DNA from: Gemmatimonadaceae bacterium
Lineage (GTDB): Bacteria > Gemmatimonadota > Gemmatimonadetes > Gemmatimonadales > Gemmatimonadaceae
DNA: 64,000 nt
Direction: 5' to 3'
NCBI GenBank assembly: GCA_035533755.1
Contig: DATLTC010000054.1
Coordinates: 1-64,000 of the forward strand
Within the stretch, counting starts at the first letter, position 1. Every line of letters begins with the position of its first letter. This document shows positions 1-64,000 of this stretch, piece after piece. Below the pieces are notes generated by a model, which searched no databases, had not been told where the DNA came from, and was given only the letters and a program-made list of their open reading frames with translations. The translations under genes and the position numbers were made by a program.

Positions 1-375
1 GGTCGCGGTGGCCGACAGGCTGCCGCTCGTGGCTTTGATCGTATTCGTATAGGTGCCCGCCAAGGCGGCCGCCGTGAACAGGCCCGAGCTGCTGATCGTG
101 CCGCCGCCGGCCACCACGGTCCAGGTGGGCGTGATCCCGACGTTGACGCCGGAGAAGTCGGTGCCGAGCGCCGTGAACTGCTGCGTGCCGTTGACCGCCA
201 GCACCTGCGGGTTCGGCGTCACCGTCATCGACGCCAACGTCCCGGGATTGCTGACCCCGTGCACGTCGCACGCCGCCGTGAACAGCCCGGCGACGGCGAG
301 CACCGCGACGACCCGCGCGAGGCGCGCCCGCGGTGCCAGCGCTTGTACGAAGCGACTCTTGATGAAGTGTTTCAT
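1..375 (-). CDS. Big-like (bacterial Ig-like) domain lipoprotein, 3' end beyond window
   Basis: The first 125 codons are visible; the rest of the gene lies beyond the left edge. The start is an ATG at 375 preceded by a strong Shine-Dalgarno (AGGAGG, about 5 bases away). The protein opens with basic residues, a hydrophobic stretch rich in Ala/Val, and a lipobox-like LFTAAC ending at Cys, so it is probably an outer-membrane or periplasmic lipoprotein. After the Cys the sequence reads like a BIG_2-type fold: 'MTVTPNPQVLAVNGTQQFTA', then 'GLFTAAALAGTYT', a pattern typical of Big domains that often repeat in cell-surface adhesins. Function is unknown. The missing part could contain more repeats of the domain. 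Confidence 0.75.
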   Translation of the reverse strand, partial: MKHFIKSRFVQALAPRARLARVVAVLAVAGLFTAACDVHGVSNPGTLASMTVTPNPQVLAVNGTQQFTALGTDFSGVNVGITPTWTVVAGGGTISSSGLFTAAALAGTYTNTIKATSGSLSATAT

Positions 376-425
376 GAACTCCTCCTGACCTGATGCATGT
401 GAACGCGAACGGACGCGGACGCGCC

Positions 426-1094
426 CTAGTTCGCGGAGATCTTCAACGACTGCGTGAGTGTGATCGTGATCGGCGTGCCGGGCGTGACGATGACGTCGCG
501 GTCGGCCAGGGTCGCGGCGCGCGCCCCGCCGGCTACGGCGCCGATGGCCCCGCCGATTATCGTGCTCTTCTCATTCTTCCCAATGACCTGGCCGATGACG
601 GCCCCGGCCGCGGTGCCCACGGCCACGTTCCCCACGGCGCTCTTGGTGACGCCGCGGCCCTTCAGGGTATGGGGCACCGACCCGACCGTCGCCGACGGCT
701 CATAGGTCGTCCCGCCCACGGTCAACGAACTCACGTCGAGCGCGATCATGCCGTCGGCTTCGCCCGAGTTCTTGGCCGGTCCCAGCTTCGCGATCGTGAG
801 CACGATCGCCGATCCGCCGGGAATCACCACATGACCGCCATCGTCCATGACGTCGCGGCTGACGATCGCATTCACGTGTTCACCCACGCTGTTGGTGCGT
901 GAGGAGATGGCGTCCTGGATGGTCGCCGCCACGGCAGTGCCAACGGACAGCGTGCGCGCGGAGGGCGCCGACGAGGCAGCGGAGGACTGAGCGTCGCTTG
1001 CTGCTCCGGCCTTGGCGGCAAGACTCTTGGGCCCGCTGCCCGCGCATGCGAGGAGGCCGAACGTGAGCAGTCCGGCAGCTAGAGTGTTTTTCAT
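426..1094 (-). CDS. Glycine-zipper lipoprotein, envelope protein of unknown role
   Basis: 222 residues. I place the start at the ATG at 1094 because it begins a signal peptide (MKNTLAAGLLTFGLLAC) with a lipobox Cys at 17, and GAGGAC lies 4 bases upstream; the open frame extends further but as low-complexity Arg/Pro sequence. The middle (about residues 65-170) is a beta-rich domain, and residues about 165-200 form a Gly/Ala zipper (GTAAGAVIGQVIG, then IIGGAIGAVAGG), the 2TM glycine-zipper pattern of YMGG/Rick_17kDa-type surface proteins. It is probably anchored in the outer membrane. No enzymatic motif is visible. It is followed on the same strand by the partial Big-like lipoprotein with a 50-bp gap. 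Confidence 0.75.
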   Translation of the reverse strand: MKNTLAAGLLTFGLLACAGSGPKSLAAKAGAASDAQSSAASSAPSARTLSVGTAVAATIQDAISSRTNSVGEHVNAIVSRDVMDDGGHVVIPGGSAIVLTIAKLGPAKNSGEADGMIALDVSSLTVGGTTYEPSATVGSVPHTLKGRGVTKSAVGNVAVGTAAGAVIGQVIGKNEKSTIIGGAIGAVAGGARAATLADRDVIVTPGTPITITLTQSLKISAN

Positions 1095-1405
1095 TGGTCC
1101 TCGGCACGGCGGCCGTGAAGAGAGGGGATCGCCGGCTCGCCACCGACACCGGCGGGCCCGTCTCGGCCGCGACGACGGACGTCGATGGGGAGATGCAGTG
1201 ACGTTAGTGCACGCCATTTCCCCCACGTATCGCCTGATGAGGTGAAAGAGGAGGTACTCCTTTTGGGGGGGCAGGAACCACCTGCCGGCCGGGCGACGCG
1301 AGGGCCCGGGGCCAGCCCGCGGCGCGGCGCGCGTCACGCGGGATGCGAACTAACTAGTGGACTGACTGTTGGCGTGGCGTGGACACGCCGGGGACGGCGG
1401 CGACG
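1095..1405. other. Intergenic region between response regulator and glycine-zipper gene
   Basis: About 310 bases with no convincing gene. It must hold the promoter of the glycine-zipper gene and the 3' end of the response-regulator transcript. Two small inverted repeats are visible: AGGAG-GTA-CTCCT at 1249-1261, followed on the plus strand by TTTT, and GGCGT-GGAC-ACGCC at 1376-1389, just after the regulator's stop codon. Both stems are only 5 bp, so terminator function is weakly supported. Open frames crossing it have no Shine-Dalgarno and arginine-rich, shadow-like composition. Confidence 0.5.
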
Positions 1406-2044
1406 CTAGTCGTCCTGATCGTGCGCGTAGGCGGCGATCTGCAGGCGGGTGTGCAGCGCCAACTTGTCCATGACGTTGCGCACGTGGCTCTTCACGGTGT
1501 GCGTGGCGATGTTCAGCCGCTGGGCGATTTCCTTGTTGCTCATCCCGACCGCGATCAGCGCGATCACCTCGCGTTCCCGCTGCGTCATGCGCACGGCTTC
1601 GAGCGCTACGGCCCCGCCGCGCTGGACGGCCGCCTGCGCGATCTGGGAGAACAGGGTCCCCGTCATCCGGGGCGGCAACACGCGCGCCCCGTCGGCCACG
1701 GATCGGATGGTCCCGATGAAATCCTCGAACGTGGCATCCTTGAGAATGAACCCGGCCACGCCGGCGTTCACGAACTGCGCGATCTCCTCGTGCACCGGGA
1801 GCAGATCCATCACGATCACCCGCGCGTCGGCCATCTCGTTCTTTGCCGACTCGGCCAGGCGCAGGCTGTTCTTGTCCTGCAAGCCCACATCCAACAGGAT
1901 GACCCGGGGATTCGCCTCCTTCAGCTTCGCCGTCTCGAGGCTGGTCGCGGCGAGCACGACCTTCACGTCGGGCAGCTCGTTGAGCATCTCCGTCATGCCT
2001 TCGCGAACGAGGCGGTTGTCCTCGATGATGGCGACGGTGATCAT
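1406..2044 (-). CDS. NarL/FixJ-family response regulator (REC-LuxR HTH)
   Basis: 212 residues. The receiver domain spans about 1-120, with acidic pocket E8/D9, phospho-acceptor D52 (ILLDVG) and Lys102 (FILKDA). A LuxR-type helix-turn-helix covers about 148-205 (LTQ/MTQRERE, GMSNKEIAQRL, TVKSHVRNVM). It should bind DNA and control transcription when phosphorylated. The position that normally carries the switch Ser/Thr after beta-4 reads VIVMD, i.e. Asp80, so the normal Thr/Tyr switch is altered; the protein could be constitutively active or use another mode of activation. No kinase is adjacent on the same strand; the nearest histidine kinase begins at 3041 on the opposite strand. The cognate kinase is unknown. 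Confidence 0.92.
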   Translation of the reverse strand: MITVAIIEDNRLVREGMTEMLNELPDVKVVLAATSLETAKLKEANPRVILLDVGLQDKNSLRLAESAKNEMADARVIVMDLLPVHEEIAQFVNAGVAGFILKDATFEDFIGTIRSVADGARVLPPRMTGTLFSQIAQAAVQRGGAVALEAVRMTQREREVIALIAVGMSNKEIAQRLNIATHTVKSHVRNVMDKLALHTRLQIAAYAHDQDD

Positions 2045-2211
2045 GCCGAGCCCACCGGCAACCTTGCGGCGGCGACCGGAGTCCCCCGGCGCCGTCCCGC
2101 GATCCGAAGCGGCTGATTGCTCATGATCGCAATCTGCGGTGTCTCACGTCAAAACGCCAGCGGCCACGCTCCGCGCTCGGTTCATGCGGCGCCGCCGTCC
2201 GTGCGCGCCGA

Positions 2212-2240
2212 GTCGCCGGCAGGCAGAGCCTGCCGGCGAC
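2212..2240 (-). terminator. 13-bp perfect hairpin downstream of small membrane protein gene
   Basis: GTCGCCGGCAGGC and its exact reverse complement flank a 3-base loop (AGA). It starts 22 bases after the stop codon of the minus-strand gene ending at 2262. No T-run follows, so it is a terminator-like stem, not a textbook intrinsic terminator. Confidence 0.6.
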
Positions 2241-2261
2241 ACCGCACGCCGGGACGACGGG

Positions 2262-2642
2262 CTACTGCAGATAGCGGAACAGCCCCACGAGCCCGATGAT
2301 GCCGCTGCCGAGCATCACGATCGTTCCCGAGCGCCCGCCGATGACCGCACCGACGATCAGTCCGGCGCCGCCGACCACCATCAGCGCCATGTTCTGCGAG
2401 TTCTCACCCTCTGACGAGACGGCCAGCGCGTTCGGCACGGCCGGCGCGGCATTGGTCCGGAATCCGACCGCAGCCGTCTGGAGCATCGGCCCCACGACCG
2501 GAGCCGGCGTCACCGCCGGAGCGGACACGGCCGTCGGCGCGGTGCCCAGGCTCGTGGAGTCGAACGACACCTGCTGCGCGGCGAGAGGGGCGGCCACGAA
2601 CAGGGCGGCGGCCAGCATGAAGAAACGGGAATGGGCAAACAT
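2262..2642 (-). CDS. Small exported membrane protein, unknown function
   Basis: 126 residues from the ATG at 2642, which begins a clear signal peptide (MFAHSRFFMLAAALFVAAPLA, cleavage near AAQQ). The mature part has a Pro/Ala/Val-rich segment (about 25-65) and a C-terminal hydrophobic Gly-rich region (about 85-126: ALMVVGGAGLIVGAVIGG, then IVMLGSGIIGLVGLF) that should form one or two membrane helices. The frame is open upstream, but the upstream residues are Arg-rich and lie outside the signal peptide. No family is recognised. The gene stands alone, with a strong hairpin 22 bases downstream. Confidence 0.65.
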   Translation of the reverse strand: MFAHSRFFMLAAALFVAAPLAAQQVSFDSTSLGTAPTAVSAPAVTPAPVVGPMLQTAAVGFRTNAAPAVPNALAVSSEGENSQNMALMVVGGAGLIVGAVIGGRSGTIVMLGSGIIGLVGLFRYLQ

Positions 2643-3040
2643 GTGAGATCGCTCCGGGATTCGAGGACGTGACCATCGCGTGAACCGCATCGCGCGGCGC
2701 GCGACGAATGGCGCGCGCCGCCGCATTGCATGAGGCTCCTGATCAGTAACAACGGGCCGCGGCACGAGCCATCGCACGAAGGAGGTAATGCCTCGCCGCA
2801 GCGGCGAAATCCTCCGCGCGCCTATCGAACACCCATCTGATGTGCTACCCTGCACGTCATGGATGACCGGTTGTCCGATGCAGCGACCGGCCAGTGCGAG
2901 TTGCATCTGCACGAGACGCCGCGGACTTCGATAGCGCGCCGATCCGACGCCGGCACCCGGCCGGTGGCTCGGCGAGCCTCTCAGCCCGCGGTCGCTCGGA
3001 CCGGGGAAGTGCCGTGGGACGCCGCACCGAGGTGGAGCCG
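2643..3040. other. Divergent intergenic region upstream of histidine kinase
   Basis: About 400 bases between a minus-strand small membrane protein and the plus-strand kinase. A -10-like TACCCT lies at 2846-2851. A near-perfect Shine-Dalgarno (AAGGAGGT) at 2779-2786 is only 1-2 bases from the ATG of a 48-codon open frame (2788-2934) whose translation is unremarkable; the spacing is too short, so I do not call a gene. The kinase frame itself is open from about 2894, and some of this region could be coding if a more upstream start is used. Confidence 0.45.
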
Positions 3041-4183
3041 ATGCTGCCGCAAGGCGATGCGACCGCAGACGTATACACTGCCCTCGGGCTGCTCGCGGAC
3101 ATCGTCGACACCGTGCGCGAACCCCTGCTGGTGCTCGACGCCGAATTCCGCGTCACCCACGCCAACCGCTCGTTCTTCCGCACGTTCCGGGTGACGCCCG
3201 AAGACACCATCGGCCAGATCATCTTCTCGCTCGGCAACGGCCAGTGGGACATCGCTCCGCTCCATACCCTGTTGCACCACCAACTGCCCCTGCAGGCCCA
3301 GTTGGACGATTTCGACGTCGAGCACGTGTTCCCCGGCATCGGCCGCAAGGTGATGCTGTTGAACGCCCGCCTGATCTCGTCCAGAGAGCACCTGCCGCGG
3401 ATGATCCTGCTCGCCATCGAGGACGTCACCGAGCGCCGCCACGCCGAACAACAGCTCGGCGCCCAGCGCCGGGAACTCCAGCGCTCGAACACCGCGCTCC
3501 GGGCATTCGCCTCGGTCGCGTCGCACGATCTCCAGGAGCCGCTGCGCAAGATCCTCGCGTTCGGCGAGCGGCTGAGCGCCGCGGCGGGGCCGGTGCTCGA
3601 CGGCGACGCTCGCGGGTATCTGGACCGGATGACCGACGCCGCGGCGCGGATGCGGAATCTCATCACCGACCTGCTGGCCTACGCGCAGGTGACGACCAGG
3701 GCGCAGCCGTTCGTGCGCGTGGACCTTGGCGCGCTGGCGCGGGAGGTGATCGCCGATCTGGAAACGTCCATCGCCGAGGCCGGGGGACGGGTGGAGGTGG
3801 GCGACCTGCCCACCATCGACGCCGACCCCCTGCAGATGCGACAGCTGCTGCAGAACCTGCTCGGCAATGCGCTCAAGTACCGCCGGCCCGATCAGCCGCT
3901 CGTCGTGCGCGTCCAGTCGCAGCCGCTCGATGCGCGGCAGTGCGCGCTCACGGTCAGCGACAATGGCATCGGATTCGACGACCAATACGCGGAACGCATT
4001 TTCGGAATGTTCGAACGGCTCCACAACCGGAAGGATTACGAAGGTTCCGGCATCGGCCTTGCCATCTGCCGAAGCATCGCCGAGCACCACGGTGGAACGA
4101 TCACCGCGATCAGCACCCCCGGGCAGGGTTCTACGTTCACGGTCTCCCTGCCCGTCACGCAATTCACATCGGCGGACATGTGA
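3041..4183 (+). CDS. PAS-domain sensor histidine kinase
   Basis: 380 residues from the ATG at 3041, which has GGTGGAG upstream; an in-frame start near 2894 would add 49 low-complexity residues. A PAS domain covers about 10-130 (TVREPLLVLDAEFRVTHAN). A short coiled stretch leads to the H-box (FASVASHDLQEPL, phospho-His162), of the Bphy/phytochrome-like kinase type with an HDLQEPL motif. The HATPase domain has the N-box NALKYR, DNGIGFDD and GSGIGLAICR. There is no membrane segment, so it is a soluble sensor. Its stop overlaps the GTG start of the next gene (GTGA), so the two products should be made together and form a kinase/regulator pair. Confidence 0.92.
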   Translation: MLPQGDATADVYTALGLLADIVDTVREPLLVLDAEFRVTHANRSFFRTFRVTPEDTIGQIIFSLGNGQWDIAPLHTLLHHQLPLQAQLDDFDVEHVFPGIGRKVMLLNARLISSREHLPRMILLAIEDVTERRHAEQQLGAQRRELQRSNTALRAFASVASHDLQEPLRKILAFGERLSAAAGPVLDGDARGYLDRMTDAAARMRNLITDLLAYAQVTTRAQPFVRVDLGALAREVIADLETSIAEAGGRVEVGDLPTIDADPLQMRQLLQNLLGNALKYRRPDQPLVVRVQSQPLDARQCALTVSDNGIGFDDQYAERIFGMFERLHNRKDYEGSGIGLAICRSIAEHHGGTITAISTPGQGSTFTVSLPVTQFTSADM

Positions 4184-4644
4184 CCACGCTCGAGGGAAAC
4201 TCCATTCCCGTCATGATTCTCATCTGTGACGACGACGAGGACGACCGCCTGCTCACCAGGCAGGCGCTCGAAGAAGCGCATCTGTCGAACGACGTCCGCT
4301 ACGTCGAGGACGGGGTGCAGTTGATGAATTACCTCCACCGCCGGGCCGAGTACGCCGGCGAGAACGGCAAGGCCCCGCGGCCGGGATTGATCCTGCTCGA
4401 CCTCAACATGCCGAAGAAGGACGGCCGGGAGTGCCTCCGGGAGATCAAATCCGACGAGAACCTCCGCGACATCCCGATCGTGGTGCTCACCACTTCGCGT
4501 CAGGATGAGGACATCGCCAACAGCTACCAACTCGGCGTGAATTCCTACATCGCGAAGCCGGTCACGTTCACCGGGCTCGTGGATGCGCTCAAGGTGCTGG
4601 GCCGCTACTGGTTCGAGCTCGTCGAGTTGCCGCCGCTCCGGTAG
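4180..4644 (+). CDS. Rcp1-like single-domain response regulator
   Basis: 154 residues from the GTG at 4180, whose GTGA overlaps the kinase stop codon; a start at ATG 4213 (143 residues, MILICDDDEDDR) is also possible. It is a stand-alone receiver with acidic residues DDDEDD, phospho-acceptor D74 (ILLDLNMPKKDG) and the conserved Lys near 124 (YIAKPV). The long insertion between beta-2 and beta-3 (HRRAEYAGENGKAPRPG) and the KKDGRECLREIK segment are typical of Rcp1-type regulators that partner with phytochrome-like kinases. No output domain is present; it probably acts through protein contacts or a phosphorelay. It is convergent with the next gene, with 9 bp between stops. Confidence 0.9.
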   Translation: MTTLEGNSIPVMILICDDDEDDRLLTRQALEEAHLSNDVRYVEDGVQLMNYLHRRAEYAGENGKAPRPGLILLDLNMPKKDGRECLREIKSDENLRDIPIVVLTTSRQDEDIANSYQLGVNSYIAKPVTFTGLVDALKVLGRYWFELVELPPLR

Positions 4645-4653
4645 GGCGGCCGG

Positions 4654-5907
4654 CTACGCGGCTGCCCGCGTATCCTTCACCACCCGCCCGCCCTGCACCA
4701 CCAGAACGACCGCCTCCGGCGTGAGCGCGTGGATGTTGGCCAGCGGATCGATCGCCGTCACCGTCACGTCGGCCAGCTTGCCGGCGGCGAGCGTCCCCAC
4801 CCGGTCCTGCCAGCCCAGGCACTCCGCGGCCACCCGCGTCGTCGCCACCAGCGCCTCCATGGGCGACATGCCTGCGTGGTCGCACATGAGCCCCAGTTCA
4901 CGCAGGTTGGTGCCGTGCGGCATCACCCCGGCGTCGGTTCCCATGGCGATCTTCACGCCCGCCTGGTGCGCGCGGCGGATGCTGTCGCGATGCGCCTGCA
5001 GCACCTCCTTCGACTTGCGCAACGCCCACTCGGAGATCGTCCCCGCCTGCTCGGCCTGCTCGATCACCGCCTGCGGCGCCAGCAGCGTGGGCACGAGGAA
5101 GGTGCCCCGCTCGAGCATCATCTCGATGGCCTCGTCGTCCAGATAGATGCCGTGCTCGATGGAGTGGATTCCGGCCCGCACCGCGTTCTTGATCCCCTCG
5201 GCGCCCTGCGCATGCGCCATCACCTTCACGCCGCGGCGGTACGCCCCCTCCTGCACCATGACGTCCAGTTCCTGGGGCGAGAACTGCGTGAACTCCGGAT
5301 GGTCGGTGGGGCTGAGCACGCCGCCCGTGGCGCACACCTTGATCACGTCGGCGCCGGCGCGAAGCACCTCGCGCACCTTCTTGCGCACCCCATCCACCCC
5401 GTCGCAGATGCCGCTGGGCAATCCCGGGTGGGGCGCGAACAGTCCCAGCTCCTGGCCCGATGGCAGCCAGAAATCCAGGTGGCCGCCGGTGATCGAGAGC
5501 GGGACGATGCTGATCTGCATGCGCGGGCCGTCGATCAGCCCCAACTCCAGAGCGCGCTTGAGGCCCAGGTCGGCGCCGCCGGCGTCGCGCACGGTGGTGA
5601 TGCCGGCATCGAGCGTGCGGCGCAGGTAGCCCAGCGTCAGATAGAAGTTGAGCGAGAAGGGCGTCGTGGCCGCCTTGATCATCCCCTCCAACTGCACGGT
5701 GGCATGGACGTGGGCATCGATGAGCCCGGGCAGGATGGTGCCGCCGCCGGCGTCGATCTCCGTGAGCGCGCCGTCGGGGCGCCGCAGGGTGTCGAGCCGT
5801 CCCACCGCTTCGATGCGGTCGTCCTTGAGAAGCACGGCGCCGTCGGGTACGGCGGCAGCTCCCGTGCCGTCGATGAGCGTGCCGTTGCGGATGAGCGTGT
5901 AGGTCAT
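4654..5907 (-). CDS. Metal-dependent amidohydrolase (imidazolonepropionase/prolidase-like subgroup)
   Basis: 417 residues. It has the full metal-binding set of the amidohydrolase superfamily: H66-x-H68 (LIDAHVHA), Lys190 (VIKVCATGG, the likely carboxylated lysine), H232 (MAHAQG), H252 (SIEHG) and D325 (MGTDAG). The layout (small beta-sandwich at both ends, TIM barrel between) matches the family often annotated as Xaa-Pro dipeptidase or imidazolonepropionase-related hydrolase. No signal peptide is visible, so it should be cytoplasmic. The substrate cannot be told from sequence; these enzymes cleave cyclic amides or dipeptides such as Xaa-Pro. A second, exported member of the superfamily is at 42178-43638. 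Confidence 0.9.
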   Translation of the reverse strand: MTYTLIRNGTLIDGTGAAAVPDGAVLLKDDRIEAVGRLDTLRRPDGALTEIDAGGGTILPGLIDAHVHATVQLEGMIKAATTPFSLNFYLTLGYLRRTLDAGITTVRDAGGADLGLKRALELGLIDGPRMQISIVPLSITGGHLDFWLPSGQELGLFAPHPGLPSGICDGVDGVRKKVREVLRAGADVIKVCATGGVLSPTDHPEFTQFSPQELDVMVQEGAYRRGVKVMAHAQGAEGIKNAVRAGIHSIEHGIYLDDEAIEMMLERGTFLVPTLLAPQAVIEQAEQAGTISEWALRKSKEVLQAHRDSIRRAHQAGVKIAMGTDAGVMPHGTNLRELGLMCDHAGMSPMEALVATTRVAAECLGWQDRVGTLAAGKLADVTVTAIDPLANIHALTPEAVVLVVQGGRVVKDTRAAA

Positions 5908-6001
5908 GGATCGGAGGCGTGGAGGCGGGATCGAGGCGGGAGCGCGCGCGGCGCAGCGGATTCTACGCCGGATACGGACGACACGCGAGTCCCCTCCGCC
6001 C

Positions 6002-8173
6002 TCAGAAATGGTATCGCACGCCGGCGTTGAACTGCCGGCCGTTCAGCGGCCCCCACGCGTCCACCGACCACTGTCCGCCCTCGCCCACCGTGGGCCGCAT
6101 GAGCGGCTCGAAGCTGGTCTGCCGCACGTTGGTCAGGTTCTCGGCGTTCACGAACAGCGTGGCGCGGCCCACGCGCTGCGCCGCCAGAATACCGAGCGTG
6201 GTATACGGCGCCGACAGGGCGCGATAGGGATCGTCCTGCAGCGCCTGCCGGCCCGTATAGAAGATCTCGGCCGCCAGGTACGCTCCCGAATCGTCGTCCT
6301 CGAGCGCGGCGTCGATCCCCGCCTCCTCGCGCGGCACGTACGGCGCCTCGCGCAGCCGCCCGGTGGCCGGCGAGATCTCGCGGCTCCGCGTGGCGGCATA
6401 GTACGCCGTCACCACGTACGGCTCCTCATTGTAGACCGCGAACAGCTCCGCGCCGTGCGTGCGCAGATCGCCGGCCGCATTCACCAGATCCACGAGTCCG
6501 GTGCTGTCGCCAGCCACGGGCCGGAGGCCCACCGGATGCTGCACGGCATCGGCGAACAGCGTGCCGTTCACCTGCAGCGGCCCACGTGACGCGGTGATGT
6601 CGAGCGAGGTCGAGCGGGCCCGCTCGGCCTCGAGGGGCTGCGGCTGGCGCACGTGCGTGAGCCCGATGGCCGCGGTCTGATCGTTGAGCGGCGACGGCGC
6701 CGACCAGCCGCCGCCCACCGACGCCCGCACGCTCACCGCGCCGAGCGGACGCCACAACAGCGACACGCGCGGCGTACAGATGGTGCCGTACACGCTCGAG
6801 GCGTCGCAGCGACCGTCGAGGGTGGACGCGATCCACGCCGTGGGCGAGTACGTGTGCTGCACGAAGATGCCGGGGGTGGACGTCGCCCGGTTGGCCCACG
6901 TCACGTCGCGGTTGGTGTAACGGTCGCCCTGCCACGCGGCGCCCACGATCAGCACCTGCCGGCTCCACACGGCCGTCCCCGACAGCTCGCCGAACGTGGA
7001 CCCCTCGCGCTCGCGCTCCAGCGTGCCGCTCACGATGCGGCGGCGGTGTTGCACGTTGGCCGAAGCGCGCAGGGCAAGCGAGACCGCGCTGGAGATCCGC
7101 ATCGTCCCCGTGGCGCCGACGTCGGCATGATCGGTGGAAAGGCTGTCGAACCCGAGCCGGCCGGGGAGCACCGTGCGGCCGGGGAGGGCGCCGCCGGCGC
7201 GACGCTCGGTGAGGACGCCCGCCGTCACCATGAGCGAGCGGCCGGCGCTGTCATCGTAGAAGAGCCGCGGGCGCACCTCGGCGCGGCGCAGCCCCGTGAC
7301 GTCGGACCAGCCATCGCGATCCGGATCCACGGCGCGCTGCTGGTGCAGCCCGCCGAGCACCGTGAGGCCCACGTGGGGCGCGAGCTGCCGCGCGTCGAAG
7401 CCGAGCAGATCCGTTCCGCCCTGCGACGTACCGTTCACCACCACCTGCGACGTATCGGGCGGGCGGCGCGATACCAGGTCCACCACGCCGCCCAGCGCAG
7501 CCGGCCCATAGAGCGACGACGCGGCTCCCTTGATCACCTCCGCCTGCCGCAGGTCGAGCGGCGGCTGTTCCACCAACCCGAAGCCGCCGGCCTGCGTGCC
7601 GAAGAGCGGAAGTCCGTCGTTGAGCACGAGCGTGTAGCGGCCCGGGAGTCCCTCGAGCCGGATGTTGGTGGCGCCGAGCGAGGGCGAGGTGGTGCGCATG
7701 CGCACGCCGCTCAATTCGTCGAGCAGCGAACTGAGATCAGCGGGCCGCATCTCGTTCTTCTCGCTGATGTCGTCGCCGCCCAACACCTCCACCCGCAGCG
7801 GCTCGTCCTCGATGCGGCGATCGGCCCGCGTGCTGGTGACGATCACCGGCGTCACGGCCTGGGCGGCAGCCTGCAGGCGGACGACGACCAACGTGTCGAC
7901 CCCTGGACGGAGCATCAGGTGCAGGGTGTCGGGCGTGAACCCGAGCTTCGTCACCGTGATCCGCGCCGCGCCCGCGGGGAGGTGCAGCGTGGCGCTGCCG
8001 CTGGAATCCGTCCGCGCCGTGGCGCCACCGCCCGTGGCGGTGGCCGCCGCGATCGGCCCGCCGTCTCCGCGGGCGAGCACGTGCACCGTTGCTTGTGGCC
8101 GTTGGGCGAACGCGCGCGGCGCGACCGCCCCCAGAATTCCGATGATGCCCGCCATCGCGTACCGAGCCTTCAA
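6002..8173 (-). CDS. TonB-dependent outer-membrane receptor
   Basis: 723 residues from a TTG at 8173; this start gives a positively charged signal peptide (MKARYAMAGIIGILGAVAP, cleavage near AFAQ), whereas the downstream ATG at 8155 would lose the basic residues. After the signal there is a carboxypeptidase-like regulatory domain (about 27-100), a plug domain (about 120-230: ADLSSLLDELSGVRMRTT, GLPGRYTLVLNDGLPL, EVIKGAASSLYGPAALGG) and a beta-barrel ending in Phe (GVRYHF). It should import a large ligand such as a siderophore, corrinoid or oligomer, using TonB energy. The ligand is unknown. A TACCTTTC promoter-like motif is at 8231-8238. Confidence 0.93.
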   Translation of the reverse strand: MKARYAMAGIIGILGAVAPRAFAQRPQATVHVLARGDGGPIAAATATGGGATARTDSSGSATLHLPAGAARITVTKLGFTPDTLHLMLRPGVDTLVVVRLQAAAQAVTPVIVTSTRADRRIEDEPLRVEVLGGDDISEKNEMRPADLSSLLDELSGVRMRTTSPSLGATNIRLEGLPGRYTLVLNDGLPLFGTQAGGFGLVEQPPLDLRQAEVIKGAASSLYGPAALGGVVDLVSRRPPDTSQVVVNGTSQGGTDLLGFDARQLAPHVGLTVLGGLHQQRAVDPDRDGWSDVTGLRRAEVRPRLFYDDSAGRSLMVTAGVLTERRAGGALPGRTVLPGRLGFDSLSTDHADVGATGTMRISSAVSLALRASANVQHRRRIVSGTLEREREGSTFGELSGTAVWSRQVLIVGAAWQGDRYTNRDVTWANRATSTPGIFVQHTYSPTAWIASTLDGRCDASSVYGTICTPRVSLLWRPLGAVSVRASVGGGWSAPSPLNDQTAAIGLTHVRQPQPLEAERARSTSLDITASRGPLQVNGTLFADAVQHPVGLRPVAGDSTGLVDLVNAAGDLRTHGAELFAVYNEEPYVVTAYYAATRSREISPATGRLREAPYVPREEAGIDAALEDDDSGAYLAAEIFYTGRQALQDDPYRALSAPYTTLGILAAQRVGRATLFVNAENLTNVRQTSFEPLMRPTVGEGGQWSVDAWGPLNGRQFNAGVRYHF

Positions 8174-8230
8174 CCCGCCCCCCAGCCACGTTCCTCATCC
8201 GCCGCGACGGCCGCGGCAATAGCTGCGGGA

Positions 8231-8238
8231 GAAAGGTA
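8231..8238 (-). promoter_or_regulatory. Candidate promoter -10/-7 element for TonB receptor
   Basis: TACCTTTC on the minus strand, 57 bases upstream of the receptor start. It fits the TAnnTTTG/TAnnTTGG pattern seen before several genes of this window. No clear -35 is visible. Confidence 0.35.
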
Positions 8239-8340
8239 GACGGGCCACCTATCAGCACGATGACAGGCGCAGGTCCTCAGTGCTTTCTTTGCGGCGCGCC
8301 GGCCGGGGCAAGGCGGGTCGAGAAGGCGCGCCGCGCCGGC

Positions 8341-8455
8341 GCCCGGGGGGGCGTATAGTTGTTTTCATATATCTGTCGCCGCGTCCAATAATTTGACAGC
8401 GTCCAGAAATTATACTGTTGCCACTAATGGGCATGCTAATCTATTGTATCGCCAT
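8341..8455. promoter_or_regulatory. AT-rich divergent control region with two GCGTCCA direct repeats
   Basis: This is the most AT-rich stretch of the window, within the roughly 360 bases between the TonB receptor and the hybrid kinase. GCGTCCA-NN-AATT occurs twice, at 8381 and 8399, exactly 18 bp apart. The second copy runs into a TATACT (8411-8416) on the plus strand and a perfect TATAAT on the minus strand (8409-8414). TTGACA is at 8393-8398 but only 12 bp from TATACT. The arrangement suggests a regulated divergent promoter with tandem binding sites. The rest of the intergenic interval (8174-8340 and 8456-8532) is GC-rich, with no gene that I can support. Confidence 0.5.
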
Positions 8456-8532
8456 ACGCCGACGCGCCGGCCCTCCCCCCTGGCCACCGGCATCTGGCAT
8501 CGTTGGTCCGCAACGCCGCGAACCCGACACCT

Positions 8533-10671
8533 GTGACGCGATCCCACCACAAGAAGCTTTCCGACCCGGACCATCGCGTCCTGTTCGAGTCCGCTCCCGG
8601 CCTGTATCTGGTGCTCGCGCCGGACCTCACGATCGTCGCCGCCACCGACGCGTACCTGCGCGCCACGATGACTACCCGCGACCACATCCTGGGCCGCGGG
8701 CTGTTCGACGTTTTTCCCGACAATCCGGGCGACCCCGCGGCATCGGGCACGCGCAATCTCCGAGCCTCGCTCGACCATGTGCGGTCCAGTCTCGTGCCCG
8801 ACACGATGCCGGTGCAGAAGTACGACATCCGCCGCCCGGAGTCCGAGGGCGGCGGATTCGAGGAGCGGTTCTGGAGCCCCGTGAATACCCCGGTGCTCGG
8901 CTCCGACGGCACGCTGGCGTACATCATCCATCGCGTCGAGGATGTCACGGAGTTCGTCCGCCTCCGGCAGCGCGAGAGCGAGAACCGGCTCGTCACCGAC
9001 GAACTCCGCACGCGCGCCGAGCGCACGCAAGCGGAGGTGTACCTGCGCGCGCAGGAGGTGGCCGCGGCCAGCCGGCAACTCAAGGAAACCGAGCAGGGCC
9101 TGCTCCGCGCCAAGGAGGTCGCCGAGCGCGCCAATCGCGCCAAGTCGATCTTCCTCGCCAAGATGAGCCACGAGTTGCGCACGCCCCTCAACTCGATCAT
9201 CGGCTTTTCCGAAGTGCTCCACGACGAGACCTTCGGCGCGCTCAACGAAAAGCAGCGGCGCTACGTGAGCAACGTGCTGAGCAGCGGCCGCCAGCTCCTG
9301 GCGCTGATCAACGACATCCTCGACCTCTCCAAGGTCGAGGCTGGCCGCATGGAGCTGCTGCCCAGCGAATTCTCGATCGCCGGCGCGCTGGCCGACGTGC
9401 GCGCGATCGTCACCGCGCTCGCCGACCGCAAGACGCTCGTCCTGGACGTGGACCTGGACGACGGGCTCCCGCGGATCGTGGCCGACCAGGGCAAGTTCAA
9501 GCAGGTCATGTTCAACCTGCTCAGCAACGCGATCAAGTTCACGCCCGCCACCGGTCGCGTGGCCGTGACCGCGCGCCGGGCCCTGCACGCCGCCGGGCAC
9601 CCCCGCGACGATCTGGTGGAGATCGCGGTGTCGGACACCGGCATCGGGATCCGCCCCGAGGACCAGGAGCGGATCTTTTTCGAGTTCGAGCAGATCGACT
9701 CCGACTACGCGCGCGAGCAGGAGGGCACGGGACTGGGGCTGGCGCTGTCGCGCCGACTCGTGGAGTTGCACGGCGGAAGTCTGTGGGTGGAGAGCCAACT
9801 CGGGGCCGGCAGCACGTTCCGGTTCACGCTCCCCGTGGTGCCGGCGGCGCCGGCAGCCGCGCCGCCGGCGCCGGTCGAGGCGGACGACGGCGGGGACGCG
9901 GAACCCGCCGGGGCCGGTCCGCTCGTGCTCGTCGTGGAGGATGACGCCAAGTCGGGCGAGCTCCTCTCGCACTACCTGAGCAGCGTCGGCTATCGGGTGG
10001 CGCGCGCCGCCAACGGCGTGCAGGCGCTGGCGCAGGCGCGCGCGCTCCGGCCCGACGCGATCACGCTCGACATTCTCCTGCCCGACCGCCACGGGCATGA
10101 AGTGCTGGCGCTGCTCAAGGCGCAGCCGGAGACGCGTGAGATTCCCGTGGTCGTGGTCTCGATCACCGAGAACCGTGAGTTGGGGTTGAGCCTCGGCGCG
10201 GCGGACTGGCTGGTGAAGCCGGCGCGGCGCGAGGACTTCATCGCCGCCATGCAACGCGCCGCGAAGGGCGCGGCGGACCGGCCCGGCGCCCCCGCCGCCA
10301 CCGTGCTCGTGATCGACGACGAGGTCACGGTCCTCGAGTTCCTCACCGACGTGCTGAGCCACCAGGGGTTCCGGGTGATCGCGGCGCGCGGCGGGCGCGA
10401 AGGGCTGGCGCGCGCCGCCGATTCCTCCCCCGACGTGGTGGTCCTCGATCTCATGATGCCCGACGTCTCCGGGTTCGACGTGGTGCGGGAGATCCGCGCC
10501 GGCGCCGAGGGGCGCAACGTCCCGATCGTGGTGTTCACCGTGAAGGATCTCACGGCCCGCGAGCGCGCCGAGCTCGCGACGGTTCACGGCGTCGTGCAGA
10601 AGGGGCGCGGCCGCGAGGCGCTGCTCCACGCGCTGCGGAGCATCGCGCGTCCGGACGCCGCGGGGGCGTGA
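8533..10671 (+). CDS. Hybrid sensor histidine kinase PAS-HisKA-HATPase-REC-REC
   Basis: 712 residues from the GTG at 8533; a TTG at 8503 would add ten residues, and neither has a good Shine-Dalgarno. A PAS domain covers about 10-140, a coiled coil about 145-200, the H-box is FLAKMSHELRTPLNS with His213, and the HATPase has NAIKFTP, DTGIGI and GTGLGLALSR. An Ala/Pro-rich linker leads to two receivers with phospho-acceptors D513 (LDILLPD) and D639 (LDLMMPD). The second receiver ends with QKGRGRE where the usual KP motif would be, a divergence from the norm. No membrane segment is present. The stop overlaps the start of the next gene (TGATG), so the three kinase/regulator genes from here to 12166 are likely one operon. 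Confidence 0.92.
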   Translation: MTRSHHKKLSDPDHRVLFESAPGLYLVLAPDLTIVAATDAYLRATMTTRDHILGRGLFDVFPDNPGDPAASGTRNLRASLDHVRSSLVPDTMPVQKYDIRRPESEGGGFEERFWSPVNTPVLGSDGTLAYIIHRVEDVTEFVRLRQRESENRLVTDELRTRAERTQAEVYLRAQEVAAASRQLKETEQGLLRAKEVAERANRAKSIFLAKMSHELRTPLNSIIGFSEVLHDETFGALNEKQRRYVSNVLSSGRQLLALINDILDLSKVEAGRMELLPSEFSIAGALADVRAIVTALADRKTLVLDVDLDDGLPRIVADQGKFKQVMFNLLSNAIKFTPATGRVAVTARRALHAAGHPRDDLVEIAVSDTGIGIRPEDQERIFFEFEQIDSDYAREQEGTGLGLALSRRLVELHGGSLWVESQLGAGSTFRFTLPVVPAAPAAAPPAPVEADDGGDAEPAGAGPLVLVVEDDAKSGELLSHYLSSVGYRVARAANGVQALAQARALRPDAITLDILLPDRHGHEVLALLKAQPETREIPVVVVSITENRELGLSLGAADWLVKPARREDFIAAMQRAAKGAADRPGAPAATVLVIDDEVTVLEFLTDVLSHQGFRVIAARGGREGLARAADSSPDVVVLDLMMPDVSGFDVVREIRAGAEGRNVPIVVFTVKDLTARERAELATVHGVVQKGRGREALLHALRSIARPDAAGA

Positions 10672-11048
10672 TGGCGACGATCCTCGTGGTGGAAGACAAT
10701 CGCCTCAACATGGAGCTGGTCACCGACCTGCTCGAGGCGGCGGGACACGTCGTGCGTCCGGCGACGACCGCCGAGGAGGGGCTCGCGATGGCGCGCGCCG
10801 AGCAGCCCGACCTCATCCTGATGGACATCCGTCTGCCCGGCATGCCGGGCTCGATGGCCGTGCGCGTACTCAAGGACGACCTGCGCACCGAGCGCATTCC
10901 GACCATCGCCCTCACGGCCCAGGCCATGAAGGGCGACGACGAGTCGGCGCTGGAAGTCGGGTTCGACGGATATCTATCCAAGCCGATCGACACGCGCCAA
11001 TTCCCGGCGGAAGTGGAGCGCTTCCTGAACCTTCGGGGGCGCGTCTGA
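10671..11048 (+). CDS. Single-domain response regulator (DivK/CheY-like)
   Basis: 125 residues, starting at the ATG that shares one base with the upstream kinase's stop codon (TGATG). It is a stand-alone receiver: VVEDN, phospho-acceptor D52 (LILMDIRLPG), Thr/Lys switch residues (IALTAQAM, YLSKPID). DivK-type receivers shuttle phosphate or regulate kinases by binding. Sandwiched between a kinase with two receivers and a receiver-kinase, it is likely a relay component within this operon. The normal IRMP loop reads RLPGMPGS. Confidence 0.92.
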   Translation: MATILVVEDNRLNMELVTDLLEAAGHVVRPATTAEEGLAMARAEQPDLILMDIRLPGMPGSMAVRVLKDDLRTERIPTIALTAQAMKGDDESALEVGFDGYLSKPIDTRQFPAEVERFLNLRGRV

Positions 11049-11089
11049 CGGTCCCGCCTTCCGCGCACGACGCGCCGCTCACCGGCCGC

Positions 11090-12166
11090 GTGCTGGTCGT
11101 GGACGACCACGCCGGAAACCGCCTGCTCCTGCGCGATCTGCTCGACGCGCAGGGGCACACCGTGGTCGAGGCCACGGACGGCGCCGCGGCGCTCCAGCAC
11201 GTGAGCGACCAGCTACCGGACGTGATCCTGCTCGACGTCCAGATGCCGGGGATGGATGGGTTCGAGGTCTGCCGACGGCTCAAGTCGTCGCCGGCGTCCG
11301 CCGCCATTCCGGTGCTGCTGGTCACGGCGCTCAGCGCGCGCGAGGACCGACTGGAGGGCATCCGCGCCGGCGCCAACGACTTCGTGACCAAGCCCGTGGA
11401 CACAGCCGATCTCGTGCTCCGCGTGCGGAACGCCATGCAGACGCGCCATCTCCACGCGCGCGTCGAGGCGCAGTACCGGAACCTGGGCGAGATGGAACGG
11501 CTGCGCGACAGTCTGGTGCACATGGTGGCGCACGATCTCCGCTCGCCGCTGGCCGGCGTGCATGCCATTCTCGAGATGCTGCAGATGGATGCCGAACTGC
11601 TGCCTCCGGACAGCGCGGCGTTCCTGAGCGATGCGCTGCGCCTCACGCGCCGCGCCGCCGACATGATCGGCGATCTGCTGGACGTGAGCCGCCTCGAGGC
11701 CGGCCGCCTCCCGGTGGAGCACGAGCGCGTGGACCTCGGCGCCCTCACCGCCGAGGCCGTGCGCGGGATGTATGCCGGATCGGTGCGCATGCTGTGCGTG
11801 CCGCCGCCGTCGCCCGTCGTGATCCAGGGCGACGGCAAACTGCTGGCCCGCGTGGTGACCAACCTGCTCGACAACGCGGTGAAGTTCACGCCCAAGGGCG
11901 GCACCGTGCGCGTGGCCGTGACCGAAGACGACCGCGGCTGCACCGTGACCGTGACCGACGAGGGGCCCGGCGTGCCGCCGGACGCGCGCGCGGCGATCTT
12001 CGACAAGTTCGCGCAGGTGCCCGGCGTGTTGCAGCCGCGGCGATCGAGCGGCCTGGGGCTCACGTTCTGCAAGCTCGTGATCGACGCGCACCATGGCACG
12101 ATCGGCGTCGACAGCGCCGCCGGCGGCGGCAGCGCATTCTGGTTCGTGTTGCCGGGGCCGGCCTGA
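11090..12166 (+). CDS. Response regulator-histidine kinase fusion (REC-HisKA-HATPase)
   Basis: 358 residues from the GTG at 11090, the first standard start codon in this frame after the previous gene; the receiver begins almost at once (MLVVDDHAGN). D49 (ILLDVQMPGMDG) is the phospho-acceptor and K101 (VTKPVD) its partner. A linker of about 25 residues leads to the H-box (HMVAHDLRSPL, His148) and an HATPase with NAVKFTP, DEGPGVP and SGLGLTFCK. A kinase controlled by its own N-terminal receiver is a typical downstream relay member, so it probably receives signals from the upstream hybrid kinase or the small regulator. No DNA-binding domain exists in the whole three-gene operon. It is convergent with the kinase gene ending at 12195. 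Confidence 0.92.
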   Translation: MLVVDDHAGNRLLLRDLLDAQGHTVVEATDGAAALQHVSDQLPDVILLDVQMPGMDGFEVCRRLKSSPASAAIPVLLVTALSAREDRLEGIRAGANDFVTKPVDTADLVLRVRNAMQTRHLHARVEAQYRNLGEMERLRDSLVHMVAHDLRSPLAGVHAILEMLQMDAELLPPDSAAFLSDALRLTRRAADMIGDLLDVSRLEAGRLPVEHERVDLGALTAEAVRGMYAGSVRMLCVPPPSPVVIQGDGKLLARVVTNLLDNAVKFTPKGGTVRVAVTEDDRGCTVTVTDEGPGVPPDARAAIFDKFAQVPGVLQPRRSSGLGLTFCKLVIDAHHGTIGVDSAAGGGSAFWFVLPGPA

Positions 12167-12172
12167 TCGGGG

Positions 12173-12188
12173 CCGCCGCGCGCGGCGG
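12173..12188. terminator. 16-bp GC palindrome between convergent genes
   Basis: CCGCCGCG followed by CGCGGCGG lies between the stop codons of two convergent genes (12166 and 12195). It can fold as a 6-bp stem with a CGCG loop in either direction. No T-run is present, so it is only a candidate bidirectional terminator. Confidence 0.45.
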
Positions 12189-12194
12189 GCGCGG

Positions 12195-14879
12195 TCAGTG
12201 GGTCGTCGAATCCGCGCGAAGCCCGCGGCGCGCTTCCGCCCACCAGTTGTGGACGACGACCAGACGGGGATTGTCGCCCTTGAGCACGAGCAGGGTCTTG
12301 CCGTCGGGCGACACGTCGTAATTGGCGTGGGGCGAGACGGCCGGCAGATAGTCGTCGTCCATGAACGTCGTGCGCGACGTCACCCGGAAAGGCCGGGTTG
12401 CCGCGATCGCGGCCGCCACGAAGCGGCCGTTGCTCCGATAGAACAGGCGCCGGCCGTCGCGCGCCCACACCGGCTCCGTCCCGCCGGTGCTCGAGATCTG
12501 GATCCGCGGGCCCGGTCCGGGAAAGGGCTGCACCACGACCTGCGCGGTGCCCGACTCGTCGGTCACGAACGCCACCCAGTGCCCGTCGGGCGAGACGCGA
12601 GCCATGAACTCCTGGAACCGCGTGCCGGCGATCGACCTGAGCGTCGTGTCGCCGCTCAGCATCCGGTATCCGACGTCGCCGCCCGTCGTATCCACCTGGA
12701 ACACGATGGCGCGCGCGTCGGGCGTCATGACCGCCTCGTAATAGGCGGCCGTGGGACTGGCCAGGAGCACGGTGGCCGGCGCGCTCTCATCGATCGGCTG
12801 CCACCAGATGGCGGAGCGCGCTCCGCGGTCGGAGCGATACATCACCCGCGTACCGTCGGCCGACCACTCCGGCCGTTCGTTGACCGAGCCGCCGCTGGAG
12901 AGACGCCGCAGGCCGCGAGTAGCAAAATCATATATCCAGATGTCGCTCGTCGCGCCGGACGTGATCGACAGCGCCAGCCGCTTGCCGTCGGGCGAGTATC
13001 GCGGAAACCCGTAGCCCCGGACTTCCGGGAGCACCGGCGTCTCGCCGTCGGCGTTGGCGAGCACCACTTGGGATTTCGCGCCCCCGGTGGCATAGACGAG
13101 CGTTCCGGCGTTCGAGAGCGCGGCCTGGGCGCCGGCGCGATTCCCGGTCGCCACGTCGCCCACCGCCGGCACCGCCGGGCCCGTCGCGGAGCCCGAGGCG
13201 ACATCGAACGGCGCCACGACCAGACTTCCCGTGGTGTTGGCATAAACCAACGAACCATCCATGGCGCCGAGCACGCTCGTGGCCGGCACGTCGAGCCGGC
13301 GCGCCCGGCCGGTAGAGAGCGTCAGCATCCCGACCCGCACGGCTTCGAGCCCTCCGGAGCCCCAACTGGAGTACGCCACGTGATCGCCATCCGCGATCGC
13401 CGTCGGGAAGTACTGGCCCTCCTCGCCTCCCGCGGTGTCGAGCGCCGCGACTGCCGGCTTCGCGCCGCCCGCGGCGGGGAACGAGACCAGGTGTCCGGTG
13501 ATGCTGACGACGATCGTGCCGTCGCGAGTCCAGGTGCCCCCGACCATGTTGGCGATTTCGGCGATGGGCTGCGGGGCACCACCGCGCACATTCACCTTCA
13601 ACAGCCGCCCCGCCACCCAGAACGCGATCCACTGTCCGTCCGGCGAGAAGAACGGCTGGACCCCGCCTTCCGTGCCCGGGATCGGGGAGGCCGCCAATTC
13701 GTCCAACCGGCGGATGTACAGCCGCGCGACGCCGTCGGCGCCGATTCCCGAAATGACGATCGTGGAACCGTCCGGCGAGATCGCGACCCCCATCCCCCCA
13801 CTCGTTCCCACGGCGCTGCGAATCATCGGCGTGACGCCTTGGGGCAGATCCACCGCGAACCGTTCCACCGTCGCCTCCGGCGCGCGGCGCGCAGCGATCC
13901 ACATCCGGGCGGCGAACGCAACGGCCGCGATGGCGATCACGACGCTGCCGAGCACGAGCGGATGGCGGAGCGAGGCACGCCATCCACTGGGCGAGCCCGC
14001 ATGGCCTGCGCCGCGCCCGGCTGCGCCGAGCGACGCCGCCGGCGCGGCCGGCGCGGCGAGCGCATCCGCGAATGCCTGCGCCGTGGGGAACCGGTCGGCG
14101 GGCAGCTTCTCCAGCGCCCTGTGCACGGCATACGCCACCGGCTCGGGCGTGCTCTTGCGCAGCATCGTCACGGGCTCGGGCTCGGCGCTCATCACCTTGG
14201 CCACCACCGCCTGCACGGTGGACCCCGTGAACGGCGGATCGCCGGTGAGCATCTCGTACAGCACGGCGCCCAGCGCGTAGACGTCGCTTCGGGCGTCGAT
14301 CTGCTTCTCGCCCATCGCCTGCTCGGGGCTCATGTACTGCGGCGTGCCCAGGCTGAGCCCCGTCTGGGTCATCCGCGCGCCGGCCGCGCTCTGGATCGCC
14401 AGCGCGATGCCGAAGTCGGCGACGGTCGCGCGGCCGTCGTGCAACAGGATGTTCTCGGGCTTGACGTCGCGGTGGATCACGCCGTGGCGGTGCGCGTAGT
14501 CGAGCGCGCTGGCCACCTCGCAGGTGATGCGCACCGCGTCGGCGATGGGGAGCGGCTTCTCGCGATCCAGCCGGTCGCGCAGCGACTCGCCCTCGACGTA
14601 CGGCATCACGTAGAACAGCAGGCCGTCCGCCTCGCCCGAATCGTGCAGGGGGAGGATGTGCGGATGCTGCAGATTGGCCGTGGTCTTGATATCGCTCAGG
14701 AAGCGCTGGGCGCCCAGCGCGGCCGCGAGATCCGGATGAAGCACCTTGATCGCGACCTTGCGGTCGTGCTTGAGGTCCTCGGCGAGGTACACCGTGGCCA
14801 TGCCGCCGGCGCCGAGTTCGCGCTCGATGCGGTAGCGGTCGTGCAACGCGTTACGAAGGCTGGCTGCGACGTCGCTCAA
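12195..14879 (-). CDS. Membrane Ser/Thr protein kinase with extracytoplasmic WD40/TolB-like propeller
   Basis: 894 residues from the TTG at 14879, which has GGAG 6 bases upstream and gives the usual short lead-in (LSDVAASLRNALHDRYRIERE); the frame is open to 15017. The kinase domain spans about 15-280: Gly loop GAGGMA, Lys45 (VAIKVL), Asp138 (HRDVKPEN), Asp155 (ADFG), MSPEQ. The alpha-C acid is Asp63 instead of the more common Glu. A single membrane helix follows (about 322-345, VLGSVVIAIAAVAFAARMW). The remaining roughly 540 residues carry repeated SPDG motifs (ISPDGSTI, SPDGQWIAFW, SPDGKRLAL, SPDGHWVAF) of a TolB/Tricorn beta-propeller. It should sense something outside the membrane and phosphorylate cytoplasmic targets. 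Confidence 0.9.
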   Translation of the reverse strand: MSDVAASLRNALHDRYRIERELGAGGMATVYLAEDLKHDRKVAIKVLHPDLAAALGAQRFLSDIKTTANLQHPHILPLHDSGEADGLLFYVMPYVEGESLRDRLDREKPLPIADAVRITCEVASALDYAHRHGVIHRDVKPENILLHDGRATVADFGIALAIQSAAGARMTQTGLSLGTPQYMSPEQAMGEKQIDARSDVYALGAVLYEMLTGDPPFTGSTVQAVVAKVMSAEPEPVTMLRKSTPEPVAYAVHRALEKLPADRFPTAQAFADALAAPAAPAASLGAAGRGAGHAGSPSGWRASLRHPLVLGSVVIAIAAVAFAARMWIAARRAPEATVERFAVDLPQGVTPMIRSAVGTSGGMGVAISPDGSTIVISGIGADGVARLYIRRLDELAASPIPGTEGGVQPFFSPDGQWIAFWVAGRLLKVNVRGGAPQPIAEIANMVGGTWTRDGTIVVSITGHLVSFPAAGGAKPAVAALDTAGGEEGQYFPTAIADGDHVAYSSWGSGGLEAVRVGMLTLSTGRARRLDVPATSVLGAMDGSLVYANTTGSLVVAPFDVASGSATGPAVPAVGDVATGNRAGAQAALSNAGTLVYATGGAKSQVVLANADGETPVLPEVRGYGFPRYSPDGKRLALSITSGATSDIWIYDFATRGLRRLSSGGSVNERPEWSADGTRVMYRSDRGARSAIWWQPIDESAPATVLLASPTAAYYEAVMTPDARAIVFQVDTTGGDVGYRMLSGDTTLRSIAGTRFQEFMARVSPDGHWVAFVTDESGTAQVVVQPFPGPGPRIQISSTGGTEPVWARDGRRLFYRSNGRFVAAAIAATRPFRVTSRTTFMDDDYLPAVSPHANYDVSPDGKTLLVLKGDNPRLVVVHNWWAEARRGLRADSTTH

Positions 14880-15014
14880 GGCGCGCTCCGTGTGGATCGG
14901 GCGGATCTGCCGGCACGAGAGATCAGACGCCGTGACGGCGTCCGACCGCGGGCCCGATGTGGGGAGCGCCCGGGAGTTCGGCGCGGAAGGCCCGCCGGAG
15001 CCTCCGCGTCGGGG

Positions 15015-15022
15015 CAAACATA
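15015..15022 (-). promoter_or_regulatory. TATGTTTG promoter-like element upstream of propeller kinase
   Basis: An exact TAnnTTTG match on the minus strand, 135 bases before the proposed TTG start of the kinase. It is the only AT-rich element between the M14 peptidase stop (15060) and the kinase. If used, the transcript has a leader of roughly 130 bases. Confidence 0.4.
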
Positions 15023-15059
15023 GGGGCCGGCCGCCCGGACGGGCAAGTGTTCCGACGCG

Positions 15060-18000
15060 CTACCGCGCGTCCAGCACCCGCCCGGCGTTCAGGTGGTCCC
15101 AGTTCAGCATCGTGTTGAACACCAGGAAATAGGTGCCGATCGTTTCGCCGCGATAGATCGGGTTGTTGGCGAACAGCACGATATGCCCCTTCCCGTATGG
15201 GTCATCGACGACGAGCGGCCGCTGGGCGATGTCGGCGCCGCCGCCGAGGAGCCCCGACACCAGCAGGTCGTGCTGGTCGGTGTACCGCAGCGCCACGCGC
15301 GGACGCTGATCGGGCGGGATGACGTTGAGCGGATTGCGCAGCTGCTCATCGGTGATCGGCGCCGCCTGCCAGGGCTCCACGGTCGGACGCGGCGGCGCCT
15401 GGAATTCCGGCGCCAGCGCCGGCCGGCCCTGCACTTCGTCCTGGTCGGCCGCCGTGCCGCGGCCGGTGGGACGGCCCGCCGCGCCGCCGCCGAACCGCCC
15501 GCCCCCGCGTCCCCCGCGGACGTTGCTGACGCCGAAGCTCTCGCCGTCCTCGCTGTACACGGCCAGGCTGTCCCTCACGCCGTACACGATGGGGCTCGCG
15601 TTGTCCACGATCCGCGCGCGCAGCAGGCTGCCCACCACTTCCTGGCCGCGCGGCTGGTTGTCGCTCACGCCGTTGGTCAATCCGTACTGCATGGCGAGCT
15701 GCGCGGTGCTGCCCACGCCGATCAGCACGCCGCCCCGGGCCACGAAGTCCTGCAGGTGCTGCAACCCGTCCCAGCCCAGACCGGGCCGGATGTCGTCGGT
15801 CTGGGCCCAGGTGCCGATGTTCGGCGTCTGGGGCGTGTTCTTCCACGGCATCGGGTTCCGCCACATGGGCATCCCCTCGACGATGGCCTGCGGGCTTGCG
15901 CCCACGGGCGGGAAGATGACCACGTCGTACTTGGCGTTGAGGTCGGCGTCGCGGGCCACGTCCTGCGTGCTGATGTAGGCGTACGGCAGGTGCAGGAAGT
16001 CGAACGCCTCGCGCCACCAACCCTCGGTCTGCGTGCCCTGCCAGGCGTGCACGATCGCCACGCGCGCGGCCCGCAACGGGTGCATGGCCACCGCCGGCGC
16101 CGACGGCAGCGCGTACGCCTCGAGCCCGAGCGCCCTGGTGGCGCTGTCAAGGACGGCCCGTGACACGCCGCGGATGATGAACGTGCCGCGATCGAACCGG
16201 CGTCCATCGGCCGTGAACGAATCCTCGGCGGCCTGGAAGTCCGCGTCCTTCAACGCGTAGCGCAGCGTGGCGAGCGCGTTGTCGCCGTTGTGGTTGATGG
16301 CGAACACGCTCCCGCTGCCGTGCACGCCACCCGGCGCCGAGATCTGGCCGGTCACCTCCTGCATGGCCGCGGCGAGCACGGTGGTGTCGGTCACGCGCAC
16401 GCACTCGACGTCGAAGCCTTCGGGGAACGTCCACCCGGTGTCGTCGTACGGATGCTTCTGCGGATCGTTGGGCGACCAGAACTGGTAGTCGAGCAGCGCG
16501 TCGGCGATGCGCGAGTACGGCTGATCCATGCGAATGACGTAGCTGCCGGCCGGGAAGGTGCGCGGCACCATGGCGGGCGGCGGCGCGCTCTCGCCGCCAC
16601 CGCGCGCTCCGCGGCCGTTGGCGGGTCGCTTGCCGGGCACGTTCACGGTGAACGGCGCCGTGGCCCGCGAGATCTCGACGTGCTGCCGCTGCAACACCTG
16701 CAGCAGGCCCACCTGGGCGCCAGGCCGCGGATCGTCCCCGGGCAACACGTAGGCGGCGGGGCCTTCGGTGGTGGCCTTCTCGATGGATCGCTTGGCCTTG
16801 GTGTAAAAGTTCTCGAGGAACAGCTGCCGGTTGTTGGCAAAGTACTCCAGCGAAACGAGCAGGCCGGTCTGCTCGTAGTTGTTGTTGTCGCGCAGCGACC
16901 ACTTCACGTGCGGGAGCGGCGGATCCTGGCGGTACCAGGTCTTGTCGGTCTCGCTGGGCGACAGCGTGCGCTCCACGGTCTCGGCGGTGCCGCCGTTGCC
17001 GAACGTCTCGTACAGGCGGCTGATGCCGTTGTGCATGGCGGCGATGAACATCAGGTAGCCGGGCGACCAGGTGTCGAAGTTGCCGTGGGCGAACACGCCG
17101 GGCATGCCGAACCGCGTCATCTCCTGCACGTTGTTCCAGCCGAGCATCTGCCATTCGTTGGCGAGCAGCGGATCGATCCACGCGTTGTAGGGGCCGTCGC
17201 CGACGGTGTTGTCGTACATGAACGGCACGGATTCGTGGAGGTCGTGCAGCACCTGGGCGTTCCAGCCCACGTACGTGTTGAGCACGTTCCGCGTGAGGTC
17301 GAGCGTGGCGCCCATGGCATCGCGGTTGTTGTCGTGCGCCACGTAGTGGCCCCAGTAGATGAGCGGCGGCGCCGTCTCGCCGGGGTGGGCCATGTGCCAG
17401 TGGAAGAGATCCACCTCGCGGTCGCGGCCGTCCACCTCGACGATCGGGGTTATTAGTGTAATCAGATGGTCGCGGATGTTTCGCACGTACGGGCTCTCGT
17501 CCACGGCCAGGCGGTAGGCCAGCTCCATGAGCGCGGTGGGAGCGCCCGATTCGGTGGAGTGGATGGTGCCGGTGATGTAGTACACGGGCGTGGTCTGCGG
17601 GATGAGCTGTTCGGCCGTGGCGTCGTTCATGCCGATGGTGCGCGGGTCGGCGAGCTTGGCGAGGTTGGCCCGGTTGCGGTCGAGATTCTTCCACACCGCC
17701 TCCGACGCCACGCCGACGGCGATCATCTCGCGCCCCTCCTCGGTGTGGCCGATGGTCCACACGCGCACCCGCGGGCTCGACTTGGCGAGCAGCCGCATGT
17801 ACGCGTACACCTGCGACGAGTACGGCAGGTTGTCCCTGGCGCCGGCGATGTCGCCGAGCACGGCCATCGGGGTGGGCACGGTCTTCGATGCGGGGAGGTA
17901 GTCCACCAGCGGCGAGCTGAAGAATGGCTCGGTGGTGTACTCCCTGATCCGCGCGGTGTACGCCGAATCGATGGGCTGGCGCGGATCGCGTCCGGGCTTG

Positions 18001-18101
18001 AGGCCCTGCAGTTCGCCCTGGGCGTGGGCGGCGGCGGTGGGGGCGGCGAGCAGGAGTGCGGCGCCGAGCGTGGCGAACGGGGGGAAGAGACTGCGCCTCA
18101 T
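15060..18101 (-). CDS. Secreted M14-family zinc carboxypeptidase-like protein
   Basis: 1013 residues. The ATG at 18101 begins a signal peptide (MRRSLFPPFATLGAALLLAA, cleavage near AHAQ); the frame stays open upstream but there runs across the neighbouring promoter. The M14 domain covers about 90-420: zinc ligands H181 and E184 (TGTIHSTESGAP) and a downstream His (H289 in VLHDLHES). The C-terminal half (about 700-1013) resembles a glutamine-amidotransferase-like/ThuA-type fold (VAIVHAWQGTQTEGWWREAF, DVVIFPPVG, FVARGGVLIGVG) interrupted by a Gly/Arg-rich loop near 850-880. This large M14 architecture is common in secreted peptidases of soil bacteria. It should act in the periplasm or outside the cell on peptides. 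Confidence 0.88.
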   Translation of the reverse strand: MRRSLFPPFATLGAALLLAAPTAAAHAQGELQGLKPGRDPRQPIDSAYTARIREYTTEPFFSSPLVDYLPASKTVPTPMAVLGDIAGARDNLPYSSQVYAYMRLLAKSSPRVRVWTIGHTEEGREMIAVGVASEAVWKNLDRNRANLAKLADPRTIGMNDATAEQLIPQTTPVYYITGTIHSTESGAPTALMELAYRLAVDESPYVRNIRDHLITLITPIVEVDGRDREVDLFHWHMAHPGETAPPLIYWGHYVAHDNNRDAMGATLDLTRNVLNTYVGWNAQVLHDLHESVPFMYDNTVGDGPYNAWIDPLLANEWQMLGWNNVQEMTRFGMPGVFAHGNFDTWSPGYLMFIAAMHNGISRLYETFGNGGTAETVERTLSPSETDKTWYRQDPPLPHVKWSLRDNNNYEQTGLLVSLEYFANNRQLFLENFYTKAKRSIEKATTEGPAAYVLPGDDPRPGAQVGLLQVLQRQHVEISRATAPFTVNVPGKRPANGRGARGGGESAPPPAMVPRTFPAGSYVIRMDQPYSRIADALLDYQFWSPNDPQKHPYDDTGWTFPEGFDVECVRVTDTTVLAAAMQEVTGQISAPGGVHGSGSVFAINHNGDNALATLRYALKDADFQAAEDSFTADGRRFDRGTFIIRGVSRAVLDSATRALGLEAYALPSAPAVAMHPLRAARVAIVHAWQGTQTEGWWREAFDFLHLPYAYISTQDVARDADLNAKYDVVIFPPVGASPQAIVEGMPMWRNPMPWKNTPQTPNIGTWAQTDDIRPGLGWDGLQHLQDFVARGGVLIGVGSTAQLAMQYGLTNGVSDNQPRGQEVVGSLLRARIVDNASPIVYGVRDSLAVYSEDGESFGVSNVRGGRGGGRFGGGAAGRPTGRGTAADQDEVQGRPALAPEFQAPPRPTVEPWQAAPITDEQLRNPLNVIPPDQRPRVALRYTDQHDLLVSGLLGGGADIAQRPLVVDDPYGKGHIVLFANNPIYRGETIGTYFLVFNTMLNWDHLNAGRVLDAR

Positions 18102-18242
18102 GACGGGCCTCGGGAGCGTGGGACGGGACGTCCGGATACCGGCCAGAAATTGGGTGCGCGCGCGGGCCGGCGCCAGACGGGGCCCGGGTCGCACCCCCAC
18201 CGAAAGTTTACAGGCGCCGCGACACGCCACCGGGCCGGCTTC

Positions 18243-18250
18243 TATATTCC
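18243..18250 (+). promoter_or_regulatory. Promoter-like TATATTCC directly upstream of DUF5916 gene
   Basis: TATATT ends 9 bases before the ATG at 18258 and there is no Shine-Dalgarno between them. If this is the -10 box, transcription would begin at or within a few bases of the start codon (leaderless). Confidence 0.4.
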
Positions 18251-18257
18251 CCCCACC

Positions 18258-20594
18258 ATGATTCTCGCTATTCTGGGCGCGTTCCAGCTCGCCGCGGCGC
18301 AGCCGGTGCCGGAACCGGCGATCTACAACGCGCGTGCCGGTCAGACGTCGGTGCACATTCCCATCATCGACACCACGATCACCGTGGACGGCCGCCTCGA
18401 CGAGCCGGTGTGGCGGCGGGCGTCCATGCTCACCGGGTTCTCGGAATACCAGCCGGTGGACCAGCGCCCCGCGCCCGACTCCACCGAGGTGCTGGTGTGG
18501 TATTCGCGCGACGCGATGTACTTCGGGATCAAAGCCTTCGAGACGCACGGCGCCGTGCGGGCCACGCTCGCCGAGCGCGACAATGTGAGCAGCGACGACA
18601 ACGTCGAGGTGCACCTCGACACCTACGACCAGCGCACCCGCGCGTTCGTGTTCATCGTCAACCCGCTGGGCGTGCAGGCGGACGGGATCAAGAACGAAAT
18701 GGGCGGGTTCGTGCCCGGATCCAACGTGTCGCCGGGCCAGAACGACCTCAGTCCCGATTTCATCTGGGAATCCAAGGGCCACGTCACGCCCTGGGGCTAT
18801 GAAGTCGAGATGCGCATCCCGTTCAGCAGCCTGCGCTACCCCGCGAAGTCGGTGCAGAACTGGGGCATCCAGATCCAGCGCAACGTGCAGCACAGCGGCT
18901 ACCAGGAAACGTGGACCGAGGCCCACAAGGCGTCGGCCAGCTTCATTCGGCAGGAAGGCCAGCTCGTGGGCCTCACCGGCATGCACCATGGGCAGGTGGT
19001 GCAACTCAACCCCGAGCTCACCAACACCGTGACCGGGTCACCCTGCTGCAACACGGCGCTCGACGGCTGGCAGTACGCGTCGAAGCCGCAACTGGGCGGC
19101 AACGTGCGCTGGGCGATGGGGAGCAACTTCGTGCTCAACGGCACGGTGAAGCCCGACTTCTCGCAGGTGGAGGCCGACGCGACGCAGATCGCGGCCGACG
19201 AGCGGTTCGCGCTGTTCTATCCCGAGAAGCGCCCGTTCTTCGTGGAAGGGGCGGACCAGTTCAACGTCCCCAACACGCTGGTCTACACGCGGACCATCGT
19301 GCAGCCGACCGCCGCCGTGAAACTCACCGGGCAGGTGGGGAACACCGACGTCGCGGTGATGTCGGCGCTGGACGCGGGGAGCACGACGCCCGACGGGCGG
19401 AGTCCGCTGGTGGACATCGTGCGGCTCGATCGCGGCTTCGGCCGGCAGAGCACGGTGGGCATGCTCTACAGCGACCGCGTGGGCGGCGGGCGCGCCAACC
19501 GCGTGCTGGACGGCGACGTGCACTACGTGCTCGACCCGCGCACGTACGCCCAGTTCCAGGCGGTGATGAGCTCGACGACGCAGAACGGCACGACGCACGA
19601 CGCCCCGATGTGGGAGACGGTGCTCGACGGCACGGGCCGGGGGTTCGGCTTCCACTACAGCGTCCTCGGCATCGGCAACGGGTTCGCGGCCGACAACGGG
19701 TTCGTGCAGCGCACGGGGATCGTGCAGCCGAGCGTGATGAACCGCCTCACGCTGTACGGCGCGCCGGGGGCGTTCATCGAGCGGTTCAACGTGTACCTCA
19801 TGACGTCCGGCGTGTGGCGGTACGACGACTTCTTCTCGGCCAGGCACCTGCTCGAGGACAAGCTGTCGCCCAACGCGTCGTTCACCCTCCGCGGCGGCTG
19901 GTCGTTCAACGTCACGCCCACGCTCTCGAGCTTCGCGTTCGATCCCGCGGCGTACACCGGCGACTTCACGGGCACGCCGCAGGCGCCGGTGCCGTTCGCG
20001 CCGTCGCCGCGGATCACGACCGCGCTCACCACGCTCAAGCTGTCGACGCCGCAGTTCCAGACGTATGCCGCGTCGGCGGGGATCACGACCGGGAACGACG
20101 TGGACTTCCTGGAGACGGCGCGGGTGCGGCGGCTGGACTACAACGGGAGCCTGGACCTGCGGCCCACGCAGCAGTTGCGCCTGAGCGCCACCTACCAGAG
20201 CAGCACCTTCACGCGGCGCAGCGACGGGGTGCAGTCGCTGTCGGTGCGCATCCCGCGGCTCAAGGTGGAGTACCAACTCACGCGCTCGATCTTCTTCCGG
20301 GTGGTCACGCAGTACACGGCGATGAAGCGCGAACCGCTGCAGGACTGGCGCACCGGACAGGTGCTGCTCGTGGGGAGCGGCGGCACGTACACGCCGTCCA
20401 CGGCGAGCGTGAGCAACGCGCTGCGCACCGACTGGCTGTTCTCCTACCGCCCCACGCCGGGCACGGTGTTCTTCGCGGGGTACGGGAACACGCTCACCGA
20501 GCCGGACCCCCTGGCGCTGGACCGGCTGACGCGGACGAGCGACGCGTTCTTCGTGAAGGTGTCGTATCTGTTCGGGGCGATCGGGGCGCGGTGA
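18258..20594 (+). CDS. DUF5916-family outer-membrane protein with CBM9-like domain
   Basis: 778 residues from the ATG at 18258, beginning with a short signal peptide (MILAILGAFQLAAAQ). An N-terminal carbohydrate-binding-9-like domain spans about 35-220 (TVDGRLDEPVWRRA, WGYEVEMRIPFSSLRY). It is followed by the hallmark FYPEKRPFFVEGADQF of DUF5916 and a long beta-barrel-like C-terminal part that ends in alternating aromatic strands. The family is widespread in Gemmatimonadota, Bacteroidota and Acidobacteriota. Its function is not established; surface sugar or peptide binding coupled to a barrel is a guess. It is divergent from the M14 peptidase with 156 bp between starts, so the two may share control. 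Confidence 0.88.
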   Translation: MILAILGAFQLAAAQPVPEPAIYNARAGQTSVHIPIIDTTITVDGRLDEPVWRRASMLTGFSEYQPVDQRPAPDSTEVLVWYSRDAMYFGIKAFETHGAVRATLAERDNVSSDDNVEVHLDTYDQRTRAFVFIVNPLGVQADGIKNEMGGFVPGSNVSPGQNDLSPDFIWESKGHVTPWGYEVEMRIPFSSLRYPAKSVQNWGIQIQRNVQHSGYQETWTEAHKASASFIRQEGQLVGLTGMHHGQVVQLNPELTNTVTGSPCCNTALDGWQYASKPQLGGNVRWAMGSNFVLNGTVKPDFSQVEADATQIAADERFALFYPEKRPFFVEGADQFNVPNTLVYTRTIVQPTAAVKLTGQVGNTDVAVMSALDAGSTTPDGRSPLVDIVRLDRGFGRQSTVGMLYSDRVGGGRANRVLDGDVHYVLDPRTYAQFQAVMSSTTQNGTTHDAPMWETVLDGTGRGFGFHYSVLGIGNGFAADNGFVQRTGIVQPSVMNRLTLYGAPGAFIERFNVYLMTSGVWRYDDFFSARHLLEDKLSPNASFTLRGGWSFNVTPTLSSFAFDPAAYTGDFTGTPQAPVPFAPSPRITTALTTLKLSTPQFQTYAASAGITTGNDVDFLETARVRRLDYNGSLDLRPTQQLRLSATYQSSTFTRRSDGVQSLSVRIPRLKVEYQLTRSIFFRVVTQYTAMKREPLQDWRTGQVLLVGSGGTYTPSTASVSNALRTDWLFSYRPTPGTVFFAGYGNTLTEPDPLALDRLTRTSDAFFVKVSYLFGAIGAR

Positions 20595-20625
20595 GCCCGG
20601 ACGCCGGCTGCGGCCGGCGGTTTGA

Positions 20626-20648
20626 CTTCGCGCCCGCCAGGCGCGAAG
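20626..20648. repeat. 9-bp perfect inverted repeat in front of TPR kinase
   Basis: CTTCGCGCC, a 5-base loop (CGCCA), then GGCGCGAAG. It lies 31 bases after the DUF5916 stop and 4 bases before a TAGCTTGG promoter-like element. It could terminate the upstream transcript or be an operator for the downstream kinase gene; the sequence does not decide between them. Confidence 0.6.
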
Positions 20649-20652
20649 ATCG

Positions 20653-20660
20653 TAGCTTGG
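20653..20660 (+). promoter_or_regulatory. TAGCTTGG promoter-like element of TPR kinase unit
   Basis: It matches the TAnnTTGG pattern and lies 26 bases before the proposed TTG start at 20687. TTGACT occurs at 20622-20627, but its 25-bp spacing is too long for a normal -35. Confidence 0.4.
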
Positions 20661-20686
20661 CCAATCCTGCACCGCGAAGACCGCAC

Positions 20687-23002
20687 TTGCGAGTTCCCCC
20701 GGAGGCTGCCGCGTCGCACCCACACGAGGACCTCTTCCAGCGGGCCAGCTCGGCGGTCGAGTCGCGGTACAGGCTCGAGCGCGAGTTGGGGCGTGGGGCG
20801 ACGGCGGCGGTGTTCCTCGCGCGCGATCTGAAGCACGAGCGCCTGGTGGCGCTCAAGGTGCTGCTCCCCGAGTTGGCGGCGTCCCTGGGCACCGATCGCT
20901 TCCTGCGCGAGATCCGGCTCGCGGCGCGGCTGGCGCATCCGCACATCCTGCCGGTGCTCGACTCGGGCACGGCGGGCGAACTGCCGTTCTACGTCATGCC
21001 GTACGTCGAGGGGGAAACGCTGCGCGAGCTGCTGGCGCGGCAGGGATCGCTGGCCATCGACATCGCGGTGAACCTGGCGCGCGACGTGGCCGACGCCCTG
21101 GACTACGCCCACGCGGCGGGGATCGTCCACCGCGACGTGAAGCCCGGCAACATCCTGCTCCTCGGGGGGCACGCGGTGCTGGCGGATTTCGGGATCGCGC
21201 GCGCCATGGTGGCCGCGGCCGGCCAGCACGTGACGGGCGCCGGCATGGCCGTGGGCACGCCGGCGTACATGAGCCCGGAGCAGGCGGCCGGCGACGACGC
21301 GGTGGACGGGCGGAGCGATCAGTACTCCCTGGCGATCGTGGTGTTCGAGGCGCTGGTGGGATATCCCCCGTTCGCGGGCGGGACGACGCAGGCGATGATC
21401 GCGCGACGATTCGTGGAGCGGCCGCCGGCGGTGCGGACGCTGCGCGCCGATGCGTCCGAGGCGCTCGAAGACGCGTTGTCGCGCGCCATGGCGCTCGACC
21501 CGGCGGACCGGTTCGCGGACATTCGCGAGTTCGCCACGGCGCTCACCCCGGGCGGCGAACGCACCGTGCGCGTGAGCCCGCCGACCGCGACCCGCGCCGC
21601 GCCGGTGTCGGCGGTGCCCTCGGTAGCCGTCCTTCCGTTCGCCAACGGGAGCACCGATCCGGAGATGGAGTTCTTCTCCGACGGCATGACGGACGAGATC
21701 GTGGGGTCGTTGAGCCGGCTGCGCAATCTGCGGGTGGCGGCGCGGAGTTCGTCGTACGCCGCCCGGTCGCGCCACGAGGATGCGCGCGCGATCGGCGAGC
21801 GGCTGGGCGTGGGGGCCATTCTCGAGGGGAGCGTGCGCCGGGCCGGCACCCGCGTGCGGGTGAACGCGTTTCTCGTCGACGCCCGGACGGGGTTCCAACT
21901 CTGGTCGGATCAGTACGACCGCGAGATCGACGACGTGTTCGCGATCCAGGAGGAAATCGCCACGCGCATCGTCGAGACGCTGCGCGTGCAGCTGCTGGGC
22001 AACGCGGCGCGCCCGCTCGCGGCGTCCACGACGACCAATGCTGCCGCGTACGACGCCTACCTGCGCGGCCGCTACTTTGCCAATCAGCGGACCGAAGCGG
22101 GGCTGCGCCGTAGCCTCGACCAGTTCCGCAGCGCGATCGAGGCCGATCCCGGGTACGCGTCGGCCTACGCCGGGTTGGCGGAGGCGTTGGCGCTGCTCGG
22201 CCTGTACGGCGTGGTGGCGCCGCGCGAGGCGATGCCGCAGGCGGCGCAGCGGGCGGACGAGGCGCTGCAGCACGACCCGGCGCTCGCCGAAGCATACGTG
22301 ACCCTGGGCATGGTGCGCGCCCTCTACGATTTCGATTGGCCGCGGGCCGAGGACGCGTTCCGGCGAGCGATCGCGCTCAGCCCGCGCTATCCGGCGGCGC
22401 ACCAGCGCTACGCGATCGACTGCCTGGCCCCGCAGCGGCGCTTCGGGGCGGCGATGGCCGAGATCGATCAGGCGTGCCAGTTGGAGCCGCTCTCCCCCGT
22501 GCTCCAGGCGAGCGCCGGGATGATCCGGTATTTCGCGGGCGACCTGGACGCGGCGATCGCGATGGAGCGGGCCGCCGCGGCGAGCGACGGGGGATTCGCG
22601 ATGGCCGAGTTCTTCCTCGGCACGATGGCGCGCGACGCGGGGGACATGCCCACCGCCTACGCGGCGTTCCAGCGCGCGATCGCGCTCACCGGGGGAACGC
22701 CGGAGATGATCGCCGGCCTCGCGCGGGCGCACGCCGGGGCCGGACAACAGGGCGAGGCCGAGCGACTCCGCGCGCAGTTGGCGGATGCGGCGCGCGACCG
22801 GTTCGTGTCGCCCTGCCTGCTGGCGCAGATCGACCTGGCGCTGGGGCGCGTGGACTCGGCGCTCGACGGGCTGGAGCTGGCCATGGAGGTCCGGGACCCC
22901 GAACTGGCGTACCTCGTGGTGCGGCCGGTGTATCGCGAGCTGGCGGGACAGGAGCGGTTCGTCCGCCTCTGTCGCGCGCTCGACCTGCCGTTGATCTCGT
23001 AA
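20687..23002 (+). CDS. Soluble Ser/Thr protein kinase-TolB-like-TPR fusion
   Basis: 771 residues from the TTG at 20687. A GTG at 20591, overlapping the upstream stop as GTGA, would add 32 residues, and no ATG exists near the domain start, so the N-terminus is uncertain. The kinase domain covers about 28-285: Lys57 (VALKVL), Asp150 (HRDVKPGN, with Gly for the usual Glu), Asp167 (ADFG), MSPEQA. A TolB-like/adenylate-cyclase-associated domain spans about 310-440 (SVAVLPFANGS, SDGMTDEIVGSL, GAILEGSVRRAG, LWSDQYDR), then TPR repeats (about 450-770). No membrane helix separates kinase from sensor, unlike the propeller kinase at 12195. It probably controls, or is co-expressed with, the FAD oxidoreductase 21 bases downstream. 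Confidence 0.88.
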   Translation: MRVPPEAAASHPHEDLFQRASSAVESRYRLERELGRGATAAVFLARDLKHERLVALKVLLPELAASLGTDRFLREIRLAARLAHPHILPVLDSGTAGELPFYVMPYVEGETLRELLARQGSLAIDIAVNLARDVADALDYAHAAGIVHRDVKPGNILLLGGHAVLADFGIARAMVAAAGQHVTGAGMAVGTPAYMSPEQAAGDDAVDGRSDQYSLAIVVFEALVGYPPFAGGTTQAMIARRFVERPPAVRTLRADASEALEDALSRAMALDPADRFADIREFATALTPGGERTVRVSPPTATRAAPVSAVPSVAVLPFANGSTDPEMEFFSDGMTDEIVGSLSRLRNLRVAARSSSYAARSRHEDARAIGERLGVGAILEGSVRRAGTRVRVNAFLVDARTGFQLWSDQYDREIDDVFAIQEEIATRIVETLRVQLLGNAARPLAASTTTNAAAYDAYLRGRYFANQRTEAGLRRSLDQFRSAIEADPGYASAYAGLAEALALLGLYGVVAPREAMPQAAQRADEALQHDPALAEAYVTLGMVRALYDFDWPRAEDAFRRAIALSPRYPAAHQRYAIDCLAPQRRFGAAMAEIDQACQLEPLSPVLQASAGMIRYFAGDLDAAIAMERAAAASDGGFAMAEFFLGTMARDAGDMPTAYAAFQRAIALTGGTPEMIAGLARAHAGAGQQGEAERLRAQLADAARDRFVSPCLLAQIDLALGRVDSALDGLELAMEVRDPELAYLVVRPVYRELAGQERFVRLCRALDLPLIS

Positions 23003-23023
23003 CCGCCCACCGCCGAGGGCGCG

Positions 23024-25072
23024 ATGACCACCCAATCGAAGACGAGCGTGGCGGTACTGGGCGGCGGCTGCGGCGCGATGGCCGCGGTGTTCGCGCTCAC
23101 GGCCACCGCCGAACTGCGGGCCCGGTACGACGTGACCGTGTACCAGCTGGGATGGCGGCTGGGAGGCAAGGGAGCGAGCGGGCGCAATGCGCAGGCCGGC
23201 CAGCGTATCGAGGAGCACGGGCTCCACATGTGGCTGGGATTCTACGACGACGCCTTTCGCATGATGCGCGAGTGCTACGCCGAATGGAACGGTCCGGTGC
23301 CGTTCGCGCAGGCGTTCATTCCGCAGCGGCTGATCACGTTGCAGGAGCTGGTGGGCACCGGTCCCGCGGCGCAATGGGAGACCTGGAACGTCCACGTGCC
23401 GGTGCTGCCGGGCGAGCCTGGCGTGGACGGCCCGCCGCTGCTGGTGGAGTTGCTGGACGGACTGTTCGACGCGCTCACCGGCCACTACGCGACGGCGGGT
23501 CTCAGGGACCGCGCGGCGGCCGGGTTCCACGCGCTGACCGCGGCGCGCGCGCATCTGGGCACGATGCACGAGGACCCCTCGCGCCACACGCCCCACGACC
23601 GCCAGCAGCTGTTGGCCCACATCGAGACGGCGCGGGCGAGCGTGGCGGCGGCGGCGCCACTGTCGTCGCTGGGCGACTTCATGCGGCGCGCCGCGTTGCT
23701 GGTCGAACTGGGGCTGGCGATCGCGAAGGGATTCGTGACCGACGTCCTGCCCTACGGCGACGCGGGGTACGACTGCATCAACGACGTCGAGTTCCGCGCC
23801 TGGCTCGAATCGCACGGCGCGAGCCCGGACGTCTCCTTCTCGGCGCCGGTGCGCGCGCTGTACGACCTGGGGTTCGCGTACGCGGCCGGCGTTGCCGACC
23901 GCGACCACGCCCAGGCGGCGGCGGGAGTCGCCCTGCGGGTGATGCTGAGCATCGCGTTCGGGAGCCGCGGCGCCCCGCTCTGGAAGATGTACGCCGGGAT
24001 GGGCGACACGGTGTTCACGCCGTTCCACGAGGTGCTCAAGGCGCGCGGGGTGCGCTTCAAGTTCTTCCACCGCGTGCGGGCGCTCCACCTCTCGCCGTCG
24101 GGCGCGCTCGTGCAGCGGGTGGAGCTGTCGCGCCAGGTGGACGTGCTCGCCGGCGCCGAGGAGTACGACCCGTTCGTGCCGGTGGCGGGGATTCCGGCCT
24201 GGCCATCCGATGCGCTTTGGCCCCAGATCAGGGACGGGCAGGCGGTGAAAGCGCGCCTCGAAGCGGAGGGGATCACGCTCGAGTCGCCGCGGTGCACCGA
24301 GGAGGTGGAGCGCGTCACCCTCGAGATGGGCCGCGACTTCGACCTCGTGCTTCTGGGCATCTCGCTGGGCGGTCTGCCCGACGTGTGCGGGGAGTTGCTG
24401 GACGCGAGCGAGTCGTGGCGGTCGATGGTGGCCAACGTGCCGACGGTGGGAACGCAGGCGTTCCAGGTCTGGCTCAACAAGCCGCTGGCCGAACTCGGCT
24501 GGACGGCGGGGCCCACCGTGATGACGTCGTATGCCGAGCCGTTCGACACGTGGGGCGAGATGTCGCACCTCATCCCGCGCGAGGCCTGGCCGCCGCAGGC
24601 CGGCGTGCAGAGCATCCATTACTTCTGCGGCGCGATGCCCGACCATGCGGCGCCAGCCTCGGCGCTGGGGCCGCTGAGCGCGGCCGAGCTGGACGTGGTG
24701 GTGCGTGACCGCGCGCGCGCGTGGCTGGAGGAGCGTATCGCGCACCTGTGGCCGAGCACGATGGCCGGGGGCACGTTCGACTGGAATCTGCTCGTGGATA
24801 TGAACGCGGGCGTGGGGCCGGCGCGGTTCGACGCGCAGTTCTTCCGGTCGAATCTCGGGTTGACCGAGCGGTACGTGCTCTCGCCGCCGGGCTCGATCCG
24901 GTTCCGGCTGCCGCAGCGCGACGCCGAGTTCGGCAATCTGTTCCTCGCCGGCGACTGGACGCGCACGCTCTACAACTCGGGGTGCGTGGAGGCGGCCGTC
25001 GACTCGGGCCTGCGCGCGGCGGCGGCGATCAACGCCTATCCGTCGTTCCCCACCGCCGCGCCCACGACCTAG
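23024..25072 (+). CDS. FAD/NAD(P)-binding oxidoreductase, amine-oxidase/phytoene-dehydrogenase-like
   Basis: 682 residues; ATG at 23024 with GAGGG 5 bases upstream. The N-terminal dinucleotide-binding motif (VAVLGGGCGAMAA, residues about 9-21) and the C-terminal FAD motif (LFLAGDWTRTLYNSGCVEAA) frame a flavoprotein of the phytoene desaturase/hydroxysqualene dehydroxylase/amine oxidase superfamily. The EEHGLHMWLGFYD motif near 66 and WRLGGKGASGR near 44 are shared with the paralogue at 26052-28301. It is 21 bases after the TPR kinase gene, so probably co-transcribed. The substrate is unknown; the clustering with a decarboxylase-like protein suggests lipid, isoprenoid or polyketide-like chemistry, but that is inference. 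Its TAG overlaps the opposite gene's TAG in a shared CTAG. Confidence 0.85.
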   Translation: MTTQSKTSVAVLGGGCGAMAAVFALTATAELRARYDVTVYQLGWRLGGKGASGRNAQAGQRIEEHGLHMWLGFYDDAFRMMRECYAEWNGPVPFAQAFIPQRLITLQELVGTGPAAQWETWNVHVPVLPGEPGVDGPPLLVELLDGLFDALTGHYATAGLRDRAAAGFHALTAARAHLGTMHEDPSRHTPHDRQQLLAHIETARASVAAAAPLSSLGDFMRRAALLVELGLAIAKGFVTDVLPYGDAGYDCINDVEFRAWLESHGASPDVSFSAPVRALYDLGFAYAAGVADRDHAQAAAGVALRVMLSIAFGSRGAPLWKMYAGMGDTVFTPFHEVLKARGVRFKFFHRVRALHLSPSGALVQRVELSRQVDVLAGAEEYDPFVPVAGIPAWPSDALWPQIRDGQAVKARLEAEGITLESPRCTEEVERVTLEMGRDFDLVLLGISLGGLPDVCGELLDASESWRSMVANVPTVGTQAFQVWLNKPLAELGWTAGPTVMTSYAEPFDTWGEMSHLIPREAWPPQAGVQSIHYFCGAMPDHAAPASALGPLSAAELDVVVRDRARAWLEERIAHLWPSTMAGGTFDWNLLVDMNAGVGPARFDAQFFRSNLGLTERYVLSPPGSIRFRLPQRDAEFGNLFLAGDWTRTLYNSGCVEAAVDSGLRAAAAINAYPSFPTAAPTT

Positions 25073-26040
25073 GTATTGGGCGCGCGCCAGACCTCGGTGC
25101 CGGCGTCGGCGGTGAAGTCGAGCTTGGCCCAGCAGGCGAAGAGCACGGGGATGCCGCCCGTGGTGGGCAGGCCGAGGTCATTGGCGATCTGGTGGCTCGG
25201 AAAGTCGGCGAGGTCGAGCACGTAGTCGCCCGTGAGGAGGCCGCCGCCGTAGATGTGGGTGGGCGTGAACGTGCTCTCGATGATCGCCTGATAGCAGGCC
25301 CGCGTGCTGTCGCGCGCGTCGCGGAACTGCTTGAAATTCACCGACGGGACGGCGCGCGAGGCGAGCATCTTCACCACGTCCACCAGCAACTCCAGCCCGT
25401 GCACCGGGAGCTTGGAGGCGCCCTTGCCCCAGAAGTCGATCAGGAGTTTCCACAGATCCTCGATCTCCTGGAGCGGCCCCAGCGTTCCGTCGCGCCGGAC
25501 GCGGGCCACCGTGCGCATGGTGCCCTGGCTGGCGTTGCTCAGCGGATCGAACACGATGGCGTTGGTGACGAAATCCGCCGGATCGGTGGGCTGCAGCGGC
25601 ATCGTGATGTCGCCGATCTCCTTGCGGAAGCCCCAGATCTCGCGGCCGGTGGCCATGCCCATGGGGCCGCTGATGAACAGGTAGGGAATCCAGAAGGTGA
25701 TGCGATCGGGGCTCGAGCCGTCCGTCGTGCGGGCCAGGAGCGGGATCCAGAATCCGGTCTCGTAGTCGGGCGTGTAGCCGGCCTGTTCGGTCACCGAGAA
25801 GTGGCGCGCGGTGAGCGAGTAGCTGAGCATGACCGACGACCCGATCACGGAGTAGGTGATGGCCCCGCCGTTGGGCTGGTTGAGGAACTTGTCGACGAGG
25901 GCCTGCATGTTGGCCTGGGTGCCTTCGACGAAGAAGGCCATCAGCGTGACGCCGTCGCAGGCCGCCGGCGCCTGCGGCACCTGCAGCCCGTGCCCGAGGT
26001 CGTCGACGTAGAGCGGGTAGGACGAGGGCGAGGAGGACAT
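25069..26040 (-). CDS. Acetoacetate decarboxylase-like (ADC fold) protein
   Basis: 323 residues from the ATG at 26040. The segment about 123-146 (FISGPMGMATGREIWGFRKE) is the conserved core of the acetoacetate decarboxylase fold. Lys140 aligns with the Schiff-base lysine of the enzyme, but the following lysine that tunes its pKa in the clostridial enzyme is Glu141 here and the preceding Pro is Arg139. The chemistry may therefore differ from plain decarboxylation; ADC-fold relatives also do aldol or cyclisation reactions. It starts 11 bases after the stop of the FAD oxidoreductase at 26052, in one transcription unit with the cyclase gene further upstream. Confidence 0.8.
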   Translation of the reverse strand: MSSSPSSYPLYVDDLGHGLQVPQAPAACDGVTLMAFFVEGTQANMQALVDKFLNQPNGGAITYSVIGSSVMLSYSLTARHFSVTEQAGYTPDYETGFWIPLLARTTDGSSPDRITFWIPYLFISGPMGMATGREIWGFRKEIGDITMPLQPTDPADFVTNAIVFDPLSNASQGTMRTVARVRRDGTLGPLQEIEDLWKLLIDFWGKGASKLPVHGLELLVDVVKMLASRAVPSVNFKQFRDARDSTRACYQAIIESTFTPTHIYGGGLLTGDYVLDLADFPSHQIANDLGLPTTGGIPVLFACWAKLDFTADAGTEVWRAPNT

Positions 26041-26051
26041 GGCGGGTTCCG

Positions 26052-28301
26052 TCAGGGTGATTGGAGAAAGTTGAATCCGACGATGGTGGCGGGCTCGCCG
26101 CAGATGGCGCGGGACGCGGCGGCGCCGGACATGACCGCGCCCTCGACGCAGGTGACGTTCATGCCCGTTCGCGTCCAGGTGCCGGCGAGGTACAGGTTGA
26201 GGAATCCCGAATCGCCCTGGCGCAATCGATACTTGGTGGACCCGTGCCAGGACGCCACGCAGCATTCGGAAGGATCGACGTTGGCGCGCATCCATTGCGT
26301 GGCCACGCGGGCCGGCCCCTGGGCGTTGGCCGCCGTGTGCAGGAGGGCCCAGTCGAGCGTGGCCTGCGTGCCGGGCTCGAGCGCCGACGGCCAGATGGTG
26401 GCGGTGTAGGTACTGAGCCATGTCCGGGCGATGTCGGCGACCGCCTCGGTGGCGAGGCGCGGCACGTCGTGGTCGCGCGACGGACGGCGGAAGAGGTCGG
26501 TATTGAACGGGCCGCAGAAGTACTGGATGGACCGGGGGCCGGCGGCGAGGGGCCAGCTCTCCTTGTCCAGCACCTGCGACATGTCGGCCCACACGTCCAT
26601 CGGCTCGGCGGATCCGTCCATCGCCGGCCTGGGGTGGGCCCAGCCCAGGCCCTGGAGATCGCGGTCCATCCACAGCTGCACGCCGAACGTGGGGATGAGG
26701 CCCAGCTGCTCGGTCATCGCCCGGAACTGGGGGCTGGCGGCGATCAACTCCTCGCACATCGAGGGATCCTCGTCATTCAACTTCTGGAATGCGCCGAGGT
26801 TGATGCCGAGGATGACCTTGTCGAAGTCGGTCCCGAGTTCGAGCGATACGTCGCCGGCCTTGGTGTCGCACCAGCGGGACTCGAGCGTGAGGCCGGCGGC
26901 GTCGAGCTGGGCCTTGATCGCGGGCCCGTTGCGGATCTGTTCCCAGAACGGTTCCGACGGCCAGCAGGGCAGCCCCTTGACCGTGAACATCGGGTCGTAC
27001 GACGCGCCGGCCAGGTCCACCTGGCGATCGAGATGGACGCGCTGGATCCACCGCTTGTTGGGCGAGAGTTCGAGGTGCCTGACCTTGTGGAAGAACTCGA
27101 AGTGGACGCCGCGCGCCTTCAACACCTGGTAGAGCGGCCCGATCACCGTCTCTCCCATGCCGGCCTGCATCTCGTACAGCACGGCGCCCTTGTACGTGGC
27201 GAAGATGCGGATGAGCGAGCGGATGGCGGCGCCGGCCGCGAAGTCGGGCTGCAGGCCCTTGGCCAGGTCGGTGCGATAGGCGAACGCCAGATCGTACAGG
27301 GCGCGGAGCTCCGGGGCATCGAACAGCCGCGGCACCGACTTGATCGTCGGGCGGGCGCCGTTCTCGATCAACCAATCGAGGTACTCGTATTCGTCGAGGC
27401 CATTGAGATCCCAGGTGGTGGTGAACCCGTACCGGGGATTGAGCAACCCACGCAACGTGGCCGTGGCGGTATCGAGAATCATGCCGAGCAGCGCCCCTTC
27501 GCCCGTCGGGTCGACGAGCCGCCGCACGACGTCGTGCGCGCCCTCCAGGAGCAGGAGGGTGGCCTCGGCCAGCGCGTGGTCGAACGCGCCCTCCATCGAC
27601 TCGGCGGAGACGGAGGTGAGGTGGCTGCGCTCCAGCAGATGGTGCAGACGGCCCGACGAGTGGCGCAGGGCAAGTCCCGGGATCGCTCCGGCCACGGCGA
27701 TCGTCTTGCGGATGGCATGGCCGAGTCCCTTGCGCGTGCGCAGGTCGCTGACGATGCTGGCCAGCAGGCGGCCGACGATCGCCAGGGCCGCGCGGACCAT
27801 GTGCCCCCGCCCGATCTCGTGCTCGATGTCGGCGAGGAGCTGCTTGACGATCTCGGCGAGCACGCCCAGCGCCTCGGTGACGGCGCCCCACGGCGTGAGC
27901 AGGAGTTGGCCGTCGCCCGGCGTGTCGGCGTTGGTGGGCCACTCGGCGAGGAAGTACGTCTGGCCGTCGCCCAGTCCGAGCGGCGTGATCGATTCCGGCT
28001 TGAACGCATCCGTCCACGCCTGGAAGGGATTGTCCGGCTCCTTGGCCTGCTCGGCGTAGCATTCGCGCATCATCGCGAACGCGTTCTCGTAGAAACCGAG
28101 CCAGATGTGGAGGCCGTGCTCCTCCACGCGATCATGCTCGTCGCGGTTGCGGCCGCTGGCCCCCTGCCCTCCCAGACGCCAGCCCATCTGGTAGATGGTC
28201 ACGTCGTGCTTGGCCCGCAGTTCGGGCGTGCGCGTGAGTTGATATGCCGCGCTGAGCGAGCCGGCTCCGCCTCCGAGAATTGCGATGCGCGTCTTGGGCA
28301 T
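26052..28301 (-). CDS. FAD/NAD(P)-binding oxidoreductase, paralogue of the 23024-25072 enzyme
   Basis: 749 residues from the ATG at 28301. The dinucleotide motif is at residues about 6-19 (IAILGGGAGSLSAAY), followed by WRLGGQGASGR and EEHGLHIWLGFYENAFAMMRE, nearly the same as in the plus-strand paralogue. Further shared blocks are YDL-AYR/YAA, KMYAGMGDTVF/EMQAGMGETVI, and LKARGV-F-FFH-VR-L-LSP. The C-terminal FAD motif reads LYLAGTWTRTGMNVTCVEGA: the usual acid of AGD/AGE is Thr. It also carries an insertion around 130-260 relative to the paralogue. It lies 39 bases downstream of the cyclase gene and 11 upstream of the ADC-like gene. The substrate is unknown. Confidence 0.85.
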   Translation of the reverse strand: MPKTRIAILGGGAGSLSAAYQLTRTPELRAKHDVTIYQMGWRLGGQGASGRNRDEHDRVEEHGLHIWLGFYENAFAMMRECYAEQAKEPDNPFQAWTDAFKPESITPLGLGDGQTYFLAEWPTNADTPGDGQLLLTPWGAVTEALGVLAEIVKQLLADIEHEIGRGHMVRAALAIVGRLLASIVSDLRTRKGLGHAIRKTIAVAGAIPGLALRHSSGRLHHLLERSHLTSVSAESMEGAFDHALAEATLLLLEGAHDVVRRLVDPTGEGALLGMILDTATATLRGLLNPRYGFTTTWDLNGLDEYEYLDWLIENGARPTIKSVPRLFDAPELRALYDLAFAYRTDLAKGLQPDFAAGAAIRSLIRIFATYKGAVLYEMQAGMGETVIGPLYQVLKARGVHFEFFHKVRHLELSPNKRWIQRVHLDRQVDLAGASYDPMFTVKGLPCWPSEPFWEQIRNGPAIKAQLDAAGLTLESRWCDTKAGDVSLELGTDFDKVILGINLGAFQKLNDEDPSMCEELIAASPQFRAMTEQLGLIPTFGVQLWMDRDLQGLGWAHPRPAMDGSAEPMDVWADMSQVLDKESWPLAAGPRSIQYFCGPFNTDLFRRPSRDHDVPRLATEAVADIARTWLSTYTATIWPSALEPGTQATLDWALLHTAANAQGPARVATQWMRANVDPSECCVASWHGSTKYRLRQGDSGFLNLYLAGTWTRTGMNVTCVEGAVMSGAAASRAICGEPATIVGFNFLQSP

Positions 28302-28340
28302 GGCGGCGGGTTGCGAAGAAGGTGAGCGGGGAACGGACGA

Positions 28341-31300
28341 TCAGACCGGTCCGGACGACGGCACGGATTGTATCGCAGCAGCGGCGCGTGCCGCGTCGTG
28401 TTCGGCGCCCAGGGAGGCGAGCCTCGCCGCGGCGCCGTCGAGTTGTCGCCGCTGGGCGGCGGGCGGCGCGGACAGATGCAGCGCCGACTCGAGCTCCAGA
28501 AGGCCATAATCGTACGGCATCCGCAGGCGTTCGGCCAGTTGGAGCCCCGTGTCCCACAGGCGCCGGGCGCGGCGCGCATGTCCGGCCTGCCAGGCGTACT
28601 GGCCCCGATGGAGGGCGGCCCGCGGGCCGGCCACGGGGAGCATCCAGGCGAACTGCCGCAGGACCATGCACGCCTGGCGGGCGCGACGGCGCGCCTCGGC
28701 GGCGGCCGGTCCACCGGCGCGCGCGCGCCAGTCGGCGAGGAAGACCTCGCACATGCCGGCCACGCTCCAGAGGGAGTAGTACAGATTGGGCGGGGTGGCG
28801 CGGAACTGCGCGAGCGCGGTGGTGGCGTGCGTGAGCGCCAGCTCCCGATCGTCGTCGCGCAGGGCGGCGACGGCCAGCAACCCGTGGCCCACCGTCTCCT
28901 CGGTGCGGTGCGCGTTGTACTTGAGCTGGGCGCGGTAATCCGCGACGAGGCCGGGATCCACGCGGCCGCGCGTGGCGAGCAGTGTGGCGCACTGGCCGGC
29001 GCGCGCCCAGAGCCGCGATTGGAGCGCGCCGTACCGCGCCGACGCGAACGTCTCGTCGAAGCAGCGCCGGGCGTCGGCGAAGCGGCCGGTGGAGAGGTTG
29101 GTGAATCCACGGCCGGCGCGACACGCTTCCCAGAGGAACCGGGCGCCCTGGCGTCCGAACAGCTCGCACCCCCAATCGGTGGTACGCTCGACCAGCTCCC
29201 AGTCGCCCACGTTGCTGGCGTAGTTGAGCTGGATGCGCGCCAGGTCGCGCACGTTGGGTTCGTCGCGAGCCAGCGATTGGGCGCGCGCGACGTACCAGTG
29301 GGCGGCCGACGTCAGGCGGGCCATCCCGGCGAGAATGGCGAGCGTGGCGTATCCGTCGATCATGCCCGCGCCGTCGGCGCCCCGCTCGGCGAGGTTGGTG
29401 CATCGCAACGAGGCGTACACCGGCGAGACCTGCTCGTTGTTGAACCAGCCGGCCTCGGCGAATCGTTTGGTAGCGAGCGCCGCCGTGGCGAGCGCGGCGC
29501 GCTCGGCGGGCGGCGCGGCGCCGACGAACCGCGCCGGCCGGAGGCGGTGCAGGATCTGCGCGGCCAACTCGCGCCATATGCCGGCCGTCATGCCCACCGT
29601 TCCCGACGACAGCGGGTAGCCGAGCAGGGCGAGCGCCGTGCGCAGGTGCGTGCCGGCCACGTTGTACTCCGACAGATGGATGGCGGCTTCGCCGAGCCAG
29701 AATTCCCACTGCGCCCGGCGTTGCGCGTCGAGGGGTACGTCGTTGGCCGCGGCCAGCTCCTTGGCCCGCTCCAGGAAGCTGCGCGCTTCGCGGTTGGCAA
29801 AACTCTGCACCGCCTGCTCGGCCGCGCGCTCGAGATACGGAATGGCGCGCGCCGGCTCGCCGGCGCGATCCCAGTGGTGCGCGAGCAGCGGAGCCAACGC
29901 GGCCAGTTCGTGGGCGCGGTGCCGCTCGTACCACTCGGCCACGGCGCGGTGGAGTTGCCGGCGTTGCGCGAACAGCAGGGCGCCGTACGCCACGTCCTGC
30001 ACGATGGCGTGCCGGAACAGATACGCCAGATGCGGGTCGGGGGACTCGACGCGCGTGAGATCGACGTCCTCCAGGTGCTCCAGCCCGCCGCGCAGGCGCG
30101 GGAGGTCGGTGGGCACGGGGTACACGTCGTGCAGCACGTCGTGCTCGAACACGCGGCCGATGATACTGGCTGACTTGAGCATCAACTGCTCGTCGAGCGG
30201 CAGGCGGTCGATGCGCGCCGAGACCACGCCGTGCACGGTGTCCGGGAACTCGGCGCCGCGCAGCCCCGCCTCGCCGGCGGCCAGGCGGCACACGCCGTCG
30301 TCGATCGCGACGAGGCCGGCTTCGGCGAGGGCGCGCGCGAGTTCCTCGCTGTAGAACGGATGCCCCTCGGCGCGCCCGAGAATGAACGCGACGAGCTCCT
30401 GCGGGACGTCGGGAACGTGCAGGCAGTGAGCGAGCAGCGCGGGCAGCTCGGCTTCGCCCAAGGGCCCGAGCGGCAGATGCACGCCGTTCGCTGTGTCCAT
30501 GAGGCGCCGGACGCCGGTGGCGGTGGGCTCCTCCAGCGGGCGGCTCGAGAGCACGACGAGCAGTCGCGGCACGCGGGCCGCCACCGCCGCGGCCAGGTCG
30601 AGCGACGCCGAGTCGAGCCAGTGGACGTCGTCGAGGATGAGCACCAGCGGCGCCTCGCGGGCCACCGACGCGACCAGGGCCACGGCCAGATCCTTGATCG
30701 CGTCGGCGCGCACCTCGTGGCGCATGGCCTCGGTGAACGGGGTTTCCGGCAGCTGCAGCGGCAGGATGGCGTTCAGGACGGGGGCGCGCGCGGCCAGATC
30801 GGGCTGGTCGGCGAGCGGCGCGAGCAACGCCTCACGCAGTTCGGCGCCCTTCAGCGATGTGCCGCGGCCCGCCAGGCGCGCGAGCAGATCGCGCCATGCG
30901 AAGTAGGCGGTGGTGCGCTCCACCGCGTCGCCCGCGCCGGCCACCACCTGCACGGCCGCGCCGCGCGCGCGGTCGGCGAGATCGGCGACGAGGTACGACT
31001 TGCCGATCCCCGCCTCCCCCTCGATCCAGACGAGGCCGCCGTCCCCGCGCCCCAGCGCGTCGACGCGCGCGGCAAGTGCGGCGCGCTCCGTCGCGCGACC
31101 GGCGATGAACTGGCCGCCGGCGCGCAGCGGCACGCTCGCCCGGCCGCGTGGCCGATGGACGCTCACCGGTTGCGCAAATCCCTTGACGCGAATGGGGTCG
31201 AGGGTGTCGAACGCGAAGCGGCCGCCGCTCGCCTGGCGCGTGGCGTCGTCCACGAGCACGCCGTGGGCCGCCGCCTTCATCAGCCGCGCGGCCAGGTTGA

Positions 31301-32405
31301 TGGTGGTGCCGACGATCGTGTACTGGCGTCGCGCCACGCTCCCGTACGCGCCGCAGAAGGTGCGGCCGGTGGCGACGCCGATCGTGGGCGTGAGGCCGAG
31401 CGCCGCCAACTCCTGGGAGAGAACGACCGCCGATTCGACGGCGCGGGTCGCCGCATTCTCCGCGCCCCCGGGCGGGAGACCGAACGCGCCGATGATGCTC
31501 AGGCCCTTGTCGTCCATCAACGCCTGGTACACCGCGCCGGCGCGCCGCTGCATCTCGCGTTGCGTGGTCTCCACCGCCCGGTGCAACATCGCGGGCGCCG
31601 CGGCCGGATCGTCGGGCAACCCGAGCAGATTGATGAACACCACCGACACGCGACGGAACTCGGCGCCCCACGCGCCATGGCCGGCGTCCACGCGATCACG
31701 CACCACCGGCGGCACGTAGGGGCGCAGCAGATCGGGCGAGACGTGGGGGAGCCGCAGCGCACGTGGAGGCCCGCCGCCGGGCACGCCGTCCACGCGCCGC
31801 CACCCGCCGGGAAGCGCGGCGCCCGGTGCGGCAGCCGTCAGGAATCGCGACGCATCCGCGGACAGGACCACGTGACCCGGTTCGGCCACGCCGCTCGCGT
31901 CGCCCGCCTGGCGGATGGGATCGCCGACGAGCATCGCCGTCCACTGGTCGTCGATGCCGCCGAGTTCGACGATGCCGAGGGCGCCGGCGCCGATGCCGGC
32001 GCGCAGGCCCAGCGTGACGTCGGGCGCCGGCGCGAAATCATGCAGGCGGTCGCGGATGGCGAGCGCGCACTGCGTGGCCGCGATGGTGGCGGCCTCGAGC
32101 GTCGGCGCGTCGTCGGCGTGCCAGAGGGCCAGCGCCGCATCGCCCGCGAACAGTTGGACGTCGCCGCCATGCGCGACGACGAGATCGGTGAGCTGGCCGA
32201 AGTACGCGTTGAGGATCTCCGAGAGGCGCTCGGCGCCCTCGGCGCCTGCTTGCGCGAGGCGTTCGGCGAGGCTGCTGAACCCGGCGATGTCCACGAACAG
32301 CGCCGACCCGAGAAACTGATCGTGACTCGGCCCCGTGGGCGGTCCCCGTCGAGCCGCCACGCGTCGCTGCTGGATGGCGGAGACGTACGAGGCGAGGGAT
32401 TCCAT
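28341..32405 (-). CDS. Soluble adenylyl cyclase-like protein: two class III cyclase domains, AAA-type NTPase, TPR-like C-terminus
   Basis: 1354 residues. The order C1 (about 30-220), C2 (about 250-415), P-loop NTPase (GEAGIGKS 463-470, Walker B LILDDVHW near 600) and an alpha-helical TPR-like tail (about 800-1354) is that of mammalian soluble adenylyl cyclase. C1 has both metal aspartates, D39 (LFVDIAGFS) and D89 (FAGDAALALW). C2 lacks the first (VVFINL) but has K300, T363, N370 and R374 with the same T-7-N-4-R spacing as human sAC T405/N412/R416, so one active site at the C1/C2 interface and ATP as substrate are expected. The position of the human bicarbonate-binding Lys95 is Leu85 here. It leads the FAD/ADC-like unit and could supply its cAMP-linked or ATP-linked control. 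Confidence 0.9.
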   Translation of the reverse strand: MESLASYVSAIQQRRVAARRGPPTGPSHDQFLGSALFVDIAGFSSLAERLAQAGAEGAERLSEILNAYFGQLTDLVVAHGGDVQLFAGDAALALWHADDAPTLEAATIAATQCALAIRDRLHDFAPAPDVTLGLRAGIGAGALGIVELGGIDDQWTAMLVGDPIRQAGDASGVAEPGHVVLSADASRFLTAAAPGAALPGGWRRVDGVPGGGPPRALRLPHVSPDLLRPYVPPVVRDRVDAGHGAWGAEFRRVSVVFINLLGLPDDPAAAPAMLHRAVETTQREMQRRAGAVYQALMDDKGLSIIGAFGLPPGGAENAATRAVESAVVLSQELAALGLTPTIGVATGRTFCGAYGSVARRQYTIVGTTINLAARLMKAAAHGVLVDDATRQASGGRFAFDTLDPIRVKGFAQPVSVHRPRGRASVPLRAGGQFIAGRATERAALAARVDALGRGDGGLVWIEGEAGIGKSYLVADLADRARGAAVQVVAGAGDAVERTTAYFAWRDLLARLAGRGTSLKGAELREALLAPLADQPDLAARAPVLNAILPLQLPETPFTEAMRHEVRADAIKDLAVALVASVAREAPLVLILDDVHWLDSASLDLAAAVAARVPRLLVVLSSRPLEEPTATGVRRLMDTANGVHLPLGPLGEAELPALLAHCLHVPDVPQELVAFILGRAEGHPFYSEELARALAEAGLVAIDDGVCRLAAGEAGLRGAEFPDTVHGVVSARIDRLPLDEQLMLKSASIIGRVFEHDVLHDVYPVPTDLPRLRGGLEHLEDVDLTRVESPDPHLAYLFRHAIVQDVAYGALLFAQRRQLHRAVAEWYERHRAHELAALAPLLAHHWDRAGEPARAIPYLERAAEQAVQSFANREARSFLERAKELAAANDVPLDAQRRAQWEFWLGEAAIHLSEYNVAGTHLRTALALLGYPLSSGTVGMTAGIWRELAAQILHRLRPARFVGAAPPAERAALATAALATKRFAEAGWFNNEQVSPVYASLRCTNLAERGADGAGMIDGYATLAILAGMARLTSAAHWYVARAQSLARDEPNVRDLARIQLNYASNVGDWELVERTTDWGCELFGRQGARFLWEACRAGRGFTNLSTGRFADARRCFDETFASARYGALQSRLWARAGQCATLLATRGRVDPGLVADYRAQLKYNAHRTEETVGHGLLAVAALRDDDRELALTHATTALAQFRATPPNLYYSLWSVAGMCEVFLADWRARAGGPAAAEARRRARQACMVLRQFAWMLPVAGPRAALHRGQYAWQAGHARRARRLWDTGLQLAERLRMPYDYGLLELESALHLSAPPAAQRRQLDGAAARLASLGAEHDAARAAAAIQSVPSSGPV

Positions 32406-32472
32406 GACCGATGAGTATGGGGGCGCCCCCCCCGACCGGACAATGGGCGCGCGAGCGGGCGGTCCGGAGGTG

Positions 32473-32754
32473 CTAGCGGGTGGGTCCCTGCCGGAGAAAG
32501 CGCTGCGCCAGCGTCGCCATCCGCTCGTCGCCCTCCCGCGCGGCCCGGTCGCGGATGCGCGTCACGATGGGCTTGAGCTTCTCCTCGCCCCACGCGTAGC
32601 CCGTGGCCTGCTCGGCGCCGTACGAGTTGCCCACGTTGGCGCCGTCGAGCAGCGCCTGCGCGGCCGCGTCGTCGTAGCCCGGGTCGTCGCGCGGGGGCAG
32701 GACGTAGCGCGGCTCGGGCTCGTTGGCGTCTTCGTTCACGAATGCGCGGGACAT
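32473..32754 (-). CDS. Small acidic conserved-looking protein, unknown function
   Basis: 93 residues, MSRAFVNED... from the ATG at 32754. It is rich in Asp/Glu/Pro in the first half (EPEPRYVLPPRDDPGYDDAA) and helical with Ala/Arg in the second. The MSRAFV opening and YVLPPRDDPGY segment have the look of a conserved family, but I do not recognise a function. Upstream, AAGGA directly abuts the start codon and TATAC lies a few bases before it, so a short or absent leader is possible. Its stop is 67 bp before the cyclase start, so it could be the first gene of that unit. A palindromic repeat (32790-32872) separates it from the hybrid kinase. Confidence 0.7.
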   Translation of the reverse strand: MSRAFVNEDANEPEPRYVLPPRDDPGYDDAAAQALLDGANVGNSYGAEQATGYAWGEEKLKPIVTRIRDRAAREGDERMATLAQRFLRQGPTR

Positions 32755-32789
32755 TCCTTACGTATAGCGATACGGGCGGGTGGGAGGAA

Positions 32790-32872
32790 GACGGTAGGGC
32801 GGTAGGGGGGTAGGGGGGCTACTGCGTTACGCAGTCTACCGTCCTCCCCCCCTACCCTCCTACCGTCCTACC
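32790..32872. repeat. Palindromic GGTAGG-type repeat, copy 1
   Basis: The left arm is built of GGTAGGGC/GGTAGGGGG units, the centre is ACTGCGTTACGCAGT (32821-32835), and the right arm is the complementary run of CCTACC/CCGTCC units. It ends about 6 bases from the stop codon of the hybrid kinase (32878). It belongs to a family with copies at 35685, 39008 and 42078. Confidence 0.9.
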
Positions 32873-32877
32873 TGCTC

Positions 32878-35649
32878 CTATTCCAGCGCCTCGCGCACCT
32901 TCCGCAGCAGCGACTCGGACGTGTACGGCTTCTGGAGCAGCGACTCGCGGCCCTCCATCACGCCGTGGCGGATGATCGCGTCGTCGGAGTACCCGGAGGC
33001 GAAGACGATCCGGATGCCGGGCCACCGCTGGCGCACCCGCTCGGCGAGTTCGCGGCCGCTCATGTTCGGCATCACGACGTCGGTGATCATGAGATCCACC
33101 TTGCCGCCCAACTCCTCGAGCACGCGCAGGGCCTCGGGCCCGTTCGCGCCCTCGATCACCCGATAGCCGCGCGTGGCGAGAATGCGCGTGGCCATGCGGC
33201 GCACGCCCTCGTCGTCCTCCACCACGAGCACCGTCTCGGCGCCGTGCTCGGCGCGCAGGGGCGCAGGGGCGCCCATGGCCGCGACCGGCTGCTCCACCAC
33301 CGGCAGCGTGATGTGGAAGACCGTGCCCTTGCCCGGCTCGCTCTCGACATCGATCGTTCCGCCGCTCTGCGCCACGATGCCGTGCACCACGGCCAACCCC
33401 AGCCCGGTGCCGCGGCCCGCGGCCTTGGTCGTGAAAAAGGGCTCGAACAGGCGCCCCTTCACGTCGGCCGCCATCCCGGTGCCGGTGTCCGACACGGACA
33501 GGCGGACGCGGGGGGGCGCGGCGTCCACGGCCGGGTCCGCGGCAAGCGCGCGCGTGGTGATGGCCAGGCGTCCTCCTTCGGGCATGGCATCGCGCGCGTT
33601 GACCGCGAGGTTGAGGATCACCTGCGAGAGCTGGCCCGGATCCACGCGCACGGGCCCGGCGGACGGATCCAGCACCACGCTCAGCTCGATGTCCTCCCCC
33701 AACAGCCGCTGGAACATCTGCTCCGCCTCGGTGACGATGCCGTTGACGTCGAGCACCTGGGGCGCGATGACCTGGCGGCGGCTGAACGCGAGCAGCTGCC
33801 GGGTGAGCGATCCGGCACGCACCGCGGCGAGCTGGATCTCGGCGGCCAGCGGCCGGAGGGAATCGCCGGTTTCGAGCGCCGCGAGCAGCAGTTCGGTGTT
33901 GCCGCCGATCACGGTGAGCAGATTGTTGAAGTCGTGGGCCACGCCGCCGGCGAGGATGCCGATGGACTCGAGCTTCTGCGTTTGCTGAAGCTGGGCTTCG
34001 AGATGGCGGCGCTCGGTGACGTCCTCGGCGACTCCGGCAATGCGGAACACCGTGCCGGCTGCATCGCGCACCGGGAACCCGCGGTCCCGGATCCAGCGCG
34101 TGGCCCCGTCGGGCCGCAGGATGCGGTACTCCTCGTCGTAGGTGCCCGCCACCTGCTTCTCGTACGTGGCCCGGACCACACGCTCGCGGTCGTCGGGATG
34201 AATGGCGTCGATCCAGTCCTTGGACGAGGCATACAGACTCTCGCAGCTGCGTCCCCAGATCGTTTCGTACCCCGGGCTGATGTACACCATCTGATCGTGC
34301 GCGGGATCGGCGAGCCAGAACACCTCGCGAATGTTCTCGGCGAGCTGCCGGAACCGTGCCTCGCTCTCGCGCAGCGACTCGTCCACGCGGCGCGTCTCGG
34401 CCCGCTGGCGCAGCGTTGCGATCCCGAACTCGAGATCTTCGGCCAGCTCCTTGAGCAGCGCGATCTCGCCGTCGTCGAACGCGTCGGCGTCGGCGGCGTA
34501 CACCGTGAGCGCCCCCAGCGGCGCCCCGTCGACCATGATCGGCAGGGCCAGCGCCGATCCGATGCCGTGGCGCTGGGCGGCCTCGCGCCAGGGCACGAAG
34601 GCAGGATCACCGGCGATGTCGTGGCTGGATTGCGGCCGTCCCGAGCGCACCGCCCGGCCAATCGGACCGCGGCCACGGTCGCTGTCGTCCCAGCGCACCA
34701 TGATCCCCTCGAGGTAGGCGATGGCCGGACCGGCCCTCGCCACCGGGCGCACCGTCCTCGCCTCATCGTGCTCGGCGATGCCCACCCACGCCAGTATGTA
34801 GCCGCCTACGGAGACCACGATCTCGCAGATGCTGTCGAGCAGCGCCGCCTCATCGGCGGCGCGGATCATCGCCTGGTTGCACTCGCTGATCGTGCGCTGC
34901 GCCCGGTTCGTGCGGCGCAGCTCCCGCTCGATGGCCTTCCGCGCCGTGATGTCCTGCACGGTACCGGCGAGACGCGGGTGGCTCTCGGTGGGAACCAGGG
35001 ACTCGCTGCGCGCCTCGATCCAACGCACCGTGCCGTCGCGCAACACGATGCGATATTCCACGACGACGGGTCGGGGGTTGTCGCTCGCTTCGCGGAAGAT
35101 CCGGCCCACGCGATCGCGATCGTCCTCGTGCATGCGCCGCAGCGTGTGCTCGAACGCCGGGATCGGGCCGCTCGGATCGATTTCCAGGATCCGGAACAGC
35201 TCCGGCGACCACCAGCGCTCGCCGGTGCGCGAATCGTATTCCCAACTGCCCATCCGCGCGATCGCGGACGCCGTGTTCAGGTGCGATTCGCTGCGCGCCA
35301 GCGCCTCGGCGAGCGCGGCGTCCGAGGGATCCCCGATGGTGGCGGCGAAGCCCGCCGGTCGGTGCCGCGCATCGTACAGGCACGACAGCGCCAGGGGTGC
35401 GTCGAAGCGGGACCCGTCAGCGCGCGCCCACGACCGATTCTCGCGCGCCTGGCCGTCGGCCACGGCCCGGGCCATGATCGGCGGCGCGTCCTCGAGCCGC
35501 CCGTCGTCCGGCAGGTGCAGCCCCGCCCACGGCCGGCCGACGACCGATCCGGCAGGGCGCCCGAACAGTCGCTCAGCGGCCGGGCTCCACCCCGTCACGA
35601 CGCCGGATGCGTCGAGGGTGAACGTCGCGGCGGCGCCTTCATGCGTCAT
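32878..35649 (-). CDS. Multi-sensor hybrid histidine kinase (PAS-PAS-GAF-PAS-HK-REC)
   Basis: 923 residues from the ATG at 35649. PAS domains are at about 5-110, 125-245 and 415-545, and a GAF domain at about 265-410 (SVGGYILAWVGIAE, ALALPIMVDGAPLGALTVY). The third PAS has a PAC-type tail (EYRILRPDGATRWIRDRG). The kinase core is of the NtrB-like type with phospho-His572 (GGVAHDFNNLLT), N-box NLAVNARDAM, DTGTGM and GTGLGLAVVHG. The C-terminal receiver has D857 (LMITDVVMPNMSG). No membrane helix is present, so it integrates several cytoplasmic cues. No separate regulator with a DNA-binding domain is adjacent. Palindromic repeats flank it on both sides. Confidence 0.92.
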   Translation of the reverse strand: MTHEGAAATFTLDASGVVTGWSPAAERLFGRPAGSVVGRPWAGLHLPDDGRLEDAPPIMARAVADGQARENRSWARADGSRFDAPLALSCLYDARHRPAGFAATIGDPSDAALAEALARSESHLNTASAIARMGSWEYDSRTGERWWSPELFRILEIDPSGPIPAFEHTLRRMHEDDRDRVGRIFREASDNPRPVVVEYRIVLRDGTVRWIEARSESLVPTESHPRLAGTVQDITARKAIERELRRTNRAQRTISECNQAMIRAADEAALLDSICEIVVSVGGYILAWVGIAEHDEARTVRPVARAGPAIAYLEGIMVRWDDSDRGRGPIGRAVRSGRPQSSHDIAGDPAFVPWREAAQRHGIGSALALPIMVDGAPLGALTVYAADADAFDDGEIALLKELAEDLEFGIATLRQRAETRRVDESLRESEARFRQLAENIREVFWLADPAHDQMVYISPGYETIWGRSCESLYASSKDWIDAIHPDDRERVVRATYEKQVAGTYDEEYRILRPDGATRWIRDRGFPVRDAAGTVFRIAGVAEDVTERRHLEAQLQQTQKLESIGILAGGVAHDFNNLLTVIGGNTELLLAALETGDSLRPLAAEIQLAAVRAGSLTRQLLAFSRRQVIAPQVLDVNGIVTEAEQMFQRLLGEDIELSVVLDPSAGPVRVDPGQLSQVILNLAVNARDAMPEGGRLAITTRALAADPAVDAAPPRVRLSVSDTGTGMAADVKGRLFEPFFTTKAAGRGTGLGLAVVHGIVAQSGGTIDVESEPGKGTVFHITLPVVEQPVAAMGAPAPLRAEHGAETVLVVEDDEGVRRMATRILATRGYRVIEGANGPEALRVLEELGGKVDLMITDVVMPNMSGRELAERVRQRWPGIRIVFASGYSDDAIIRHGVMEGRESLLQKPYTSESLLRKVREALE

Positions 35650-35684
35650 GCGGAATGCTGCGCCGCAGGGCCGGCCCGCACAAG

Positions 35685-35726
35685 GGCGGGGGGGGCGGCC
35701 CCGCCCTACCGTCCTACCGTCCTACG
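35685..35726. repeat. Palindromic repeat family, partial copy 2
   Basis: Only one arm is well preserved: CCCTACCGTCCTACCGTCCTAC. It is preceded by a GGGCGGGG/CCCCGCCC inverted repeat in place of the other arm and lacks the ACTGCGT centre. It overlaps the stop codon of ppsA (35722-35724) and may have decayed or been truncated. Confidence 0.7.
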
Positions 35727-38094
35727 TTCCCCCCAGCCGCATCCACGTCTCCACCACCGTATCCGGATTCAGCGAGATGGTCTGAATCCCCTCGTCCATC
35801 AGCCACTTGGCGAAATCGGCGTGGTCCGAGGGCCCCTGGCCGCAGATGCCGATGTATTTGCCGAGGCGATTGCACGTGGAGATCGCCATCGACAACAGCA
35901 TCTTCACCGCCGGATCGCGCTCGTCGAACCCCTGCGCCACGAGCCCCGAATCGCGATCGAGCCCCAGCGTGAGTTGGGTGAGATCGTTGGACCCGATGGA
36001 GAATCCGTCGAAGTACGCCAGGAACTGCTCGGCGAGGAGCGCATTGGACGGGATCTCGCACATCATGATCAGGCGCAGCCCGTTCTCGCCGCGCGTGAGC
36101 CCGTGCTCGGCCAGCAGCTCCACCACCCGCTTGGCCTCGCTCACCGTGCGCACGAACGGGATCATGATCTCCACGTTCGTGAGCCCCAGCTCGTCGCGCA
36201 CGCGCTTCATGGCGCGGCACTCCAGCGCGAAGCAGTCCCGGAAACTCTCGGCCACGTAGCGCGACGCGCCGCGAAAGCCGAGCATGGGATTCTCCTCCTC
36301 GGGCTCGTACAGCTCGCCGCCCAACAGCTTGCGGTACTCGTTGGACTTGAAGTCCGACAGCCGCACGATCACCGGCTTGGGATAGAACGCGGCGCCGATG
36401 GTGGCCACGCCCTCGACCAGCTTGTCCACGAAGAACGCCTCGGGGCTGGCGTAGCCCCGGGAGCGCCGGAGGATCTCCTCGCGCAGGCTGGCGCGCGCGC
36501 GGTCCACGTCGAGGATGGCCTTGGGGTGGATGCCGATCACGTTGTTGATCACGAACTCCAGCCGCGCCAGCCCCACGCCGCCATTGGGAATCTGCGCGAA
36601 TTCGAACGCCAGTTCGGGATTGCCCACGTTCATCATGATCTTGGCCGGCAGGTGCGGCAGTTCCGCCACGTCGCTCCGCGTGACCTCGAAGTCGAGCGCG
36701 CCGCGATAGACGTATCCGGTGTCGCCCTCGGCGCAGCTCACGGTGACGTGCTCGTCCTCGGCGAGCGTGGCGGTGGCGTCGCCGCAGCCGACGATGGCCG
36801 GGATGCCCAACTCGCGCGCCACGATGGCGGCGTGGCAGGTGCGCCCGCCGCGATTGGTGACGATCGCCGCGGCGCGCTTCATCACCGGCTCCCAGTTGGG
36901 ATCGGTCATGTCGGTCACGAGGACGTCGCCGTCCTTCACGCGGTCCATCTGGCTGGCGTTCTTCACCAGGCGCACGGCCCCGACGCCGATCTTCTGGCCG
37001 ATGGCCCGCCCGCTGGCCAGCACCTTGCCGTGCTGCTTGAGCCGGAACTTCTCCGTGGACCGGCCGGCGTGCGACTTCACGGTCTCGGGACGCGCCTGCA
37101 GGATGTACAGCTTGCCGTCCAGCCCGTCCTTGCCCCATTCGATGTCCATGGGGCGGCCGTAGTGCTTCTCGATGATCACGGCAAACCGCGCCAGTTCGAG
37201 CACGTCGGCGTCGCTGAGCGAGAAGCGATGGCGGTCGGCCTCCGGCACGTCCACGGTGACCGTGCTCTTGCCGGCCTCCTTGCTGCCCGTGAACACCATC
37301 TTGATGAGCTTGGAGCCGAGGCCGCGGCGCACCACCGACGGCTTGCCGAGCGCGAGCGTCGGCTTGTGGACGTAGAATTCGTCGGGGTTCACGGCGCCCT
37401 GCACCACCGTCTCGCCCAGTCCGTAGCTCGACGTGATGAACACGACGTCGGGAAAGCCCGACTCGGTGTCGAGCGTGAACATCACGCCCGACGCGCCCTC
37501 GTCCGACCGCACCATGCGCTGCACGCCCGCCGACAGCGCCACGTCGGCGTGCGCGAATCCCTTGTGCACGCGGTAGGCGATGGCGCGATCGTTGTACAGC
37601 GACGCGAACACCTCGTGGAGCGCGGCGAGGATGTTCTCGTACCCGTGGATGTTGAGGAAGCTCTCCTGCTGGCCGGCGAACGAGGCGTCGGGAAGGTCTT
37701 CGGCGGTAGCCGAGGACCGCACGGCGAACGTGACGTCGCCGCCGGCGCCGGCGGCGAGCTCGTCGTAGCGGGCCTTGAGCTGCGCTTCGAGCGCCGGCGG
37801 GATGGGCGTGTCCATGACCCAACGACGGATCTGGGCGCCGGTCCTGGCGAGCGTGACCACGTCGTCCACGTCGAGCGCGTTCAGCGCCTTCTCGATGCGG
37901 CCGGCCAGCCCCTGATGCGCCAGAAAATCGCGGAAGGCGGCGGCGGTCGTGGCGAAGCCGCCGGGCACGCGCACTCCCATTGCCGCCAACTGGCTGATCA
38001 TCTCGCCGAGCGATGCGTTCTTGCCGCCCACCTTGTCCACATCGGTCATGCGGAGCTGGTCGAACGGGATCACGTATGGAGTCGGTGCGGTCAT
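35722..38094 (-). CDS. ppsA: Phosphoenolpyruvate synthase
   Basis: 790 residues from the ATG at 38094 (E. coli PpsA has 792); the longer frame to 38142 would add 16 residues. With this start the catalytic histidine falls at H421 and the regulatory threonine at T419 ([14 protein letters not shown]), the same numbers as in E. coli, which supports the choice. The N-terminal ATP-grasp part has [12 protein letters not shown] and [20 protein letters not shown], and the C-terminal PEP-binding barrel has CGQGPSD. It converts pyruvate, ATP and water to PEP, AMP and phosphate, the gateway to gluconeogenesis. It is divergent from its regulator ppsR, with 82 bp between starts. Confidence 0.96.
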
Positions 38095-38120
38095 CTGGCC
38101 CGGCCTTTCATGACGGAGAT

Positions 38121-38149
38121 TTGTATTGCCCAAGCGCTCCAACTATTCT
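38121..38149 (+). promoter_or_regulatory. Candidate sigma-70-like promoter of ppsR
   Basis: TTGTAT (38121-38126) and TATTCT (38144-38149) are separated by exactly 17 bp, giving a predicted start near 38156 and a leader of about 20 bases. It lies in the 82-bp interval shared with the divergent ppsA. Confidence 0.45.
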
Positions 38150-38176
38150 AACGCATTCCTCACGGGCCCCGAACGC

Positions 38177-39001
38177 ATGACCGCCACCAGGACTGTCTTC
38201 TTCATCTCGGACGGCACCGGCATCACCGCCGAGTCGCTGGGCCACAGCCTGCTTTCCCAGTTCGAGGGGATCGCGTTCCGGCAGGTGCGCATCCCGTTCG
38301 TGGATTCCGTAGAAAAAGCTCGGGATTGCGTGGTCCGGATCCGGGAGGCGCGGGACGCCGGCGGCGCGCGGCCGGTGGTGATCTCGACGCTGGTGAACCC
38401 CGACGTGGCGAGCGCCCTCCGCGAGGCGGATGCGCTGGTGCTCGACTTCTTCGAAACGTTCATCGCGCCGCTCGAGTCGGAATTCAGCGTTCGGTCGTCG
38501 CATGCCATCGGCAAGTCCCGCAAGGTGGCTACCAGTAGCGACTACACGGCCCGCATCGAGGCGGTGAACTTTGCCCTGGCGCACGACGACGGGGTATCGA
38601 GCGCCGATCTGGAGCAGGCGGACATCATCCTGGTGGGGGTATCGCGGAGCGGGAAGACGCCCACGAGCCTGTATCTGGCGCTCCAGTTCAGCGTAAGGGC
38701 AGCCAACTATCCGCTGATCCCCGAGGATTTCGAGCGCAACAAGCTGCCCGACGATCTGGAGCGGCACCGCGGCAAGCTGTTCGGACTCTCCATCAGCCCC
38801 GACCGGCTGGCCAAGATCCGCGAGGCGCGGCGTCCCGACAGCACGTACGCCGCACTGGACAACTGCCGTTACGAGGTGGAGGCGGCGCAGCACCTCATGC
38901 GACGCCACGGCATCCGGTGGTTCGATTCGACGACCAAGTCGATCGAGGAGATCGCGGCGGTGATCATGCAGACGGCGAAGTTGGAGCGCATCGCGTACTG
39001 A
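38177..39001 (+). CDS. ppsR: PEP synthetase regulatory protein (bifunctional kinase/pyrophosphorylase, DUF299)
   Basis: 274 residues from the ATG at 38177 (E. coli PpsR has 277); a TTG at 38126 is less likely. The N-terminus (FFISDGTGITAESLGHSLLSQF) and the P-loop GVSRSGKT (154-161) followed by TPTSLYLA are diagnostic of the family. It inactivates PEP synthase by ADP-dependent phosphorylation of the threonine next to the catalytic His and reactivates it by phosphate-dependent removal. The target ppsA, with T419 and H421, is the divergent neighbour, so this is the classic pair. A palindromic repeat starts 6 bases after the stop codon. Confidence 0.96.
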   Translation: MTATRTVFFISDGTGITAESLGHSLLSQFEGIAFRQVRIPFVDSVEKARDCVVRIREARDAGGARPVVISTLVNPDVASALREADALVLDFFETFIAPLESEFSVRSSHAIGKSRKVATSSDYTARIEAVNFALAHDDGVSSADLEQADIILVGVSRSGKTPTSLYLALQFSVRAANYPLIPEDFERNKLPDDLERHRGKLFGLSISPDRLAKIREARRPDSTYAALDNCRYEVEAAQHLMRRHGIRWFDSTTKSIEEIAAVIMQTAKLERIAY

Positions 39002-39007
39002 ACTACT

Positions 39008-39095
39008 GGTAGGGTGGTAGGACGGTAGGGGGGTAGGACGGTAGACTGCGTGACGCAGTCATCCGTCCTACGCCCCTACACCCCTACCGTCCTAC
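39008..39095. repeat. Palindromic GGTAGG-type repeat, copy 3, between convergent genes
   Basis: The left arm is GGTAGGGTGGTAGGACGG followed by GGGGTAGGACGGTAG-type units, the centre is ACTGCGTGACGCAGT (39045-39059), and the right arm is CCGTCCTACGCCCCTACACC plus CCTACCGTCCTAC. It sits between the stops of ppsR (39001) and the ABC exporter (39092), slightly overlapping the latter, where it could end both transcripts. Confidence 0.9.
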
Positions 39096-41239
39096 TGTCG
39101 TTGTCTCGCTACCGCTTCCACGTGCGCCCGCGCCTCCGGCTGGCTGTCGAGCAGGGCCAGGAAGTCCGGCCGTGAGAGCGTGAGGAAGAGGCAGTCGGTG
39201 CGGGCGGTGACCGTCGCATTGCGCGGGGCGTCGCGGAGCAGGGCCATCTCGCCGAATTCATCGCCCTCGCCCAGGCGCCCGAGTTCCACCGTCTCGCCGC
39301 CCGGCTCCACGCGACTCACCTGCGCCTGGCCGCGCACGATGAGGTAGAACCTGTCGCCGGCATCGCCCTGACGCACCACCACCTGCCCCGCTGGCGCACG
39401 CTGGGCCACGAACCGCGTGGCCAGGGTGCCGAGCTGATCGGCGAGCGGGCGCAGCATCGGACTCTCCCTGAGCCGCTGCGCCCCCACCGCGGCGCTGGCG
39501 CCGTCGCCGCTCACGGTGATGCCCTGCTGCCGCCGCCACATCTCGGCGTACGTCCCCTCGCGCGCGAGCAGCTGCTCGTGCGTCCCGCGCTCCGCCACGC
39601 GCCCGTCCCGCAGCACGAGAATCGTGTCGGCGTGGGTGACGGAGCCGAGCCGGTGCGTCACGGCCACCGTGGTGCGCCCCCGGCCGGCCCGCAGCAGGGT
39701 GGCGTTCACCGCCGACTCGGTCACCGGATCGAGCGCCGCGGTGGCCTCGTCGAGCACGAGAATGGCCGGATCGCGCACCAGCGCGCGGGCGATTGCCAGG
39801 CGCTGGCGCTGCCCGCCCGACAGCGACGCGCCGCTGATCACCGTGTCGTATCCATCCGGCAGCGCGGCGATGGCGTCGTGCATCTCGGCGGCGCGGGCCG
39901 CGGCCTCCACCTCCGCGTCGGTCGCGTCGGGCCGGCCGAGGCGGATGTTCTCGCGCACCGTCGCCTTGAACAGCACGCTGTCCTGGAGCACGAATCCCAT
40001 CTGGGCGCGCAGGCTGCGGGCGGTGAACTCCCGCGCGTCCACGCCGTCCAGCGTGACTCGCCCGCCCAACGGCTCGTAGAACCGCGCGAGCAGGTTGAGC
40101 ACCGAACTCTTGCCGGAGCCGCTGGCGCCCACGATCGCCACGAACTCTCCCCGCGGGATGCGCAGCGACGCGCCGTGGAGCACCGGCGGCCGGCCCGCGT
40201 AGGCGAACGTCACGTCCTCGAACGCGATGGCGTCGCGCAGCGGCGCGGCCTCGCGCCCGCCGGCCTGATCGGCCGCGTCTTCGGGCTCGGCGAGCAACTC
40301 GTCGATGCGCCGCATGGACGACGCCGCCGCCACGAGGCTCGGCGCCGAACGCGCCAGCACGACGATGGACCAGCCGAGGCTCCAGAAGACCGTGATGAAC
40401 GCGATGAACGACCCGAGGCTGATCTGGCGGCCATAGGCGAGGAACCCGGCCACGGCGATCGCGCCCACCTGCACGACGTAGATGCTGATGACGGTGGTGC
40501 GCTCGACGAGCGTGGCGAGCGTGCCGGCGCGCACGATCGTGCCGGAGAGCGCCTCCAGCGCGCGGCCGAACCGCGCGCCGGCCGCGGCGTGCAGGTCGTA
40601 CACCTTCACCACGCGGTGGGCCGCGAGCGTCTCCTCGGCCACCGCCAGCAGCGCCGTGTCGCGCGCCTTCTGCTCGTAGGCGGCGGCGCCGGCGCGCGGC
40701 GCGATGAGGCGCGGGCCGATCAGCGCCAGCGGCCAGACGAGGATCGCCGCCAGCGCCAGCTGCCAGGGCAGGAGATAGACCAGCAGCGCCATGCCCACGA
40801 GCACGCTCAGCCCGGGGAGGAGCAGCGTGTTCACGGCGCCGATGAGCCACGCTTCGAGCCAGGCGACGTCGGACGACAGGCGGCCCAGCACGTCGCTGGG
40901 CGCGTGCGACGTGTAATACGAGATGGGCAGCCGCTGCGCGTGGTCGAAGATCGCGCGGCGCACCGTGCTCACGGCCCGCGCCACCCAGCGCACGTACAGG
41001 CGATCCCGCCAGAGCGCGAGCGACGCGGCGCCGGCCACGGTGACGGCCAGCGCCGCGAGAATCGTCACCAGCGCCTGCCGGTTGGCGGGAACGATGGCCC
41101 GGTCGATCAGGAACCGGTAGCTGAGCGTGAGCGCGCCGTCGAGCGCCGCCTCGAGGAGCGCCAGCGGAACGATGAACGCCAGCGCCCGGCGCCCGCCGCC
41201 CAGCAGGCGCGCCACGCGGCGCGGCGGCCGTTCAGCCAC
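39092..41239 (-). CDS. ABC exporter (fused permease-ATPase) with C-terminal cyclic-nucleotide-binding domain
   Basis: 715 residues. The start is a GTG at 41239 that overlaps the upstream methyltransferase stop by 8 bp. The six-helix ABC_membrane domain covers about 15-305 and the ATPase about 335-575: Walker A GASGSGKS (371-378), signature LSGGQ (473-477), Walker B ILVLDE (493-498), H-loop VTHR. The tail (about 590-715) is a cNMP-binding domain (GQVVVRQGDAGDRFYLIVRG, GRLGEGDEFGEMALLRDAPR). It probably forms a homodimeric exporter of lipid, drug or peptide type, gated by or responsive to cAMP/cGMP, or structurally mimicking that domain. The coupling suggests the methyltransferase acts on, or with, the exported molecule. 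Confidence 0.9.
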   Translation of the reverse strand: MAERPPRRVARLLGGGRRALAFIVPLALLEAALDGALTLSYRFLIDRAIVPANRQALVTILAALAVTVAGAASLALWRDRLYVRWVARAVSTVRRAIFDHAQRLPISYYTSHAPSDVLGRLSSDVAWLEAWLIGAVNTLLLPGLSVLVGMALLVYLLPWQLALAAILVWPLALIGPRLIAPRAGAAAYEQKARDTALLAVAEETLAAHRVVKVYDLHAAAGARFGRALEALSGTIVRAGTLATLVERTTVISIYVVQVGAIAVAGFLAYGRQISLGSFIAFITVFWSLGWSIVVLARSAPSLVAAASSMRRIDELLAEPEDAADQAGGREAAPLRDAIAFEDVTFAYAGRPPVLHGASLRIPRGEFVAIVGASGSGKSSVLNLLARFYEPLGGRVTLDGVDAREFTARSLRAQMGFVLQDSVLFKATVRENIRLGRPDATDAEVEAAARAAEMHDAIAALPDGYDTVISGASLSGGQRQRLAIARALVRDPAILVLDEATAALDPVTESAVNATLLRAGRGRTTVAVTHRLGSVTHADTILVLRDGRVAERGTHEQLLAREGTYAEMWRRQQGITVSGDGASAAVGAQRLRESPMLRPLADQLGTLATRFVAQRAPAGQVVVRQGDAGDRFYLIVRGQAQVSRVEPGGETVELGRLGEGDEFGEMALLRDAPRNATVTARTDCLFLTLSRPDFLALLDSQPEARAHVEAVARQRQ

Positions 41240-42050
41240 CGGTGCGGAAGCAGTGCACGACGAGCCGCGCGTTGGCCGTGGGCCGCAGGCGGTCGAGCGG
41301 CGTGCCCGCGAAGTCGCCGTGCACGTCGATGCGCGTGAACCCCGCGCCGGCGAGGAGCGCGAGTTCGTCGTCGAGCGGGATGTTGCGGAAGACCACGCGC
41401 ACCACGACGCGTCGCGCCACGCGATCGTCGGGCTCCAGCCAGTCGATGAAGTCGTAGCGCACGCTCACCGGCGCATCCGACGCATCGAAGAGGTTGGTCT
41501 GCAGGCGAACGCGCTGGCCGGTGGACGGATCGCGGCTCACGGTACGGACGTCGAGCGTCGTGCCCGCCGCCGGGCCGGCCAGCCAGCCCGGCAGGTCGTC
41601 GAAGATGAACACCCCGCCCGGCGCGAGGTGTTCGTGGACCGCGCGAAAGGTGCGCGACCGGTCGGCGTCGGTGAGCAGGTGGGCCACGGTGCCGAACGGC
41701 GCCACGACCATGCGATGTCGATCGGCCAGCTGCATGGTGCGCATGTCGCCGTGCACGAGGCGGCAGCGGTCGCCGTACGGGGCCAGCCGGACCCGGGCGC
41801 GCTCCAGCATGTCGGCGCTGGCATCCACGCCCACCACGCGATAGCCGGCGGCGAGGAACTGTTCGGTGAGGCGCCCGGTGCCCACGCCGAGTTCGAGAAT
41901 CGTGTCGCCCGGCGACAGCCGGTCGGCGGCGGCCCGGAGGTAGAACGCCGCATCGGCGAGCGAATCCTCGAACAGCGTGTCGTAGACCGGGGCGTAGCTG
42001 GCGTAGACGGCGCCGAGTTGGTCGTCGGGGCTGGGCCAGTCGAGGTTCAT
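41232..42050 (-). CDS. Class I SAM-dependent methyltransferase
   Basis: 272 residues from the ATG at 42050; a TTG at 42074 would add eight residues. Motif I is ILELGVGTGRLT (about 50-61), the SAM-binding acid is in VVGVDASADML, and motif II/III are LVHGDMR and HLAPGGVFIFDDLPG. The C-terminal half looks like small-molecule (CmoA/UbiE-like) methyltransferases with a beta-rich extension (VRLQTNLFDASDAPVSVRYDF). The substrate is unknown. The stop codon lies inside the start region of the ABC exporter, so the two are translationally coupled. The copy-4 palindromic repeat lies directly upstream, and no clear promoter is visible between them. Confidence 0.85.
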   Translation of the reverse strand: MNLDWPSPDDQLGAVYASYAPVYDTLFEDSLADAAFYLRAAADRLSPGDTILELGVGTGRLTEQFLAAGYRVVGVDASADMLERARVRLAPYGDRCRLVHGDMRTMQLADRHRMVVAPFGTVAHLLTDADRSRTFRAVHEHLAPGGVFIFDDLPGWLAGPAAGTTLDVRTVSRDPSTGQRVRLQTNLFDASDAPVSVRYDFIDWLEPDDRVARRVVVRVVFRNIPLDDELALLAGAGFTRIDVHGDFAGTPLDRLRPTANARLVVHCFRTGG

Positions 42051-42077
42051 GGGGTTGGATCCAGGTGAGAACAACTT

Positions 42078-42170
42078 GTAGGACGGTAGGGGGGTAGGGG
42101 GTAGGACGGTTGACTGCGTGACGCAGTTATCCGTCCGCCCCCCTACCGTCCTACCCCCCTGCCGTCCTAC
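42078..42170. repeat. Palindromic GGTAGG-type repeat, copy 4
   Basis: The left arm has GTAGGACGGTAGGGGGG, GTAGGGG and GTAGGACGG units, the centre is ACTGCGTGACGCAGT (42113-42127), identical to copy 3, and the right arm is CCGTCC-CCCCCCTACCGTCCTAC with a final CCGTCCTACC. It ends 8 bases before the stop codon of the amidohydrolase (42178), i.e. just downstream of that gene. Confidence 0.9.
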
Positions 42171-42177
42171 CGAGTCT

Positions 42178-43638
42178 CTAGTAGAGTCCTGCCCTGCCCT
42201 TCACCGATGCGATGAGCTTGGCCGGGTCGTACCCCACGCCCTGCTTGAACACGAGCTGCACCTTGGCGATGTCGTCGATGTTCGCCGCCGGGTTGCCGTC
42301 GATGACGACGAGGTCGGCCTGCTTGCCGGCGGCGATGGACCCGATGCGGTTGGCGCGGCCCAGATACGTCGCGCCGTTCAGCGTGCAGATCCTGATCGCC
42401 TCGAGCGGGGTGAAGCCGCTGCCCACGAGCAGCTCCACCTGGCGCTGGTCGGAGTAGCCCGGAACCACGCCGCCGCCGCCCGTGGGATCGGTGCCGGCGA
42501 TGAGCAGTCCGCCGGCCCGGGCGAACGCCAGTTCCATGGCCCGATCCTTGGCGAACAGACCCGGGTAGATGGAATTCGTGTTCTTCTGCGTGGCGGCGTA
42601 CCGCTGCGCGAACTGCGCCTGGAGAATCGGATCGAGCACGTCGAGCCCGGGCGGCATCGGCTGGCCGGGCGTGAACGTCTCGAACACGGTGAGCGTGGAC
42701 GTCATCGCCACGTGGTGCTTCACGAGGTCCGCCACGAGCGCCTTGAATGGGGCGCCGTTCGGATCGACGGCGGCGAGCGCCGCCATGCCCTTGGCCTGGC
42801 CCGGGCAGAGATCCGGCTGCTTGTCGTGCACGAAGTCGGTGGAGACGAAGAACCCGTGCTCCAGATCGTCGATGCCCAGCGCCGCGGCCTCGCGATACGT
42901 CACCGAGCAGAGGTGGCCCGTGATCTTGAGCCCGCGCTTGTGCACCTCGGCCACGGCCGCCTTCAGCTCGGCGCGCGTGATGTTCATGTACGCCTTGAAC
43001 GACGTGGCGCCGGCGTCGGCCCAGAAGTCCACGTACCGGCGCGCGTCGGCGGCGTTCTTGAGGGCGTACATCTGCGTGAAGCCAGAGCCCGGGCCCTGCA
43101 GATAGGGCGCCGTGGCGTCGATCCACGGCCCGGGCTGCTCGCCCGCCTTGATCGAGGCGGCCCAGTTGAGATCGCCATAGCCGCCCACGTTGCCCGTGGT
43201 GCGCATGGACGTGACGCCGCCGGCCAGGTAGAGCCGCGAGAAGCTCACGTACTCGTTGCCGTACACGCCCGGGCCGGTGGGATAGAACAGGTGTTCGTGC
43301 ATCATCACGAGGCCCGGGATCACGGTCTTTCCGGTGAGATCGAGCACCTGGGCGCCGTCGGGCACGGCCACGGAGCCGGCGTCGCCGACGGCGGCGATGT
43401 TGCCCTCGCGGATGATCACGGTCTGATTCTCGCGCACCGGCGCGCCCGTGCCGTCGATGACCCGCACGTGCGTGAGCGCGACGACGCTGGTGTCGACGCT
43501 CACGAACTGCATCACGTTGGGCGAGAGCGTGGGGCGCTGGGCGGCGGCCGGCACCGCGCCGGCCGCGAGGACGAGAGGCACCGCGGCGGCGAGCGAGCGC
43601 GCGGCGCGGGCGAGGCGGAGCGTTCTGGTAGTCAGCAT
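42178..43638 (-). CDS. Exported metal-dependent amidohydrolase
   Basis: 486 residues from the ATG at 43638. A signal peptide is present (MLTTRTLRLARAARSLAAAVP, cleavage near PAAAQ), placing it in the periplasm. The metal motif is H114-E-H116 (MMHEHLFY) instead of the more usual HxH context DxHxH. Further ligands are Lys in SFKAYMN, His in KITGHLC, His in LEHGFF and Asp in AGTDPTGGG. It is the last gene of a four-gene unit that starts at 45861 (gaps of 20, 16 and 9 bases). Family members act on imides, dipeptides or lactones; the substrate here is unknown. Confidence 0.88.
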   Translation of the reverse strand: MLTTRTLRLARAARSLAAAVPLVLAAGAVPAAAQRPTLSPNVMQFVSVDTSVVALTHVRVIDGTGAPVRENQTVIIREGNIAAVGDAGSVAVPDGAQVLDLTGKTVIPGLVMMHEHLFYPTGPGVYGNEYVSFSRLYLAGGVTSMRTTGNVGGYGDLNWAASIKAGEQPGPWIDATAPYLQGPGSGFTQMYALKNAADARRYVDFWADAGATSFKAYMNITRAELKAAVAEVHKRGLKITGHLCSVTYREAAALGIDDLEHGFFVSTDFVHDKQPDLCPGQAKGMAALAAVDPNGAPFKALVADLVKHHVAMTSTLTVFETFTPGQPMPPGLDVLDPILQAQFAQRYAATQKNTNSIYPGLFAKDRAMELAFARAGGLLIAGTDPTGGGGVVPGYSDQRQVELLVGSGFTPLEAIRICTLNGATYLGRANRIGSIAAGKQADLVVIDGNPAANIDDIAKVQLVFKQGVGYDPAKLIASVKGRAGLY

Positions 43639-43647
43639 GCGGAGAGC

Positions 43648-44199
43648 TTACCGCGCGCCGGCCGCTTCGTCCACCGGCGCCGGCGGGCGCATGGCCGAGC
43701 GGTAGCCCCACACGAGCGCCGCGACGTACAGCGCCACGCCCAGCACGTGGACGTCGGTTGCGAGCGCGGTGTCGTGGCGGAGCAGGCCGGCGCGGCCGAG
43801 CAGGTAGGCCCAGTCGTGCTCGCCCCCTCCCACCAGGGGCAACGCCTGCGCGCGGGCGTCGCCCACGTACACGGCGATGTTCCACAGGTTCTGCGCGATC
43901 CACCAGAGCACCACCGAAGCGCCGAACGGATCGCGCGCTGGAGCGAAGCGCAGGAAGTACACCAGGAACGCCGACGGGACGATCAGCTGGAACAGCGTGC
44001 CGCCGGCAAACTGGATCACCTCGCCGAACGGGCCGAACACGAGGTGGCCCGTCTCGTGGATGGCGAGGTCCACGCCGTCGAGCAGATGCCCGCCGCCCGG
44101 ATCGCGCAGGCAGACCAACCCGTACAGCGCGAGGGCGCCGAGGAGCGCGAGCTTGGCGTTCCGCGTTGCGGTGGACGGCGCGTCGGCGCGGGGGGCCAT
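43648..44199 (-). CDS. Small integral membrane protein with HETGH motif (M50-like)
   Basis: 183 residues. About four hydrophobic segments (16-31, 65-84, 96-112, 150-166) mark a membrane protein. H48-E49-x-x-H52 (AIHETGHLVFGPFG) is a zinc-metalloprotease motif followed by GGTLFQLIVPSAF, like the M50B-type layout, and GGGEHDW at 124-130 may supply another ligand. It could be an intramembrane protease or a catalytically inactive relative. It lies between the MetX-like hydrolase (16-base gap) and the exported amidohydrolase (9-base gap), suggesting a shared role at the envelope. Confidence 0.75.
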   Translation of the reverse strand: MAPRADAPSTATRNAKLALLGALALYGLVCLRDPGGGHLLDGVDLAIHETGHLVFGPFGEVIQFAGGTLFQLIVPSAFLVYFLRFAPARDPFGASVVLWWIAQNLWNIAVYVGDARAQALPLVGGGEHDWAYLLGRAGLLRHDTALATDVHVLGVALYVAALVWGYRSAMRPPAPVDEAAGAR

Positions 44200-44215
44200 C
44201 AGGCCGGCCGCCGCG

Positions 44216-45340
44216 CTACCGCTCGGGCCCGGCGGTGACCGTCTCGCCGGCCAGGAACCGCCCGATCTTGTCGTTGAGGAACTTCAGGTCGGCCGGACTC
44301 GCGCCGGCGCCCGCGGGGTGGCCCCAGAGCGACGGGATGGGCACCAACGACACCGTGCGCATGAACTGCGCTTCGTAGCGCGCGTCGCCGACGGGAAAAT
44401 AGAGGTCGGTGGCCGACGGCATGTACAGGAACGGCACCTTGATCGAGCGCAGCGCGGCCTCGACGCTGCCGCCGAAACCCGGCGTGTTGCCCACGTCGTG
44501 CCGTTCCCACGTGCGCGCCTGCAGGATCACGTCGTTGGCGTCGGCGCCCGGCAGGAAGTGCGTGCGGAAGTTCTCCAGCACCTGCGCGAACGTGGTGCCC
44601 GGAGGCGAGTTGGTGCGCCACAGTTCGCGGCGCCACCACTCCTGCGAGTAGAGCCAGCCCGCCCACACCAGGCCGAACGCCTCGAGCCCCTTCTCGGGCT
44701 CGGTGGTATAGTCGCCGCCGTGGAACGTCTGGTCGGCGGTAATCGCGGCGATCTGCCCTTCGAGGCGCACGATGCCGTGCCCGTACGTCTTGGCGGTGCC
44801 CGAGGTGGCCACCACGCGGTCGGCGAAGTCGGGGTAGCTCACCGCCCACTGGAACGCCTGCTGCGCCCCCATCGAGAACCCGATCACGGCGCGCACGTGC
44901 GTGATCTTCAACTCTTCGGTGAGCAGCCGGTGCACGGCCTCGACATTGTCGCGGATGGTCGTGACCGGAAAGCGCGGCCCGTGGTACGGCTCGGGCGTAT
45001 TACTTGGCGACGACGAGTGGCCGTTGCCGAACAGTTCGGTGACCACGAGGAAGAGCCGCGTGGTGTCGAGCGCCCGTCCCTGCCCGATGAGCCACTCGTA
45101 GCCGCGGTGGTCCCCCATGTAATACGAAGGCAGCAGCACGGCGTTGTCGCGCGCGGCGTCCAGATGGCCGTAGGTGCCGTACACGATGCGCGCCGCGGGC
45201 AGCACGACGCCGCTCTCCGTCTTGAAATTCCGGATCACGAAGTCGCGGACGTCGGCGGGGTCGGGGCGCTGCTGGGCGAGGGCCGGCGCCGCGGCCAGAG
45301 CGAGGAGGGCGGGCACCAGGAAACGACGATGGGCGAGCAT
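44216..45340 (-). CDS. Exported alpha/beta-hydrolase related to homoserine O-acetyltransferase (MetX-like)
   Basis: 374 residues from the ATG at 45340, which begins a signal peptide (MLAHRRFLVPALLALAAAP, cleavage near ALAQQ). The fold and motifs match the MetX family: nucleophile Ser156 in GFSMGAQQA, LFLVVTELFGNGHSSSPSN, acid in PSATDLYFP and His in LWGHPAG. MetX proper is cytoplasmic and makes O-acetylhomoserine, so an exported version is more likely a hydrolase or acyltransferase with another substrate. It is the second gene of the unit 45861 to 42178, 20 bases after the methyltransferase-like gene. I would not assign it to methionine synthesis. Confidence 0.85.
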   Translation of the reverse strand: MLAHRRFLVPALLALAAAPALAQQRPDPADVRDFVIRNFKTESGVVLPAARIVYGTYGHLDAARDNAVLLPSYYMGDHRGYEWLIGQGRALDTTRLFLVVTELFGNGHSSSPSNTPEPYHGPRFPVTTIRDNVEAVHRLLTEELKITHVRAVIGFSMGAQQAFQWAVSYPDFADRVVATSGTAKTYGHGIVRLEGQIAAITADQTFHGGDYTTEPEKGLEAFGLVWAGWLYSQEWWRRELWRTNSPPGTTFAQVLENFRTHFLPGADANDVILQARTWERHDVGNTPGFGGSVEAALRSIKVPFLYMPSATDLYFPVGDARYEAQFMRTVSLVPIPSLWGHPAGAGASPADLKFLNDKIGRFLAGETVTAGPER

Positions 45341-45360
45341 GGGGGAGGGAGAGAGAAGGT

Positions 45361-45861
45361 TCAGATCCAGCGGCGCACGCGCCCCGTGTAGGCGCGGTAC
45401 GCGTCGCCGAACGTGCGCGCCAGGTAACGCTCCTCGCGCCGGATCGCGTACTGCTGGATCACGAGCACGAGCGGCAACAGCAGGACGAACGGCCAGAGCG
45501 CGTCGAACCAGAGCGCCACGCCGGCATAGAGCATGAGCATTCCCAGATACAGCGGATTGCGCGTGATCCGGAAGGGCCCCTTGACGATCAGCGCCGTGGT
45601 GGGCTTCACGGGCACGACGCTCGTATGGTGGCGGCGAAAGCAGGTCAGCGTCCACGCCGTGAGCCCCACCCACGCCACGACGAGCACGAGCGCGGCAACA
45701 CGCGCTTCGTCGCGCGGCAGCAGCGTCATCGGGCGCAGCCGCTGGAGGCCCCACCCGGCGGCGAACGCGAGCAGGAAGATGAGCGGGGGTGGAAACCGCA
45801 CGCCCGCGCTGTCGGGCCGCGCCGCCGTGGGCGCGCTGTGCCGCGTGGTGGGGGGCTCCAT
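45361..45861 (-). CDS. Isoprenylcysteine carboxyl methyltransferase-like membrane protein
   Basis: 166 residues from the ATG at 45861 (CGGAGC 5 bases upstream); the longer frame has Arg-rich filler. Hydrophobic helices at about 28-45, 55-75 and 115-140 frame the conserved signature KGPFRITRNPLYLGML and the C-terminal EERYLARTFGDAYRAYTGRVRRW of the ICMT/phospholipid methyltransferase (PEMT) family. Bacterial members methylate lipids or small molecules at the membrane using SAM. It is the first gene of a four-gene unit and is divergent, by 132 bp, from the M28 peptidase at 45994. A CCAATTTGG element at 45939-45947 lies between them. Confidence 0.85.
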   Translation of the reverse strand: MEPPTTRHSAPTAARPDSAGVRFPPPLIFLLAFAAGWGLQRLRPMTLLPRDEARVAALVLVVAWVGLTAWTLTCFRRHHTSVVPVKPTTALIVKGPFRITRNPLYLGMLMLYAGVALWFDALWPFVLLLPLVLVIQQYAIRREERYLARTFGDAYRAYTGRVRRWI

Positions 45862-45993
45862 CAGCGCTCCGGGGAACGGGGTGCGGTGCCGCGCCATCGA
45901 GCGAGGGGGGCGCGTCTGGCGCTCGCCCGCGCCACGCCCCAATTTGGCCCAGGCCCTTCCCGGCCGCCACCCTCCGCTTCAACCCACCCTGCC

Positions 45994-48282
45994 ATGATGT
46001 TCCGACTCACGCCCTCGCTCCTCGTCGCACTCGGCGGGCTCGCGCTGGTTCCGACGCGCACCGCTCCCGACCCGCAGCCGCTGCGTGGATTCACCGGCGC
46101 CTCGTCGCGCGTGGAACGCGATTGGGAAGCAAAGTTCGACGCGATTCCCGATCCGGCCCGCATGCGCGCCGCCATGAAGCTCCTCTCGGCGCGCCCCCAT
46201 CACGTGGGGTCGGCGTACGACTCGACCAACGCGGAGTGGATCCTGGCCCAGTACAAGTCGTGGGGGTGGGACGCCCACATCGAGACGTTCTACGTCCTGT
46301 TCCCCACGCCCAAGCAGCGGCTGGTGGAGCTCGTGGCGCCCACGCACTACACGGCCAAGCTCGAGGAGCCGACCGTCGCCGTGGATCCCACGTCGGGGCA
46401 GAAGTCCGAGCAGCTTCCCACGTACAACGCCTACTCCGCCGACGGCGACGTGACCGGTCCGCTGGTGTTCGTCAACTACGGCGTGCCTGCGGACTACGAC
46501 GAACTGGCGCGGCACGGCATCTCGGTGAAGGGCGCGATCGTGATCGCCAAGTACGGCGGGTCGTGGCGCGGCATCAAGCCCAAGGTGGCCGCCGAGCACG
46601 GCGCCATCGGATGCCTCATCTATTCCGATCCGGGGGACGACGGCTACGCCGGCGGCGCGGTGTTCCCCAACGGCCCGATGCGGCCCTCGCAGGGCGTGCA
46701 GCGCGGCAGCGTCGAGGACATGCCCACGTACACCGGTGATCCGCTCACGCCCGGCTGGGGCGCCACCAAGGACGCCAAGCGGCTGCCAATCAGCGAGTCC
46801 ACGGTCCTGTCCAAGATCCCCGTGCAGCCCATCTCGTACGGCGACGCGCAGCCGCTGCTCGAAGCCATGGGCGGGCCGGTGGCGCCGAAGTCGTGGCGCG
46901 GCGGACTGCCAATCACCTACCGGCTGGGCGCGGGCCCGGCGCGCGTGCACTTGGTGGTGAAGTCCAACTGGGACATCAAGCCCATCCACGACGTCATCGC
47001 CAAGCTGCCGGGCACCACCGAGGCCGACCAGTGGATCATCCGCGGCAACCACCACGACGCGTGGGTGAACGGCGCCGCCGATCCGCTCTCGGGACAGGTG
47101 GCCGAACTGGAGGAGGCGCGCGCCCTCGGCACGCTGTACCGGCAGGGCTGGCGCCCCAAGCGGACGATCATCTACGCCGCGTGGGACGGTGAAGAGCCCG
47201 GCCTGCTCGGCTCCACCGAATGGGTCGAGGAGCACGCCGCGGAACTGCAGCAGCACGCCGTGGCATACATCAACACCGACGGGAACGGGCGCGGGTTCTT
47301 CCATGCCGCCGGATCGCATTCGCTCGAGGACTTCGTGAACGGCGTGGAGAAGGACGTCACCGATCCCGAAGCCAACGTCAGCCTCTGGCAGCGCAACAAG
47401 GCCGAGCAGGCCGTGCGCGCGGCCGAGGACGGCGGGCGAGGGGGCGCCGGCGAGAGCGCCACGGCCCGCCCCGACGCCGACCTGCCCATCGGCGCGCTCG
47501 GCTCCGGCTCCGACTACACGCCGTTCCTGCAGCACCTCGGCATCGCGTCGCTCGACGTCGGCTTCGGCGGCGAGGACCAGAGCGGCATCTACCACTCGAT
47601 CTACGACGATTTCTACTGGTACACGCACTTCAGCGACACGTCGTTCGTCTATGGCCGCGCGCTGTCGCAGGCGGTGGGCACGGGGGTGATGCGGCTGGCC
47701 GACGCCGACGTGCTGCCCTTTGTCTACACCAACCTCGCGGCCACCGTCCACCGGTACACCACGGAGTTGCAGCAACTCCGCGACCAGCGCGCGCGCGAGA
47801 TCGCCGCCAAGGATCGCGCCATCGCGGCCGGCGACTACGCCCTGGCCAGCGACCCGCGCAACCCCACGCTGGCGCCGGCGCCCGAAGTGGCGCCGCCGCA
47901 ATTCAACTTCGCGCCGCTGCTCAACGCCGTGGACACGCTGACGGCGGCGGCGGCACGGTTCGAGAGAGCCTACGCGCAGTGGGACCACACCTCCGACACG
48001 GCCGAAGCCGCGTTGCGCGGCGTGAACGAGCGCCTGCTCCAGTCGGAGCGCGAGCTGACGTCCGACGCGGGCCTGCCGCGCCGTCCATGGTACAAGCACC
48101 TGCTCTACGCCCCCGGCTACTACACGGGCTACGGCGTGAAGACCATGCCGGGCGTGCGCGAGGCCATCGAGCAGGACGAGTGGAGCAGCGTGGATGCGCA
48201 GATCGCGCGCATCGCCGGCGCGCTCCAGGCGGAAGCGGCGCTCGTGAACGGCGCCGCCGCCAACCTGGGCCCCGCCAGGTGA
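45994..48282 (+). CDS. Exported M28 peptidase, glutamate carboxypeptidase II-like
   Basis: 762 residues; ATG at 45994 with a second ATG right after. A signal-like N-terminus (MMFRLTPSLLVALGGLALVP) precedes a PA domain (about 110-320) and the M28 peptidase domain. The two-zinc site is complete and in the same spacing as human GCPII: H353, D363, catalytic E400 with E401, D429 and H534 (GNHHDAWVNG, WDGEEPGLLGSTEW, NTDGNG, YHSIYDD). The C-terminal TfR-like dimerisation domain covers about 600-762. It should cleave acidic or other C-terminal residues from extracellular peptides. There is a linker rich in Gly/Arg/Ala around 475-495. Confidence 0.93.
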   Translation: MMFRLTPSLLVALGGLALVPTRTAPDPQPLRGFTGASSRVERDWEAKFDAIPDPARMRAAMKLLSARPHHVGSAYDSTNAEWILAQYKSWGWDAHIETFYVLFPTPKQRLVELVAPTHYTAKLEEPTVAVDPTSGQKSEQLPTYNAYSADGDVTGPLVFVNYGVPADYDELARHGISVKGAIVIAKYGGSWRGIKPKVAAEHGAIGCLIYSDPGDDGYAGGAVFPNGPMRPSQGVQRGSVEDMPTYTGDPLTPGWGATKDAKRLPISESTVLSKIPVQPISYGDAQPLLEAMGGPVAPKSWRGGLPITYRLGAGPARVHLVVKSNWDIKPIHDVIAKLPGTTEADQWIIRGNHHDAWVNGAADPLSGQVAELEEARALGTLYRQGWRPKRTIIYAAWDGEEPGLLGSTEWVEEHAAELQQHAVAYINTDGNGRGFFHAAGSHSLEDFVNGVEKDVTDPEANVSLWQRNKAEQAVRAAEDGGRGGAGESATARPDADLPIGALGSGSDYTPFLQHLGIASLDVGFGGEDQSGIYHSIYDDFYWYTHFSDTSFVYGRALSQAVGTGVMRLADADVLPFVYTNLAATVHRYTTELQQLRDQRAREIAAKDRAIAAGDYALASDPRNPTLAPAPEVAPPQFNFAPLLNAVDTLTAAAARFERAYAQWDHTSDTAEAALRGVNERLLQSERELTSDAGLPRRPWYKHLLYAPGYYTGYGVKTMPGVREAIEQDEWSSVDAQIARIAGALQAEAALVNGAAANLGPAR

Positions 48283-48314
48283 GGGACCGAACGCCGAGCC
48301 CGTGAACGATCAGT

Positions 48315-49280
48315 TCAGCCGGTGAGCTCGCGATTCCAGGCGATGAATGCGCGCTCGATGAAGCTCTTGCTGAACATCGTCCACTCGCCGGTGGACGGCG
48401 GAAGGGTGTACGCGGCCGCGGCGTCGTGGGCGCTCATGCCCTGCGCGTGGGCGCGCCGGGCGGCGCGTTCCACGTCGTCGATCATCGCGACGTACCGGTC
48501 GAGATCGGCCGGCGTCCCGATGGCCCCGTGCCCCGGAACGTACGTGCGCGCCCGGGCGCGCTGCAGCACCCGCACCGACGCCGACAGCTTGCTGGGAATG
48601 GCGTCCACGTAGTTGGGGAACATCGCGTTCCAGAACAGATCGCCGCAGAACACGATGTTCGGATCGTCCAGCTCGAGCGCCAGGTCGCTGTCGGTGTGGC
48701 CGAGCTGCGGCACGATGCGGACGGCGCGGCCGCCAAGGTCGAACGTGCCGCCCTCGGTGGGCGACAGCAGCACGGCGTCACGGAGCGCGGCGGTGCGCGC
48801 GTCGTCGGCCGGCTTGTTGCGCGCGATGGCCTCGTCGCGCGTGATCTGCGTGGCGCTGATCTCCGGGTGGCGGCCGTCGGTGAAATAGCCGGCCACGCCG
48901 TTGGAGTGGTCCGAGTGGTAGTGCGTGACGATCACGTGGGTGGGCCACCGGCCGGTGAGCGCGTGCGCCTGGCCGGCCAACCACTGTGCACCCTTGGGCG
49001 TGTTGAACCCCTCGATCACCAGCACGGCGTTCCGGCCCACGATGATGCCGCCGTTGGAGACCGTGGTGTAGTCGCCGCTCAGCGGCGTCGAGACCAGCGC
49101 CCAGATCCCCTCGGCCACCTGTTCCAGGCGCGCGAACGGCGCGGTGGCGACCACGGGGCCGGCCGGCATGCGGGCCCACAGCTCGCGCAGCGCGCGCGGG
49201 GCCACGGCGGCGGCGAGGGCCAGGTGCGCGGCGCAAGAGCCGGAGGTGGCCAGAAATTCGCGACGGGTGATGGGCGGCAT
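48315..49280 (-). CDS. Tat-exported metallo-beta-lactamase-fold hydrolase
   Basis: 321 residues. The twin-arginine signal (PPITRREFLATSG) at the N-terminus implies export of a folded, metal-loaded protein. The MBL motif H120-x-H122-x-D124-H125 (VTHYHSDHSNG) is complete, with further ligands His in PQLGHTDSD, Asp in IVFCGDLFWN and VPGHGAIG near the C-terminus. The family (SoxH/QuinoproteinR-like) hydrolyses esters, thioesters or lactams. It is the last gene of a unit with two DinB-fold genes. A role in detoxifying small electrophiles would fit but is inference. Confidence 0.88.
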   Translation of the reverse strand: MPPITRREFLATSGSCAAHLALAAAVAPRALRELWARMPAGPVVATAPFARLEQVAEGIWALVSTPLSGDYTTVSNGGIIVGRNAVLVIEGFNTPKGAQWLAGQAHALTGRWPTHVIVTHYHSDHSNGVAGYFTDGRHPEISATQITRDEAIARNKPADDARTAALRDAVLLSPTEGGTFDLGGRAVRIVPQLGHTDSDLALELDDPNIVFCGDLFWNAMFPNYVDAIPSKLSASVRVLQRARARTYVPGHGAIGTPADLDRYVAMIDDVERAARRAHAQGMSAHDAAAAYTLPPSTGEWTMFSKSFIERAFIAWNRELTG

Positions 49281-49320
49281 GACGTCCCGGGGAAAGGGGT
49301 TCGAAGCGAAGCCGGGCGGA

Positions 49321-49812
49321 TCAAGGCGTGCCGTAACTCATGGCGGGCAGCCCCGCCTGCTTGCGGAGCAGCGAGAGCTGGCCCAGATGGTACGAGTCGT
49401 GCTGGACGAGAAACGTGAGCGCGCCGAATACCGTCTGCTCCGGGGCCGGAAAGCGGACCGTCACCGCGGCGTCCAGTTCCTCGGCGGTCATCGCCGCCAG
49501 CCGGTCGCGCAGGGCGTGTGACGCCGTGGTCCACGCGGCCTCGAGGTCGGCGTGCGCCGGCCACTGTTTCACGTCGTCGATGCTGCGCGCCGCGGCGAGA
49601 TCGGCGGGCAGCGGATTGGCCGTCTCGGCGCCGAGCAGCTTGAGCAGGAAGTAGCGCGACTGCACCAGATGCAGGGCCACGAACGCGGCGCTGTTGGCGT
49701 GATCGGCGGGGCGTGCCTGCGCCTGCTCGGCCGTCATGCCGTGGAGGCAGTTGCGGTAGAGCGTGGTGTTGAGGCGCAGGATCGATGATGGGGCGATGAC
49801 GCGCGGGTCCAT
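49321..49812 (-). CDS. DinB-fold (DinB_2-type) four-helix protein
   Basis: 163 residues from the ATG at 49812. It shows the typical helix pattern of the DinB/YfiT superfamily: an N-terminal RLNTTLYRNCLHGMT, a first His near 58 (FVALHLVQSRYFLLKLLGAE), and the pair in VQHDSYHLGQLSLLRKQAG. Three histidines usually bind a metal and many members use bacillithiol or mycothiol. This is the superfamily of the Bacillus DinB protein, not DNA polymerase IV. It starts 21 bases after the stop of a second DinB-fold gene, so the pair is probably co-expressed with the MBL-fold protein. Confidence 0.85.
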   Translation of the reverse strand: MDPRVIAPSSILRLNTTLYRNCLHGMTAEQAQARPADHANSAAFVALHLVQSRYFLLKLLGAETANPLPADLAAARSIDDVKQWPAHADLEAAWTTASHALRDRLAAMTAEELDAAVTVRFPAPEQTVFGALTFLVQHDSYHLGQLSLLRKQAGLPAMSYGTP

Positions 49813-49833
49813 GGGAGCCTGGGTGGGAGTGGA

Positions 49834-50349
49834 TCAGTCGTCGGGGTGCGTCATGACGTACGTGAGCATCTCGATGTTGCCGGGAGTGTAGCCCGCGCGG
49901 CGGATGGCCGCCACGACCTGGGCCCGCGTATGCGTGCCGTGGTTGGCGGTGTGGAGCAGCATCTGCCACATCCGGGACTTGCCCGACGGCCCGTTGGGAA
50001 TGCCCCACTCGAGGAACTGGTGGATCCGGTCGTCGGTGAGCCCGGCGATGAAGGCGTCGGTCTGGGCCAGGATCGGGAGCCACCGTTGGCGGGCCTGCGC
50101 CACCGTGGCCACGTCGTCGGGCTGGAGTCGCAGCTTGATCGCATCGCTCACGGTGATCTTTCCCTCGTACCACGACACCCACGCGTGCTGCGACGCCATG
50201 AAGTGCGCGAAGGTGTCGCGGATGGACCCGTGCCCACTGCATCCGGGCGCCGCATACTGCTCGGGCGTAAGCTGCTCCATGGATTTGAGCAGGCCGTCCG
50301 TGGCCCAGGCGTTGTACTTGTAAGCGTAGGCGATCACGTCCAGGGTCAT
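49834..50349 (-). CDS. DinB-fold four-helix protein
   Basis: 171 residues from the ATG at 50349, with GAGG 7 bases upstream. DinB-family signature: YKYNAWATDGLLKSMEQLT, His near 49 (FAHFMASQHAWVSWYEG) and the metal-type LLHTANHGTHTRAQVVAAIR near 130-150. It probably binds a divalent metal with three His residues and acts as a thiol-dependent transferase or similar. It is the first gene of the unit that continues with a second DinB-fold gene and an exported MBL-fold protein. A promoter-like TAGAAT lies near 50390-50400 on the minus strand. Confidence 0.85.
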   Translation of the reverse strand: MTLDVIAYAYKYNAWATDGLLKSMEQLTPEQYAAPGCSGHGSIRDTFAHFMASQHAWVSWYEGKITVSDAIKLRLQPDDVATVAQARQRWLPILAQTDAFIAGLTDDRIHQFLEWGIPNGPSGKSRMWQMLLHTANHGTHTRAQVVAAIRRAGYTPGNIEMLTYVMTHPDD

Positions 50350-50468
50350 GCGGGCCTCGCTGGGCAGGGGACGGTGGGCGGGGAGCCGCCCGGATTCTAC
50401 TGCGCGCCGGCGCCGGGTGAAAGCCGGCGCCCGCGGCGGCCGCCTATCTGGCCGCCGCGGTTGGGGGA

Positions 50469-50476
50469 TAGATTGG
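50469..50476 (+). promoter_or_regulatory. TAGATTGG promoter-like element directly before GH35-GH18 gene
   Basis: TAGATT ends 5 bases before the ATG at 50480 and no Shine-Dalgarno is present. As a -10 box it would place the transcription start on the start codon, i.e. a leaderless transcript. Confidence 0.45.
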
Positions 50477-50479
50477 CGC

Positions 50480-53302
50480 ATGCGCCGACTTCTCCTGATC
50501 CTCGTGTTCGCCTGTGGCGGGCTGGCCCACGCCCAGACCGGACCGTTGGTGGCCGACTCAGGCCGCTTCCTGCTCCGCGGCAAGCCGTTCCAGATCATCG
50601 CCGGTTCCATGCACTACGCGCGCGTGCCGCGCGCGTACTGGCGCGACCGGCTGGAGAAGGCCCGCGCGATGGGCCTCAACACGATCACGACATACGTGTT
50701 CTGGAATCTCCACGAGCCCTCGCCCGGCCACTACGACTTCTCCGGCCAGAACGACATCGCCGAGTACCTCCGCATCGCCCAGCAGGTGGGGCTGCACGTG
50801 ATCCTGCGCCCCGGCCCGTACGTGTGCGCCGAATGGGACCTGGGCGGATATCCCGCCTGGCTGTTCGCCGACTCGGGCATCGTGCTGCGCAGCACCGACC
50901 CCAAATTCACCCGGCCCGCCCAGCGCTGGCTCGACCGGCTGGGCAAGGAAGTCACGCCACTGCTCGCCAGCCACGGCGGTCCGATCATCGCCGTGCAGGT
51001 GGAGAACGAGTACGGCTCGTTCGGCAAGGACACGGCCTACCTGGAGTGGCAGCTCGCCGCGCTCCGCCACGCCGGATTCAACGACGTGCTGCTCTACACC
51101 GCCGACGGCGACTACCAGCTGCCGCACGGGACGCTCCCCCAGCTGCCCGCCGTGGTGAACTTCGGCCCCGGCGAGGCGGACAGCGCGTTCGCGCGGCTGC
51201 AGAGCTTTCGCCCCGACGGCCCGCTGATGACGGGCGAGTACTGGGCCGGCTGGTTCGACCAGTGGGGACGCCCGCACCACACCACCGATGCCGCGCAGCA
51301 GACACGCGAGTTGGCGTGGATGCTCGGCCGCGGCTACTCGGTGAACCTCTACATGTTCCACGGCGGCACGACGTTCGGGTTCATGAACGGCGCCAACATC
51401 GACGGCGGCCACTATCACCCGCAGACCACCAGCTACGACTACGACGCCGCGCTCGACGAGTCGGGGCGCCCCACGCCCAAGTACTACGCCTTCCGCGACG
51501 TGATCGCCAAGCACACCGGCATCACGCCGCCGCCGGTGCCGGACACCCCGCCGCCGATCGCCGTGCCCCCGTTCCCGCTCGCGCAGGCGGCGTCGCTCTG
51601 GAGCCAGCTCCCCACGCCGGTGCACGTGGCGCGGCCCCGCAGCATGGAGACGTTCGGCCAATCGTACGGCTACATCCTGTACCGCACCACCGTCGGCCCC
51701 GCCACCGCCGGTGAGTTGGTGGTGCGCGACGTGCGCGACTACGCGCAGGTGTACGTGAACGGCGCCCTGGCCGGCACCATGGACCGTCGGCTCGACCAGG
51801 ACAGCATGGCCCTGGCGCTTCCCGCCCACGCCCGGCTCGACCTCCTGGTGGAGAACACCGGACGCGTGAACTTCGCCCGGCCGCTGCTCACCGAGCAGCA
51901 GGGCATCACGCATTCGGTATCGCTCGCCGGCCAAGAGCTGACCGGGTGGGACGTGTACACCCTCCCCATGTCGTCCACGCCGAATCCCGCGTTCCACGAC
52001 GGCGCGCCGGCCGGCCCCGCGTTCTACCGCGGCGAGTTCCAGGTCGCCAAACCCGGCGACACCTTTCTCGACATGCGCGGCTGGGGCAAGGGCACGGTCT
52101 GGGTGAACGGACACCAGCTGGGCCGCTTCTGGTACATCGGTCCGCAGCAGACGCTGTACGTGCCCGGCCCCTGGCTGCACCGCGGCAGCAACGAGGTCGT
52201 GGTGTTCGACCTGATGCACCCCGAACGCCGCACGCTGGCCGGACTGGCGCATCCGATCCTCGACGACCTGCAGCCCACCACCCCCGCAGCCCCCGCCGGC
52301 GCCGCCGGCGCCCAGCGTCCCGAGGCCCTCTGGTACTCCGTGGGCCACGACGCGAGCACCGAGAGCTTCGTGGCCCACGCCGATCAGATCGACATCGTCG
52401 CGCCGCAGGTATTCGCGATCGAGCACGACGGCCGCATCCGCGGGCACATCGATCCGCGCGTCGTGCAGACGGCGCGCGACAAGCACGTCAAGCTCGTGCC
52501 GCTGGTCGTGAATCCCGGATTCGACCAGGCCCTGGTTCACCGGGTGCTCACCGTCCCCATCGTGCGGCGGCGCGCCCTGCACAGCCTGGCCGACCTGTGC
52601 CGCGACGAGCATCTGGACGGCATCCAGTTCGATTTCGAGAACGTGAACGTCGCCGACCGCGACGCGTTCACGGCGTTCGTGCGCCAGGCCGTGGACTCGG
52701 TGCATCACGCCGGGTGCACGCTGTCGGCCGCCGTCGTGCCGCGCGCCAGCGACGCGCCCGGATCCACCGCGTACGAGCAGTGGCTGTTCGAGAACTGGCG
52801 CGGCGTGTACGACTACAAGGCGTTGGCCGACACGCTCGACTTCATCTCGTACATGACCTACGCCGAGCACACGGGCGGGACCACGCCGGGCCCGGTGGCG
52901 GGATTCGCGTGGATGGAGGCGTGTCTCCAGCACCTGCTCGCGCTGGGCGTGCCCCCGGCCAAGATCTCCCTGGGCATCCCCTCGTATTCCGACTGGTGGT
53001 ATCCGTTCTACAGCGAGAAGACGGGCGCCCGCTCCGAGGGCCGCGACATCCCGTACGCGCGCGCCGAGAGCCTGCTCACCGCGCACGGCGCGCACGCCAC
53101 CTGGGACGAGGCGCAGCAGTCGCCGTTCGCCGTATGGAGCGACCACGGGTTGTTCAATTACCTGTGGATCGAGGACGCCCGCGCCTTCGCCGCCAAACTC
53201 GCGCTGGTGCGCCAATACCACCTGCGCGGCTATTCGGTGTGGGTGCTGGGCACGGAGGATCCGCTCGTCTGGCCGGCGATCGCCGCCGCGGGACGACCGT
53301 AG
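50480..53302 (+). CDS. Exported GH35 beta-galactosidase fused to a GH18-like (YaaH-type) domain
   Basis: 940 residues from the ATG at 50480, with a signal peptide (MRRLLLILVFACGGLAHAQ). The GH35 catalytic domain covers about 25-340: acid/base E177 (QVENEYGSF), nucleophile E253 (MTGEYWAGWFDQWG), and the substrate strip MHYARVPRAYW. Beta-galactosidase jelly-roll domains follow to about 600 (FLDMRGWGKGTVWVNGHQLG). A Pro/Ala linker then leads to a second TIM barrel (about 615-940) of GH18 type: D713-G-I-Q-F-D718-F-E720 (DxxDxDxE with Gln in place of one Asp), TYAEHTGGTTPGP and SLGIPSYSDWWYPF. It should trim beta-galactosides and possibly a GlcNAc-containing or related polymer. Confidence 0.9.
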   Translation: MRRLLLILVFACGGLAHAQTGPLVADSGRFLLRGKPFQIIAGSMHYARVPRAYWRDRLEKARAMGLNTITTYVFWNLHEPSPGHYDFSGQNDIAEYLRIAQQVGLHVILRPGPYVCAEWDLGGYPAWLFADSGIVLRSTDPKFTRPAQRWLDRLGKEVTPLLASHGGPIIAVQVENEYGSFGKDTAYLEWQLAALRHAGFNDVLLYTADGDYQLPHGTLPQLPAVVNFGPGEADSAFARLQSFRPDGPLMTGEYWAGWFDQWGRPHHTTDAAQQTRELAWMLGRGYSVNLYMFHGGTTFGFMNGANIDGGHYHPQTTSYDYDAALDESGRPTPKYYAFRDVIAKHTGITPPPVPDTPPPIAVPPFPLAQAASLWSQLPTPVHVARPRSMETFGQSYGYILYRTTVGPATAGELVVRDVRDYAQVYVNGALAGTMDRRLDQDSMALALPAHARLDLLVENTGRVNFARPLLTEQQGITHSVSLAGQELTGWDVYTLPMSSTPNPAFHDGAPAGPAFYRGEFQVAKPGDTFLDMRGWGKGTVWVNGHQLGRFWYIGPQQTLYVPGPWLHRGSNEVVVFDLMHPERRTLAGLAHPILDDLQPTTPAAPAGAAGAQRPEALWYSVGHDASTESFVAHADQIDIVAPQVFAIEHDGRIRGHIDPRVVQTARDKHVKLVPLVVNPGFDQALVHRVLTVPIVRRRALHSLADLCRDEHLDGIQFDFENVNVADRDAFTAFVRQAVDSVHHAGCTLSAAVVPRASDAPGSTAYEQWLFENWRGVYDYKALADTLDFISYMTYAEHTGGTTPGPVAGFAWMEACLQHLLALGVPPAKISLGIPSYSDWWYPFYSEKTGARSEGRDIPYARAESLLTAHGAHATWDEAQQSPFAVWSDHGLFNYLWIEDARAFAAKLALVRQYHLRGYSVWVLGTEDPLVWPAIAAAGRP

Positions 53303-53309
53303 CCGCGCG

Positions 53310-54011
53310 CTACACCGACGTTCCCACGAGCCGGCCGACGCCGGCCGTGAGTCCCATGGCCAGCGCGCCCCAGAAGGTCACGCGCGCCGCGCCCGCAAAC
53401 ACCGGGGCGCCGCCCGTCTGAGCCGCCAGGGCGCCGAGCCCGGCCAGGAACACCAGCGACGCGCCGATCACCCACGGAATCAGCACCCCCGCGGGGACGA
53501 CGGCGCTGGTGATGAGCGGCAGCGCCGCTCCGACGGCGAATGTGGCCGCCGATGCCATCGCCGCCTGGATCGGGCGCGCCGTGACCACTTCGGAGATCCC
53601 CAACTCGTCGCGCGCATGCGCGCCCAGCGCATCCTTTACCATGAGCTGTTCGGCCACCTGATGCGCGAGCGCCGAATCCAAGCCGCGCTTCACGTAGATG
53701 GCCGCCAGCTCTTCGCGTTCGGCCTTGGGATCGGCGGCCAGCTCCGCGCGCTCGCGCGCCAGGTCCGCCTGTTCGGTCTCGGCCTGCGATTTCACGGACA
53801 CGTATTCCCCCGCCGCCATCGACATGGCGCCCGCCATGAGCCCCGCCACGCCGGCTAGCAGGATCTGGGCGCGCCCGGAGTCGGCCGCGGCCACGCCCAC
53901 CAGCAGACTGGCCGTGGAGACGATGCCGTCGTTGGCGCCGAGCACGGCGGCGCGCAGCCAGCCGATGCGTTCGGTGCGATGGCGTTCGACGTGTCGCGCA
54001 GGGGGTTTCAC
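53310..54011 (-). CDS. VIT1/CCC1-family (vacuolar iron transporter-like) membrane protein
   Basis: 233 residues from the GTG at 54011, preceded by GAGGA with 7-8 bases spacing; the frame is open for 109 more codons across the promoter of the divergent gene, but those residues are not VIT-like. Five hydrophobic helices are present, with the family motif GWLRAAVLGANDGIVSTASLLVGV and MAAGEYVSVKSQAETEQADLA. The soluble cytoplasmic insertion (about 80-145) is rich in Glu/Lys. The family moves Fe2+ or Mn2+ out of the cytoplasm. It is convergent with the GH35 gene, with 7 bp between stops. Confidence 0.9.
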   Translation of the reverse strand: MKPPARHVERHRTERIGWLRAAVLGANDGIVSTASLLVGVAAADSGRAQILLAGVAGLMAGAMSMAAGEYVSVKSQAETEQADLARERAELAADPKAEREELAAIYVKRGLDSALAHQVAEQLMVKDALGAHARDELGISEVVTARPIQAAMASAATFAVGAALPLITSAVVPAGVLIPWVIGASLVFLAGLGALAAQTGGAPVFAGAARVTFWGALAMGLTAGVGRLVGTSV

Positions 54012-54150
54012 GGCGTGTTCCTCGGGGTCGGCGTCCCTTTCAATATGGTGTACCGCACGGTATTTCTGGGATGCCCCCAGCGGCGACCCTCGGCCCCGTG
54101 TCATGGCCTGCGGCCGCCGGGCGGCGATGGACCCCCAGACCGGAGTTCCG

Positions 54151-56238
54151 ATGCGTTGTCGTCTTCTGTTCGCACTCACGGCGTTCGGCGCGCTCGCCGC
54201 GCTGCCCGTCCCGTCCGCGGCGCAGGGCGCCGCGAAGTACCCGGCGCGTGCCATCCAGCACGACGTGCCGATGACCGACATGATCCAGCGCGCCTTCGCC
54301 GCAGGCACCCGCGACTCGACGGGCCGCCCCGGCCCCAACTACTGGCAGCTGTGGACCGACTACGCGATCACCGCGCGATTCGATCCGTCCACCGGCCTGC
54401 TCACCGGCCACGAGCACGTGGTGGTGCAGAACAACGGCCCCAACGAGATGCGCGAGATCGTGCTGCGCCTGGACCAGAATCTGTTCGCGGCCAACGTGCC
54501 GCGCGCCGAGGTGGTCACCGACATCACCGACGGCATGCAGGTGACCGGGCTCAGCGTGGACGGCCGGAGCGTAGCGTTGAATCCCGGCGCGGCGCCCCGC
54601 CGGTTCGGCCGCGGCGGCCGCGGCGCGGCGCCGCCCCCGGTGACGCTCAGCGCGTTCGACATGTCGCAGACCTCGGCCACGATCACGCTGCCCGACCCCG
54701 TGCCGGCGCACGGCAGCGTGACGCTCGACGCCGACTGGCACTTCACCGTGCCCAAGGTGGCGGCGCCCACCCGCGGCATCCGCATGGGCGCGTGGGGCGA
54801 TTCCCTGTACCAGGTGGGCCAGTGGTATCCGCGGGTGGCCGTGTTCGACGATCTCCGCCAGGGCGGCTGGGACACCGAGCCGTACCTCGGGCCATCAGAA
54901 TTTTATAATAATTTCGGTCACTTCGACGTGCGGCTCGACCTCCCGGCGGGATGGGTGGTGGGCGCCACGGGCATCCTGCAGAATCCCCAGGACGTGCTGA
55001 CCGCGGCCGAGCGCGAACGGCTGGCGGCGGCGCTCGGATCCGACTCGACCACGCGCATCGTCGGGCCCGGCGACTTCGGACCCGGCAAGGCGACCGCGGC
55101 CGGCGACCGGCTGACCTGGCACTTCGTGGCCGACACCGCGGGCGACGTGGCCTGGGCCACGTCGGATCAGTTCGTGTGGGACGCCACGCGCGCCGTCATT
55201 CCGGGCAAGGCGGCGCCGGTGCCGATCAACGTCATGTACCTGCCCGGCCACGCCACACAGTACGCCGACGCCGGCCCCACCGTGCGCCACGCGCTGCAGT
55301 TCTACTCCAGGCTGTGGCTGCCGTATGCGTTCCCCACGATCACGATGGTGGACGGGCCGGAGCTGGGCATGGAATATCCGATGTTCATCATGTCGAGCGT
55401 CGGAGCGTCGGACCACGAAACCGGGCATGAATGGTGGCCGATGACGCTGGGCACCAACGAGACCTGGTATCCGTTCATGGACGAGGGATTCAACCAGTAC
55501 ATGAACATCCTCTCGGCGGCCGATCGCGCCGGCAAGGTGCCCGACCTCGACGGACGCGGCCAGAGCTACGGCCGCACGAGCGGCAACGAGCGTGAAGGGC
55601 CGATGATGTGGGACGCCAACTACGGCGGCCCGATGTACCAGTTCCAGGCCTACAGCAAGGCGCCGATGATGCTGTCGATGCTGGGCGGCGTCGTGGGCGA
55701 CAGCGCGGTCTGGCGCGCGATGAGCGAGTACGCGCACGCCTGGCGGTTCAAGCACCCGTCGCCGTGGGATTACATGTTCTTCATGAACAACGCCCTGCAC
55801 CGGAACCTGAATTGGTTCTGGTACTACTGGCTATTCACCACCGACGGCGTGGACGGCTCCATCCAGAACGTCACGCACGCCGGCGCGCGCACGATCGTCA
55901 CCGTGCACCAGGCGGGCGAGATGCCATCGCCGGTGGTGCTCGCCGTGCACTTCGCGTCCAAGGGAGCGGCCATTCGCCACATGGCCAACGCGACGATGGT
56001 GGACGACTCCACCGCGCTCGTCACCTATCCGGTGGACGTGTGGTTCAGCGGCAGCCGGACGTTCAGGGCGACGCTCGACTTCGGGGCGCGGAAGATCGAC
56101 CGCATCGTGCTCGATCCCCACTGCCGGTTCCCCGATAAGAACGTGGAAGACAACACGTGGCCGCGGCAGCCGCAGGCCGCGGAGGCAGCGGGCGCGGAAG
56201 CGCCCGGCCGCTTCGGGCCACCGGTGTGCAAGGGGTGA
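54151..56238 (+). CDS. Exported M1-family zinc metallopeptidase
   Basis: 695 residues from the ATG at 54151 (GGAG 6 bases upstream), with a signal peptide (MRCRLLFALTAFGALAALPV, cleavage near SAAQG). The M1 catalytic site is complete: H422-E423-x-x-H426 (SDHETGHEWWP) and E445 18 residues later (FMDEGFNQY). The N-terminal beta domain includes the block GRPGPNYWQLWTDYAITARF, which is repeated in the paralogue at 62122. There is a loop rich in Gly/Arg/Ala (about 150-165). The canonical GxMEN exopeptidase motif reads LGMEYPM, so it may be an endopeptidase-like or atypical aminopeptidase. Confidence 0.92.
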   Translation: MRCRLLFALTAFGALAALPVPSAAQGAAKYPARAIQHDVPMTDMIQRAFAAGTRDSTGRPGPNYWQLWTDYAITARFDPSTGLLTGHEHVVVQNNGPNEMREIVLRLDQNLFAANVPRAEVVTDITDGMQVTGLSVDGRSVALNPGAAPRRFGRGGRGAAPPPVTLSAFDMSQTSATITLPDPVPAHGSVTLDADWHFTVPKVAAPTRGIRMGAWGDSLYQVGQWYPRVAVFDDLRQGGWDTEPYLGPSEFYNNFGHFDVRLDLPAGWVVGATGILQNPQDVLTAAERERLAAALGSDSTTRIVGPGDFGPGKATAAGDRLTWHFVADTAGDVAWATSDQFVWDATRAVIPGKAAPVPINVMYLPGHATQYADAGPTVRHALQFYSRLWLPYAFPTITMVDGPELGMEYPMFIMSSVGASDHETGHEWWPMTLGTNETWYPFMDEGFNQYMNILSAADRAGKVPDLDGRGQSYGRTSGNEREGPMMWDANYGGPMYQFQAYSKAPMMLSMLGGVVGDSAVWRAMSEYAHAWRFKHPSPWDYMFFMNNALHRNLNWFWYYWLFTTDGVDGSIQNVTHAGARTIVTVHQAGEMPSPVVLAVHFASKGAAIRHMANATMVDDSTALVTYPVDVWFSGSRTFRATLDFGARKIDRIVLDPHCRFPDKNVEDNTWPRQPQAAEAAGAEAPGRFGPPVCKG

Positions 56239-56270
56239 CCGCGGCATAGACAACGGACAATCCTCCATAG

Positions 56271-56307
56271 ACAATGCCCGCCGGCGCAGTGCGCCGGCGG
56301 GCATTGT
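56271..56307. terminator. 17-bp perfect hairpin between convergent genes
   Basis: ACAATGCCCGCCGGCGC, the loop AGT, then the exact reverse complement. It lies between the stops of the M1 peptidase (56238) and cytochrome c (56329), well placed to terminate both. CATAGACAA is present twice just upstream (56245-56253, 56266-56274). Confidence 0.85.
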
Positions 56308-56328
56308 ACCACCAATGGTGTTACGCGG

Positions 56329-56859
56329 TCACTTGCCCTGGTGGCTGATCGCGTAGACGTACGCCGACACCGACTTGATCTGCTCGGGGGTGAGCTGCGC
56401 GCCCCCCATCGGCATCATGGGCGCCACATACGGCGCCGTCGGCTTGGGCATGCCTTCGGTCACGCGCTTCTGGATGAACGCGTAGCTGCCGTCGCCGGTG
56501 AGCCACACCGTGTCGGCCAGCGACGGCGCCAGGACCGTTCCCTTGGCATCCACGCCGTGGCAGGTGGCGCACAGCCCGCCAGCCTTCTGCCCGTGAAAGA
56601 TGCTGTCGCCTTCGGCGACCATCGCCGCCGTGGCGCCCGCCGGCGGCGCGCCCGCCGTGGGCGCAGTGGGAGCAGCAGCAGGGGCAGCTGCCGGCGCCGC
56701 CGCCGCCGCAGCCGCAGCCGCAGCCGCCGCGGAATCCGCCGTTTTCGAGGCGGCCTTCTCGCCGCCGCCACACGCCATCAGCAAGAAGGCCGACGCCACG
56801 ACCGTCGTCCCCGCCACGCGCCCTGCAGCGCCGACCAACACTCGACCAGAAATATGCAT
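56329..56859 (-). CDS. Lipoprotein monohaem cytochrome c
   Basis: 176 residues from the ATG at 56859, with GGAGG 5 bases upstream. The lipobox LLMAC puts the lipid-carrying Cys at 30. A polyalanine-rich linker follows (12 Ala at 44-55, then PAAAP repeats), and then one class I c-type haem site C97-A-T-C100-H101 with a likely Met axial ligand at 149 or 151 (APMMPMGG). The C-terminal helix is the usual EQIKSVSAYVYAI. It should carry electrons at the periplasmic face. It stands alone, divergent from the sugar isomerase-like gene at 57080 (220 bp), an interval with only TA-rich promoter-like elements. Confidence 0.93.
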   Translation of the reverse strand: MHISGRVLVGAAGRVAGTTVVASAFLLMACGGGEKAASKTADSAAAAAAAAAAAAPAAAPAAAPTAPTAGAPPAGATAAMVAEGDSIFHGQKAGGLCATCHGVDAKGTVLAPSLADTVWLTGDGSYAFIQKRVTEGMPKPTAPYVAPMMPMGGAQLTPEQIKSVSAYVYAISHQGK

Positions 56860-57079
56860 CCCATCCTCCCGGATCTCGAACTGTTTAGAGTAGTAGACGC
56901 CTGCGGGAAGGGGCGAGAGCAGAGTCGTCGCCGGCTCAGCCCCTCGGTCCGACTCCCGTAGAGGCCACGATATGATGCTACACCGATTCGCGGCGCTGTA
57001 AAGCCGCCCAACGCCCAACGCCCGGCGCCGCCCTGCGCCGCCGCTTGCGGCGTTCCGTGCCCCGCCCACAGCTTGAGGC

Positions 57080-57919
57080 ATGCACCGTCGCCGCTTCCTC
57101 CAATCACTCGGCGCCTCGCTGGCAGGCGCGGCCCTGGCGCCCCGCCTGCCCCTTGGGCAGCGGCGCCTGCGTCGCGTGGGGCTCGAGCTGTATTCCGTGC
57201 GCGGCGCGATGAAGCGCGATCCCGAGGGCACCCTGGCCGCGGTGCGCGCCATCGGCTACGACGATGTGGAGTTGCTCTGGTCGTTCGACAATTTTGGCCG
57301 CACGCCGCAGCAGGTCAAGGCAACGCTCGACCGGCTGGGGCTGCGCGCGCCGTCGGCCCACATCGCGCCCGAACTGCTGGCCGGCGACTGGGAGACCAGC
57401 CTCGAAACGGCGCGGTATCTGGGGCACGAGTTTCTCATCGTGCCCAGCCTGCCCGACGCCACCAACCACTCGCTCGACGCCTGGCAGGAGTGGGCCGACC
57501 GGTTCAACGTCGCCGGCGCGGCGGCGCGCAAGGCCGGCGTGTGGCTGGCGTTCCACAACGAGCCGGAGCACATGCGCCCCATCGACGGGCAGGTGCCATA
57601 CGACCTGTTCGTCGCGCGCACCGATCCCAAGGCGGTCTGCCTACAGTTGGACTTCGGCAACATGGCGGTGGGCGGCGGCGATCCGATGGCATACCTCATG
57701 CGGTATCGCGACCGCTACCGGACCTTCCACGTGAAGGACGTGGTGCGCGACCGCACGCATGACACGGAACTCGGCACCGGCGTGCTGGACCTGCGGGCGC
57801 TGCTCGCGGCCATTCCCGACATCGACGCCAAGCCCTGCTACATCGAGCAGGAGAGTCCGGCCGACGAGATGGCCAGCGCCCGCGCGAACTACCGCTACCT
57901 GTCCAGGCTGGAGTTCTGA
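57080..57919 (+). CDS. Tat-exported xylose-isomerase-like TIM-barrel (sugar phosphate isomerase/epimerase family)
   Basis: 279 residues. The N-terminal twin-arginine signal HRRRFLQSLGASLAGAALA points to Tat export. The barrel has typical blocks of the AP-endonuclease-2/xylose-isomerase superfamily: VGLELYSVRG, GYDDVELLWSF, HNEPEHMRP, LQLDFGNMAVGGGD, TFHVKDVVRD, YIEQES. Conserved Glu, His and Asp residues likely bind a metal. Such proteins isomerise sugars or act on inositol derivatives, and the substrate cannot be named. It ends 7 bp from the convergent secreted protein at 57927. Confidence 0.88.
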   Translation: MHRRRFLQSLGASLAGAALAPRLPLGQRRLRRVGLELYSVRGAMKRDPEGTLAAVRAIGYDDVELLWSFDNFGRTPQQVKATLDRLGLRAPSAHIAPELLAGDWETSLETARYLGHEFLIVPSLPDATNHSLDAWQEWADRFNVAGAAARKAGVWLAFHNEPEHMRPIDGQVPYDLFVARTDPKAVCLQLDFGNMAVGGGDPMAYLMRYRDRYRTFHVKDVVRDRTHDTELGTGVLDLRALLAAIPDIDAKPCYIEQESPADEMASARANYRYLSRLEF

Positions 57920-57926
57920 GGCGGCG

Positions 57927-59642
57927 TCACGAGCCCCCGCACCCCGGCATGCGGAACGCGCCGATCCGCGTCGAGTAGCGGTCGGCGTCAGGCTTGAAGT
58001 AATCGCCCACGTACCAGATGGTGCAGTCGTCGCTCGGATCCACCGCCGTCTGCGTGTAGTCTTCCCAGCGGAGCGTGGTGGTCTGCGCCGCCCGGCCCGT
58101 GGCCAGCACCGCCTCGCGCAGCGTGAGCAGCCCCTTGGGATCGCCCGCCAGGCGGCCGGCAAACCGCTGGCCCGCAAAGTCGGGCGTGCCGCCGAACGAA
58201 TACCCGATGCCGATGTCGCCGCGGGCGTCGATGGCGGCGCTGCCCATCCAGCGATAGAAGCTGTCGGGCGCGTACGTGCCCTGCTGGTACAGGCGGAGCG
58301 CGCGGCCGGCGCCCACCCGGAATTCATACCAGCGCACGCCGCCCCCGCCCTCCGACGTGTTCACCGAGTGCACGGCGACGATCGATTCCTGATCGCCGAT
58401 GCGGCGGTAGACCACGCGGGCCATGAGCTTGTCGCCCTGCGCGTCCAGCCGGCGGTCGGTGCCGGGCTGCGGCACGCAGCTCGAGAGCTGGCCGTCGCAC
58501 AGGTAGTGATACGGCGCCACGGGAATCTTCACCGGCCCGGCCACGCGCGTCCTGGACGGGTCGCGCCAATCCACGTGATACGTCCAGGCATAGATCCCGT
58601 CGTCCTCCATGACGTGATCCAGCTGCGTGCCGCCGGCGGCGAGCATGATGTTGGGCGCTCCGGCCGGCGGGAGCTGCGTGCCCTCGAGGTCGGCGTTGTT
58701 CAGGAAATTCACGCCGTCGATCACCACGCACTGCTCCCCGGCGTCCTCGCCGGCCAGCATCTTCGCGCGGTCGGCCACGCACGCCTGCTTCTGGATCACG
58801 TGGTCGCCGGTGCTCGTGGGCACGTAGTAGCCGTCGGGCCACACGGCGGGACGCGGATAGTCCGGGAACAGCGGGCGGATGAACTCGTAGCGGAAGTACG
58901 GGCCGAACGGGCTCGCGCCGGTGCTCACGGCGTAGCACATCGCGTACGAACCTTTCTCGTCCGCCGGGGGACGGCCGCCGCGCCCACGCCCGCGCGCGGC
59001 GCCGGTGTCGGCACCGGGCGGCGGCGCCGGTGGCTGGTAGAGCGCCACGGCGGGGCCCGGCTGTCCCGGCACGCCTCGCACGCTCTCGCGCGCCGGTCCG
59101 CCCGACACCGGAGGCGGCTGGTCGTCGGCGCGCGGCGGGATGCGCGAGAAGATCGGCATCACGATCAGCCACCGGTTGGCCAGCTGATCGTACCGCGCCA
59201 CGGCGTCCCCGTTGTTGCGCTCGGCGCACGCTCCGCCGAATCCGCGGAACACGTTGTTGGTCTCCACGGGTCCGTACAGCACCTTGCCCGTGGTGTCGAA
59301 CATCCTGCCCTTCTTGGTATAGATCGCCATGCGCGAATTGACGATCTGCACGATGTAGTCGGCGCCAACCGCCAGGGAGTTGTCCGACGGATTGCGCAAT
59401 CGCGCCGACCCCTGCGGGCCCTGGAACCCGGCGCCGAGTCCGTCGAAGCGGGCGAGTAGTTCCGGCGCCGGCCGAGTGCCCGGCGCGCGCTGCTCCACCG
59501 CCGCCGAGCCCGGGGGCACGGTGATGGCGACGGCGCTGGTGTCGGCGCGGCGCGGCGCGGCGGCGTGATGGCGCGCGGCAAGGAGCGCCACGAGGAGCAG
59601 CGCGGGCAGGAGGGCGATGGCGACGCGGATTCTGGCGGTCAT
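57927..59642 (-). CDS. Secreted protein of unknown function
   Basis: 571 residues from the ATG at 59642. The N-terminus (MTARIRVAIALLPALLLVALLAA) is a signal peptide or anchor. The body has regularly spaced beta-strand blocks with aromatic residues (YDQLANRWLIVMPIF, YFRYEFIRPLFPDYPRPAVW, GYYVPTSTGDHVIQKQAC, IMLAAGGTQLDHVMEDDGIYAWTY, WYEFRVG), compatible with a beta-propeller. Cysteine pairs and a Gly/Arg/Pro-rich loop near 200-235 are visible. I recognise no enzymatic motif. It is divergent from the pirin gene with 158 bp between starts, where TATGAT on the minus strand (59691-59696) may be its -10. Confidence 0.8.
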   Translation of the reverse strand: MTARIRVAIALLPALLLVALLAARHHAAAPRRADTSAVAITVPPGSAAVEQRAPGTRPAPELLARFDGLGAGFQGPQGSARLRNPSDNSLAVGADYIVQIVNSRMAIYTKKGRMFDTTGKVLYGPVETNNVFRGFGGACAERNNGDAVARYDQLANRWLIVMPIFSRIPPRADDQPPPVSGGPARESVRGVPGQPGPAVALYQPPAPPPGADTGAARGRGRGGRPPADEKGSYAMCYAVSTGASPFGPYFRYEFIRPLFPDYPRPAVWPDGYYVPTSTGDHVIQKQACVADRAKMLAGEDAGEQCVVIDGVNFLNNADLEGTQLPPAGAPNIMLAAGGTQLDHVMEDDGIYAWTYHVDWRDPSRTRVAGPVKIPVAPYHYLCDGQLSSCVPQPGTDRRLDAQGDKLMARVVYRRIGDQESIVAVHSVNTSEGGGGVRWYEFRVGAGRALRLYQQGTYAPDSFYRWMGSAAIDARGDIGIGYSFGGTPDFAGQRFAGRLAGDPKGLLTLREAVLATGRAAQTTTLRWEDYTQTAVDPSDDCTIWYVGDYFKPDADRYSTRIGAFRMPGCGGS

Positions 59643-59749
59643 GAGCGGCGACGGGATGAGAGCGGAGCGCGGCGGGAGGGCGCCCGGCCTATCATAGCGC
59701 CGGGAGACCGGCCGGGCGAGCTGGAACCGGGCCCCCTTGCCGGCATTTC

Positions 59750-59757
59750 TAGATTGC
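59750..59757 (+). promoter_or_regulatory. TAGATTGC promoter-like element upstream of pirin gene
   Basis: TAGATT identical to the element before the GH35 gene, 43 bases before the ATG at 59801. Here a proper Shine-Dalgarno (GGAGG) precedes the start, so the transcript has a normal leader. Confidence 0.4.
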
Positions 59758-59800
59758 CTGGTGAGCCCCCGTTTCGGGGCGCGAGGATTCCGGAGGATCC

Positions 59801-60721
59801 ATGTCGATCAGACCCGTCAAGCGCATCGTCGAAGCCACGCCCACACTCGAAGGCGCGGGGGTGAAACTTCGTCGCGCCTTCGGATTCGGCAACACCGAGG
59901 AGTTCGACCCGTTCCTCCTGTTCGACGATTTCCGCAACGAGCGGCCCGAGGACTTCCTCAAGGGGTTTCCGTGGCATCCGCACCGCGGCATCGAGACCAT
60001 CACCTACGTGCTCGCGGGCACCGTGAACCACGGCGACAGCCTGGGCAACACGGGCGCGATGGGCGCCGGCGACGTGCAGTGGATGACGGCGGGGAGCGGC
60101 ATCCTGCACCAGGAGATGCCCAAGGGCGACGCCAATGGCCGCATGCACGGGTTCCAGCTCTGGGCCAACCTGCCGGCGTCACAGAAGATGACCGACCCGC
60201 GGTATCAGGACATCCTGTCGGCCGACATTCCCGAGGTGATCGACGACGACGGCACGCGCGTGCGCGTGGTGTGCGGCGACTTCTGGGGCAAGACGGGCCC
60301 GGTGGACGGGGTGGCGGCGGAGCCGAGCTATCTGGACGTGTACGTGCCGGCCGGCGTGCGGAAGACGCTGCCCGTGGACACGTACCGGCACGCCTTCGCG
60401 TACGTGTTCGAGGGGAGCGGGACGTTCCGCGGCGCGTCCGATCCGTTCGGCGCGCTCACCGAGCGCGTGGGCGACAACGGGGCGACCGTCGCCGAGGAGA
60501 CCGTGCGCGACACCGCGGGCAACCGGTCGCTCGTGGTGTTCGACAGCGGCGACGAGGTGACGGTGCAGGCCGGGGACGAGGGGATCCGGTTCCTGCTCGT
60601 CTCGGGCCGGCCGATCGCGGAGCCGGTGGCGTGGTACGGGCCGATCGTGATGAACACGCAGCAGGAGTTGCGGCAGGCCATGCAGGAGCTGCAGCAGGGG
60701 ACGTTCATCAAGCACCGGTAG
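59801..60721 (+). CDS. Pirin-family cupin protein
   Basis: 306 residues; ATG at 59801 with GGAGG 5 bases upstream. The first cupin has the pirin metal set H59, H61 (FPWHPHRGIET), H103 and E105 (GILHQEMPKG), matching human pirin H56/H58/H101/E103 with a small offset. The second cupin domain covers about 180-290. Pirins bind iron and act as quercetinase-like dioxygenases or redox-linked regulators; which one applies here cannot be told. It is monocistronic and convergent with the MFS gene, with an inverted repeat at the junction. Confidence 0.95.
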   Translation: MSIRPVKRIVEATPTLEGAGVKLRRAFGFGNTEEFDPFLLFDDFRNERPEDFLKGFPWHPHRGIETITYVLAGTVNHGDSLGNTGAMGAGDVQWMTAGSGILHQEMPKGDANGRMHGFQLWANLPASQKMTDPRYQDILSADIPEVIDDDGTRVRVVCGDFWGKTGPVDGVAAEPSYLDVYVPAGVRKTLPVDTYRHAFAYVFEGSGTFRGASDPFGALTERVGDNGATVAEETVRDTAGNRSLVVFDSGDEVTVQAGDEGIRFLLVSGRPIAEPVAWYGPIVMNTQQELRQAMQELQQGTFIKHR

Positions 60722-60729
60722 GGGCAACC

Positions 60730-60765
60730 CGGAGTTGCCGGCGCGCTACACGCCCGGCAACTCCG
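60730..60765. terminator. 12-bp perfect inverted repeat between pirin and MFS genes
   Basis: CGGAGTTGCCGG and its reverse complement are separated by 12 bases. The stop codon of the MFS gene (60746-60748) is in the loop and the right arm encodes its last residues. A shorter alternative stem, GGCAAC/GTTGCC, overlaps it. A bidirectional terminator is the likely role. Confidence 0.7.
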
Positions 60766-61996
60766 TGCCGCGCACCTTGCCCGCCAGCCCCGCGAACACC
60801 ACGAGCGCCGCCACGCCCAGCAAAGCTTCCGTATAGAGCATCCCGTTGGTGTGCCACGCGTCGTGCGCCCATCCGTCGATCCGCAACACGCCGAGCGTGA
60901 ACAGCGTGTTGAGCGCGAAGAACAGGTTGAGCTTCGTCGCCGCCGCGGTGTGCCCCACGATCGCCAGCGCCAGACCGGTGAACGACGCCGCCACCATGCC
61001 GAGGGTGAACGAATAGAACAACGTCGACGCGGCGTACCCCGCCGCGTCCCGCGGCGACCAGGCCATCACCACGCACGCCACGAGGCCCAGAAAGCACGAC
61101 GACGCGTACGCCCACGGCTTGCTGATCCGATCGGCGAGCCGGCCGCCCAGGAAGCACCCGGCCACGACGGCGATGCCCCCGCCCACCCCGAGCACGAGCG
61201 ACACCATGTCGGCCGGCGCGTGCCACTCGGGACCGAGCGAGCCGAACAGATCCTTGGCCGCGCCCGTGCCGATGGGCAGGATGGCGAGGATCAGCCCGAT
61301 CCGCCCGATGCGGGAACGCACGATGCCCGCCAACTCGCGCCATGCGTCGGCCACCCGCGCCCCGACCGACGCGCCATGCAGCGCGCGCGGCGGCTCGTCG
61401 AGCAGCAGCAGCGGCAGCGCGCACAGCGCGAGCACGACCGCCAGCGCCGCCCCCGCCATCCACGGCTCGGGCGCGTGCCGCATGAACCAGAGGCTCAATC
61501 CGCCGCCCGCCGTCTGGCCGAACTGATTGCCCGACTGGAACCACCCCGCCGCTCGGCCCCGCGCCGCGAGCGGCGTGTTGTGTACCATCAGCCCTTCGGT
61601 GGCGAAGGCCACGAACGTCGCGGCCACGCTCGACATCAGCACGAGCACCGACAGCAACGGCATCGTGGCCTGCGACAGCGGCACGAGCGTGATGGCGATG
61701 AACCCCGCCGACACCGTCGCGATCGCGATCAGGTACCAGCGCTTTCGCGACAGGGTGTAGTCGCCGATCGGCGCCCACACGAACTTCCACCCCGAGGCGA
61801 GCAGCGTCATGCCGATCACGCCGGCGATGGCCGACACCGAGATCCCGGCCCGCGCCGCGAGATACCCCAACGCGATCGACGGAAACCCGAACGACAGCCC
61901 GAACGGGAAGTAGAGCACCGCCCACACCCACGGGTGGCGGGCCGCGGGGGGCGTCGCGGAACGAGCGTCGGGGACGGCGGACCGGGCGGGCGGCAT
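60746..61996 (-). CDS. Major facilitator superfamily transporter
   Basis: 416 residues from the ATG at 61996; the frame is open to 62104, but those 36 residues are basic and low-complexity. About 12 hydrophobic helices are spread over the length with a loop after the sixth (about 195-225). MFS signature: GWKFVWAPIGDYTLSRKRWY between helices 2 and 3. GRAAGWFQSGNQFGQTAGGG is the fifth-helix type motif. It resembles AmpG/PAT-type single transporters, but the substrate is not assigned. TATGTTGG is 6 bases upstream of the ATG with no Shine-Dalgarno, so it may be leaderless. Confidence 0.88.
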   Translation of the reverse strand: MPPARSAVPDARSATPPAARHPWVWAVLYFPFGLSFGFPSIALGYLAARAGISVSAIAGVIGMTLLASGWKFVWAPIGDYTLSRKRWYLIAIATVSAGFIAITLVPLSQATMPLLSVLVLMSSVAATFVAFATEGLMVHNTPLAARGRAAGWFQSGNQFGQTAGGGLSLWFMRHAPEPWMAGAALAVVLALCALPLLLLDEPPRALHGASVGARVADAWRELAGIVRSRIGRIGLILAILPIGTGAAKDLFGSLGPEWHAPADMVSLVLGVGGGIAVVAGCFLGGRLADRISKPWAYASSCFLGLVACVVMAWSPRDAAGYAASTLFYSFTLGMVAASFTGLALAIVGHTAAATKLNLFFALNTLFTLGVLRIDGWAHDAWHTNGMLYTEALLGVAALVVFAGLAGKVRGTELPGV

Positions 61997-62002
61997 GAAC
62001 GG

Positions 62003-62010
62003 CCAACATA
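62003..62010 (-). promoter_or_regulatory. TATGTTGG promoter-like element of MFS gene
   Basis: On the minus strand, 6 bases before the MFS ATG (61996). It is one of the two divergent TAnnTTGG elements in the 125-bp interval between the MFS and M1 peptidase genes. Confidence 0.4.
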
Positions 62011-62079
62011 CGGAACGCGCTGCGCCGGCGCGAATGGCGCGCCGCCACGCCGGCGTGGACGCCCGGCGCCGCGGCGCTG

Positions 62080-62087
62080 TACCTTGG
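62080..62087 (+). promoter_or_regulatory. TACCTTGG promoter-like element of M1 peptidase gene
   Basis: On the plus strand, 34 bases before the GTG start at 62122. It is paired with the minus-strand TATGTTGG at 62003-62010 as divergent promoters. Confidence 0.4.
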
Positions 62088-62121
62088 TGCATCGCGTTCG
62101 CCATGCCTTCCTGAGGTCCCC

Positions 62122-64000
62122 GTGCTGAACCGCCTGCTCCCGGCCACGCCGCTCGCCCTCGCCGCCGCGCTCGTCGCGACGACGCTCCTCGCCCCGAACG
62201 CCACGGCCCAGACGCGGGCCGCGCCGGCGTTCGATCCCGCCGCCACGGCCGCCGGCCCCCGCCCCACCCCGGGACCGGTGTACGAGTCGTTCGCCTTCAG
62301 TCGCGCGGTGGCCCGCGGCACGCGCACCCGCAGTGGCCTTCCCGGCCCCAACTACTGGGTGCAGCACCCGCGCTATTCCATAGACGCGGCCCTCGACCCG
62401 GTGCGCAACCGCGTGACCGGGCGCGAGACGGTGGAGTACGTGAACCATTCCCCCGACTCGCTGCGCACGATCGCCGTCTATCTGCGGCAGAACGTGTTCG
62501 CGCCCGGCGTGCCGCGCCGCCAGCCGGCGCCGATCACCGGCGGCGTCACGCTCGGCCGCGTGGCGGTGAACGGGCGCGCGATCGTGGCCGAGCGGCACCG
62601 CAATCCCGCGATGCCGATCACGGCGCCACCGGAGCAGCCGCCGCGCGTGGGCGAGTACGCGGTGGACGGCACGGTGATGTGGATTCCGCTCGCGCAACCG
62701 CTGCTGCCGGGCGACAGCGTGCAGCTCGCATTCGCCTGGTCCTATGCGCCGGCGCCGGCGCCGGCCGACGGCCGCGAAGGGCACGACGGCCACGTGTACT
62801 TCATGGGCTACTGGTATCCAGAGATCGCCGTGTACGACGACGTGGACGGCTGGGTGACCGATCCGTATCTGCTCGAAGCCGAGTTCTACATGGATCCCGC
62901 CGACTACGACGTGCGCCTCACCGTGCCGCGCGGCTGGGTGGTGGACGCCACCGGCACGCTGGCCAACGCCGCCGCCGTGCTCACCCCCGCGGCGCGCGAC
63001 AGCCTGGCCGCGGCGCGCCGCACCGGGCGCGTGGTGCGCGTGCTCACGCCGGGCGCGCCGGCGGCGAGGGTCTTCCAGCCCGGCGGCGCCACCACCACCT
63101 GGCACTTCGTGGCGCCCGACGTGCGCGACTTCGCCTGGGGCACCAGCGACCAGTACGCGTGGGATGCGACGCGCGCCCTCGTGGGCGGCGGCCGCGACAC
63201 GGTGGCCATCAACAGCTTCTTCCGGCTGAACCGGCCCGCCGCCGCCTGGCGGTTGGGCGGCGCGCGGTTCACGCGCGACGCCATCGAGCGGCTCTCGGCC
63301 TACCTGTGGGCGTATCCGTGGCCCAAGATGACGTCCATGGAGGGCGTGCTGAACAGCGGCGGCATGGAGTACCCGATGATGACGCTGATGCAGCCGTGGG
63401 CCGACACGCTCTCGCTGGCCGGCGACCTGATGCACGAGACCGGGCACATGTGGTTCCCGATGCAGGTGGGCTCCAACGAGACGCGCTACCCATGGATGGA
63501 CGAGGGGTTCACGCAGTTCGACGTGGCCCAGGGCATGCGCGCCCTGTACGGCGAACCGCGCGCGGGCGGGCGCCCCAACGACTCCGAAGCGGGCCAGCGC
63601 GCGCTCTACGTGGGCAGCGTGCGCGCCGGCGGCGATGCGCCGTTGATGCTCCCCGGCGACGAGTATCCGCAGGATCTGTACTTCGTGATGTACTACGACA
63701 AGACGGCCCAGGCGCTGGCCGCCCTCCGCGGGATCCTCGGCGCCGACACGTTCCATCGCGCGTTCGTGGAGTACGGCCGCCGTTGGATCGGCAAGCATCC
63801 GCAACCATATGATTTCTTTAATACCCTGGCGAGCGTGTCGGGACGCGACCTGTCGTGGTTCTGGCAGACCTGGTTCTACCACGCGTGGCCGCTCGATCAG
63901 GCGCTGGCGTCGGTGACGCCGGACGGCGATTCGGTGGCGATCACGATCGTCGACCGCGGACTGGCGCCGATGCCGGTGCCGCTGGCGGTGACGCGCGCCG
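62122..64000 (+). CDS. Exported M1-family zinc metallopeptidase, paralogue of the 54151 gene (3' end beyond window)
   Basis: 626 codons are visible from a GTG at 62122 (GAGG 5 bases upstream); the gene continues past the right edge. A signal peptide is present (MLNRLLPATPLALAAALVATT, cleavage near ATAQ). The catalytic site is H438-E439-x-x-H442 (LMHETGHMWFP) with E461 (WMDEGFTQF) 18 residues later. The N-terminal block GLPGPNYWVQHPRYSIDAAL parallels GRPGPNYWQLWTDYAITARF of the gene at 54151, and NSGGMEYPMM parallels its LGMEYPM, so the two are clearly paralogues about 8 kb apart. It is divergent from the MFS gene. Confidence 0.92.
   Translation, partial: MLNRLLPATPLALAAALVATTLLAPNATAQTRAAPAFDPAATAAGPRPTPGPVYESFAFSRAVARGTRTRSGLPGPNYWVQHPRYSIDAALDPVRNRVTGRETVEYVNHSPDSLRTIAVYLRQNVFAPGVPRRQPAPITGGVTLGRVAVNGRAIVAERHRNPAMPITAPPEQPPRVGEYAVDGTVMWIPLAQPLLPGDSVQLAFAWSYAPAPAPADGREGHDGHVYFMGYWYPEIAVYDDVDGWVTDPYLLEAEFYMDPADYDVRLTVPRGWVVDATGTLANAAAVLTPAARDSLAAARRTGRVVRVLTPGAPAARVFQPGGATTTWHFVAPDVRDFAWGTSDQYAWDATRALVGGGRDTVAINSFFRLNRPAAAWRLGGARFTRDAIERLSAYLWAYPWPKMTSMEGVLNSGGMEYPMMTLMQPWADTLSLAGDLMHETGHMWFPMQVGSNETRYPWMDEGFTQFDVAQGMRALYGEPRAGGRPNDSEAGQRALYVGSVRAGGDAPLMLPGDEYPQDLYFVMYYDKTAQALAALRGILGADTFHRAFVEYGRRWIGKHPQPYDFFNTLASVSGRDLSWFWQTWFYHAWPLDQALASVTPDGDSVAITIVDRGLAPMPVPLAVTRA

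Follow-up and report, generated by a model that had tools for sequence, protein, structure and literature searches.

Soluble adenylyl cyclase (ADCY10) is a class III enzyme in which the C1 and C2 domains are combined with an ATPase and helical repeats, and the TOMM kinase/cyclase fusion proteins (TIGR03903) carry a cyclase/kinase head together with an AAA domain and a repeat region. To our knowledge, the targets of bacterial cyclases of the soluble adenylyl cyclase (sAC) type and of the signalling giants with AAA and TPR regions are mostly unknown. Two enzyme groups are also close to the locus described here, namely hydroxysqualene dehydroxylase (HpnE) with the phytoene and zeta-carotene desaturases of plants and cyanobacteria, and the superfamily of acetoacetate decarboxylase, the aldolase-dehydratase Sbi_00515, MppR and Swit_4259. 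The gene cassette analysed here ties sAC-type cyclases and AAA/TPR giants to a concrete enzyme set. Its FAD protein, acetoacetate-decarboxylase-fold (ADC) protein and giant regulator form a well-defined unit that is present in Azospirillum brasilense Sp7, a strain amenable to laboratory work.

The window, the whole stretch of 64,000 nucleotides of Gemmatimonadaceae DNA that was analysed, contains two convergent units. On the forward strand, KIN (20687–23002, 771 residues), a cytoplasmic Ser/Thr protein kinase with a TolB_N-like middle and a TPR C-terminus, is followed after 21 bases by the FAD oxidoreductase FAD1 (23024–25072, 682 residues). KIN starts with a TTG at 20687, and a second in-frame TTG lies upstream at 20657. 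On the reverse strand, CYC (28341–32405, 1354 residues), with an sAC-type C1-C2 pair, an AAA_16 ATPase and a long helical repeat region, is followed after 39 bases by FAD2, the paralogue of FAD1 (26052–28301, 749 residues), and after a further 11 bases by ADC (25069–26040, 323 residues). The two units end on a CTAG (25069–25072) in which the stop codons of the convergent FAD1 and ADC genes overlap. All five reading frames are open at these coordinates, and the gaps and the common CTAG of the original prediction are confirmed.

A full-length alignment of FAD1 with FAD2 gives 39% identity (E = 3e-146), and the two are indeed paralogues, as had been proposed. NAD_binding_8 and Amino_oxidase score above cut-off in both, and the Rossmann FAD-binding and C-terminal flavin motifs are kept across 16 sequences of the family, placing it in the FAD amine-oxidase superfamily. 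The sole PDB match of the FAD profile is plant phytoene desaturase. The AlphaFold models (pLDDT 44 and 36) are too poor to support structural statements about FAD. The tree indicates that the duplication is ancient, since each paralogue forms its own clade, with members from the window, from Azospirillum and from G050, a genome of another family of the same phylum. The two proteins represent an undescribed branch close to HpnE and to the CrtP/phytoene-desaturase type.

The assignment of the ADC fold stands on a marginal pass against PF06314 (29.9 bits, cut-off 29.8) and on a Foldseek search with a low-confidence model, in which the first 19 ranks were all structures of the acetoacetate decarboxylase family. 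Residues G132, R133, G137 and K140 are invariant (K140 in A3). K140 aligns with the lysine of GFPKK in the solved structures (3bgt/3c8w), so that the position of the Schiff-base lysine is kept; the second lysine of the KK pair is E in P0003. The protein could in principle bind a carbonyl as a Schiff base. Divergent ADC-like proteins near the FAD gene in G419, G606 and G588 gave p = 0.001 against ADC with the lysine motif aligned, which is suggestive of a relationship, albeit a distant one. In G008 and G370 the place of ADC is held by a DUF2071 protein; hhalign gave no significant alignment of DUF2071 with the ADC profile, although PF06314 matches one of the two proteins tested below threshold (E = 3e-6).

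Within the phylum, 10 of 395 genomes have the FAD family and 7 of the 395 the ADC family, all seven lying within those ten (p = 4e-13). With ADC as bait, two genomes were found in other phyla and both have the FAD gene. In 16 of 18 genomes the FAD gene has a large AAA_16 signalling protein in its neighbourhood, where 0.74 would be expected (P = 5e-22). The predicted co-occurrence of FAD paralogues, ADC and regulator is thus strongly borne out. The convergent layout, with FAD1 facing ADC and FAD2, is found again on Azospirillum plasmids and in G050, where ADC and FAD2 are one fused protein, and the convergent pair is an old unit common to these and the window. On plasmid p3 of A. brasilense Sp7 (NZ_CP033315.1) the genes run FAD1-FadL-ADC-FAD2 over about 360.8–367.5 kb. 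An FAD-ADC fusion is also seen in Qingshengfaniella, with a weak ADC match, and ADC adjoins FAD in Azospirillum and Catenovulum; in Rufibacter and in G895 no ADC-fold partner was found in the vicinity of FAD. Because it turns up in at least four phyla of bacteria, the cluster of FAD, ADC and giant regulator is a real gene cassette. It is rare and appears to be mobile across phyla, and no paper describing it was found in the literature searched.

Both C1 and C2 of CYC match and align with human soluble adenylyl cyclase (E = 8e-35), and AAA_16 lies downstream of them, in agreement with the architecture first read from the sequence. In the alignment the two metal aspartates are conserved, as are the C2 positions K, T, N and R; these are the catalytic residues of a tandem C1-C2 enzyme. 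At the positions of ADCY10 K95 and R176, which we take to be the bicarbonate-site residues in this numbering, CYC has L and G; bicarbonate activation is therefore not expected. KIN matches Pkinase (9e-42) and TPR. The TolB part of its proposed architecture is seen in L030_6, a full-length relative of KIN (48% identity, 611 bits) that adjoins the FAD cluster of G008 and in which TolB_N scores slightly under its cut-off. The TolB-TPR half of KIN is also found in neighbours of the FAD clusters of G050, G370 and G274. The proposal of one signal input per paralogue survives in part: the AAA regulator is conserved, but the link to the kinase is weaker, and in Azospirillum one large regulator lies beside both FADs, with a FadL-type channel after FAD1. 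A single FAD with a single regulator is the arrangement at many related loci; in G050 there is no kinase ahead of FAD1, where the contig ends. CRP-type palindromes in the window lend no support (2 found, 12 expected).

A polyprenyl-diphosphate synthase is encoded at four cassette loci in three phyla, and the neighbours in other copies include a Caroten_synth match, a weak Lycopene_cyc match, an MPAB/Lcp domain, a phasin-like protein, FadL/TodX channels and TonB-dependent outer-membrane receptors. In the window's own cluster there is neither a polyprenyl synthase nor an outer-membrane protein nor a carotenoid gene, so that the argument about the substrate is built on its relatives. Phytoene/squalene synthase (PF00494) was never near FAD in the 18 genomes and was not found in 4 of the 18 hosts, which argues against ordinary carotene or squalene. 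A classical carotenoid or hopanoid cluster was rejected on the same count (0/18). By analogy with these loci, the substrate is probably hydrophobic and isoprenoid-like; since the accessory genes differ among copies, it may differ too.

With moderate confidence, we read the locus as a rare, mobile, cross-phylum metabolic cassette whose FAD and ADC proteins would act on a hydrophobic, probably isoprenoid molecule under AAA/TPR signalling control. The FAD protein would oxidise or desaturate this molecule and the ADC-fold partner would then work on the carbonyl product. Control of this core would fall to the very large AAA/TPR protein, whose output head is variable: an sAC-type cyclase, a Ser/Thr kinase, or a kinase combined with a histidine kinase or a cyclase. 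The two FADs of the window may catalyse consecutive or parallel steps, and cAMP made by CYC, together with phosphorylation by KIN, may report on the pathway's state or set it; the phasin-like protein of other copies might coat lipid inclusions. The joint regulated pathway of the original prediction thus holds as regards the conserved linkage of FAD, ADC and AAA regulator, whereas its chemistry and direction of regulation are what we infer. More tentatively, and with somewhat less confidence, the cassette may represent a pathway, so far undescribed and spread over at least four phyla, for making or turning over a special isoprenoid, which might be stored in phasin-coated inclusions and exchanged via the outer membrane. 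It would use the new FAD branch and its ADC-fold partner, wired to STAND-like sensors whose heads (sAC, kinase or histidine kinase) are interchangeable.

The same genes could instead serve catabolism or scavenging, with import of a hydrophobic isoprenoid or other lipid through FadL/TonB, degradation by the FAD and ADC-fold proteins and sensing of the substrate by the AAA protein. Such a role is consistent with the FadL/TodX channels (in Azospirillum between FAD1 and ADC, in G588 behind three FADs), with TonB receptors at most loci of the window's phylum, with an MPAB/Lcp-domain (rubber-oxygenase-type) protein in G682 and with a thiolase in G606, but the four polyprenyl-diphosphate synthase loci point to biosynthesis and the window cluster is without an outer-membrane protein; we regard this reading as rather unlikely.

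It is less probable still that only FAD and ADC form a unit and that the signalling proteins are chance neighbours in genomes rich in giant kinases and cyclases. The window's genome has about 22 other kinase matches, so that a kinase within 10 kb would be met by chance with 14% probability, and on their tree the AAA regulators were recruited several times. For the AAA regulator this reading is disfavoured by its frequency near FAD in genomes that hold 0–16 AAA_16 proteins each, by its occurrence next to FAD on plasmids of Azospirillum, Qingshengfaniella and Rufibacter, and by the tree, in which cluster-linked regulators group (6 changes against 13.6 in shuffles) and CYC falls in a cluster-only clade of five (support 99). 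An anti-phage or conflict system, with cyclase/kinase STAND-like sensors and enzyme effectors, would account for the AAA-TPR architecture, the sporadic distribution and the similarity of C1 to the Pycsar cyclase PycC. FAD and ADC are, however, matched by no defence model, the cluster has no cyclic-nucleotide-gated effector, and the linkage is to isoprenoid and outer-membrane genes. The Pycsar arrangement of a cyclase with an adjacent effector is not seen: among the models listed, PycC matches C1 only and the other four proteins have no Pycsar match. We consider a defence role highly improbable.

Read as a metabolic cassette under AAA/TPR control, the locus can be set against the described systems. 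With the TOMM fusion proteins, the regulators have in common the cyclase/kinase head, AAA domain and repeat region, at a score (178 bits) well below the TIGR03903 cut-off of 706. With HpnE and the desaturases, the FADs share the N-terminal Rossmann FAD motif, LGGK, E.GLHI..G.Y..n and the C-terminal LAGD.T, but they score 65.5 and 59.3 bits against TIGR03467 (HpnE; curated cut-off 283), are ~250–300 residues longer, mostly between the FAD motif and the remainder, have their own invariant GWRxGGxxAxGR signature and are linked to ADC rather than to phytoene/squalene synthase. An ADC-family member, all0736, is found in the isoprenoid-rich lipid droplet (cyanoglobule) proteome of Anabaena, and is a lead only (PMC12923008). 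The cassette ADCs share the fold and Schiff-base lysine position of the acetoacetate decarboxylase superfamily, and differ from it in their marginal Pfam score, in an extra conserved NFKQFRD..ACYQAI block and in being frequently tandem-duplicated or fused to FAD.

The five genes lie exactly where the original prediction had placed them and in the same order. KIN, the kinase-TolB-TPR protein (20687–23002, Pkinase and TPR in Pfam), and FAD1 (23024–25072) are on the plus strand; the ADC-fold protein (ADC, 25069–26040, a marginal Pfam match to the ADC family), FAD2 (26052–28301) and CYC, the cyclase-AAA-TPR protein (28341–32405, AAA_16 plus a cyclase domain), are on the minus strand. The intergenic gaps of 21, 11 and 39 bases are as described, and FAD1 and ADC share a CTAG in which their stop codons overlap. 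Both FAD proteins match NAD_binding_8 and Amino_oxidase and belong to one family; the proposed paralogy is borne out by 39% identity across their full length. Elsewhere in the window, a second giant kinase-type protein (12195–14846, minus strand) shares 55% identity with KIN over the part that aligns, and some 20 others occur in the genome. A PAS-GAF hybrid histidine kinase (32878–35649, minus) is directly upstream of the cyclase gene on the same strand, and an ABC exporter-type protein with a C-terminal cyclic-nucleotide-binding domain (39095–41215, minus), ~ 7 kb from the cyclase, is a possible cAMP effector.

The neighbourhood is conserved in related genomes and the finding is real. In the window's phylum, 10 of 395 genomes contain the FAD family and 7 contain the ADC family, each of these 7 being among the 10 (hypergeometric probability 4 × 10^-13), and in 7/7 the two share one neighbourhood, adjoining or within ~ 12 kb. 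Two genomes with FAD and without the ADC family, G008 and G370, have a DUF2071 gene pair directly after FAD, one protein of which gives a sub-threshold ADC match; in another, G274, the locus stops at the contig end. Searching 84,980 species genomes with ADC as bait gave two hits, one in Acidobacteriota and one in Hyphomicrobiales, and both genomes also contain the FAD gene. In the Acidobacteriota set 5 of 297 genomes have FAD, as do 3 of 289 in the Alphaproteobacteria set; it is also carried by plasmids of Azospirillum, Qingshengfaniella, Catenovulum and Rufibacter. In one Acidobacteriota-set genome, G588, a FadL/TodX channel comes after a run of three FAD-family genes in tandem (L067:6970–13285). 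We found no description of the cassette in the open-access literature searched, though it may be described elsewhere.

The convergent layout is found again in G050, from a different family of the window's class, with ADC fused to FAD2 and CYC behind it. On Azospirillum p3 the order is FAD1, a FadL-type channel, convergent ADC and FAD2, then a kinase-AAA-GAF-histidine kinase giant, and A. argentinense has the identical layout. In the FAD tree the window, G050 and Azospirillum sequences form a FAD1 clade (SH-aLRT 95) and a FAD2 clade (support 100), the six together having a support of 99. The separate clades indicate that the duplication predates the separation of these copies, and the pairs were inherited or transferred as a unit.

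Of the 18 FAD-bearing genomes, 16 have an AAA_16 signalling protein within ~ 10 kb of FAD, where 0.74 are expected by chance (P = 5 × 10^-22) under a simple uniform-position model with 0–16 AAA_16 proteins per genome. Such a protein adjoins FAD in Azospirillum, in Rufibacter and in Qingshengfaniella, where a Crp/Fnr regulator follows it. Cluster-linked regulators group in the AAA tree (6 changes versus 13.6 in shuffles, 0/500), with CYC in a cluster-only clade of five (G000, G050, G008, G370 and G274; support 99). The TolB-TPR half of KIN has a relative near the cluster in the same five genomes, that of G008 being a full kinase of 48% identity. The kinase is the weaker link, since a kinase would lie near the cluster by chance with a 14% probability in the window's genome. 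Support is good for the enzymes forming a joint unit with a dedicated signalling partner, but not for the suggestion that each FAD paralogue has its own signal input. In two genomes of the window's phylum, and also in Rufibacter (Bacteroidota), FAD or the cyclase has beside it a member of a family of ~ 270–320 residues with no Pfam or NCBIfam match (L030:2640–3455, L031:2376–3284, L038:14195–15148).

As to substrate and reaction, we infer from the related loci an oily and probably isoprenoid compound. These loci include a polyprenyl-diphosphate synthase (G143, G257, G395, G396), Caroten_synth (G050), a weak lycopene-cyclase match (G334), an MPAB/Lcp oxygenase domain (G682), FadL/TodX channels and TonB receptors. 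Proteins that by eye are phasin-like, with a small C-terminal beta-type domain and no database match, are found in three phyla (L026:10276–10935, L027:5178–5858, L071:5276–5929, L068:14001–14744), between FAD and the polyprenyl synthase in three of these loci and, in the fourth, flanked by a tandem ADC and TonB. Ordinary phytoene or squalene was rejected as the substrate because a phytoene/squalene synthase is never near FAD in the FAD-bearing hosts, and in four of them none was found at all. A suggestive lead is the presence of a member of the ADC family in the cyanoglobule proteome of Anabaena (PMC12923008).

Among known enzymes, plant phytoene desaturase is the sole PDB match of a profile built from 16 FAD relatives, and the window FADs reach no more than 59–66 bits, well short of the cut-offs, against models of hydroxysqualene dehydroxylase (HpnE) and carotene desaturase. 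The ADC profile aligns at the GFPKK motif of solved acetoacetate decarboxylases, placing the invariant K140 at the Schiff-base lysine position, and the first 19 Foldseek ranks for the low-confidence ADC model are ADC-family structures only. One protein has tandem duplicated ADC domains (L033:10007–12886), the second with GLPMV at the lysine position in place of G(W/F)PK. Both C1 and C2 of CYC match human soluble adenylyl cyclase. CYC retains the metal aspartates as well as the lysine, threonine, asparagine and arginine positions of C2; it lacks K95 and R176, which belong to the bicarbonate site.
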